From: Candidatus Bathycorpusculum acetigenes
GTDB taxonomy: Archaea > Thermoproteota > Bathyarchaeia > Bathyarchaeales > Bathycorpusculaceae
Assembly: GCA_009781675.1 (NCBI GenBank)
Contig: WQVG01000010.1
Span: 1 to 35,776, forward strand
DNA length: 35,776 bases
Direction: 5' to 3'
Part shown: one piece after another, positions 1-35,776 of the stretch
Layout of the letters: the number at the start of each line of letters is the position of its first letter
Position numbering within the stretch: position 1 is the first letter of the stretch
Position numbers and translations under genes: made by a program
Notes under the pieces: generated by a model
Seen by the model: only the letters and a program-made list of their open reading frames with translations
Databases searched by the model: none
Told to the model about the DNA's origin: nothing

Positions 1-63
1 CTTCGGATTATGCCGTTTTTTACTATTTTTTCAGATAAACACTTCTTACACGTGACCATGACA

Positions 64-85
64 ATAACCTTGCTTACAAGGTTAT
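64..85. terminator. Perfect hairpin downstream of the cohesin/PKD gene
   Basis: A 9-bp perfect inverted repeat (ATAACCTTG, loop CTTA, CAAGGTTAT) lies about 50 nt past the stop codon of the minus-strand gene ending at 137. No long T run follows on the minus strand, so an intrinsic terminator is only a possible reading. It could also be an mRNA 3'-end stabilising hairpin. Confidence 0.4.
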
Positions 86-136
86 CACAAACTCTTTTAT
101 CTCTCTATCGGTGAAAACTCTCAAAATAAAGGCATG

Positions 137-1471
137 CTACGCCTTCTGCTCAGAGGGGGTATCGGTTTTTTTTCTCAGCCAAAATGCAGCTCCACCAATA
201 GCAAACACTGTCACAAATATTAAAGGATAGAGAATAATTGGAGGTAGACTAAGAGTATTTTGCCGCTGGCCACCTTGATTGGTTGGCCTATCAGGTGTAC
301 TATCACCATCAGAGGAGGAAGTTGACTCATCTGAACGAGGAGGAGCGTCTGTGATACCATCACCTACAACAATTGTTTTTGTTGCCGTTGCATTAAGATC
401 GGCACTATTTGTTACCGTCAGAGAAACGATATAGGTTCCAGGGGCACTATAGTAATGTCCAGCATTGATCCTAGTAGATGTGTTACCGTCGCCAAAATTC
501 CAACCATCCATACTCAGTGTAAGGTTGTAGGGGTCGTAGCTTTGATCATAGAACATGAGGTTTTGATTAACGGCAACGTTGATGGTTTGTCCAGAATATC
601 CGGCTACATATATTACGGGAACAGGAGGGGTTATACTTACAACCGTTATACCGATAATGGCAGTGGATGTTCCCTTAGAGTTAGTAACAGTTAAGGTAAC
701 GGGAATAATACCAGGCCAATCAAAGGTATAGTTAACAATATTTCCTGTTAGGGTTCGAGATTCATTGTCAGTAAATGTCCAAGTGTAGGTTTGATCTGCA
801 ACATCTTGGGGAAGGGTTTGGGATGCATCCAAGGTTACGCTTGTGAATTGTTTTACAGTTTGATTTGACCCAGCATCGGCAACTGGTGATCCATCAGAGG
901 GAATATAGGACACAACAGCAGTCGCATAGGTCACAGCAGGATAGGGATCAACAGGAGGGTTACTAAAGGAGGCCCCAACACCTGGAGGAGCGGGCGCAAG
1001 CAGTCGGGTAGCATTAACGGTAATTATTGTGCTAACAACTGGCTTTAATACCTTGAACGTAAAAATTACTAAGGATCCACTGCCGCTTTTTCCAACAGGC
1101 TCTAATGTTGCTTCATTAGCTGTGGCTGTTCCATAAACGTCACTTGCCCCTTGGAACGATCCAATTTTGTTGATTGAAGAAGTAAACTGTGTCATGGTGT
1201 CACTTTCTTGGTAAAAATCACCTTGCAGGGGGTTTTTTGTCATCTCGAGATATTGAGAATCCCAAGTGACTTCAGCTTTCCAGGCCCAGAGGTTTGTAAC
1301 ATCGCTAATTTTAAATACTAACGTAAAAGTTTCTGATGGATTTGTTATTTGAACTGTTGAAGGCACAAGACTTAGAAGAGGGGAATTTTGTGCTTGACTG
1401 ATTGGGATAGAACTAAAAAAGGGGATAAGCAACAAGCAAACAATGGTTATGGAAATTATTTTTTTTATCAT
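137..1471 (-). CDS. Membrane-anchored cohesin-like / PKD-domain surface protein
   Basis: The 444-aa product has an N-terminal signal peptide (about residues 1-28). A cohesin-like beta-sandwich follows (about 32-185) with the features LVFKISDVTNLWAWKAEVTW and a later GSGSLVIFTFKV. Two PKD-type domains follow (about 195-280 and 285-375; the second shows WNFGDG and GTYIVSLTVT). A Ser/Thr/Asp-rich linker leads to one C-terminal membrane segment (about 412-432) with a short basic tail. This predicts an outside-facing protein fixed in the cytoplasmic membrane. It is the last gene of a minus-strand run whose neighbours carry dockerin-like C-termini, so it may be the anchoring scaffold. The cohesin assignment rests on fold-like motifs and context, not on a database match. 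Confidence 0.72.
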   Translation of the reverse strand: MIKKIISITIVCLLLIPFFSSIPISQAQNSPLLSLVPSTVQITNPSETFTLVFKISDVTNLWAWKAEVTWDSQYLEMTKNPLQGDFYQESDTMTQFTSSINKIGSFQGASDVYGTATANEATLEPVGKSGSGSLVIFTFKVLKPVVSTIITVNATRLLAPAPPGVGASFSNPPVDPYPAVTYATAVVSYIPSDGSPVADAGSNQTVKQFTSVTLDASQTLPQDVADQTYTWTFTDNESRTLTGNIVNYTFDWPGIIPVTLTVTNSKGTSTAIIGITVVSITPPVPVIYVAGYSGQTINVAVNQNLMFYDQSYDPYNLTLSMDGWNFGDGNTSTRINAGHYYSAPGTYIVSLTVTNSADLNATATKTIVVGDGITDAPPRSDESTSSSDGDSTPDRPTNQGGQRQNTLSLPPIILYPLIFVTVFAIGGAAFWLRKKTDTPSEQKA

Positions 1472-1472
1472 T

Positions 1473-2447
1473 TTATACCTCGCTGTAGTATATTATCCAG
1501 GCGTTTGCAAACTCTACTAAATCGTTAAAGTCAAGTTTTGAATCTTTATTGAAGTCAAAGATCTGATTCCAAGGACGATCCTCGTAGTATGCGATCCAAC
1601 TGTTTGCAAATAATACTAAGTCGTTGAAATCTAAGACACCGTCTTCATTTGCATCACCGGGTTGTTTGACGGTAAATGATGCCATATTGGAAGTTGACAA
1701 CCCGTTAAATCTTGAAGTTACATATATTGTGTCTTGTCCAATGGTAGCTTTATTGGGGAGCTTAAAGGACAACTCATATGTGCCTTGGTTTCCGCTGGAT
1801 GTAGAGAGTTGATTTGAACCTATTGTGGTTCCTGTTAGTGTAAAGGGTATGGATACCTCGGGGGCTAGGGGATAACCACCTTGATTTGGCCACTCAGAGT
1901 ATAGCCCAGCATACGCATATGCAGATCCTCCAGCAACTCCCGAGGGGATTTTAACAGGGAGTGTTGCGGTAAATCCGTCTCCGCTGGCTATTGCGATGTG
2001 TTTTATAGAACCAGAGGATATAGGCACACCATTATTATCGTACACGTTGATAGCGGCAAGCAAATCGCGGGGTATAGAATCAGTGTTAGTTACGCTGATG
2101 GTAAAGTATGCGGATTCGCCGGCTATAACAGAGGTTAATTCGTCACCTGTTTGATCGCTCAGATATGCTGATGTGATAGCCCCTTTGGGGTTGGTTATGG
2201 TTCCTGTAGCTACGGTTCTTATTACAAGCTTTTCTCCTTGGGTATTAACAACCGCTATACCTATCAGACCGGTTACTGTTTGGTTAGCTGATAAAAGTTT
2301 TCCGCTAACGGTTACAACGTCGCCCCGGTTGTACGACTGCTGAGCGGTTGATATAGTTAGCTCTATGGATGTTTGAGCGTTAACTGTAAGAAGGGTTGAT
2401 AGGATCATTAAACAAAAAAAGAAAGAAATGATGGTTGATTTTTTCAT
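1473..2447 (-). CDS. Secreted protein with C-terminal dockerin domain
   Basis: The 324-aa product has a signal peptide (about residues 1-24) and beta-rich Ig-like regions in between. At its C-terminus is a clear two-copy dockerin-type calcium-binding module: GDANEDGVLDFNDLVLFANSWI, then a second loop FDFNKDSKLDFNDL ending in FANAWI. No catalytic motif is visible in the body, so its own activity is unknown. The gene abuts the downstream anchored cohesin-like gene by one base and follows another cohesin-like gene by 13 nt. That suggests co-transcription and a cohesin-dockerin pairing on the cell surface. Confidence 0.75.
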   Translation of the reverse strand: MKKSTIISFFFCLMILSTLLTVNAQTSIELTISTAQQSYNRGDVVTVSGKLLSANQTVTGLIGIAVVNTQGEKLVIRTVATGTITNPKGAITSAYLSDQTGDELTSVIAGESAYFTISVTNTDSIPRDLLAAINVYDNNGVPISSGSIKHIAIASGDGFTATLPVKIPSGVAGGSAYAYAGLYSEWPNQGGYPLAPEVSIPFTLTGTTIGSNQLSTSSGNQGTYELSFKLPNKATIGQDTIYVTSRFNGLSTSNMASFTVKQPGDANEDGVLDFNDLVLFANSWIAYYEDRPWNQIFDFNKDSKLDFNDLVEFANAWIIYYSEV

Positions 2448-2460
2448 TGTTTATCCCTAG

Positions 2461-4095
2461 TTAGATGCCTATAGCGAACTGTGCGGGTTGGTTTTGGACA
2501 CCACTGACAAATAGGCCGCTACTGTCAAAGGTAACTGTTGCACCGTTTTGAGGACAGTAAGGGACACCACCTGCTTTTGGATACGCACTAAGCAAGTTGA
2601 CATTAACCTTAGCTTGACCGACAAATGCATAGTTGGGAATGTCTAGGGTCACTTGAACAGAAGAACCTGCGATGGTAGTGGTTGCTACTGCAATTGGAAC
2701 GTTGTTAACATCTACTACGGTGAAAGTAACAATACCTGTAACATTAGCACTATTGTCAAGGTTTACTGTAACTTGGACTTGGCCTGTGCCTCTAACGACT
2801 GTAGAGGGGCTCACGGTGACGTTTTTGATGTTTGCGATATAGTTGAATTCAAATTTGAGTGAGTCAGTGTAGGTTATCTCAGAGATATCGACTGCGGCAT
2901 TGATTGCCCAGTTAGCGCCAAAGGCTATTTCTAGTTGAGTGTCAGGGGTTGGTAAACGGAAGCTAAATGTTGCATCACCATTAGTGTTTGTGCGTGCGAC
3001 AGCGTATGCATATTCAGCCCCGCTGTTAGTGTAGACTGTAAAGATTACGTCTTTCTCTGCTACTGGAGCACCGTTAAAGACTACGTGAGCAGTTGCAACG
3101 ACTTGTTGCTGAGGACCAAACTTACCGCCTGGAGCGTTGGGACCTACACCGCCTTTTTGGGTGTAGACATCAATACCTGCAGATGCAGTTTGGATGATTG
3201 TGTAGGTTCGGCTTGTTTGGGCTGTGGCGACATAGCCTGCAGGTGGATTGGTTGCTGGTGCAGTAACATTTAGGGTGATTTGTAATTCGTCGGGGGCAAT
3301 ATCGCTTATGGTTACATTTTTGGTGGTTGCAGTTATGTCACTGAATAGGCCATTGACTGAGTGGATGACCCAGCTATAGTTGGTGATTGGAACAGCTTGT
3401 TTGCCGTCATAGCCGGGTGTAGAGGATGATGCATCAAGCACTATAGCTGTGGTGGTGGCACCGGATGGGAGAGTGATGTATTGGCCACTGATACTGGCGT
3501 TGGTTGTAACGGTGAATGCGGCTGTTGGTGCTGTTGCTGCTGGGGTGGGGTTGTTTACATGAAGTGATGGAAGGGGTGTGTTGTAGGTCATTTCTTGATT
3601 TTGAGGATTTAACAACTTGACATCAGTTAGAGCTATGTCACAGTTACCAAAGCCCTGAACCTCAAAGGTGATAGTTGTCAAGAGGCCTCCGCCGGTAACA
3701 CCGGTGCGTTCAAGCAAGACATGGGAGAATTTGCTTGGGAAGTGGCCGCCCACGTTATCGATTGCGGTTGCGGGGCTCATATCAGCTGCGCCTTCGCTAG
3801 TTAGGAAGGTCCCTTTTTGTACTTTTGTAACGGTGACAACATCGGGGTTCCAGGTTAAATCAAAGTTAACACCCCACAGGTCCTCGACGTTTGCAATATT
3901 GACTTGAACTGTGAAGGTGGAACCAAGCTGTAAGGTTGTAGGATAAGTAAGGTCAAGCGGAGTGGAGGAAACCAGTGTCAGGGTTGCTGGACCTGCTGCA
4001 TTAGCATAACTTATCCCTGAGAGCATCGACACAACCATAAAAATAGTAAGTGCCACAGCCATCATAGATTTTGTTTTTTTAGTTTTTTGATTCAT
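2461..4095 (-). CDS. Secreted cohesin-like multi-domain protein
   Basis: The 544-aa product has a signal peptide ending near residue 33. A cohesin-like domain follows (about 37-185) with the pattern FTVQVNIANVEDLWGVNFDL and a later GGLLTTITFEV. After it come PKD/Ig-like beta domains, and near the end a pair resembling Big/invasin-type repeats (NVTVSPSTVVRGTGQVQVTV). There is no obvious membrane anchor at the C-terminus, so it may be released or held by a partner. The ATG has a GGAGA site about 9 nt upstream, and an AT-rich TATA-like stretch near 4115-4135 could give it a separate promoter from pstS. Binding of the neighbouring dockerin proteins is inferred. Confidence 0.7.
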   Translation of the reverse strand: MNQKTKKTKSMMAVALTIFMVVSMLSGISYANAAGPATLTLVSSTPLDLTYPTTLQLGSTFTVQVNIANVEDLWGVNFDLTWNPDVVTVTKVQKGTFLTSEGAADMSPATAIDNVGGHFPSKFSHVLLERTGVTGGGLLTTITFEVQGFGNCDIALTDVKLLNPQNQEMTYNTPLPSLHVNNPTPAATAPTAAFTVTTNASISGQYITLPSGATTTAIVLDASSSTPGYDGKQAVPITNYSWVIHSVNGLFSDITATTKNVTISDIAPDELQITLNVTAPATNPPAGYVATAQTSRTYTIIQTASAGIDVYTQKGGVGPNAPGGKFGPQQQVVATAHVVFNGAPVAEKDVIFTVYTNSGAEYAYAVARTNTNGDATFSFRLPTPDTQLEIAFGANWAINAAVDISEITYTDSLKFEFNYIANIKNVTVSPSTVVRGTGQVQVTVNLDNSANVTGIVTFTVVDVNNVPIAVATTTIAGSSVQVTLDIPNYAFVGQAKVNVNLLSAYPKAGGVPYCPQNGATVTFDSSGLFVSGVQNQPAQFAIGI

Positions 4096-4151
4096 TTATT
4101 TCTTTTCTCCATCTAAATTTATTTTATAATAAAAAAATTGGTGGATAATTT

Positions 4152-5480
4152 TTATTCGTAATATGCAATCCAGCCGTTTGCAAAGGCTACCAGGTCATTG
4201 AAATCGATTTTACCATCTGGAAGACCATTTGGTCCACTGATGTCAGCATAAGGATTCAATAGATGGTTGGGTCCATAGTATTCTATCCAAGCATTTGCAA
4301 AATACACCAGATCCTCGAAGTCAACAATGCCATCGGGAACAGTCTGAGTCCCAACAGAACGATTAGGATTACCCGAGGATGCACCCGCAAAATCTATCCG
4401 ATTCATCGTTATGAAACCGTCGTTTACTAGATAGTCATCGTGTGCTTTGATGAAGCTGATCCAGAGAGATTTCACAGCGTCAGGAGTGGTTGCAGATGGG
4501 ATGCCGTCCATAAAGTAGTAGAGAGGGCGAATGATGGTGGCGGGGGTAGATTGATCGGTGACATAGGATCCGCCTTTAACGTTGGCAACGCTTGGGCTGA
4601 TGTATGTGCGGGTTGTGGGGTTGTAGAGGCTTAGGGGTATGATGCCGTTTGGATGAGAGGCGCCTAAGTCATTTTGGACAAAGCCTAAGCCGACAAAGCC
4701 GATGGCGTATTGGTTTTGTGGTTGGCGCATTGCAGTCATGACGTTTGCGTTGGAGGTTAGGGGTTGATAGTTTGATGGAAGCCAGTTACCTGCTGTTTGT
4801 TCTGTTTGGACGTTGTATGCCATGTTGTAGCCAAAAGCATTTAAGAAGAAGGTGTTAAAGCCGTCAAATGTCCCTGAGGAGTATTCTCTGCCGATGCGGC
4901 CAATGGTTTGGCTGGCGACACCTGTGGGGAGTGTTACAGGTGGAACCTGTGCATTTGCCCAGTCACCCCAAGTCGCATACAGGGGGACGTTGTTGCCATT
5001 TGCGGTTGTTCTAAAGAGATCTGCAACTTGAGAAGCAGAAGCTTGAGAGAGCCAAGTGTTTGTGGCTGGGACGACGATGGCGATGCTGTCATAGCCAATT
5101 AAGAATTCTTGTGGATTGGTGATTGTTGAACCAGATAAGGGATAAGTTGTACCATAAAAACCTGAGTTAGCGCCTGATCTTGATGAGGCGGCGATGTCTG
5201 CGGTTGGAGGGTTATCCTTTAGTGCGTTTAGACCTGCACCGCTTCCCAAGTCGTTTAGAGTGACTGTGGTCGCAGTGAAGGGTGAACCTAGAGCTAAGAC
5301 ATGTGACTGAAATGCAGTGGTTGCCTGTGAGCTGATTGGATAGATGGTTGAGCTACCAAGAACATAAAGACGGCCGGGAGTTACTAGCGGTGTTTGTGCG
5401 TGAGTTGGAAGTGCCGAAAACAGTGAGACTGTAAAGAGTGCTACCATGATTGCACATATTACTGGTTTAGATGTTTTCAA
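4152..5480 (-). CDS. pstS: PstS-type phosphate-binding protein fused to a dockerin-like domain
   Basis: The 442-aa product is a periplasmic-type phosphate-binding protein of the Pst ABC importer. It has a signal peptide (about residues 1-28), then the family hallmark LGSSTIYPISSQ near residue 43, DIAASSR, and a SSGTFDGFNTFF segment, all typical of PstS. Unusually, the last 65 or so residues form a duplicated dockerin-like module: VPDGIVDFEDLVYFANAWI, then LPDGKIDFNDLVAFANGWI. The start is TTG with GGAG about 10 nt upstream. It is divergent from pstC, and the two share a palindrome-rich intergenic region, consistent with phosphate-responsive control. The first dockerin loop lacks the usual first acidic residue, so calcium binding there may be weak. 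Confidence 0.88.
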   Translation of the reverse strand: MKTSKPVICAIMVALFTVSLFSALPTHAQTPLVTPGRLYVLGSSTIYPISSQATTAFQSHVLALGSPFTATTVTLNDLGSGAGLNALKDNPPTADIAASSRSGANSGFYGTTYPLSGSTITNPQEFLIGYDSIAIVVPATNTWLSQASASQVADLFRTTANGNNVPLYATWGDWANAQVPPVTLPTGVASQTIGRIGREYSSGTFDGFNTFFLNAFGYNMAYNVQTEQTAGNWLPSNYQPLTSNANVMTAMRQPQNQYAIGFVGLGFVQNDLGASHPNGIIPLSLYNPTTRTYISPSVANVKGGSYVTDQSTPATIIRPLYYFMDGIPSATTPDAVKSLWISFIKAHDDYLVNDGFITMNRIDFAGASSGNPNRSVGTQTVPDGIVDFEDLVYFANAWIEYYGPNHLLNPYADISGPNGLPDGKIDFNDLVAFANGWIAYYE

Positions 5481-5505
5481 ATTTGTTTTCTCCTTTTTCT
5501 ATTAG

Positions 5506-5523
5506 TGAACGATTACTCGTTCA
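5506..5523. promoter_or_regulatory. Palindromic operator candidate upstream of pstS
   Basis: A perfect inverted repeat with 7-bp arms (TGAACGA, spacer TTAC, TCGTTCA) sits 26 nt upstream of the pstS start. Its position in the divergent pstS/pstC intergenic region suggests a binding site for a dimeric regulator. No regulator gene is present in the window. Confidence 0.5.
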
Positions 5524-5560
5524 ACAAGTAGTGGTTTAGCTCAGAATATGTTTCTTATCG

Positions 5561-5592
5561 ATATAGTCTACCTGCAGATGTTTAGACTATAT
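5561..5592. promoter_or_regulatory. Inverted repeat overlapping TATA-like sequence in the pst divergent promoter
   Basis: Two 10-bp arms (ATATAGTCTA and TAGACTATAT) form a perfect inverted repeat with a 12-nt spacer. Each arm contains a TATAT core that could serve as a TATA element. Related TAGAC pentamers recur on the plus strand at 5611, 5652 and 5661, and CTATAGTC occurs at 5619. A repressor or activator binding several copies could switch both pst promoters together. Confidence 0.5.
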
Positions 5593-5711
5593 ACAATCCA
5601 TCCTGAAAAATAGACGAGCTATAGTCAATTATAGGCCTAAATATCAATAAGTAGACACTGTAGACAACCGTTATCTGCCCCAAAACCACTGTAGCGCAAG
5701 GGAGAAAAGCC

Positions 5712-6596
5712 ATCAAAATCGAAAGGAAATATTTCCAAGATCATCTAGTTCAAGTAATAGTCCTCATCTGCGCCGCCGTATCAGTAGTAGCAGTCTTGGC
5801 GATATTTTACTCCTTATTACATGATGGATACCCAGTCATTTCAGATTGGCTCTTAAATGGTTTTAGAATGAAATGGATCCCTCACCAGGGAATATATGGA
5901 CCAATCCCATTGGTTGTCAATACGTTTAATGTTGGTATTGGATGTACCATAGTCGCTACAATAATTGGAGTCCCCACAGCAATATATTTAGCAGAGTTCG
6001 CAGATAACCGCTTGCGGAACATTATAAAACCTTCTTTAGAAATTTTAACTGGATTTCCCTCAATAATACTCGGGATAGTTGGGCTCACCATAATAGTCAC
6101 AGCTATAACAACAGTTGCTGGTCCTCCGGCTGGGGGAGGGTTGCTTGCAATATGGATTGTTGTAGGAATAATGTCACTTCCAACAGTTGCAACTATATCT
6201 GAAGATGCAATAAGAGCTGTGCCTAAGGATCTCAAAGAAGCATCCTTGGGCCTTGGCGCGACTCGATGGCAAACTATGACCAGAGTCACAGTACCTGTAG
6301 CTAGCCCAGGAATCTTGGCAGCCATTCTTCTAGGAATGGGAAACGCAATCGGCGAAACAATGGCAGCATTTTACATATCAGGTATACAAGACCCATCGGC
6401 GATTGCGACAGACCCTATACGTGGAGTCGCATCGATCTCTGTACAAATCGCACAAGAGGCTATGAGCGAAACAAGAGCTATGACTCCATATTTTGGATTG
6501 GGGTTCCTACTCTTCTTCATTATTGGGGTACTAAATCTGATAATTAGAAGATTAAGTAAAGAACAATTAGCAGTAGATCCACCAAGGAATCGGTGA
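5712..6596 (+). CDS. pstC: Phosphate ABC transporter permease PstC (start codon uncertain)
   Basis: This is an inner-membrane permease subunit of the phosphate importer. Several membrane segments are visible, and the ABC-permease EAA loop is clear (EASLGLGATRWQT, then a VPVASPGILAAILLG segment). The first canonical in-frame start is TTG at 5796, but that would remove the first membrane helix, which reads through in frame from about 5710 (IKIERKYFQDHLVQVIVLIC and onward). Back to the stop codon at 5661-5663 there is no in-frame ATG, GTG or TTG. A GGGAGA site at 5700-5705 sits about 6 nt before an ATC at 5712, which I use as a tentative start. The stop overlaps the pstA start region. Confidence 0.82.
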   Translation: MKIERKYFQDHLVQVIVLICAAVSVVAVLAIFYSLLHDGYPVISDWLLNGFRMKWIPHQGIYGPIPLVVNTFNVGIGCTIVATIIGVPTAIYLAEFADNRLRNIIKPSLEILTGFPSIILGIVGLTIIVTAITTVAGPPAGGGLLAIWIVVGIMSLPTVATISEDAIRAVPKDLKEASLGLGATRWQTMTRVTVPVASPGILAAILLGMGNAIGETMAAFYISGIQDPSAIATDPIRGVASISVQIAQEAMSETRAMTPYFGLGFLLFFIIGVLNLIIRRLSKEQLAVDPPRNR

Positions 6597-7999
6597 GTGA
6601 TATGGAGGTTTTTTTATTATCGTGGATGGATCAATTATATACTTACATAAAAAACCGCGACAGAAACAGTCTGTTTGCTGGAGCACTAATTTTTATACCG
6701 GGTATAGTATTTACAATTTTTGCCCTATATCAAACAATTATACCGATAAATGAGTACATAACACAAGGTATGCCATGGGATCACACAATTGACCGTTTAG
6801 CGATAGATATTTTTCTCAATATTTTGCTATTTGCCCCTGCACTTATAATGTTTGTAGCAGCATATCTTCAAGCGGAATCAAACCAGCTAGGTTTTAAAGT
6901 TTGCTTTGCTCTGTCAATTGGCGCCTTAGGAGGATTGATCTTCAACCTTGCAGACCCAACTTTACTGATTATCTCCATGACCTTTAGCATCTTAGCCACC
7001 ATAGTTGGACTTGAAGAATCAAAGAAAAACAAGCATAAGAAATATTCACCCATTATAGCCGAAAAAATTGCCATACTAGGCTTGCGATTATCAAGCATAA
7101 TAGCCATCGCAGTATTAGTGGGAATTATCGCCTATGTAGTTCTCAGAGGCGCACAATTTCTATCATGGGAATTTATAACAGCAGACAACATAGGGGCCAA
7201 AGAGATTGTCGACCAAATTGTAAGTGGTGACCCGAGATCAATAGGAGGAATAAGAATTTTCATAATAGGGTCACTTATCCTTGTGGGCTACTGTGAGGCC
7301 ATAGCAATCCCTCTTGGAATTGGTGCAGCCATTTATTTAGCCGAGTATGCCCCAAAAAATAAGTTCATAGATGCCCTTAGGTTTTTTATTGAAACTCTAG
7401 CCGGAGCGCCATCAATAGTTATAGGTCTGTTTGGCTTTGCATACTTTGTCCGTATGTTAGGTATGGGGGTGTCTATTGCGGCCGGAGGTCTTGCATTGGC
7501 CATCATGATTTTGCCATGGAATATAAGAACCGCTGAAGAGGCTATGAGAGCTGTCCCGCAATCTTATCGCGAAGCATCATATGCACTTGGAGCCACGAAA
7601 TGGCAGACGATAAAAAGGACTGTTTTATTGTCCGCCAGCCCCGCCGCGATTACAGGTATAGTGCTGGGATTTGGTGCAGCCATAGGAGAAACAGCAGTAA
7701 TAATGCTTACTGCAAGCTATAAGGGAACAAACGTTTTTCCCGATAATATATCTCTGATAGGCGCAATGGGTAACCCTTCCCTAGGAGGCCACGATATACC
7801 AACTTTACAGATGTGGATTATGAACGCCTATTACTATATAGCCCAGGGGACAAATAGACCGAGTGGAACTATAAATTGGCAACTAGAAAACGTCATGTTT
7901 AGTGGTGCGCTTGTTTTATTGATAATATTTATTGGTATAAGTTTTGTAGCATTGATTCTGCGAAATTATTTAGCTAAAAAAACTCACGGAGCCAGATAA
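6593..7999 (+). CDS. pstA: Phosphate ABC transporter permease PstA with N-terminal membrane extension
   Basis: The C-terminal ~320 residues are a typical PstA permease, with IGAAIYLAEYAP, the EAA loop EASYALGATKWQT, then LLSASPAAITGIVLGFGAAIGETA. At 468 aa it is well above the usual 280-300 aa for the family. The extra ~150 N-terminal residues contain about four hydrophobic segments (roughly 30-50, 65-90, 100-120 and 122-140). The listed start is GTG at 6593, overlapping the pstC stop. ATG at 6602 is an alternative because GGTGA at 6592-6596 is well spaced for it. It works with PstC as the channel. The ATPase PstB is not in the window. Confidence 0.88.
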   Translation: MSDMEVFLLSWMDQLYTYIKNRDRNSLFAGALIFIPGIVFTIFALYQTIIPINEYITQGMPWDHTIDRLAIDIFLNILLFAPALIMFVAAYLQAESNQLGFKVCFALSIGALGGLIFNLADPTLLIISMTFSILATIVGLEESKKNKHKKYSPIIAEKIAILGLRLSSIIAIAVLVGIIAYVVLRGAQFLSWEFITADNIGAKEIVDQIVSGDPRSIGGIRIFIIGSLILVGYCEAIAIPLGIGAAIYLAEYAPKNKFIDALRFFIETLAGAPSIVIGLFGFAYFVRMLGMGVSIAAGGLALAIMILPWNIRTAEEAMRAVPQSYREASYALGATKWQTIKRTVLLSASPAAITGIVLGFGAAIGETAVIMLTASYKGTNVFPDNISLIGAMGNPSLGGHDIPTLQMWIMNAYYYIAQGTNRPSGTINWQLENVMFSGALVLLIIFIGISFVALILRNYLAKKTHGAR

Positions 8000-8000
8000 G

Positions 8001-9428
8001 ATGAGAAAACATGTAAAAACTAAAGCACATATTCTATCATTTGTACTAATAGTGTTTTTAATTCCAGCGGTCAGCTTAACTTATATGGATGTTGCCCAAG
8101 CAACAGATGATTGGAAGCTTGAGTTGACATTTCAGGTTAACAATGGCACAGCATTAAATGGTACACAACTGGTTTTTGCACCGTTTGATCTCATTACACT
8201 TAAAGCCGAATTAACCAACACAGATACGGCTGTTTTGGAGTCTATAGTAGTCTTTAGTATAAAAGGGCCAACCTCGGCGGCGAATTCTACAGAGATTGTG
8301 CGTAGTGAAGCCACAGACAAAAACAATTCGGCTAGTATAGATTTTCGTATTCCCATTGAAAGTACAGAGAATATTATAGGTACGTGGCAGGTTTACGTTA
8401 ACGCTAAGACAGTAAACAAAGTTTGGACTCAGAATGCAACTTTTCAGGTTAGCTGGCCAATACAAAGGTTAGCAATTGATTTTGTGGATGCCCAAGGACA
8501 CAGTCAAAACAACTTTAACGCTGGCGATAGCGCTACTGCGTTAATTAGCTATGAGAGTAGCCAAGTGCAACCTCAAAACATCAGTCTAAACATCAAAGAT
8601 TCCGCCGGTAATTCCATAACCCAACAAATCCGTCAAGTCACCGCGAACACAACAACTAACAACAAAATCGCCCTTGAATTTACAATTCCCAAAAGTGCAG
8701 CCAACGGCTCAGCCCAAGCAGATCTAAACATCTACTCAGGAAATTATCAAAACAGAAACATTCCAGCAACCGAAAACAAAACTGTCTATCTCACCATAGG
8801 CACCACCACAGAAACCCAACCCCCCACCCCAACCCCCCCACCAACCGCGCCTACCCCAACCCCAGAACCCCTCATAGATGACCTTATGAGCTGGTTACCC
8901 TGGCTGGCGGCAATAACTGGTCTAATCACATTTTGTGCACTGTTTATCTTTCTTAAAAGAAAACCCAACCAAACAAAAGACCAGCCCACCCCCCCAACCA
9001 ATTCAACCATCAACCCAACCATACCCCCCAACCAACCACCACCAACCATAGCGTTCTCAGAGGAAAACATCAAATCATCACTAATACAGATGCAGACTAT
9101 TCTAAACCAGAGGGCACAACCAGATCTGGCCACTCAAGATACAACAACACTAACACAGCTAAATAATATTGCACTCACAACCAAAAAAATCCAAGAACTC
9201 CAAACCGCCCTCAAAATAGAACAACAACACCTAAACAAAAACATAAACGAACTAAACCAAACCATCGAAAAACAAGAAAACATCATCAAAAACTACTACG
9301 ACACACTACGAAACGAAATCAAAAAAGCCCAACAAATAATCACCCAAGACAACCCACCAACAACACCACCAACTACAGAACAAAAAATAGAAAGGGAAAA
9401 CCAAACGCCGCCCAACACACCTTTTTAA
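8001..9428 (+). CDS. Membrane-anchored Ig-like protein with Pro-rich linkers and coiled-coil tail
   Basis: The 475-aa product has a signal peptide (about residues 1-35), an extracellular beta-rich region (about 38-268, two Ig-like halves), a Pro/Thr-rich linker (272-290) and one membrane helix (297-318). A second Pro-rich stretch (320-355) and a long Gln/Asn/Lys-rich coiled coil (about 385-445) follow, predicted cytoplasmic. It starts 1 nt after the pstA stop, so it is probably part of the pst operon. I do not recognise the family. It could sense or organise the transporter complex, but that is a guess from position. The second half of the gene is very C- and A-rich on the coding strand, with almost no T. 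Confidence 0.75.
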   Translation: MRKHVKTKAHILSFVLIVFLIPAVSLTYMDVAQATDDWKLELTFQVNNGTALNGTQLVFAPFDLITLKAELTNTDTAVLESIVVFSIKGPTSAANSTEIVRSEATDKNNSASIDFRIPIESTENIIGTWQVYVNAKTVNKVWTQNATFQVSWPIQRLAIDFVDAQGHSQNNFNAGDSATALISYESSQVQPQNISLNIKDSAGNSITQQIRQVTANTTTNNKIALEFTIPKSAANGSAQADLNIYSGNYQNRNIPATENKTVYLTIGTTTETQPPTPTPPPTAPTPTPEPLIDDLMSWLPWLAAITGLITFCALFIFLKRKPNQTKDQPTPPTNSTINPTIPPNQPPPTIAFSEENIKSSLIQMQTILNQRAQPDLATQDTTTLTQLNNIALTTKKIQELQTALKIEQQHLNKNINELNQTIEKQENIIKNYYDTLRNEIKKAQQIITQDNPPTTPPTTEQKIERENQTPPNTPF

Positions 9429-9526
9429 GAAATTTTCTTTTTCTGCTTTCTATATAGTTATTACATTCTACACACAGATCTTTTAACTTATCCGCTGAGG
9501 CAGGTTAACAAGGAGAGGTGAGAGCG

Positions 9527-9619
9527 ATGCAACAAAAACAAGCACAAACTAATTTTGAGTTGCCTCGTTCACACTTATTAAAGCACAACACAGGAGCAAG
9601 TGAAAAATTTGAAGGTTAA
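9527..9619 (+). CDS. Small ORF, 30 aa, upstream of and overlapping a zinc-ribbon gene
   Basis: The ATG at 9527 follows a purine-rich ribosome site (GGAG and GGTGA within 9512-9521) and gives a 30-residue hydrophilic peptide with no recognised domain. It overlaps the start of the zinc-ribbon gene by 20 nt in another frame, so its translation could couple to that gene. The support is the ribosome site and the arrangement only. Confidence 0.4.
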   Translation: MQQKQAQTNFELPRSHLLKHNTGASEKFEG

Positions 9620-9764
9620 ATGTATAGGATGCGAAAAACGATTCGACGTTTATCCGGAAAACTTTTCTGACCACGAAATCATATTCTGCCCCATATGCGG
9701 CCTAGACCACGAAGTTGTCAAAAAAGCAAACCACGCCAGGGTCGAATCCATACAACTCGCATAA
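9600..9764 (+). CDS. Small zinc-ribbon protein, 54 aa
   Basis: Starting at GTG 9600, the product has two CxxC pairs: KCIGCEKRF, then FCPICGLDH about 20 residues later. This is the layout of a one-zinc ribbon. GGAG lies at 9592-9595, 4 nt before the start. Such mini zinc ribbons are common in archaea and often have unknown roles in transcription, translation or as protein adaptors. No partner is evident: the phosphate genes lie upstream and an unassigned 254-aa gene lies downstream. Confidence 0.65.
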   Translation: MKNLKVKCIGCEKRFDVYPENFSDHEIIFCPICGLDHEVVKKANHARVESIQLA

Positions 9765-9893
9765 CCACAGCATCTTCCCTTTTTTAAAACCCCAACCAAG
9801 CAAGTTTCCAATACACCCAACGTCATAAACACAAAGAAAAAATACAACAGAAAGTTTAAATTAGAAAAAATATCAGAAGATTCGGCGAATTAA

Positions 9894-10013
9894 ATGCGTT
9901 ATTCATATTTCGATGGAAAACATTACTGTTTTGCAAGAGCTACATCAAACGCAGAGTACTACACACGCTCAGATGAAGATAAATCAGAATGTTGTGAAAC
10001 AAAAAACTTTTAA
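9894..10013 (+). CDS. Small Cys-containing ORF, 39 aa
   Basis: ATG at 9894 opens a 39-codon frame encoding an aromatic-rich N-terminus (MRYSYFDGKHYCF) and a late Cys-Cys pair. A TATA-like TTTAAATTA at 9855-9863 lies about 31 nt upstream, which would suit a short-leader transcript. There is no clear ribosome site and no known family. Real but uncertain. Confidence 0.35.
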   Translation: MRYSYFDGKHYCFARATSNAEYYTRSDEDKSECCETKNF

Positions 10014-10296
10014 ACCTACACAAAACTCAAAATAAAACTATTAGTCAAATGCAAACAACTCAACTTATGACGCTAATAATTGTGAATAATGCACAATAAG
10101 TTTAGACTGGAATGCCAAGGTTTTAACAGCGTAAGCCACAGAGGCGAGTATAAACTAAAAATATCTAATCTATCTATTACAGGAACCATGTACGCCCTCC
10201 TTCTCTATACCCCAATACGCCGGCTCAATTAGCAAGTAGACTAAGATGCATGTTTGAGAAAGGGCAAGCAAGAAGCGCTTATAAGCCGTCTGTTGA
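10014..10296. other. Intergenic stretch without a supported gene
   Basis: Only very short open frames are seen between the 39-aa ORF and the promoter of the 254-aa gene. There is no tRNA cloverleaf, CRISPR-like repeat or long hairpin. An AT-rich GTATAAAC at about 10149 could be a stray TATA box. Confidence 0.4.
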
Positions 10297-10304
10297 ATAT
10301 AAAT
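10297..10304 (+). promoter_or_regulatory. TATA box for the 254-aa gene
   Basis: ATATAAAT centred about 24 nt upstream of the ATG at 10324 fits the archaeal TATA-to-start distance. No ribosome site lies between, so a leaderless transcript is likely. Confidence 0.5.
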
Positions 10305-10323
10305 AATCACTGGGATTTATCGT

Positions 10324-11088
10324 ATGAAACAGTTTCTTCTAACACCCTCAGCAGGGAAACGTCTAATCGCAAAGGCCCTTGCCATCCATCCATCAGTTCA
10401 GCATGCCCTAAAAAGCGGCACCCTTGTTATAGTTGCAGGAACCACAAATGGCTATTTTGCTGAAGAAATCCTAATCAGTCGTGGTGTTCGAGATTTTTCT
10501 CGGCAGAGGTTTTTCCGGGGCGTAACGATGCCGCCTAATAGAGCCATAACCATAGAAGGGCGTTTACCTGATGAGAGCCAGTTTCCCGGTGATGTAATCA
10601 TCTCGGGTAATGTATGGCAAAGGGGCAAGAGCATTGGAGATGTTGTAAATACGCTTAGAGATGGTGATGTTATCGTTAAAGGTGCCAACGCTGTCGATTT
10701 GGTGCATAAGCAAGCGGCACTTCTAATTGGACATCCTAGAGCGGGAACAGCGGGATTGGCCTTGCCGGCTGTTTTTGGGCAACGGGTAAAACTCATAGTT
10801 GCCGCTGGGCTGGAAAAACGCATATCAGGTGACCTCCAGACGATAGCGTTGAAAATTAATGCCCCTGGTGTGGGAGGTTATCGTTTTTTGCCTCTGCCCG
10901 GGGAGCTATTTACTGAGCTTGAAGCGTTCAAGTTGCTCTGTGGTGCTGAGGCCGAGTTGATTGCCGCAGGGGGAGTTGATGGTGCAGAAGGCGCATGTTG
11001 GATAGCAATATCGGGCTCTGAGAATCAGGAGCACATGGCTGAACAAATCTATACATCCATAGCAAACGAACCGCCCTTCACACTCTAA
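10324..11088 (+). CDS. Conserved-looking protein of unknown function, 254 aa
   Basis: I do not recognise a named family. The protein is globular and soluble, with glycine-rich turns typical of an alpha/beta enzyme: LVIVAGTTNGYFAEE (about 36-50), GVTMPPNRAITIEGRLPDE (about 67-85), DVIVKGANAVDL (about 119-130), LIGHPRAGTAGLALP (about 137-151) and LIVAAGLEKR (about 160-169). KGANA, HPRAGTAG and GLEKR look like ligand-binding loops. There is no signal peptide or membrane helix. The ATG is 20 nt downstream of a TATA box. It ends one base before the convergent 74-aa gene. Confidence 0.75.
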   Translation: MKQFLLTPSAGKRLIAKALAIHPSVQHALKSGTLVIVAGTTNGYFAEEILISRGVRDFSRQRFFRGVTMPPNRAITIEGRLPDESQFPGDVIISGNVWQRGKSIGDVVNTLRDGDVIVKGANAVDLVHKQAALLIGHPRAGTAGLALPAVFGQRVKLIVAAGLEKRISGDLQTIALKINAPGVGGYRFLPLPGELFTELEAFKLLCGAEAELIAAGGVDGAEGACWIAISGSENQEHMAEQIYTSIANEPPFTL

Positions 11089-11313
11089 TTATGGGGTTAT
11101 TTCTTGTCCTGGGTGCACTATACCTGCAACAGATGCATCGGTTTGTTTATGTCTAAATCCGTTTTTTGAACCCGAACGCAGAGCACTCACACTTTGAGAA
11201 ACAGCATTAACCATGGTGTCGGTGTTTTCTTTAATCAGCTCCATGGCCGCTTGATTGACTTCCAATTCAACAGTCAGTCTTAGTTTTCCAGGTCCATTTT
11301 TATTTGCTTCCAT
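11089..11313 (-). CDS. Small protein of unknown function, 74 aa
   Basis: A strong ribosome site (GGAGGTGG, about 10 nt upstream of the ATG at 11313) makes this small frame credible. The N-terminal half (LRLTVELEVNQAAMELIKEN) looks like a beta strand followed by an amphipathic helix. The C-terminal third is polar and probably disordered. It is convergent with the 254-aa gene, the two coding regions directly abutting. A TTTAAGATA near 11371-11379 may be its TATA box. Confidence 0.6.
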   Translation of the reverse strand: MEANKNGPGKLRLTVELEVNQAAMELIKENTDTMVNAVSQSVSALRSGSKNGFRHKQTDASVAGIVHPGQEITP

Positions 11314-11530
11314 AAATAATCCACCTCCACAAAATCGTGCTGTCGGCTACTTTATGGGTTAACGATTAGGTATCTTAAACCTGAGTGGCTGCACCAATAC
11401 AGCAACAACAAAAAGCGATTAGACTGGACAGCTCCACACCAGGGCTTATTCCGGCCGAATTTCGAACCAGAGACACCTTGAACCATGCTCACTTTTTATA
11501 AAACGCTTAGATACGCCAGTAAAGGAAGAG

Positions 11531-12355
11531 TTAGGGCTTTGCCCAGTATTGGGCAAGAGCGTCGAGTGCGCTGTCAAAGAGGTAGTCAGTGGGGACTACA
11601 TTGACGTTTATGTTAAGCTCTTTTAGGGCTTGTGCGGTTGTGGGTCCGATGGCAACGGTTGTTACTTTTTCTGTGAGAGTTTGCTGTAATTGTTGCATGG
11701 ATGCTTTTTCGGTGAGCATTTTGAAGATGTTTTTGGCGCTCAATCCACTGCCAAACAGTATGGCGTTTATATGTCCTTCTGTGAGGTCTTGGTAGAATTT
11801 GGTTTTGAGGGCTTCATCTATGGGTAGGCCTGATTCATAGACATAAATTTCTTCGACATCAGCACCCATTTGTTGGAGGGTCTCAGTTAGGGTGGGGGAG
11901 GCGTTGCTGGTGCGGGGGATACGAAATGTTTTGTTTTTGAGGTTGGTGCTTGAGAGGGCTTCAAGTAGGCCGTCGCTGCTGTATTTTTGTGGAATCATGT
12001 CCACACGGACGCCTTTTTCTTTTAGGGCTTCGGCAGTTTTGGGGCCGACTGCAATGATGCAGGAGTTTTTTAGGCCTTCATAGAGTTGGGGGGTTTGTTT
12101 GAGTTCTTCTGTGGCACTAAAGAGGTGCTTGACGCCGTTTGTGCTCATCAATGCGACATAATCTATGGTGTTTTTTTGGAGTTCAGTTATGAATTTTTTG
12201 AGGGGTTGGGGGTTGTTTAGGGGTTTTATTTCTATGGCTGGGATGTAGTAGGGGATTCCGCCTTTTGCTTTGATGAGTTCGCCTGCTTCTTGGGCTTGGC
12301 CGATGGGGCGGGTTATGGCGATGGTGCGGCCTTTTAGAGGGGTTTTTTGAACCAT
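11531..12355 (-). CDS. hemD: Uroporphyrinogen-III synthase
   Basis: The 274-aa product fits HemD, which closes and inverts ring D of hydroxymethylbilane to give uroporphyrinogen III. The family is poorly conserved, but the two-lobed pattern is visible: KGRTIAITRPIGQAQEAGELI at the N-terminus, DYVALMSTNGVKHLF near 95-110, AVGPKTAEAL, a YESGLP segment, NAILFGSGLSAKNIF and AIGPTTAQAL near the end. It is the last gene of the leftward heme-precursor operon, overlapping the cobA stop by 22 nt and sitting three genes after hemL and hemC, which supports the assignment. Confidence 0.9.
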   Translation of the reverse strand: MVQKTPLKGRTIAITRPIGQAQEAGELIKAKGGIPYYIPAIEIKPLNNPQPLKKFITELQKNTIDYVALMSTNGVKHLFSATEELKQTPQLYEGLKNSCIIAVGPKTAEALKEKGVRVDMIPQKYSSDGLLEALSSTNLKNKTFRIPRTSNASPTLTETLQQMGADVEEIYVYESGLPIDEALKTKFYQDLTEGHINAILFGSGLSAKNIFKMLTEKASMQQLQQTLTEKVTTVAIGPTTAQALKELNINVNVVPTDYLFDSALDALAQYWAKP

Positions 12356-13089
12356 GTTAGTTTCCTGCCTAATTTTGCGACGTCTCCGATGATGATAACG
12401 GCTGGGGGTTTTATGTTTCTAGTTTGGGCCTCTTTTATGATAGTATCTAGGGTGGCTATGAGGGTGCGTTGTTGGGGGAGGGTGCCTGATTCAATCATGG
12501 CTATGGGTTTTTGTGGGTCTATGCCGCCATCGAGGAGTTTTTTAACGATACCTTGGAGGGATTCGACGCCCATGAGAATGACCATGGTGTCGACTGCGCT
12601 GGCGATTTTTATCCAGTCTATGGGTTTGTCGGCGTCTCCTGCGCGGTGGCCAGTTATGATAGCAACAGAGGCGGCGTAGTCTCGGTGTGTGAGGGGTATG
12701 CCTGCATAGGCGGGTGCGGCAACTGCGGAGCTAACGCCGGGTACATATTCAAATGTGATGCCTTCTGTGAGTAGGGCTTGGGCTTCTTCGCCGCCTCGGC
12801 CAAAAATGAAGGGGTCGCCGCCTTTGAGGCGCACCACTTGGCTACCTTGTTTGGCTTTCTCTATTATGAGTTCGGTGATTTTGTCTTGGGGTACTTCGTG
12901 GAGTCCGCTACGTTTACCCACAAAAATCCGTTCGGCGTTTGGGGGTGCCATAGCTAGGATTTCTTCGCTGACGCCTAAGCGGTCATAGATAACTACGTCT
13001 GCGGTTTTTATTATTTCAACTGCTTTGATGGTTAGCAGTTGGGGGTCGCCGGGGCCGGCGCCGACTAGAAAGACTCTACCATACGCCAT
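12334..13089 (-). CDS. cobA: Uroporphyrinogen-III C-methyltransferase (SUMT)
   Basis: The enzyme methylates uroporphyrinogen III at C2 and C7 with SAM to give precorrin-2, the branch point to siroheme, heme (alternative route) and cobalamin. At 251 aa it is the stand-alone CobA form, not the CysG fusion. Hallmarks are VFLVGAGPGDPQLLTIKA at the N-terminus, VIYDRLG, VRLKGGDPFIFGRGGEE near residues 82-98, and a VPGVSSA motif. It overlaps hemC upstream and hemD downstream, so it belongs to the same transcript. SirC, encoded in the same operon, uses its product. Confidence 0.95.
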   Translation of the reverse strand: MAYGRVFLVGAGPGDPQLLTIKAVEIIKTADVVIYDRLGVSEEILAMAPPNAERIFVGKRSGLHEVPQDKITELIIEKAKQGSQVVRLKGGDPFIFGRGGEEAQALLTEGITFEYVPGVSSAVAAPAYAGIPLTHRDYAASVAIITGHRAGDADKPIDWIKIASAVDTMVILMGVESLQGIVKKLLDGGIDPQKPIAMIESGTLPQQRTLIATLDTIIKEAQTRNIKPPAVIIIGDVAKLGRKLTWFKKPL

Positions 13090-14014
13090 ATTTTTCTCTC
13101 CATTGTTTCTCGTAGTCTTTTGCGCCCTGCTTGATTAGTTCTTCGCCCACTATTGTGCCTAGTTCTGTGGCTTGGTTGAGGGGGCCTTTTGTTTGGGCGC
13201 TGATTTTTTTTTGGTCATTTAGTGAGAAGATGCTACCCCAAAGGGTGAGCTGGTTTTCTTGGACTTTGGCAACTGCGCCTATGGGGACGCGGCAACCGCC
13301 TTCGAGTTTGAGCACCAAGCTGCGTTCAGCTGTGATTTCGGCTCGGCTGTTTGGGTCGTCGACTGTTTGTAAGAGGGTGATGATTTTTGTGTTGTTTTCT
13401 TTGGCGGTGAGGGCTATAGCGCCTTGGCCGGCTGCGGAGGGGAATTGTTCGAGTGAGAGGGGTTGGTGGGTGATTTGGTTGGTTATGTTTAGGCGTTCTA
13501 GGCCGGCTTGGGCGATGACTATGCCGGCGAGTTCACCGTTGTGGACTTTATTTATGCGGGTATCGATGTTGCCGCGGATGGGTTGTATGTCGAGGTCTGG
13601 TCGGAGGTATTTGATTTGTGCTAAACGGCGTAGACTGCCGGTGCCAACGGTGGCGCCATGGGGCAGGTCTTTGAGGGGGACGTTGTTGTGGGATATGAAT
13701 ACGTCGTTTGGGGAGTCGCGTTTGGGAATGGCGGCTATTACTGTTCCGGTTTGTATCTCCACGATGGGTACGTCTTTTAGGCTATGCACAGCGAAGTCGA
13801 TTTCTCCGCTGACGACTTGTTGGTCGATTTCTCGTTCAAAGATGCCTTTGGCATCGATGCTAAAGAGGGGTTTGCCGTGTTCTTTGTCGCCTATGGTGTG
13901 GATGATTTTGAGTTCAAATTCTATGTTTGGGTTTTTGGTTTTTATCCAGTTTAGGGTGCGGTTGGTTTGGGTTAGGGCTAGTTTGCTGCCTCGGGTGCCG
14001 ACGGTGAGTTTCAT
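13076..14014 (-). CDS. hemC: Porphobilinogen deaminase (hydroxymethylbilane synthase)
   Basis: HemC polymerises four porphobilinogens into hydroxymethylbilane. The 312-aa length is usual. Visible motifs are GTRGSKLALTQT at the start, AVHSLKDVP with the catalytic Asp81, GTGSLRRLAQ, RGNIDTR, and EGGCRVPIGA, in which Cys241 should hold the dipyrromethane cofactor. It overlaps hemL by 4 nt and cobA by 14 nt, which is tight operon packing. Confidence 0.97.
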   Translation of the reverse strand: MKLTVGTRGSKLALTQTNRTLNWIKTKNPNIEFELKIIHTIGDKEHGKPLFSIDAKGIFEREIDQQVVSGEIDFAVHSLKDVPIVEIQTGTVIAAIPKRDSPNDVFISHNNVPLKDLPHGATVGTGSLRRLAQIKYLRPDLDIQPIRGNIDTRINKVHNGELAGIVIAQAGLERLNITNQITHQPLSLEQFPSAAGQGAIALTAKENNTKIITLLQTVDDPNSRAEITAERSLVLKLEGGCRVPIGAVAKVQENQLTLWGSIFSLNDQKKISAQTKGPLNQATELGTIVGEELIKQGAKDYEKQWREKYGVW

Positions 14015-15312
14015 GGGGGGTTCCTCGTTTTAGCGGCTGCTTTGAGGGCGCAGTCAAAGGCGTTTGTGGTGAATTTGAGGTCGGTTTCTGTGTGTGCTTC
14101 GGAGATAAAGCAGGTTTCGTATTGAGAGGGGGGAATGAACACGCCTTGTTTGAGTAGTTCGTGGAAGTAGGCGCTAAACATGGCGGGGTTGCTTTGCTTG
14201 GCGCTGTCATAGTCGGTTATGGTTTGGGGGGTGAAAAAAATTTGATAGAGCGATGCGATACTGTGGATCTGTACAGGTAATTTGTAGTTTGTGGTTTGAT
14301 CGGTGAGGGTTTTTTTGAGTTCGATGGTGTTTTTTTCGAGTTTGGGGTAGAGTTGGTTTTTGTTTTTAGAGAGATAACTAAGAGTTGCCATACCGGCCGT
14401 TGCTGAGATTGGGTTACCGCTAAAGGTTCCTGCTTGGTACACCTTGCCTGCGGGGCTTATGGTTTGCATGATTTCGGTTTTGCCGCCAAAGGCTGCTAAG
14501 GGAAAGCCGCCGCCTAAGACTTTGCCCAGGGTTGCCATATCGGGTTTGACTCCGAAGTATTCTTGGGCACCGCCCAAGGCGAGACGGAAGCCTGTGATGA
14601 TTTCATCAAAGATCAAAACGGTGCCATAGGTTTGGGTTATTTTTCTTAGGCTTTCCAGGTAGCCTGATTTGGGTAGAATTAATCCCACGTTGGCCATCAC
14701 TGGTTCAACTATCACGGCTGCGATGTTTGGGCTCTCAGTTCTAAAGGTGTTCTCTATGGCTTCGAGATTGTTGTAGGGCAACACGAGGGTGTTTTGGATG
14801 GATTCTTGGGGAACACCCAACGAGTTAGGTGCGCCAAAGGTTGCAGCCCCTGAGCCGGCTTTGACTAGCACGTTATCGTGACTACCATGGAAGCATCCGT
14901 CAAATTTGATGATTTTTTTACGGTTGGTGTAGCCTCGGGCGGCTCGGATGGCATGCATGGTGGCTTCGGTGCCGGTGCTTACAAGGCGCATCATTTCCAT
15001 GCAGGGGGAGGCTTGGCTTATGGCTTCGGCGAATTGGACTTCGAGTTCGGTTGGGGCACCATAGAGGGTGCCTCTTGGGAGTTGGGCTTTGATGGCTTCG
15101 AGAATTTCTGGTTGGGCATGTCCTAGAAGTAGCGCACCGTAGGCCATGCAGTAGTCTAGGTATTTTTTGCCGTCGGCATCATAGAGTTTGGAGCCCTGAG
15201 CGCATTCCACAAAGAAGGGGTAGGGTTCAAATGCTCGGACAGGACTGTTTACGCCGCCGGGTAGGGTTTTTTTGGCTCGTTCATAGAGCAACATAGATTT
15301 GGGTTCGGTCAA
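14011..15312 (-). CDS. hemL: Glutamate-1-semialdehyde 2,1-aminomutase
   Basis: This PLP enzyme converts glutamate-1-semialdehyde, made by HemA, into 5-aminolevulinate. The 433-aa length is standard. Motifs are PGGVNSPVRAF near residue 18, FDGCFHGSHDNVLVKAGSG near 137-155, FDEIITGFR at 235-243, and the PLP lysine K264 in LGKVLGGGFP. It overlaps hemB (upstream) and hemC (downstream) by 4 nt each. Its substrate supplier HemA is encoded at the head of the divergent operon. Confidence 0.97.
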   Translation of the reverse strand: MTEPKSMLLYERAKKTLPGGVNSPVRAFEPYPFFVECAQGSKLYDADGKKYLDYCMAYGALLLGHAQPEILEAIKAQLPRGTLYGAPTELEVQFAEAISQASPCMEMMRLVSTGTEATMHAIRAARGYTNRKKIIKFDGCFHGSHDNVLVKAGSGAATFGAPNSLGVPQESIQNTLVLPYNNLEAIENTFRTESPNIAAVIVEPVMANVGLILPKSGYLESLRKITQTYGTVLIFDEIITGFRLALGGAQEYFGVKPDMATLGKVLGGGFPLAAFGGKTEIMQTISPAGKVYQAGTFSGNPISATAGMATLSYLSKNKNQLYPKLEKNTIELKKTLTDQTTNYKLPVQIHSIASLYQIFFTPQTITDYDSAKQSNPAMFSAYFHELLKQGVFIPPSQYETCFISEAHTETDLKFTTNAFDCALKAAAKTRNPP

Positions 15313-16289
15313 GACTGAGTCAACCAGGATTTTACATCTTTAGCATGATAGGTTATGATTAGGTCTGCGCCGGCGCGTTTTAGACTGATTAGGATTTCGC
15401 GGATGATTGTTTGCTCGTCTATCCAGCCGTTTTGTGCGGCGGCTTTGACCATACTGTACTCTCCGCTTACATTGTAGGCAACCACCGGTACATTAAAGCT
15501 GGCTTTGGCTAGGGTGATAATATCTAGGTATGCTAGGGCTGGTTTGATCATGACCATGTCTGCGCCCTCAGCAATGTCGAGTTCAATTTCGCGGAGTGCC
15601 TCTTGGGGGTTACCTGGGTTCATTTGGTAGCTGTGTCGGTTACCAAATTTGGGTGTGGATTCTGCGGCGTCTCGGAATGGACCATAGAAGCCTGAAGCAT
15701 ATTTGGCGGCATAGGCAATAATGGGGATTTGATCGTAGCCTGCTTCGTCGAGAGCTTCTCGGATGGCTGTGATTTGGCCGTCCATCATGGCTGAGGGGGC
15801 GACTATGTCGATGCCTGCTTGGGCATAGCTGACAGCTGTTTTTGCTAAAAGTGCTATGGTGGGGTCGTTTTGGATTTCATTATCTTTGACTATTCCGCAG
15901 TGTCCATGACTCATGTATTCGCAGAGGCAAACATCGCCGATAATAACGAGTTCGTCTCCGCAGGCTTTTTTGAGTAGACGGATGGCTTGTTGGATAATAC
16001 CCTCTGGGGCATAGGCACTTGTGGCTGTCTCATCTTTTTTGGCGGGAATCCCAAACAGAAGCACACCTTTGATGCCTTGTGCCAATGCGGCTTTGGCTTC
16101 TGCTACAACCATCGAGAGCGGTAACCGGCTGTATCCGGGCATCGATTCGATGGGTGTGGGTGTTTTGAGGTTTTCCTCAACAAATATGGGGTAGATTAGA
16201 TGTGCGGGGTTGAGGGTGATTGGGTTGAGCATATCGCGTAGGGCTTGAGTTTTGCGCAGTCTACGCATGCGCACAGTGGGAAAACTCAT
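15309..16289 (-). CDS. hemB: Porphobilinogen synthase (5-aminolevulinate dehydratase)
   Basis: HemB condenses two 5-aminolevulinates to porphobilinogen. The 326-aa protein shows the zinc-type cysteine site (Cys121, Cys123, Cys131 in DVCLCEYMSHGHCG). Both Schiff-base lysines are visible: K196 in AYAAKYASGFYGPFRDA and K249 in MVMIKPALAYLD. It is therefore predicted to be the zinc-dependent form. It overlaps sirC and hemL by 4 nt each. Confidence 0.97.
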   Translation of the reverse strand: MSFPTVRMRRLRKTQALRDMLNPITLNPAHLIYPIFVEENLKTPTPIESMPGYSRLPLSMVVAEAKAALAQGIKGVLLFGIPAKKDETATSAYAPEGIIQQAIRLLKKACGDELVIIGDVCLCEYMSHGHCGIVKDNEIQNDPTIALLAKTAVSYAQAGIDIVAPSAMMDGQITAIREALDEAGYDQIPIIAYAAKYASGFYGPFRDAAESTPKFGNRHSYQMNPGNPQEALREIELDIAEGADMVMIKPALAYLDIITLAKASFNVPVVAYNVSGEYSMVKAAAQNGWIDEQTIIREILISLKRAGADLIITYHAKDVKSWLTQS

Positions 16290-16945
16290 TTTGTTGTTTC
16301 ACCTTTTTCTAAGAGGTTTAGGGCTAATTCTTGAGCCAAATCAAGGTTATCTTCTAAGAGGGCTCTTTTAATGTTCACGTTGTCTAATATCTCATATAAC
16401 AGTTTACTTCTATGTTTTGGGTCAGTAATTCTGTTTTTTAGTGTGAGGCGGATTTTTTCTTGTAATTCAATGGCAAGTAGATCTTGGGGTGTGATGAGTT
16501 TTTCGATGCGTTCGCGGAGTACATGGGCCATGGCGGGGCTTTTGCCTCCGGTGGAGATGGCAATTTTGATGTTGTTGCCGATTTTGGCTATGGCGGGTAG
16601 AATAAAATCGCTAAGTGCAGAATTATCAACCGTATATACCATGCAACCATAGATTAGGGCGGCCTCTATTAGGTTATGGTTTAGTTGACTATTGTCTGTG
16701 GCTGCTAGGAGTACATCGGGTTTGGGGTTGAGGCTATCAATAAAGGTTTTTGCGTCTTTGATTTCGGTTTTAAGCAGGTTTATTTGTTTGGTTTGGCCAA
16801 GGCTTAGGGCTTGGGGTGAGAAGTCACGACTAATCATCCAAATTGTTGCACCAGAGTCTAGAAAGCTTGTGATTTTGCGGGTTGCTTCTTTGCCGCCGCC
16901 GATCACCATGACGGTTTGGCCGTTTAGTTTGAGGTCAATTAGCAA
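16286..16945 (-). CDS. sirC: Precorrin-2 dehydrogenase / siroheme synthase-like
   Basis: The 219-aa protein has the Rossmann start VMVIGGGKEATRKI (about 13-26) and later VDNSALSDFILPAI and ISTGGKSPAMAHVLRERIE, as in the SirC/Met8/CysG N-terminal family. It oxidises precorrin-2 to sirohydrochlorin with NAD+. Some members also insert iron, and the sequence alone does not decide this. The product feeds both siroheme/heme and, through the CbiX domain of the divergent operon, cobalt-sirohydrochlorin. It overlaps the amidotransferase gene by 7 nt. Confidence 0.93.
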   Translation of the reverse strand: MLIDLKLNGQTVMVIGGGKEATRKITSFLDSGATIWMISRDFSPQALSLGQTKQINLLKTEIKDAKTFIDSLNPKPDVLLAATDNSQLNHNLIEAALIYGCMVYTVDNSALSDFILPAIAKIGNNIKIAISTGGKSPAMAHVLRERIEKLITPQDLLAIELQEKIRLTLKNRITDPKHRSKLLYEILDNVNIKRALLEDNLDLAQELALNLLEKGETTK

Positions 16946-18498
16946 TGTGTAGGTGTCGCCTCTGAAGCATTTAGCATATAGTTGGTTATGAGGTTTTTGA
17001 ATTTAGCCACAAACTTTTCGTAGTTAATTTTTGTTATTTTTGGGGGAGTGGCGATTTGGGTAATTAGGTCGAGTGCGAGGGATTTTTCGGCGGTTTGTAG
17101 GGCTTGGGTGCCGAAGTCTTCGTAGCGGATTTCGATTTCAGGAATCATACCGCGGGCTTCTAGATCTAGGCGGGGTACCATGCCTAACAGTTCTACACCT
17201 GTGGATCGAAGGGTTTGCTGGATCATCTGTTTGGTTTCTTGGGTTATGTAACTGACCCGGAGCTTGTTTAGAATAACACCTCGGACTTTGACGTTTAGAC
17301 TCTGGAGGGTTTTTATGTAATTAAGGGTGTTTATAAGAGCGCCTTCGATGCCTTCTTTATCGCAACCTACCACGATAACTGTTGAGGCGTCTATGGCGGC
17401 TGCAACCTCAGCGGTTGACATAGGGCGGTTATAGTTTTCGTTTAATAGTCCGGTGAATGCGCTCATGGCGCCCTCGACTATGAGAAAATTGTAGGTTTGA
17501 CTTGCCGTGGGGATAGCCTGCTCAAGGGGGGTCCAGCCGCTTTCGCCGATTTTGATGGAGGAGTACTCTAAGAGGGGTTCTTTTGTGAGGTAGAGCGAGG
17601 AGACTGTATCACGGATGTCACCGCCTATTTTTAGGACTCCGACTTTGTAGCCTTGTTTTTTGAGAGCCCCTGCAATGCCTGTTACTAGAAAGGTTTTGCC
17701 TGAGCCGCTACCCAATGCGGTGATTAGGATAAGTTTGGGCGGTTGGTTTATTTGGGGTTGTTGGCGGATGTTGGTGGAGATGCCGATTTCGCTTTGGATG
17801 TTTTTGAGTAGGGTTGTGTTGGCTTTTTGGATTTCTATGAGTTCTGAGGAGTTTATGTCAAGAGATGTGAGGATGTTTTGAAGAATTGAGGGGTTTTGGT
17901 CTATGAGGCCGTGGATAAAGACGCCTGCTATGTTGCCTTCTTTGTTTGTGACCCCTGAGATGAGGTCTTGGGGGTTTTTTTTATAGTTTACCCGTTTGGC
18001 ATGGGTTATAAGAATGGGGCGGGCGTCGCTGTGGAGTATGGTTTGGCCATAGGTGTGGCAGTGAAAACCGCTGACTTCTTGGTCGGTTTGTTGGGTGAGA
18101 AAGCTTTTATCAACGACACTTGCCCAGACGCGGTCTGTGCATACCAGGGGTTTGAACTCAGCGTCAAGCAATCCTAGGCCTTTGCGGGTTATGGGTGAGG
18201 TGGATAGGCGGCCTATGTCGGTTTGTTTGGCGAGTACCTGAAAGCCTGAGCAGACCCCTAGCACATATTTTCCTAATTGGGCCATTTTGGTGATTTCTTT
18301 GGCGATTGTTGGGTTGATGCTTGCTGACTCAACAAGGCTGCCGCCGGGGATGATGAGCATGTCTAAAACTTCTGAGGCTGGTTTGCCCTCAACTTGGGCG
18401 TCTGCACAAACCAGGTTTGTTGGGAGGTTGCCAAAGTTTTCAAAGCACGGTAAAGCGCCTGAAATGTAAACTAGGCCTATTTTGTGGCGTAAAATCAT
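16939..18498 (-). CDS. Circularly permuted CobQ/CbiA-like glutamine amidotransferase
   Basis: The 519-aa product carries the two modules of corrin amidases in the reverse of the usual order. Residues 1-220 resemble the GATase_3 domain: nucleophile Cys83 in GVCSGFQVL, a CobQ-like VSGFHCHTYGQT near 142-153, and His196 in GVFIHGLID. Residues 255-490 resemble the dethiobiotin-synthetase-like ATPase: P-loop GSGSGKT at 263-269, then GVLKIGGDIRD. Canonical CobQ/CobB/CbiA/CbiP have the ATPase first. It probably amidates carboxyl groups of a corrin or related tetrapyrrole using ATP and glutamine. Whether the target is cobyrinate, cobyric acid precursors or something else is not visible. It is the first gene of the leftward operon. 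Confidence 0.8.
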   Translation of the reverse strand: MILRHKIGLVYISGALPCFENFGNLPTNLVCADAQVEGKPASEVLDMLIIPGGSLVESASINPTIAKEITKMAQLGKYVLGVCSGFQVLAKQTDIGRLSTSPITRKGLGLLDAEFKPLVCTDRVWASVVDKSFLTQQTDQEVSGFHCHTYGQTILHSDARPILITHAKRVNYKKNPQDLISGVTNKEGNIAGVFIHGLIDQNPSILQNILTSLDINSSELIEIQKANTTLLKNIQSEIGISTNIRQQPQINQPPKLILITALGSGSGKTFLVTGIAGALKKQGYKVGVLKIGGDIRDTVSSLYLTKEPLLEYSSIKIGESGWTPLEQAIPTASQTYNFLIVEGAMSAFTGLLNENYNRPMSTAEVAAAIDASTVIVVGCDKEGIEGALINTLNYIKTLQSLNVKVRGVILNKLRVSYITQETKQMIQQTLRSTGVELLGMVPRLDLEARGMIPEIEIRYEDFGTQALQTAEKSLALDLITQIATPPKITKINYEKFVAKFKNLITNYMLNASEATPTHC

Positions 18499-18518
18499 CC
18501 AAAGAGCCCCGTTCTGTA

Positions 18519-18540
18519 TTTACCGTAAACGTTATATTTA
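18519..18540. promoter_or_regulatory. Divergent promoter of the two tetrapyrrole operons
   Basis: The 63-bp gap between the amidotransferase and hemA holds TTATATTTA (18532-18540), a TATA box about 22 nt before the hemA ATG, implying a leaderless hemA mRNA. Next to it lies a small palindrome TTTAC-C-GTAAA (18519-18529). It sits where a regulator could affect both directions and is also near the expected TATA position for the leftward gene. Confidence 0.55.
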
Positions 18541-18561
18541 AGCCGGTCGGTTTATCCATCC

Positions 18562-19851
18562 ATGACGTTCTCGGCTAAGGAAGACCACGTGCTAAATGTT
18601 CGCATCACACATAAAACAGCTCGTGTTATGCAAATGGAAGCTGTTGCATTTAAAGAAAAGCCCCAAGCACTTAGCGAGCTTAAAGCCATAGAGGGCGTAG
18701 AGGAATGCCTGTTTCTACAGACCTGTAACCGTATAGAAATCTACCTTACAGCTCAAGAGACCAAAAAGACCCTCACAACCATCAAAGAATACTTAGCCAA
18801 CAGAGCAGGAGAACATACCCAAGAAGTTGCAAGGGCAATTGAAGTTGCAACAGATAAAGATGCACTCAATCATTTACTTCGGGTAACCTCAGGCATGGAA
18901 TCTATGGTTATAGGCGAAGACCAAATCCTAAATCAAGTCTGGGACGCCTACCTAGAAGCTGACAACGCCAAAACCCTTGGCCCAATTTTAAAACATCTCT
19001 TTAACCGTGCCATGACTATTGGCAGACAGGTTCGCAACGAAACTGGCATCAACAAAGGCGCAGTCTCAATTGGATCTGCGGCAGTCGAATTGGCAGTTAT
19101 GTTGCTTGAGAATTTAGAGGATAAAAAAATTCTAGTCATGGGAGCAGGAGAAATCGGTACCCTTGTCTCTAAAGCTCTGGCCCGCAGGTGCCTAAGCCCC
19201 ATATTCATCGCTAACCGCACCTACGATCGAGCCGTCAAACTCGCCTCAGACCTCAATGGAGAGGCAGTGCGCTTTGACAAGTTTAACGATGTTATGGTAG
19301 ACGCTGACGTGGTCATCTGTTCCACCTCAGCACCCCACTACCTGCTAACCAAAGAAATCATCACCCACCTCATTACCAAACGCAAAAATCCCGCACCCAT
19401 GCTAATTATAGACATATCCAACCCCCGTAACGTTGAAAAAACCGTCAGTGAAGTAGCCAACGCCAAACTCTACAACATAGATGACCTACAGATGATAGCA
19501 GACAAAAACAAAGCTCAACGAGAAAAAGCCATTGAACATGCACAAACGCTTCTAAATGAGGAACTAGTCAGCCTCGAAGAAGATATGAAAAGCCTAAGCG
19601 TACGACTAATCATCTCCGAAATTCTCGCCGAAACCGAACAGATTCGCAAAAGAGAACTACTCACTGCACTCAATAAAATGGGCACCCTAGACGAGCATCA
19701 AAAACAGGTATTAAATGATTTAACATCGATTTTACTCAAGCAAACCTTTATTCCTATAGTTGAGAATCTCAGGTTAGCCGCCAAAAATGATGACAAACAA
19801 ACCATCGAAGTAGCGGCGAAATTGTTTGAGAAAATGGGGAAAAAACAGTGA
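18562..19851 (+). CDS. hemA: Glutamyl-tRNA reductase
   Basis: The enzyme reduces glutamyl-tRNA(Glu) to glutamate-1-semialdehyde with NADPH, the first committed step of C5-pathway tetrapyrrole synthesis. The 429-aa protein shows catalytic Cys55 in FLQTCNRIEIY, MESMVIGEDQILNQV near 112-126, GRQVRNETGINKGAVSIGSAAVELA, and the Rossmann motif VMGAGEIGTLV. A C-terminal helical dimerisation domain follows. It is the first gene of the rightward cobalamin operon, split from the other early heme genes, which run leftward from the same promoter region. Confidence 0.97.
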   Translation: MTFSAKEDHVLNVRITHKTARVMQMEAVAFKEKPQALSELKAIEGVEECLFLQTCNRIEIYLTAQETKKTLTTIKEYLANRAGEHTQEVARAIEVATDKDALNHLLRVTSGMESMVIGEDQILNQVWDAYLEADNAKTLGPILKHLFNRAMTIGRQVRNETGINKGAVSIGSAAVELAVMLLENLEDKKILVMGAGEIGTLVSKALARRCLSPIFIANRTYDRAVKLASDLNGEAVRFDKFNDVMVDADVVICSTSAPHYLLTKEIITHLITKRKNPAPMLIIDISNPRNVEKTVSEVANAKLYNIDDLQMIADKNKAQREKAIEHAQTLLNEELVSLEEDMKSLSVRLIISEILAETEQIRKRELLTALNKMGTLDEHQKQVLNDLTSILLKQTFIPIVENLRLAAKNDDKQTIEVAAKLFEKMGKKQ

Positions 19852-20930
19852 CAAACAAAGCATTGGACAACGTCGGTTTAATCTTGATTGGGCATGGAAG
19901 CAAACTACCACATAATCAAGAAAACCTCGAAAAACTCGCAACTATTCTGCGGGAACAATCAGCCTTTAAGCTGGTTGAGATTGCTTTTATGATTCGCAAT
20001 ATCCCCACCATTCCCGAAGCCATAGATACCATCACCAAAAAGGGGGTTGACAAAATCGTTTTGGTGCCTGTGTTTCTTGCTGCCGGAGTCCACACCACCC
20101 AAGAAATCCCCGAGCTAATAGAGGTCAAAGACAAACAATCTCAACTCTCCAAACGGGGTATCCAGCTCTTCTATGGAGAACCCATCGGCGCAGACCAATG
20201 TCTTGCAGTCATACTTGAAGAAAAAGCCCTAAAAGCCCTAGACATTGAGTGGCAACACCGTCATGTCCGCTTCAAAGGCGCTCCAATAGCAACCTATCCG
20301 GCGACCTCGACTAAAATTTATGAGCAGAGTATGAAACTTATCCATCCCGAAATCCAAGACGTTCTTGATAAAGTACCCAAAAATCAGATTCCCATTATTG
20401 AACGTGTCGTTCACACTACTGCTGACCCCGAATTTGCAAAACTTCTAGTCATAAGTGATCAAGCCATAGAGGCGGGAGTTGCCGCCATCAAAGCAGGCGT
20501 CAAAGTCATCACCGACACCAAGATGATTAAAGCAGGCATCCATGAAGCACGGATACAGCGCTTTGGTGGGGAAATTCTAACCTATATCGATGACCCCCGA
20601 GCTAGCAAAGCCGCAACTGAACAAGCAATTACGCGATCCACAGCAGCAGTACGACTGGCAGTTGCTGATAACGCAGATAACGCTATTTTCCTAATCGGCA
20701 ATGCCCCAACCGCAGCCTTTGAACTCGCTGAACAGGTTAAACAGGGTAAAGTTAAACCTGCGTTAATAGTTGCAGTTCCAGTGGGATATGTTGGAGCAGC
20801 AGAATCCAAAGAAGCCATCGCCCAACTCACAACACCATACATGATTACAAAAGGAAAAAAAGGCAGCAGTACTATCGCAGTCGCAATCTTTAACGCACTG
20901 CTAGCGATGGCAGAAAAAACTAACCCATAG
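19848..20930 (+). CDS. cbiXC: CbiX-CbiC fusion: sirohydrochlorin cobaltochelatase / cobalt-precorrin-8 methylmutase
   Basis: Residues 1-135 are a small CbiX-type chelatase with the metal-binding histidines His16 (LIGHGSK) and His82 (AAGVHTTQEIP), which inserts cobalt into sirohydrochlorin. Residues from about 155 to 360 are CbiC, which moves the C11 methyl to C12 to give cobyrinate. Its catalytic histidine is His189 in RVVHTTADPEFAK, and later motifs are DTKMIKAGI and IGNAPTAAFEL. The fusion joins the first and last corrin-ring steps of the pathway in one polypeptide. The GTG start overlaps the hemA stop by 4 nt. Confidence 0.93.
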   Translation: MTNKALDNVGLILIGHGSKLPHNQENLEKLATILREQSAFKLVEIAFMIRNIPTIPEAIDTITKKGVDKIVLVPVFLAAGVHTTQEIPELIEVKDKQSQLSKRGIQLFYGEPIGADQCLAVILEEKALKALDIEWQHRHVRFKGAPIATYPATSTKIYEQSMKLIHPEIQDVLDKVPKNQIPIIERVVHTTADPEFAKLLVISDQAIEAGVAAIKAGVKVITDTKMIKAGIHEARIQRFGGEILTYIDDPRASKAATEQAITRSTAAVRLAVADNADNAIFLIGNAPTAAFELAEQVKQGKVKPALIVAVPVGYVGAAESKEAIAQLTTPYMITKGKKGSSTIAVAIFNALLAMAEKTNP

Positions 20931-20946
20931 AAAGGAGGATAAAGCG

Positions 20947-22047
20947 ATGGCACGGTTTTTAAAGTACGGCATAACCACGGGTGCAACAGCCGCCGCCGCT
21001 GCCAAAGCCGCAACCATAGCCGCCACAGCAGAACCAGTGGATCGGGTAGTCATTCCAACTCCAATTGGTCTTCGTTTTGAGGTGCCCATTAAATCCAGCC
21101 GTAAACTTACTGCAGACTCTGCGGAGGCAACTACAGTAAAGGATGCAGGCCAAGACATAGATGCCACCGACAAAATGGAAATAACCGCCACCGTTAAACT
21201 CACTGATGACGGCAAAATCACCATCAAAAGCGGCACAGGTATAGGTATAGTCACCAAAGCAGGCTTGCAAGTGGCCATTGGCGAAGGCGCCATCAACCCT
21301 GTGCCCAAAACTATGATAAGCGAAGCCATAAAAGAAGCCCTGCCCCCCAACAGAGGCGCAGAAGTTCTAATCAGCGCACCCGAAGGCGCCAATATTACCA
21401 AGAAAACTATGAACGACAAGCTGGGGATAAAGGGCGGAGTATCTATCCTTGGAACAACAGGCGTTGTTAAACCGCTCTCGTTGGAGGCCTGCCGCCGATC
21501 GCTTGTGCCGCAAATCGATGTCGCATTAGCACGCGGCTACAAACGCATTCTCTATGTTCCCGGCAACATCGGCGAACGTATTGCTAAAGAAAAATTCGGG
21601 GTTCCTGAAGATGCAATTGTGCAAACCGGGGACTTTGTGGGCTACATGCTAGATAAAGCCGTCGACAAAGAAATCAAAGAGATCATTCTCTTGGGTCACT
21701 CAGGTAAACTCGTCAAATTAGCCGCGAACATTTTTAACACTCACCACAAGGTCGGCGATTCCCGAAACGAAGTCATCGCATCCTATGCAGGTGCATCAGG
21801 AGCCGCCCAAAAAACCATAACTGAACTCTTGGAAGCAAACACCTCAGATGAGGCCACAGCAATTCTCCAAAACGTAGGCCTAACAGAGGCAACCTATGAC
21901 CGCATAGCCGAACGGGTGCATCAGCGGGTTAGTGACCGAGTGGAAAACAAGATAAAGATAAGTGTCGTTATCGTGGCTATGGATGGCAGAGTCTTGGGTA
22001 TGGATACAAACGCACGGTGTAATAAGCCTTGGCAAAACTTGACATAG
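20947..22047 (+). CDS. cbiD: Cobalt-precorrin-5B C1-methyltransferase
   Basis: The 366-aa CbiD methylates C1 of cobalt-precorrin-5B with SAM. The N-terminal YGITTGATAAAAAKAA motif is diagnostic, followed by GIGIVTKAGLQVAIGEGAINPVP, GTTGVVKPLS near 170-180 and LGHSGKLVKLAANIFNTHHK near 260. A strong ribosome site (GGAGG at 20936-20940) precedes the ATG. The tail overlaps cbiE by 19 nt. Confidence 0.95.
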   Translation: MARFLKYGITTGATAAAAAKAATIAATAEPVDRVVIPTPIGLRFEVPIKSSRKLTADSAEATTVKDAGQDIDATDKMEITATVKLTDDGKITIKSGTGIGIVTKAGLQVAIGEGAINPVPKTMISEAIKEALPPNRGAEVLISAPEGANITKKTMNDKLGIKGGVSILGTTGVVKPLSLEACRRSLVPQIDVALARGYKRILYVPGNIGERIAKEKFGVPEDAIVQTGDFVGYMLDKAVDKEIKEIILLGHSGKLVKLAANIFNTHHKVGDSRNEVIASYAGASGAAQKTITELLEANTSDEATAILQNVGLTEATYDRIAERVHQRVSDRVENKIKISVVIVAMDGRVLGMDTNARCNKPWQNLT

Positions 22048-22694
22048 TAGGTGTCGGACCGGGGTTAGCAGATTACGTTACGCCAGCGGCAAGAAAAACC
22101 GTGCAACAGGCAGATTTAGTTATTGGAGCACAGAGAAGTTTAGCGCTTTTTTTGGGTGAATTTAGGGGCGAACAGATTGTTTTAACCGCCAAAAACTTGC
22201 AAGAATTACTAAAGAAGGCCGCCCAAGCAGTTAAAGCAGATAAAAGGGTAGTTTTGCTCTCAACGGGCGACCCGGGTTTTTCAGGGTTGTTACATACAGT
22301 GCTTGAGAGCGGACTATTTAGCGTCGACAGCATCCAGGTTGTCCCAGGCATTAGCTCGATTCAGGCCTGCGCGGCCCGCTTAAACATCAGCTGGGACACA
22401 GCTAGGCTGTTTACCTTTCACGAAGGTAAAGTCTCCGATGATCAAAAAAGCAAACTATCCTCCGCGGTCCAATGCAACCACACAATCTTGCTACTACCCA
22501 ACCAGAGAAACTTTACCCCAAAAGACATAGCGATCTTTCTGCTCAAAACAGGCGCAGATCCAAAAACACCGGTTTATGTCTGCGAAAACATAACCCTTGA
22601 GAACGAAAAAATCACAAAAACTACCATAGAAGGGACTGTGGATCTGAGCTTTGGTTCGCTATGCGTAATGATTATCAAACAAACAGATAACTAA
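22029..22694 (+). CDS. cbiE: Cobalt-precorrin-7 C5-methyltransferase
   Basis: The 221-aa protein is the CbiE half of the CobL-type enzyme, methylating C5. Features of the tetrapyrrole methylase fold are DIVGVGPGLADYVTPAA at the N-terminus, VVLLSTGDPGFSG near 74-86 and VVPGISSIQACAARL near 102-116. The start is TTG, inside the end of cbiD. CbiT is a separate gene directly downstream, so this organism has split CbiE and CbiT rather than the CobL fusion. Confidence 0.93.
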   Translation: MAKLDIVGVGPGLADYVTPAARKTVQQADLVIGAQRSLALFLGEFRGEQIVLTAKNLQELLKKAAQAVKADKRVVLLSTGDPGFSGLLHTVLESGLFSVDSIQVVPGISSIQACAARLNISWDTARLFTFHEGKVSDDQKSKLSSAVQCNHTILLLPNQRNFTPKDIAIFLLKTGADPKTPVYVCENITLENEKITKTTIEGTVDLSFGSLCVMIIKQTDN

Positions 22695-22710
22695 ACATCA
22701 AAGTGGTTGA

Positions 22711-23316
22711 TATGACAAAGAACTGGGCTTACAAAACACCCGGAATCCCCGACGAAGCATTCAATCAAGCGACGCGGTTCCGGGACCAACAAAAGAAGAA
22801 ATTCGAATAGTTACCATAGCTAAAGCACACCTAAACGAGGGCGCAGTCGTGATTGATGTAGGTTGCGGCACAGGCGGCTTAACCGTCGAAGCGGCAATAC
22901 AGGTCGGCACAAAGGGCAAAGTATATGCCATCGACGAAGACCCCGTTGCTGTGGACTTGACAAAAAGTAATGTAGGGAAATTTGGAGTGGAAAACACTAC
23001 AATAATCACTAGGGGAAAAGCCCCTGAAGCGCTCTTGACTCTGCCCAGCGCAGATGCGGTATTTATAGGGGGAGGGGGGCTTGCTCTAAGAGCAACTATC
23101 CAAACAGTTCACTATAAACTCAAAACCGGCGGCAGAATCGTTATAAATGCCATATTACTGGAAACGGCAACTACTGCAATTGCTGAATTGAGGGCTTTGG
23201 GCTATAGAGATATTGACGTGGCCGATATTTCAGTGGCAAAGGGAAAGCAAATAAACAGCGGGACTATGATGATGGCAAGAAATCCAGTGACCATAGTTTC
23301 AGCGACAAAACTCTGA
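22711..23316 (+). CDS. cbiT: Cobalt-precorrin-6B C15-methyltransferase (decarboxylating)
   Basis: CbiT methylates C15 and removes the acetate carboxyl at C12. The SAM-binding motif VVIDVGCGTGGLTVEAA, then VYAIDEDP, VFIGGGG and the C-terminal GTMMMARNPV are as in the family. I choose ATG 22711 because it gives the expected N-terminus (MTKNWAYKTP) and the frame stays open to the stop. GTG 22849 would remove the conserved AVPGPTKEEIR region. Residues 11-20 (RNPRRSIQSS) do not fit, while the +1 frame reads GIPDEAF, the expected sequence. This points to two compensating indels or sequence errors. The overall frame is intact. Confidence 0.88.
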   Translation, partial: YDKELGLQNTRNPRRSIQSSDAVPGPTKEEIRIVTIAKAHLNEGAVVIDVGCGTGGLTVEAAIQVGTKGKVYAIDEDPVAVDLTKSNVGKFGVENTTIITRGKAPEALLTLPSADAVFIGGGGLALRATIQTVHYKLKTGGRIVINAILLETATTAIAELRALGYRDIDVADISVAKGKQINSGTMMMARNPVTIVSATKL

Positions 23317-23326
23317 GGTATAATAG

Positions 23327-24115
23327 TTGGTTGGTGTATTCATAGGCATCGGTGTTGGTCCAGGCGACCCCGAACTGCTCACATTTAAGGCCGCAAAAGC
23401 CCTCAAGACAGTAGATGTTATCTGCATACCTAAAAGTCACATAAACAAACCCAGTATGGCCTTGGGTATGATTAAAGAAGTTCTAGCGGAACGTACAAAC
23501 CCCGTTGAGATCATCGAACTCGTTTTTCCAATGACTAAAGATGAGCTCAATAATCGTAAACTCTGGATAGAAAACGCCGCCATAGTAGCTAAGAAAGTCC
23601 AAAAAGGTGATGTTGCATTCATTACCCTTGGCGACCCTATGCTCTATAGTACTTTTCGCTACCTCTATGAATGCGTCAAAGAAACCTATCCCGAAATCGA
23701 ACTTGAAGTTATCCCAGGGGTAACTTCAGTCACCGCAGTTGCGGCCTCATCAAAATTGCCACTGGCAGAAAAAGACGAAGTCGTCACCATCATCCCCTCA
23801 AACCTTAACCCTGTTCACTTAGAAGATGTTGCCAGACACGCAGACAACCTCGTGTTTATGAAATGTGCCTTTCATATAAAAGAACTAAGCACGATTCTAC
23901 TCAAAGCAGGCTTCACCGAGAACTCCACAGTTGCACTTGTTAAGAGATGCACACTCACAGAAGAGAAGGTACTTGTGGGTAAACTTAGCGAAGTCAAAAA
24001 CTGGGACATAACCGAAGACTACTTCTCAGTAGCCATCGTCAAAAAAAGCCAAGTTCCCATCCATTGGAAACAAAATAACGGACATACAAACGGATGTTGT
24101 TGTAAGCATGAATAA
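23327..24115 (+). CDS. cbiL: Cobalt-factor II / precorrin-2 C20-methyltransferase
   Basis: The 262-aa CbiL adds the C20 methyl. The tetrapyrrole methylase pattern is clear: IGIGVGPGDPELLTFKAA at the N-terminus, IPKSHINKPSMAL, FITLGDPMLYSTFRYLYE near 98-115 and VIPGVTSVTAVAA near 127-139. The start is TTG with a GAGGTA site overlapping the cbiT stop. The protein ends in an unusual short tail with three adjacent cysteines (NGCCCKHE), whose role is unknown. The 3' end overlaps cbiF by 8 nt. Confidence 0.94.
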   Translation: MVGVFIGIGVGPGDPELLTFKAAKALKTVDVICIPKSHINKPSMALGMIKEVLAERTNPVEIIELVFPMTKDELNNRKLWIENAAIVAKKVQKGDVAFITLGDPMLYSTFRYLYECVKETYPEIELEVIPGVTSVTAVAASSKLPLAEKDEVVTIIPSNLNPVHLEDVARHADNLVFMKCAFHIKELSTILLKAGFTENSTVALVKRCTLTEEKVLVGKLSEVKNWDITEDYFSVAIVKKSQVPIHWKQNNGHTNGCCCKHE

Positions 24116-24872
24116 GGTGATATTTATCGGCGCTGGATCTGGTGATCCTGAGCTCATAACGCTAAAAGGCAAAAAATGGCTCGAACAAGCAGACATAGTC
24201 ATCTACACGGGTAGTCTTCTAAACCCCCAATACCTCAAATACTGTAAAACAGACGCTGAACTCTACGACAGCGCCAAGATGGGACTACCCGAAATGCTCA
24301 AAATCATGATTAACGGCGTCAAAGCAAACAAACGTGTGGTTCGACTCCATGACGGCGACCCCAGCTTCTATGGTGCAATCCAAGAAGTCATGACCGCCCT
24401 AGATAGCGAGGGCATCGAATACTCCCGCATCCCCGGTATCAGTTGCCTGCTAGGCGGCGCAGCCGCTCTAAACAGAGAATTAACGCTACCAAACATCAGC
24501 CAAACCGTCATAATCACCCGCCCCCAAGGACGCACACCTGTACCCGAAGCCGAAAGCATACAAAAACTCGCCGCACACCAAGCTACCATGGTCATCTTTT
24601 TAGGCACCCCCCACATTGCCCGCGTAGTTGAGGATCTCCAAACAGGTGGCTATCCCAAAGACACCCCCTGCCAAGTCGTCTACAAAGCCACCTGGCCGGA
24701 GCAGAAAATCGTTAAAGGCACCCTCAAAGATATCGTAGAAAAAGTAAAAGCCCAAAGCATAACTGAAACTGCACTCATATTTGTGGGTAAAGTCCTAGAT
24801 CCTCAGGCGTATGATTTCTCTAAACTCTACGACCCTAAATTCACCACGGGGTTCCGTAAGGGCGAGGAGTAA
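24108..24872 (+). CDS. cbiF: Cobalt-precorrin-4 C11-methyltransferase
   Basis: The 254-aa CbiF methylates C11. Motifs are FIGAGSGDPELITLKG at the N-terminus, VIYTGSLLNPQYL, VRLHDGDPSFYGAIQEVM near 78-95 and RIPGISCLLGGAAAL near 106-120. A VIITRPQGRTPVPE segment typical of CobM/CbiF follows. It overlaps cbiL and is directly followed by cbiG (TAA then ATG with no gap), so translation is probably coupled. Confidence 0.95.
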   Translation: MNKVIFIGAGSGDPELITLKGKKWLEQADIVIYTGSLLNPQYLKYCKTDAELYDSAKMGLPEMLKIMINGVKANKRVVRLHDGDPSFYGAIQEVMTALDSEGIEYSRIPGISCLLGGAAALNRELTLPNISQTVIITRPQGRTPVPEAESIQKLAAHQATMVIFLGTPHIARVVEDLQTGGYPKDTPCQVVYKATWPEQKIVKGTLKDIVEKVKAQSITETALIFVGKVLDPQAYDFSKLYDPKFTTGFRKGEE

Positions 24873-25958
24873 ATGACTAAGGGTATAGCTGTTGTTGCTA
24901 TCACACATCGCGGCGTTGAAACTGCGCTAAAAATCCAAAAAGCCCTCGATATTTGTGGTTTAGTCTCCACCGTTTATACTTCAAAAAAATATAGCCAACC
25001 CGGTGTCACAGTCATAGATACAAACCTCGCCGATTTTATAGAAGGCACCTACAGCAAAACAAATGCGCTTGTTGCGGTCATGGCAACAGGTATAACCATT
25101 CGCGCAGTTGCGCCTCTTCTGAAAAGTAAACTCACCGATCCTCCAGTCATAGGTGTGGATGCCACAGGCAAATTCGTCATAAGCCTTCTCTCGGGACATT
25201 TGGGCGGTGCAAACGATTTAGCCCAAACCATAGCCGCGGGCATTGGAGCCATTCCGGTTATAACCACCGCCTCTGATGCACTAGGTAAACAGAGCGCCGA
25301 TGAACTCGCTCGAACTATGCATCTAGCAATACAAAATCCCGACAGTCTCGTCGCAGTAAACTCTACGATAGTGAACGATGGACACATCACCGTGGTCTTA
25401 GTAGGCGACATTAAAATTCCACTAGAGGCCCTCAGTTGTTTTGATATCAAAAAGGCCCAAACCAGCACAGAAGCCATAAAGGTCATAGAGACCCATTACG
25501 ATGCAGGCATCATAATAACCAAAGAACCCATCGCAGGTACCAAATTCAGCAAGCCGCTCACCATACTAAGAGCCAAACGCATTGTAGTTGGCTTGGGCGC
25601 ACGCAAAGAGACACCTGCAGATGATATAGTTGTAGCCGTGGAAACAGCACTAGAGCAGATACATGTGCCGCTACAAAGAGTGACCGCTTTTGCAACTGTG
25701 GACATAAAACGCACCTCTCAGCCCATGTTGGATGCTGTGGAAAAGCTGGGGGCACCGCTTGAGTTTTTAAGTGCCGATGCACTTCGTTCAGTAACATGTG
25801 ATGATCTGTCGCCAGATTCAGCGATGGTTCAACAAAAAATCGGTGTTGGAGGAGTATGCGAACGAGCAGCATTACTGATAGCAGGAAACAATTCAAAGCT
25901 GATTCTCAAGAAAGTAAAACTAAAAGGGACAACAGTAGCAGTCGCCGAGGCAGAGTAA
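24873..25958 (+). CDS. cbiG: Cobalt-precorrin-5A hydrolase
   Basis: CbiG opens the delta-lactone ring of cobalt-precorrin-5A and releases acetaldehyde, the step that replaces oxygen-dependent ring contraction. The 361-aa protein has the N-terminal region (ATGITIRAVAPLLKSKLTDP, VISLLSGHLGGANDLAQ, ITTASDALGKQS) and the C-terminal CbiG domain (VVGLGARKETPADDIVVAVE, KRTSQPMLDAVEKLGAPLEF). Both halves are present and in the usual order. Its last 103 nt overlap the start of cbiH in another frame. Confidence 0.95.
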   Translation: MTKGIAVVAITHRGVETALKIQKALDICGLVSTVYTSKKYSQPGVTVIDTNLADFIEGTYSKTNALVAVMATGITIRAVAPLLKSKLTDPPVIGVDATGKFVISLLSGHLGGANDLAQTIAAGIGAIPVITTASDALGKQSADELARTMHLAIQNPDSLVAVNSTIVNDGHITVVLVGDIKIPLEALSCFDIKKAQTSTEAIKVIETHYDAGIIITKEPIAGTKFSKPLTILRAKRIVVGLGARKETPADDIVVAVETALEQIHVPLQRVTAFATVDIKRTSQPMLDAVEKLGAPLEFLSADALRSVTCDDLSPDSAMVQQKIGVGGVCERAALLIAGNNSKLILKKVKLKGTTVAVAEAE

Positions 25959-26680
25959 GTGTAGTCGGCATTGGACCTGGCAATGCGGAATACTTGACGC
26001 CTAAAGCCAGATCGGAAATTGAAACCGCTGATGTTGTTGTCGGCTATGGAACCTACATTAAACTTATCGAGAACATTATCAAAGAGGATACAGAAGTTAT
26101 TTCGGGTACTATGGGCAAAGAAGTTGAACGCGCCCAAATTGCAGTTGATAGCGCCAAAGCGGGTAAACAAGTCGTTATGGTATCTAGTGGCGATCCTGGT
26201 GTATACGGTATGGCAGGTGTTGTGCTTGAGGTAGCGGCCAAAGACTCAAACCCAGTGTCTGTAGAAGTTGTGCCTGGTGTAACTGCCGCTACAGCTACAT
26301 CTGCCATCTTAGGGGCACCATTGGTCAGCGATTTTGCAGTCATCAGCCTTAGCGACCTGTTGACACCTTGGGAAAAAATCGAGCATCGGCTAGAAGCTGT
26401 CTCACTAGCGGATATGTCCATTGTACTTTATAATCCGCAAAGCCAAGGACGCATCGAGCCACTGACAAAGGCTTATGAAATCATGCTCAAACACATTAAC
26501 CCCAAAACACCGGTGGGCATCGTGCGACAAGCAGGACGAGACGGGCAAACCAGCACCATCACAACACTCAAAGATATGCTCAACTGCAACATTGATATGG
26601 TCACAACCATAGTTATCGGTAACTCTGCCACTAAAATCATCAACGGAAAAATGGTTACAGCAAGAGGCTATGACCTCTAG
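25856..26680 (+). CDS. cbiH: Cobalt-factor III / precorrin-3B C17-methyltransferase
   Basis: CbiH methylates C17 and contracts the ring. Motifs are VSVVGIGPGNAEYLTPKA, VVMVSSGDPGVYGMAG, VVPGVTAATATSAILGAPL, and PVGIVRQAGRDGQ near the end. The family start would fall at about residue 35, but the only canonical upstream start in frame is ATG 25856. This gives a basic, Ser-rich N-terminal extension of about 34 residues inside a 103-nt overlap with cbiG. A non-canonical start at the GTA codons near 25950 cannot be excluded. It is the last gene of the rightward operon. Confidence 0.92.
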   Translation: MRTSSITDSRKQFKADSQESKTKRDNSSSRRGRVSVVGIGPGNAEYLTPKARSEIETADVVVGYGTYIKLIENIIKEDTEVISGTMGKEVERAQIAVDSAKAGKQVVMVSSGDPGVYGMAGVVLEVAAKDSNPVSVEVVPGVTAATATSAILGAPLVSDFAVISLSDLLTPWEKIEHRLEAVSLADMSIVLYNPQSQGRIEPLTKAYEIMLKHINPKTPVGIVRQAGRDGQTSTITTLKDMLNCNIDMVTTIVIGNSATKIINGKMVTARGYDL

Positions 26681-26707
26681 CACCTTGGCTATGTTATAGT
26701 TTCTCTA

Positions 26708-26785
26708 TCACCAATCAGAATGGTCTTCGGGTGTGGTCAGTGCCACAAGGGCAGATGAATCTACAACAACAGCTTTAGTGTCCAT
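26708..26785 (-). pseudogene. vapC: vapC toxin remnant (PIN domain N-terminus only)
   Basis: ATG at 26785 overlaps the end of the vapB-like frame, as in intact vapBC pairs. It gives 25 residues starting MDTKAVVVDSSALVAL, the first beta strand and catalytic Asp of a PIN-domain RNase, ending DHSDW then TGA. The sequence beyond runs into the 3' end of cbiH without any PIN continuation. The toxin is therefore truncated and surely inactive. Confidence 0.75.
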
Positions 26786-27000
26786 GGTCGCGGTCTTTTC
26801 GGATTATATCGGTTGCTAAGGAGGGTTTCCAATTTTTGTATATGTTTTTTCTATATTTGGTCGTGTCTGCTAAAGCCTGGTTTAATTTCTGCTTTTTCAC
26901 CATTTGCCTAATACATTCGGACGTCTTCGGCATAGCTTGTGTTGAGTTCTTGGGTGCTTTTTGCTTCCTTTGGAATCCGGATTGCAATTCCTTCACTCAT
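26775..27000 (-). pseudogene. vapB: vapB antitoxin remnant with frameshift
   Basis: From ATG 27000 the frame reads MSEGIAIRIPKEAKS and onward through AEDVRMY, then stops. In the next frame the antitoxin continues as IRQMVKKQKLNQALADTTKYRK and ends in RDRDHGH-like KDRDHGH just where vapC begins. Joining the two frames near 26910 restores a protein of about 75 aa with a VapB-type N-terminus and helical C-terminus. The shift equals a loss of 2 nt or a gain of 1 nt. Confidence 0.72.
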
Positions 27001-27208
27001 TTGCCTTCGCGTTAACATAACGTAAGCAAATTCATAAACTTATTATTAACAGAGCATTAACTGAAAACCTTCCGAAGAACGCTAAGTAACAGTTCGACCA
27101 TCATTCATATAGGAGACATATCAAAGAGGCGTTCAATTTCAAAGGAACGTTCACAACCCCACTGTTTTGTCCAATCAACTAGCCCAAAATCAAGCTCATT
27201 ACACGTTT

Positions 27209-27229
27209 ACCGTACGTTTATCGTACGGT
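27209..27229. promoter_or_regulatory. Perfect palindrome, operator candidate
   Basis: ACCGTACG and CGTACGGT form 8-bp arms around the spacer TTTAT. It lies between the dead vapB and the first putative RNA gene. The left side (TTTACCGTA at 27206-27214) matches the sequence in the hemA/amidotransferase divergent promoter. It may be an operator left from the vapBC promoter or a site for a regulator acting at both loci. Confidence 0.4.
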
Positions 27230-27274
27230 CATATCATTAAATAGAAGTGAATACCACCTTAAAGCAAGAGTTTG

Positions 27275-27407
27275 TGCGAACAATCTATCGTGGGTTTTTG
27301 TCCGGTTAGGAAATCCCAGACCCACGATAGACCCAGATTTCTCGACGGCCATCTATGATAGATTTTTGAGTTTTTGGTGTGACTCAGGTCTCTATCGACT
27401 CACCTCG
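27275..27407 (-). ncRNA. Putative structured RNA, copy 1
   Basis: No open frame of note is found here on either strand. Downstream of a minus-strand TATA box, the sequence can form a 5' hairpin (ACTCAC/GTGAGT, around 27399-27414) and, near the 3' end, a 12-bp perfect stem (27284-27295 with 27320-27331) closing an inner helix (CTGG/CCGG) with an A-rich bulge on one side. A 31-nt core (27321-27351) recurs in copy 2 at about 90% identity. Ends are estimates: the start is about 22 nt after the TATA box, the end just after the last stem. Function unknown. Confidence 0.5.
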
Positions 27408-27428
27408 TGAGTAAGGATAACCACGGCA

Positions 27429-27470
27429 CATATAAACTTTAGTTCAAGTTAAGTTAATAGTAAGTTGATC
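27429..27470 (-). promoter_or_regulatory. Promoter and two-half-site element of RNA copy 1
   Basis: Reading the minus strand: GATCAACTTA (27470-27461), 3 nt, TTAACTTAA (27457-27449), 12 nt, then TATA box TTTATATG (27436-27429). The distal half-site is 24 nt from the TATA box. The 29 bp at 27441-27469 match copy 2 at 26 positions, and both half-sites recur at the transporter/nitrogenase-like operon promoter. Confidence 0.6.
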
Positions 27471-27668
27471 TTTTTCAGGTTAACAGAAAAGAAAACAGGC
27501 AGACACAATCAACAACAAACAAACACAGACTCTTCACGTCGGAAAAGTTACAGACCAGTTAGTGGCACACAGCATAACAACAATTCTGGCGAAAAACCCA
27601 GAACACAAGAGTGCAAAAAGACCAACAAAGACACACGCCACAAATCAAGAAAAACATATGCAATCATG

Positions 27669-27808
27669 AAAAAAATTGTTGGATAGAACATATATGCTAT
27701 GTGGGTTCCCCGGTTTAGAAAACCGGGCCCACGATAGACTCAGGTTTCTCACGGCCACATGAGAGAGAGGTCACCCAATTGGGGTGGGATGTGCCTTGGG
27801 TTTATCTC
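27669..27808 (-). ncRNA. Putative structured RNA, copy 2
   Basis: A second copy lies about 405 bp from the first. It keeps the core (27728-27757) and the same 3' architecture: an outer stem (CTAT plus GTGGG pairing with CCCAC plus ATAG, one bulged base) around an inner 8-bp stem (27709-27716 with 27720-27727) that differs in sequence from copy 1. A 5' hairpin with CACCC/GGGTG arms also differs in sequence. On the minus strand it ends in a run of seven T (27675-27669), a plausible terminator. No protein-coding frame fits. Confidence 0.55.
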
Positions 27809-27830
27809 CATTCAAATACAGCCAACCACG

Positions 27831-27872
27831 TATATAAAATTTAGTTCAAGTTAAGTTAATGTTTAGTTGATA
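27831..27872 (-). promoter_or_regulatory. Promoter and two-half-site element of RNA copy 2
   Basis: Minus strand: a half-site matching GATCAACTTA at 8 of 10 positions (27872-27863), 3 nt, TTAACTTAA (27859-27851), 12 nt, TATA box TTTATATA (27838-27831), a near-perfect archaeal box A. Spacings equal those of copy 1. Confidence 0.6.
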
Positions 27873-28183
27873 ATATTTTGGTGACACAAAAAAAGAAAAG
27901 AGAACAAAACAAAAACCAAAAGCGCCGGCAAAGACAAAATAGATTCTGACACAGACACATCAAAGAATTGCCCATACAGAGCTAATCGGCAACAATAGAT
28001 CAACTAAAAAAGATAAGACAAAAACCCTTGCAAAATAAACAATCAACTATTGAACAAACGGTTCCATGCAACAAAATCTCAAACTTAGACACAACTATAC
28101 TACACTACAACAGCAACATTTTGAAGCCCTAAACAAGCAGGTATATCGCTTGTACTTAACAAAATCATAGGCACAATAAATAA
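27873..28183. other. A-rich intergenic stretch downstream of the NifD/K-like gene
   Basis: The plus strand is strongly purine/A-rich with few T, and neither strand has a credible gene. It would be the T-rich 3' untranslated region of the minus-strand operon ending at 28184, followed by the upstream flank of RNA copy 2. An isolated GATCAACTAA (27998-28007, plus orientation) resembles the regulatory half-site. Confidence 0.4.
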
Positions 28184-29506
28184 TCACCGCACATATTTCA
28201 CCATATTAAGTATATCTTCAATGATAGTCAGGACACCATTAAAACCCATTAAAGGACGATTTGTAAGGGTGACTCGTTCATAGTATGGAAAAGTTATAGG
28301 GATAAATTGTGGGGGATTTGAAAGTCTCAGAGAAACATTTTTTTCAATACTACTCCCTAAGAGTAATTTGGGTGTTGTTTTGTTAAAACAATCCAGCAAC
28401 TCATACTGGTCAGGGTTAACAAGTACAGAAGTGTCTAGCATATTAGCGGATAGATATTTTTTTATAGATTCAAAATTTTTTGTACCTACTTCTTTAATGC
28501 CCACAACAACAGGCAACATTCCCAAGTATTCGTAGAGAAAAGTTGTCAGAGCATAAACCTGTGAGGAATCGCCAAAAATAGCAAAGGGCATACCTCTGAG
28601 ACTACTAGTAAAAGAGAAGGCGTGGGCAAGAGCGGGATAACATTTTTTTCGGACACGACTGGATTCGTTGGTTATGGATTCGCTGGAGGTATCAAAAAAG
28701 TCGGCGACTGCTTTGAACCATGCTTCAGAGGCAGATAGACCATAGGGAGCCTGCAGACCTAAATTGATATTTGGGATACCATGTACAGTTTCTAGGTAAG
28801 AAACGATTCTGTCACCGTATTCTTCGTTGAGAACTAAGTTAAGTTCAGCTTGACTAGCTTTTTGTATGTTAGCTATAGATTCGCCTGCGCAGATGACAGA
28901 TACTGTTTGAATGCCAAGAAGTTTAAGTATCCGTTTGATTTCAGCGATGTCATTTTCCCAGTTATAATGAAAGAGTGTACTGCCGATTATGTTAACGGTT
29001 CGAGAGATTTTTTGATTGTTTCTATTTATTATACCATCCAGAATTTTGATGACTGCATCTTGGAATCCAGATGCATATGTTCCGGTGAAGCCTGTACTAT
29101 CGATGGCAACTGTTATGGGGTTAATGTTTGTGTTTTGGATGATGCGGGTTAAGTCATCACCGATAAGTGAGGTGCCTGAGTGATTGATGACACCTATGAT
29201 ACCGGGTTTGCTTTGTTCGAGCTGTTTTAGGGCTTGAGTGACTTTGGATTCACTACCATATATGAAGTCGGTCTCGTCTATGTAGGTGCAGGGGATTCTT
29301 GTTTGACCGAAATAGAAATCAGCAAAATAGTTGATGTCAACAGGTTTGGGGTGAGATGCCAATATACTTGACATGTAAGCGGGGTAGGTTTTGCAACCTA
29401 TGGGACCATTGAGAAGTGTACATGCTTCTTGAATGCCTTCAAAGGCGGCTATGGCGCCTATGAGAGAATCGGGACGGTGAGAAGCTTTTGAGGAATTATT
29501 CATCAT
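28184..29506 (-). CDS. Nitrogenase component 1-like protein (NifD/K family, second subunit)
   Basis: The product (about 440 aa) belongs to the oxidoreductase family of NifDK, BchNB and CfbD. Visible features, counted from the alternative TTG start at 29524, are [17 protein letters not shown] (Cys35, Cys44), [17 protein letters not shown], and [12 protein letters not shown], the family's IGDD turn. Of the three usual cluster-ligand cysteines of NifD only the middle one (GPIGC) is kept. The first position is in DSLIGA, and the third (before IGDD) is Ser/His. It is therefore probably the partner subunit of the fused NifD-like domain upstream, as BchB is to BchN. ATG 29506 overlaps the stop of the fusion gene in an ATGATGAATAA arrangement. 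Confidence 0.85.
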
Positions 29507-31655
29507 ATCGCCAGCCTTCGACAAAAGGGATTTTTAATTTCAAGTTGAGCTCTTTAGCATAGTCTAATCCAATGTTAAAACCATACGGGGGGAGTACTGG
29601 GAAGGAGACACAAGGAATATCTGTGGTTAGAGTACGAGCAGATAAAATAAAATCGGGATGATTCAAACATACCGCTTTTTCTATGTAGTCTGCTGTATAG
29701 TTTGCTTCGAGTTTAGGTAGTGTTCTCTCTTCGGGGGCGAATATGTTAAAGGCGTTAATTTGGGTTACTTCAACGTCTAGAGCACTTAGGGTAGAGTGTA
29801 GCCAGTCGATGTTAGCTCCGTTGGAATTGATTAAAGCTTTCTTTCCTGCAAAACGCGGTTTTAATTGTTCTATTTCTTTTTTGTATGTTGTTTGGGCTTC
29901 TGTGATAAGTTTTTCTGCCAAGGCTTCTTTACCAAATCTTTGTGCAACCGTACGAGTGAACTTGACGGTCTGTTCAAAGCCGATCGGCATTGGAATTTGG
30001 AGTGTTTGGGTACCGAAGTGTTTGTCTAAAAATGTGCAAAGGGCATCGATTGTCGGTCCGTTTGTTGCAGGCAAGTTAACTTTTGCTTTTTTGAAGTTTT
30101 TTATTTCATCTATGTTGGTTTGTCTGATGTAGCGGCAGTTTATTTTTATGCCTAAGGCGGTTAAGATGTGATTTATTGTTTGAAAGTTTTGGTTAGCGGT
30201 GGTAGCGAGGTTTTGTTCGCCAATGAGGTTTACAGTGTCATCGAGGGGGTTAAGGGTTTTGTCTATGAATTGTTCTGCGATTAACTGACAGGCAGTAAGC
30301 AGACCTGAATAGAAGTCTCCGCCCATTACGCCATCGGAGGGAATGTGGAGGATTCTTTGGTTGTTTGTGTTTAATTTTGATATTAGCGAGTTTATGTCGT
30401 CGCCAATTAATCCTGCAGTGCAGGCGGTTATTAGAAAAATCGGTTGTGTGGGAAACCTTTTTTTGATATACATTAAGCTGTCTTCTATGTTTTTTGTTCC
30501 GCCAAATATCACGTCGGTTTCCTGCATATTTGTGCATAGGAGGTTGGGAAGATCTATGGGATATGTGTCAGGGGGTACTTTTTGGTGTATGCAGTAGCTA
30601 ATGTAGGCGCAACCTTGAGGGGAATCCATCAGAGCGGTCGCATCGTTGATTTGATTTATGATGTTATAGGCACCAGTGAGTGAGCAACCATATACGGGTA
30701 TACGTTCCTTTGGAGTTAGGGTTTGAGCGGTTGGTTTGTTTGCAGTGTTATTTTTTGAGTTAGTGGTGTTTTGGCTGGTTGTTTGTTTGGGGGGGTTATT
30801 GTTTATTGGGGTTTGAGTGGGATGGGGAGGGTTTATTTGGGGTTTTGTGTTATAGCAGAATTCGTGGAGGAAGTCTTCGAGTTCTGTTTCTGAGAGGGGG
30901 ATGGGTATTACGGGGTTTGAGTGGTGTTCGATGTGGTTGGCGATTGTTGAGTAGATGTTGGCTAGTTCAGTGTTGGGAGCAAATTCTAGGATGGTTTTAG
31001 AGTTAAGTTCTGCTTGGGGAATGAGTTCACTGCGGGGGATAAAGGCGATTAGTTGGGTGCCTATTTTTTTAGCAAATTCTTCTAACACTTGGCGTTCATT
31101 GTTTGTTCCTCGTTGGTTGCCTATTATGCCGCCGAGTTTCCCATGGGTGGATGTGAATCTTTGCAGACCTTTTGCTATGTTGTTGGCCGCATAGATGGAT
31201 GCTATTTCGCCTGATGATACAATGTATATTTCGTCGGCGTATCCTTCTCGCATTGGAACAGCAAAGCCGCCACAGACAACGTCGCCTAGGACATCGAAGA
31301 ATACGTAGTCAAATTGATTGGTGTCTAGACCTTGGTCTTTGAGGAGTTGGAGGGTTTGAATTATGCCCCTGCCAGCGCAGCCTACGCCTGGTTCGGGACC
31401 TCCAGATTCGATGCATTTTACTTGGTTATAGCCAGTCAGCATCACTGTATCAAGGGAGACTACGCCAGTTCGGGTTAGTTGTTCAAGTACTGTTGTTTGT
31501 GTGAAGCCTCCTAGGAGTAGACGAGCTGAGTCGTGTTTAGGGTCGCAACCTATTTGGAGGATTTTTTTACCCTTCAAGGATAGTGCGGCGATAACATTAG
31601 AGATGGTTGTGGATTTGCCGATGCCGCCTTTGCCATAAAAAGCGATGCCTTTCAA
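29496..31655 (-). CDS. NifH-NifD-like fusion (nitrogenase-superfamily reductase plus catalytic subunit)
   Basis: The 719-aa protein joins two normally separate components. Residues 1-270 are a NifH/BchL-type iron protein: P-loop [10 protein letters not shown] (8-17), DPKHDS, and the [4Fe-4S] ligands Cys93 ([12 protein letters not shown]) and Cys128 ([11 protein letters not shown]). Residues 272-316 are a Pro/Asn/Thr-rich linker. Residues 320-719 are NifD-like with all three cluster cysteines: Cys324 (YGCSLTGA), Cys349 (SPQGCAY) and Cys412 ([11 protein letters not shown]). It should couple ATP hydrolysis to low-potential reduction of a substrate that is not known. The TTG start overlaps the ABC ATPase stop (TTGA) and has GGAG upstream. 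Confidence 0.88.
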
Positions 31656-32986
31656 TGACTAATCTCCTTTAGTTCAGCTATCACTGTCGTTATCGGTGGA
31701 GGGGAAATCGTTTTGTTGGGGACATGTTTTTTGGCTAAACAATTGAGTGTAGCCAAGAGGGTGGTTTCATCTTTAACTGAGGTTATGCCTTTGTTTTTGA
31801 GGAGTTGGATTTTTTCTTGTGCTTGGCCTTTTGTGTAATCCCGTAACCCTATGAGGCAGGTATATTCATCTAACATAAAAGTAGGGATGCCTTGTTCGAC
31901 AGCATAGAGGGCTGCGTCTAGATTTTTAATGTTACCGTAGCCGTATGGGAAAGAGGTTACGATAACGAAATCGGCTTTTTTTATTAATTGCAGGTTATTG
32001 TTGTGGGCAGTTTCACTGATTGGAGACATGGGGGCTTCGATTGTTATGGGTATTTTTAGAAAGTTTGCGGTTTCTTGGTCTGTATCGAGCAGGTTTAAGA
32101 CTCCTGCAGTTACGTTGTAGCCGTCGTCGATTAGTTGTTTCATAAGTGAGCTACCGCTTCCTGCTCCGCAGATTATATGGATAGTTAAGCTACGTTTGGG
32201 TGCTTCATGGTTAATTGATAGAGGAATTATGTATGGTGTTTTTGTTATGGAATTTTGCTTTATGATGGTGTCTATGTTAAAAATTGTTTTAATGTTTTCG
32301 CTTGTTAAGATATCGGTATTTCCGGTAGCGACTATTTTTCCGTTTTTTAATAGTATCAAAGAGTCACAGTATCGTGCGGCAAGGTTAAAATCGTGAAATA
32401 CGCCTACAACTACGAGTTTTTTATCTTCACATAATCGTTTGAGCAGATCCATTATTTCGAGTTGGTTGGCTACATCAAGAAAGGTAGTAGGTTCATCAAG
32501 GAGTAGTACTTGTGGTTCTTGGGCTAGGGCTCGGCTTATAATGATACGCTGGCGTTCGCCTCCGCTTAATTCAGTTATTAAGCGGTCTTGGAGGTGCAAT
32601 GTTCCGGTATAAGCCATTGCGTTTTTTGCGATAGCTACGTCTTTTTCGCCCTCTATGGCAAAACGGGAAAGATGCGGCGAACGCCCCATTAATACCACAT
32701 CTATGGCAGTAAAGCTAAATGCAACAGTGGTTCCTTGGGAGACAACTGCCATTTGTTTAGCTACATCTATGGCTTTCATGTCATAGATATCTTGGTCTTG
32801 GAGAAGGATTGTACCTACTTTGGGTTTTAGGGTATGGCTTATGCTTTTGAGTAAAGTTGTTTTCCCTGACCCATTAGGTCCAAGAATGCCTACGAATTGC
32901 CCAGTTTGTGTGTGAAGGCTGATGTTTTCAATGATTTTTATTGATTCGTAATAGCAATCTATGTTGTTTACTTTTAATTCTACCAT
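31652..32986 (-). CDS. FecE/BtuD-type ABC transporter ATPase with extra C-terminal domain
   Basis: Residues 1-255 are a complete ABC ATPase of the iron-siderophore/heme/cobalamin class: Walker [10 protein letters not shown] (36-44), Q-loop VVSQG, signature [10 protein letters not shown] (139-148), Walker [10 protein letters not shown] (160-168) and the switch His in GVFHDFN. Residues 262-444 form an added Rossmann-like domain ([57 protein letters not shown]) that I cannot name. GTG 32995 is an alternative start, but ATG 32986 with GTGAT upstream gives the family N-terminus. It lies between the permease and the NifHD fusion, overlapping the latter. Confidence 0.9.
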
Positions 32987-32995
32987 GTTTATCAC

Positions 32996-34084
32996 TTATG
33001 AAGCATCAACTTTTTTCTTTCTTCGCATAAGATAGAGGAAAAATGGTCCGCCGCAAACGGCAGTTATTACACCAACAGGTAACTCTGAGGGCGCTATTAC
33101 GATTCTTGCCAAAGTGTCACATAGCACAAGAAAAGTAGCACCCATTAAAGCGGATGCGATTATTAGAATTCGATGGTCAGGAGAAAATAGCAAACGAGCC
33201 AAGTGGGGAATGATTAGGCCTACAAACGCGATTAATCCACCGACTGACACAGCTGCGGCGGTTACAAACGCACTAGCTACTAGGAGAATTTTTTTCAGTC
33301 TTTCAAGATCTACGCCTAAATGAGTAGATTCAGATTCGCCAAGTGAGAGAAGATTTAGGTCACGGGCAAACATATAGATGACCACAGAACCGCCTATTAT
33401 AAAGAGCAGTGCATTCCAAAAGTCAGACCACATTGTGTATGAGAAGCTACCCATAAGCCAGAAAGATGTCTGGCGAAATTTATCAGGAAACAGGGAATGA
33501 TACGCGTTAACAATCGCGCCAAACAAAATACTGACAGCGATACCTGAGAGAAGGAGAGTTTGCACCGGAACTTTATTTCCCACTCTTGAGAGGGCATATA
33601 CGCCAAACACTGTTAACAAACAACCTACGAACGCAAAAAGCGGCATCGTGCTTATGCCCAATACAGTTATGCTAACTCCAAGAATAACAGAAGATGTTGC
33701 ACCCAAAGCTGCTCCGGATGAGGCCCCGATTGTATAGGGGTCAGCCATTGGATTTCTAAACAGCCCTTGATAGGCGGCTCCTGCAATAGATAAACCAGCG
33801 CCCACAAGCGCGGCACATAAAGCCCTTGGAAAACGCACCTGAAGAATCAGCGCGGTTTCAATTGGTGAAACTGGAAAATCAACTAATCGGTTAAGTCCAG
33901 GGATATTTGTGAGAAACGCGCCAAGTATATTGGAAACGGGAATGTTGACATAACCTACACCTATAGATAGTAATATAGAACAAACTAATAGTCCAAAAAG
34001 CCCCAGAGCAATAAAGCGCCAGTTTTTGGTTTTTTGAGGGGAAATTAATTTTTTTAAAATGGTTGATTTAAGGTTATTCAACAT
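32996..34084 (-). CDS. FecCD/BtuC-family ABC transporter permease
   Basis: The 362-aa protein has about ten hydrophobic segments, as usual for permeases importing Fe-siderophores, heme or vitamin B12. The family signature GAAYQGLFRNPMADPYTIGASSGAALGA is present near residues 105-135, and GLIAFVGLIIPHLARLLFSPDHR near 285-310 is the ATPase-coupling region. The substrate cannot be told from the sequence. ATG 34084 has GAGGAG about 12 nt upstream. It follows the binding-protein gene by 35 nt. Confidence 0.93.
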   Translation of the reverse strand: MLNNLKSTILKKLISPQKTKNWRFIALGLFGLLVCSILLSIGVGYVNIPVSNILGAFLTNIPGLNRLVDFPVSPIETALILQVRFPRALCAALVGAGLSIAGAAYQGLFRNPMADPYTIGASSGAALGATSSVILGVSITVLGISTMPLFAFVGCLLTVFGVYALSRVGNKVPVQTLLLSGIAVSILFGAIVNAYHSLFPDKFRQTSFWLMGSFSYTMWSDFWNALLFIIGGSVVIYMFARDLNLLSLGESESTHLGVDLERLKKILLVASAFVTAAAVSVGGLIAFVGLIIPHLARLLFSPDHRILIIASALMGATFLVLCDTLARIVIAPSELPVGVITAVCGGPFFLYLMRRKKKVDAS

Positions 34085-34119
34085 CCGTGGGGGCTCCTCT
34101 AAAAAAGAAGGGGAAATAC

Positions 34120-35070
34120 TTAGGCAGTGCCAAAGATTTCTGGATGGAATATTTGGGAAAGTTCATCTAAAGCATTGATAGATCTGGGTCCGGGTCGTGA
34201 ATAGGTGCTGTCGTGACCTATGTTGTAGATTTGGGTATTTGTAACTGCAGTTATGCTTGACCAGCCGGGACGAGCCTTAAAACTGTTAATGGCGGTATAG
34301 CTTGAGAGTATTATATCAGGATTTTTTATTATGACACTTTCAGAGCCAATAACAGGATAAGCGGTTGCGGCGTCGTCAAAGATATTTATACCGCCAGTCA
34401 GGGTAACAAGGTCGCTTATATAACTGGTTGGACCCACAGACATTAATGGGTCATCAGATATTTCGATGTAAACTTTGGGCTTATCAGTTACTCCTGCGAC
34501 TTTATTTGTTACAGTACTGATACGGGTATTGAGGTCAGCCACTATTGCTGTGGCTTCATCAGCATGCCCAGTTGCTTTACCGACGGTAACAAGATTACCC
34601 AATACATCATTGATAGTTTGGGGGTTTAATACTATTACAGTATAGCCCATGTTGCGCAGTTTACTTGCCGCTTCATCGCTTGCTCCACCACCACTGGCAA
34701 TAACCAAATCAGGTTCTAGTGCAATTATGGGCTCTATTGCTGGCTGCCAGTAACTACCAATAGAACTCATTTTACCTTCTGCAATCCATTCAGCAAAATC
34801 GTAGGGGTAATCACAATAATCTGTAACACCAACAACTTGATCACCTGCACCAACAGCAAACAAAACCTCAGTAATGCTAGGTGCTAAAGAGACAATACGT
34901 TGAGGAACTGAGTTAATAGGCACTTCAGTACCATCATCATCAATTACAGTCACGAATTTACCATCACTGCCGTTGTTCTGCGGATCTGTATATAGAAACA
35001 CCAAAGAAACTGAAACTACAATTATTGCAAGAATTATTGCCACAATTAACCATAACTTTGTTTTTTGCAT
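34120..35070 (-). CDS. FecB/BtuF-type substrate-binding protein
   Basis: A membrane-anchored binding protein for the adjacent importer. An N-terminal hydrophobic segment (about residues 7-28) is followed by the two-lobed helical-backbone fold: RIVSLAPSITEVLFAVGAGDQVVGVTDYCDYP, then EPIIALEPDLVIASGG, VIVLNPQTINDV, and VEISDDPLMSVGPTSYISDLVTLTGG. The VTDYCDYP motif is frequent in cobalamin-type BtuF proteins but also occurs in others, so corrinoid is a guess. I prefer ATG 35070 (GGAGAGG 6 nt upstream) to TTG 35082. It is the first gene of the five-gene operon. Confidence 0.9.
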   Translation of the reverse strand: MQKTKLWLIVAIILAIIVVSVSLVFLYTDPQNNGSDGKFVTVIDDDGTEVPINSVPQRIVSLAPSITEVLFAVGAGDQVVGVTDYCDYPYDFAEWIAEGKMSSIGSYWQPAIEPIIALEPDLVIASGGGASDEAASKLRNMGYTVIVLNPQTINDVLGNLVTVGKATGHADEATAIVADLNTRISTVTNKVAGVTDKPKVYIEISDDPLMSVGPTSYISDLVTLTGGINIFDDAATAYPVIGSESVIIKNPDIILSSYTAINSFKARPGWSSITAVTNTQIYNIGHDSTYSRPGPRSINALDELSQIFHPEIFGTA

Positions 35071-35115
35071 GAGCCTCTCCAACTGTTAAGATTAAACGCT
35101 AAAACAACTAAACAA

Positions 35116-35157
35116 CTAATAAATCTTAAGTTAACTATTAATAATTATAAGTTGATC
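35116..35157 (-). promoter_or_regulatory. Promoter of the transporter / nitrogenase-like operon with shared half-sites
   Basis: Minus strand: GATCAACTTA (35157-35148), 13 nt, TTAACTTAA (35134-35126), 2 nt, then TATA-like TTTATTAG (35123-35116). Both half-sites are identical to those of RNA copy 1. The distal one is 24 nt from the TATA box in every case, and the proximal one is moved 10 nt toward the TATA box here. GTTGATCAAC at 35151-35160 is itself palindromic. The TATA box is 46 nt from the ATG, leaving a short leader. Confidence 0.6.
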
Positions 35158-35662
35158 AACTAAGGTTTCATCACAATCAACCACAACAAGAAACAGCGGA
35201 ACCAAACAATGTTTTAAACGCCACCCTGCCAGCGGCAGTGTAAAAATGTTTCATATTGGAAGAAAACACGCGAACAAACAGAAGCCGCCAATCAACCATG
35301 CCCAAGTATTTTGGAGAAAAAATTGTGTGCTCATGTTGCCTTAATTGCAATCAGCCGTTTACCAATAAACCGCATACTGCTACGTTGATGATACGCTTTG
35401 ACCGCATCACCCAACCACATAAATCATCACAAATCATCAAGCAAGCGCGTGGCACTTTCTGATGTTGCCGCAAGAAAAAGTTCACTGCACCCACATTTTT
35501 GTGCAGTCGAACAAACGATACCTTCAGGGATTTGGCAATGTATCGGGCATCGGCGCCGTATCTGCCCGCAAATAGAATCATCAAACCCATCACCAATACC
35601 ACTTCACTCATGATTACAGTCTTAATATACAATGAGTTGGAATAAAAAGATTAGGCAGTGTC
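35158..35662. other. Stretch with no convincing intact gene
   Basis: Several short overlapping frames exist on both strands, none with a clear ribosome site or recognised family. The most notable is a plus-strand frame from ATG 35298 to 35462 that contains a Cys cluster (VCSCCLNCNQPF). It could be a mini metal-binding protein or part of a decayed gene. The region may be an insertion-element remnant, given the possible transposase end next to it. Confidence 0.3.
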
Positions 35663-35776
35663 CTAATTAAGATTTGATAACGATCGATAGTAAAAGAATT
35701 CGTGCCAAGACCACAAATGATCAGTTAAACCTTCAAGCTTAGCAGGAGAAACATTACGCTTAAACTCGTTGATAAA
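35663..35776 (-). CDS. Possible transposase C-terminus, cut by the window edge
   Basis: The minus-strand frame enters from the right edge and encodes 37 residues before a TAG. The reading INEFKRNVSPAKLEGLTDHL, followed by an aromatic-rich WSWHEFFYYRSL, resembles the tail of DDE transposases, where a helical region with conserved aromatics follows the catalytic Glu. The N-terminal part and any terminal repeat lie outside the window, so the family cannot be named. Confidence 0.3.
   Translation of the reverse strand, partial: FINEFKRNVSPAKLEGLTDHLWSWHEFFYYRSLSNLN

Follow-up and report, generated by a model that had tools for sequence, protein, structure and literature searches.

A NifH-NifD-like fusion encoded with a dedicated BtuFCD-type importer in Candidatus Bathycorpusculum, a candidate reductase of imported corrinoids or related tetrapyrroles

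What does a nitrogenase-like enzyme do when it is encoded in one operon with an ABC importer? Nitrogenase-like proteins beside transporters have been on record since at least 2012, many of them without an assigned substrate, and a locus of Candidatus Bathycorpusculum, a Bathyarchaeia genus of termite guts, narrows the question. The window, which is the whole stretch of 35,776 nucleotides analysed, carries a tight minus-strand operon at 28184–35082, where five genes had been predicted, and Pfam domains were found in all five. The first encodes a BtuF-type substrate-binding protein of 320 aa with a hydrophobic N-terminal segment (34120..35082; Peripla_BP_2, E = 2.4e-33). After a gap of 35 bp follows the gene of a BtuC/FecCD-type permease (362 aa; 32996..34084; FecCD, E = 3.6e-94), which abuts that of a BtuD-type ATPase with a C-terminal domain of ~185 aa (447 aa; 31652..32995; ABC_tran, E = 9.5e-32). 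The BtuD stop overlaps the start of the fusion (aTTGAaa), a single 719-aa ORF (29496..31655) combining Fer4_NifH and Oxidored_nitro. It consists of a NifH-like domain (residues 1–268; 30852..31655; Fer4_NifH, E = 5.8e-102), a low-complexity linker that varies in length and sequence (residues 269–318; 30702..30851), and a NifD-like domain (residues 319–719; 29496..30701; Oxidored_nitro, E = 3.6e-57). The NifK-like partner lies in an ORF of 446 aa (28184..29524; Oxidored_nitro, E = 9.8e-73), whose likely ATG at 29506 gives an overlap of ~11 bp with the fusion stop. The Rfam search of the window returned 0 families at the gathering threshold.

The gene order was intact in all eight genomes of the genus with readable flanks, the window's own included, and identities between the window and its relatives ranged from 68% to 87%. 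Since order and fusion recur in eight genomes and the dN/dS of the locus is ~0.12, indicating strong purifying selection, the operon and the fusion are not chance products. Within the fusion, the linker had a dN/dS of 0.41 versus 0.075 for the NifH and 0.107 for the NifD part. The BtuD of this importer forms a paralogue clade of its own (support 100/100) that was found only beside the fusion, being present in seven of nine fusion-bearing genomes and in none of 19 without it (Fisher p = 3e-5, for genomes that are not independent). In G008 and G021 the dedicated BtuD is absent from the assembly, and the contigs end within the fusion or the NifK-like gene. Two further genera carry the fusion without an adjacent BtuFCD. 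Among related genomes, the linkage is broken only in the two most distant fusion holders, G171 and G216, neither of which has BtuFCD directly upstream; in G216 HdrBC-like genes are found there. The searched viral contigs held 0 relatives, and the matches listed from the plasmid collection were all of Nif/Bch type or unfused.

Membership in the nitrogenase superfamily was clear, with Fer4_NifH/Oxidored_nitro scores of 341, 194.5, and 245.7 bits against Pfam cut-offs of 25 and 28.6. The iron-protein cysteines predicted for the fusion were confirmed: the NifH domain contains the P-loop GKGGIGKS and the [4Fe-4S] ligands C93 (GCAGRG) and C128 (VCGGF), and these motif residues were invariant in 10 aligned sequences. 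The companion claim, that all NifD cluster cysteines are present, stood in part. A ligand-column alignment, in which the Nif and Bch controls came out right at the P-site and Cys275 columns, placed C324, C349, and C412 of the NifD-like domain at the three P-cluster positions, but showed no counterpart of either FeMoco ligand, Cys275 or His442. The NifK-like subunit retains one of three P-cluster-site cysteines, C44 (NGPIGC); Asp and Ser replace the remaining two. This 3+1 pattern is common to the D and K sequences of every aligned fusion locus. The AlphaFold models were of low confidence, with a pLDDT of 53.7 for the fusion (10 sequences) and 53.3 for the NifK-like subunit (12 sequences).

In phylogenetic trees, D and K each formed a deep clade of their own outside Nif, Cfb, Bch, Mar, and the bacterial importer-linked relatives, while the H domain was sister to NifH (89/91). 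The original prediction of a non-nitrogenase superfamily member whose H-D fusion is linked to a BtuFCD-type importer is supported, and a position within CfbCD or a characterised clade, which would have refuted it, was not found in the trees.

The importer is best matched by vitamin B12 proteins. The closest solved relative of BtuF was the vitamin B12-binding protein 5ysc with 121 bits, compared with 62 bits for heme binders and 43 bits for enterochelin binders. The top NCBIfam matches of BtuC and BtuD were BtuC PRK09535 (317 bits) and the corrinoid ABC ATPase PRK09536 (322.7 bits, residues 6–348), both below the equivalog cut-offs. Such a dedicated importer paralogue points to a ligand of B12 type. 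The anticipated tetrapyrrole/corrinoid context is supported by CobN, CbiZ, a second BtuCD, and the B12-type binding protein. CobN, CbiZ, the second BtuCD, and ChlID lie ~8–15 kb from the operon in G028, G014, G027, and G026, and on other contigs in G000, G009, G020, and G002. Nine of the 21 genomes that lack the importer-linked operon also carry CobN, which counts against a corrinoid or tetrapyrrole substrate. Direct adjacency to a corrin locus, noted for the window, was found again in G028 but not in G026 and G009, where the cbi genes are on separate contigs. The closest importer relatives without a fusion (G072 and G078) adjoin a DUF71 protein, whose family has a predicted B12-salvage branch (PMC3541065), and two radical-SAM proteins that resemble the heme-biosynthesis proteins AhbC/AhbD/NirJ below cut-offs (annotated in G072). 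As for the lack of nif cofactor and mcr genes noted for the window, searches with the named families detected no NifB, McrA, or CfbCD in the genome, which extends the statement beyond the window.

From these sequence comparisons, an ATP-driven [4Fe-4S] reductase, with an imported corrinoid or similar tetrapyrrole as its candidate substrate, appears a plausible but tentative assignment. BtuF would capture an extracellular corrinoid or a closely related tetrapyrrole, and BtuCD would bring it into the cell. The fused NifH domains may dimerise around one [4Fe-4S] cluster, hydrolyse ATP, and send electrons of low potential to one further [4Fe-4S] cluster between D and K, for which D would provide three cysteines and K one, the arrangement of chlorophyllide a oxidoreductase (COR). 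This cluster would then reduce the substrate in the cavity equivalent to the FeMo-co site of nitrogenase. The macrocycle could be reduced, the central metal could be brought to a very low oxidation state (e.g., Co(I), as needed for adenosylation), or reduction could loosen the metal. Cluster type, complex stoichiometry, and electron path are what we infer here, and the identity of the substrate and the reaction are the least certain elements. More hesitantly, we suggest that the proteins might represent a hitherto uncharacterised superfamily clade working in salvage or breakdown instead of biosynthesis, an importer-coupled, ATP-driven reductase of corrinoids or tetrapyrroles (ring reduction, Co(I), or metal release) in which fusion of the Fe-protein would permit no more than one tethered H dimer per D2K2 core.

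Observations in favour of the corrinoid or tetrapyrrole reductase include the BtuD coupling, the B12-like BtuF, the COR-like ligands, the CobN/CbiZ context, the DUF71 and radical-SAM neighbours of the importer relatives, the lack of a NifB hit, and purifying selection. The known [4Fe-4S]-only superfamily members DPOR and CfbCD reduce tetrapyrroles (PMC12552129). The missing FeMoco ligands do not prove a tetrapyrrole substrate, however, because isethionate reductase IsrBHDK, which also has neither Cys275 nor His442 and works with the dedicated importer SsuCAB, is reported to cleave isethionate (PMC11423573). On the opposing side are the G171 and G216 fusions without upstream BtuFCD, and one bacterial importer-linked relative in an apparent siderophore operon.

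That relative leads to an iron-acquisition role, in which the importer would take up a ferric siderophore or heme and the low-potential electrons of the ATP-driven complex would reduce or dismantle the chelate to free iron. Ferric catecholates have very negative potentials, which fits such a role. On a Sporomusa termitida plasmid, genes in the order SBP-FecCD-FecCD-ATPase precede nifH and two component-1 genes, followed by an esterase-like gene with a weak enterochelin-esterase match, and a TonB siderophore receptor is encoded nearby; treponeme relatives likewise adjoin FecCD-type importers. However, these proteins belong to other clades and have different cysteine sets (3+0 in Sporomusa, 2+1 in treponemes), BtuF scores 121 bits to the B12 binder versus 43–62 for siderophore and heme binders, and the operon is surrounded by corrin-related genes, while neither an esterase nor siderophore genes could be recognised in the window. 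We consider iron acquisition unlikely.

The enzyme could instead serve de novo tetrapyrrole synthesis, an idea of Loh et al. (2021), for example by replacing the precorrin-6A reductase CbiJ, with the importer merely co-regulated. The operon is convergent with the cbi locus in the window and in G028, CbiJ was undetected in the window's genome, and cbi genes lie divergently from another nitrogenase-like operon in G488, a distant member of the Thermoproteota. But CbiJ was not detected in any of the 46 genomes examined, the window's included, and a PF02571 match was also missing in the control archaea M. acetivorans and H. volcanii; the cbi genes on other contigs in G026 and G009 speak against the idea as well. 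Because 18 of the 19 fusion-free members of the genus have CbiD, which was undetected in the fusion-bearing G008, and CbiJ was found in none, corrin synthesis in the genus does not depend on the fusion. Replacement of CbiJ is disfavoured, as fusion-less members keep their cbi genes without a CbiJ match, and a biosynthetic role is improbable.

An Isr/Mar-like reductase that cleaves a C-S or similar bond of an imported organic compound is a decidedly improbable alternative. FusD is weakly sister to MarD (SH-aLRT 81), MarK is the closest solved match of the NifK-like subunit, and Isr uses a dedicated importer without FeMoco ligands (PMC11423573). Mar has both a P-cluster and an [Fe8S9C] cluster, the latter with Cys270 (PMC12552129), whereas the fusion complex shows no counterpart of Cys270 and K retains one ligand of three. 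Moreover, the operon has no radical-SAM B partner, the genome no detected NifB, and the importer is of BtuFCD rather than Ssu/Tau type. A NifEN-like scaffold that assembles or loads a metal cofactor with imported metal, a coupling proposed by Dos Santos (2012; PMC3464626), would accord with the transporter linkage and with the D score of 122.6 bits to NifE versus 129.5 to the nitrogenase alpha-subunit subfamily, but neither a client nitrogenase nor NifB was found in the genome and NifE retains Cys275, making this role very improbable. A functional nitrogenase (NifHDK, VnfHDK, or AnfHDK) is practically excluded in spite of the NifH-sister H domain, with the Cys275 and His442 equivalents and two of six P-cluster ligands missing, one P-site Cys in K, no NifB detected in the genome, and the TIGR NifH, NifD, and NifK cut-offs not reached (363.5 vs. 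394.35 for NifH and 102.9 vs. 653.55 for NifD).

For the corrinoid- or tetrapyrrole-directed reductase, the ligand set predicts COR-like [4Fe-4S] chemistry; joined with a dedicated importer paralogue of B12 type, it therefore makes binding and reduction assays direct. If the proposal is true, the superfamily would acquire a cofactor-salvage role, and the fused Fe-protein and catalytic subunits would be a model for the docking of a tethered Fe-protein. In addition, nifH counts from termite-gut surveys may include a non-diazotrophic gene.

The arrangement as a type was not previously unknown, contrary to the original prediction. According to the relevant passages of Dos Santos (2012; PMC3464626), nifH is fused to nifE, with a nifN-like gene next in line, in Archaea, Firmicutes, and Deltaproteobacteria, and nitrogenase-like genes adjoin ABC transporters, e.g., in Clostridium botulinum and Methanocorpusculum labreanum; another account, in the part concerned, describes NifH fused to NifD/E for Methanomassiliicoccales, Methanosarcinales, and Methanomicrobiales (PMC11237513). 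By description, these share the H-E/D architecture and, in the 2012 report, the K/N-like gene next to it, and those passages give neither function nor importer linkage for the fusions. For the termite-gut Bathyarchaeia TB1/TB2, one sentence of Loh (2021; PMC7886697) refers to a NifDH homologue and suggests a role in a tetrapyrrole pathway. It is probably the same gene, coming from the same termite-gut group with the same two Pfam domains, and the passage does not describe operon, importer, ligands, tree, or distribution. The nifH-NifB-D-K cluster of other congeners, already published (PMC11697101), is a different gene set. The operon, the coupling to a BtuD paralogue, and the 3+1 cysteine set look new.

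Among characterised systems, CfbCD (Ni-sirohydrochlorin a,c-diamide reductase) is likewise archaeal and [4Fe-4S]-dependent and has a tetrapyrrole substrate, but it has no K subunit, CfbD falls outside all fusion D/K sequences, and the scores (CfbC 346.6 vs. 402; CfbD ~29–34 vs. 268.4) and separate positions in the trees rule it out. Methylthio-alkane reductase (MarHDK) is rejected because the fusion has no Cys in line with MarD Cys270 and K has one P-site Cys. Isr resembles the complex as a nitrogenase-like enzyme that lacks FeMoco ligands and depends on a dedicated ABC importer; it differs in being unfused, with 1+3 instead of 3+1 cysteines, a sulfonate importer, and a required radical-SAM protein whose gene is absent from this operon. 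The relatives in treponemes and Sporomusa termitida have H, D, and K-like genes beside importers, several of which are of FecBCD/BtuFCD type, but are unfused in the loci as far as described, and their separate clades and cysteine sets exclude the same enzyme. COR (BchXYZ) is likewise distinct by sequence (BchX 175.5 vs. 331.2; BchZ 69.5 vs. 529; clades separate from BchX/BchY/BchZ) and has a separate reductase gene, no importer, and a biosynthetic role. Its ligand pattern, however, is that of the fusion complex: the D-type subunit has three P-site cysteines, the K-type subunit has one, and FeMoco ligands are absent, with C-C-C + (D)-C-(S) here versus BchY C-C-C + BchZ (G)-C-(S).

The five minus-strand importer and nif-like genes that the original prediction placed at 28184-35082 were all found to be real at those coordinates. 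In order, the products are a BtuF-type binding protein, a permease of the FecCD/BtuC type, a BtuD-type ATPase extended at its C-terminus, a 719-aa protein in which a NifH domain (H, residues 1-268) is fused to a component-1 domain (D, about residues 319-719), and a 446-aa component-1 partner (K). The gaps were 35 bp (BtuF/BtuC) and 0 bp (BtuC/BtuD), followed by a stop/start overlap between BtuD and the fusion and an overlap of about 11 bp between the fusion and K, if K starts at its likely ATG, 29506. The source genome of the contig comprises 2.14 Mb. Scanning genome contigs with exact peptide patterns, which detects close relatives only, returned Candidatus Bathycorpusculum, described in the literature as termite-gut Bathyarchaeia, and Candidatus Bathyarchaeota DYS_1.

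The fusion or its K partner was present in 10 genomes of the genus, including that of the window, with the N-terminal half of the fusion lying off the contig in G008 and G021 being known from K alone; two further genomes, G171 and G216, belong to two other genera. Most of the relatives come from metagenome assemblies, fragmented in some cases, and absences from single genomes carry little weight. The order BtuF-BtuC-BtuD-HD-K was unbroken in all eight genus genomes with readable flanks. In G171 and G216, no BtuFCD was found directly upstream of the fusion, and the importer linkage was therefore probably derived within the genus. G171 carries a FecCD-type gene just downstream of the fusion, and HdrB/HdrC-like genes, with an HdrA-like gene further out, lie upstream of that of G216. 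G216 (L107 9938-13805 and L108 8563-13011) holds, besides the fusion adjoining these Hdr-like genes, a second nitrogenase-like D-K-H set elsewhere. This second set has a Cys275 equivalent, and the beginning of the gene after it is similar to NifB-type radical SAM proteins. The dN/dS values between the window and three relatives were 0.11-0.14; taken part by part, the comparison with G028 gave 0.075 (H), 0.107 (D), and 0.41 (linker).

A BtuD search yielded two well-separated identity classes, of which the 78-100% class occurred solely in fusion-holding genomes (7 of 28 searched in the genus) and the class of about 50-57% in many others, with both together in the fusion genomes G002, G009, and G027. 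In the BtuD tree, the fusion-linked form stood as a clade by itself (100/100). The common BtuFCD of the genus, separate from it, adjoins cbi and CbiMNQO genes, CbiZ, or CbiA. This dedicated BtuD was found in 7/9 fusion genomes vs 0/19 others (p = 3e-5, counting genomes as independent despite shared ancestry). The nearest non-fusion relatives of the importer were in G072 and G078; in the annotated G072, BtuFCD lies beside a DUF71 protein, a family in which one branch has a predicted part in B12 salvage (PMC3541065), and a pair of radical-SAM proteins that resemble AhbD/NirJ but score below family cut-offs. At L148 5288-12961, the BtuFCD closest to the fusion-linked importer follows a DUF71 gene and precedes two AhbD/NirJ-like radical SAM/SPASM genes, and ORFs of L152 match the genes of this neighbourhood in size. 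Among proteins of known structure, BtuF was nearest to vitamin-B12 binders (121 bits), followed by heme (62) and enterochelin (43) binders.

The proposed location of the operon next to a corrin locus applied to the window and G028 (cbi/hem genes), whereas the cbi genes of G026 and G009 were on contigs other than that of the operon. G028, G014, G027, and G026 have, at a distance of about 8-15 kb from the operon, a cluster that comprises an ABC2 permease, CbiZ, CobN, and another BtuD-BtuC pair, joined by ChlID where the stretch read extends that far; in the window's genome, this cluster is on another contig. CobN is a weak partner of the operon, since it was present in 7/7 importer-linked fusion genomes but also in 9/21 others (p = 0.01). 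An apparent frameshift near 22768 breaks the CbiT gene of the window (22711-23316) and puts its first ~19 codons out of frame with the remainder; in relatives, the gene is a single intact ORF of about 201 aa. The break is either an assembly error or a real lesion. The phosphate-binding protein of the PstS family encoded at 4152-5480, beside PstC/PstA genes, has a dockerin-type domain (NF041540) at its C-terminus.

The ligand positions were aligned with Rhizobium and Desulfovibrio Nif, Roseobacter Bch, and Thermoproteota Cfb as controls. The claim that all NifD cluster cysteines are present in the fusion was borne out at the three P-cluster columns but not at the Cys275 and His442 columns, where D has neither ligand. 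Because some controls aligned more poorly at the His442 column, the absence of Cys275, also visible in the HMMER alignment to VnfD, is the firmer result. At the P-cluster columns, D and K have Cys-Cys-Cys and Asp-Cys-Ser, compared with Cys-Cys-Cys in BchY and Gly-Cys-Ser in BchZ. The simplest prediction from these residues would be a single [4Fe-4S] cluster held by three cysteines from D and one from K, without a FeMo-co-like cluster. Family searches of the window's genome detected no NifB, McrA, or CfbCD, and no second true NifH. As the fusion sets H and D at 1:1, an (HD)2K2 core would carry one H dimer, whereas two can dock on nitrogenase. AlphaFold models of the fusion and K were unusable.

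The best reading, held tentatively, is an importer with an ATP-driven reductase that would act on an imported corrinoid or a related tetrapyrrole. We infer the enzyme's substrate from gene linkage, and the example of Isr shows that a member lacking FeMoco may have a small sulfonate as its substrate (PMC11423573). Replacement of CbiJ by the fusion was tested and is unlikely: CbiJ (PF02571) was undetected in 46/46 Bathyarchaeia genomes examined, although most genus members keep CbiD, among them 18/19 of those without the fusion.

In the H tree, NifH was the sister group of the fusion's H, moderately supported (89/91). D and K each came out as a clade with full support and a long stem that fell outside the Cfb, Bch, Nif, and bacterial importer-linked groups. 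With Mar sequences added, which were partial and taken from structure-search alignments, D was weakly sister to MarD (SH-aLRT 81) and K was unplaced; long branches meet in both trees, and the deep branching order is unsettled.

A separate compact cluster of nifH, a NifB-like radical SAM gene, nifD, and nifK, with a homocitrate-synthase-like gene where annotated, occurs in further Bathyarchaeia belonging to the genus and family (L035 9320-15044, L036 3561-9313, L037 8857-14713, L038 8820-14553, and L125 6678-12457). Its D keeps Cys275, all P-cluster cysteines are kept in the aligned subunits, and the NifB-like protein of L036 scored 330 bits against a cut-off of 343.65. G488, from another Thermoproteota family, has an unfused H-D-K operon of a different clade (L122 2293-9771), divergent from cbi genes (CbiH, CbiG, CbiF, CbiT-like). 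One Treponema contig (L059) has a Mar-like D-K-H set and an importer-linked set of another clade about 4 kb apart (1769-5952 and 10170-15914).

The supposed novelty of the arrangement was narrowed by published work. Dos Santos 2012 noted nitrogenase-like genes adjoining ABC transporters and also, without showing the data, fused nifH-nifE genes with nifN-like genes next in line in Archaea, Firmicutes, and Deltaproteobacteria (PMC3464626). A 2024 survey listed NifH-NifD/E fusions in Methanomassiliicoccales, Methanosarcinales, and Methanomicrobiales (PMC11237513); the methanogen and Firmicutes fusions entered the comparison through their published descriptions. For Bathyarchaeia, Loh 2021 reported a NifDH homologue in termite members and suggested a tetrapyrrole pathway (PMC7886697), and a 2024 study of Bathy-6 described nifHBDK (as nitrogenase), B12 synthesis, and BtuFCD with CbiZ (PMC11697101). 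The openly readable papers searched gave no account of the operon itself, its exclusive importer paralogue, or its 3+1 cysteine set (P-cluster-site cysteines in D + K).

In treponemes and other bacteria, H, D, and K-like genes likewise adjoin FecCD or Opp-type importers, and importer linkage therefore occurs in several clades. The relative in Sporomusa termitida sits in an apparent siderophore operon: on plasmid pSPTER (L112 5735-13866), an SBP, two FecCD permeases, an ATPase, NifH, two component-1 proteins, and an esterase-like protein are encoded one after another near TonB receptors, and its K is without any P-site cysteine. The cysteine sets of these bacterial importer-linked relatives are 2+1 and 3+0, in agreement with the sets that Dos Santos 2012 lists for its 'red' and 'light blue' clades (PMC3464626).
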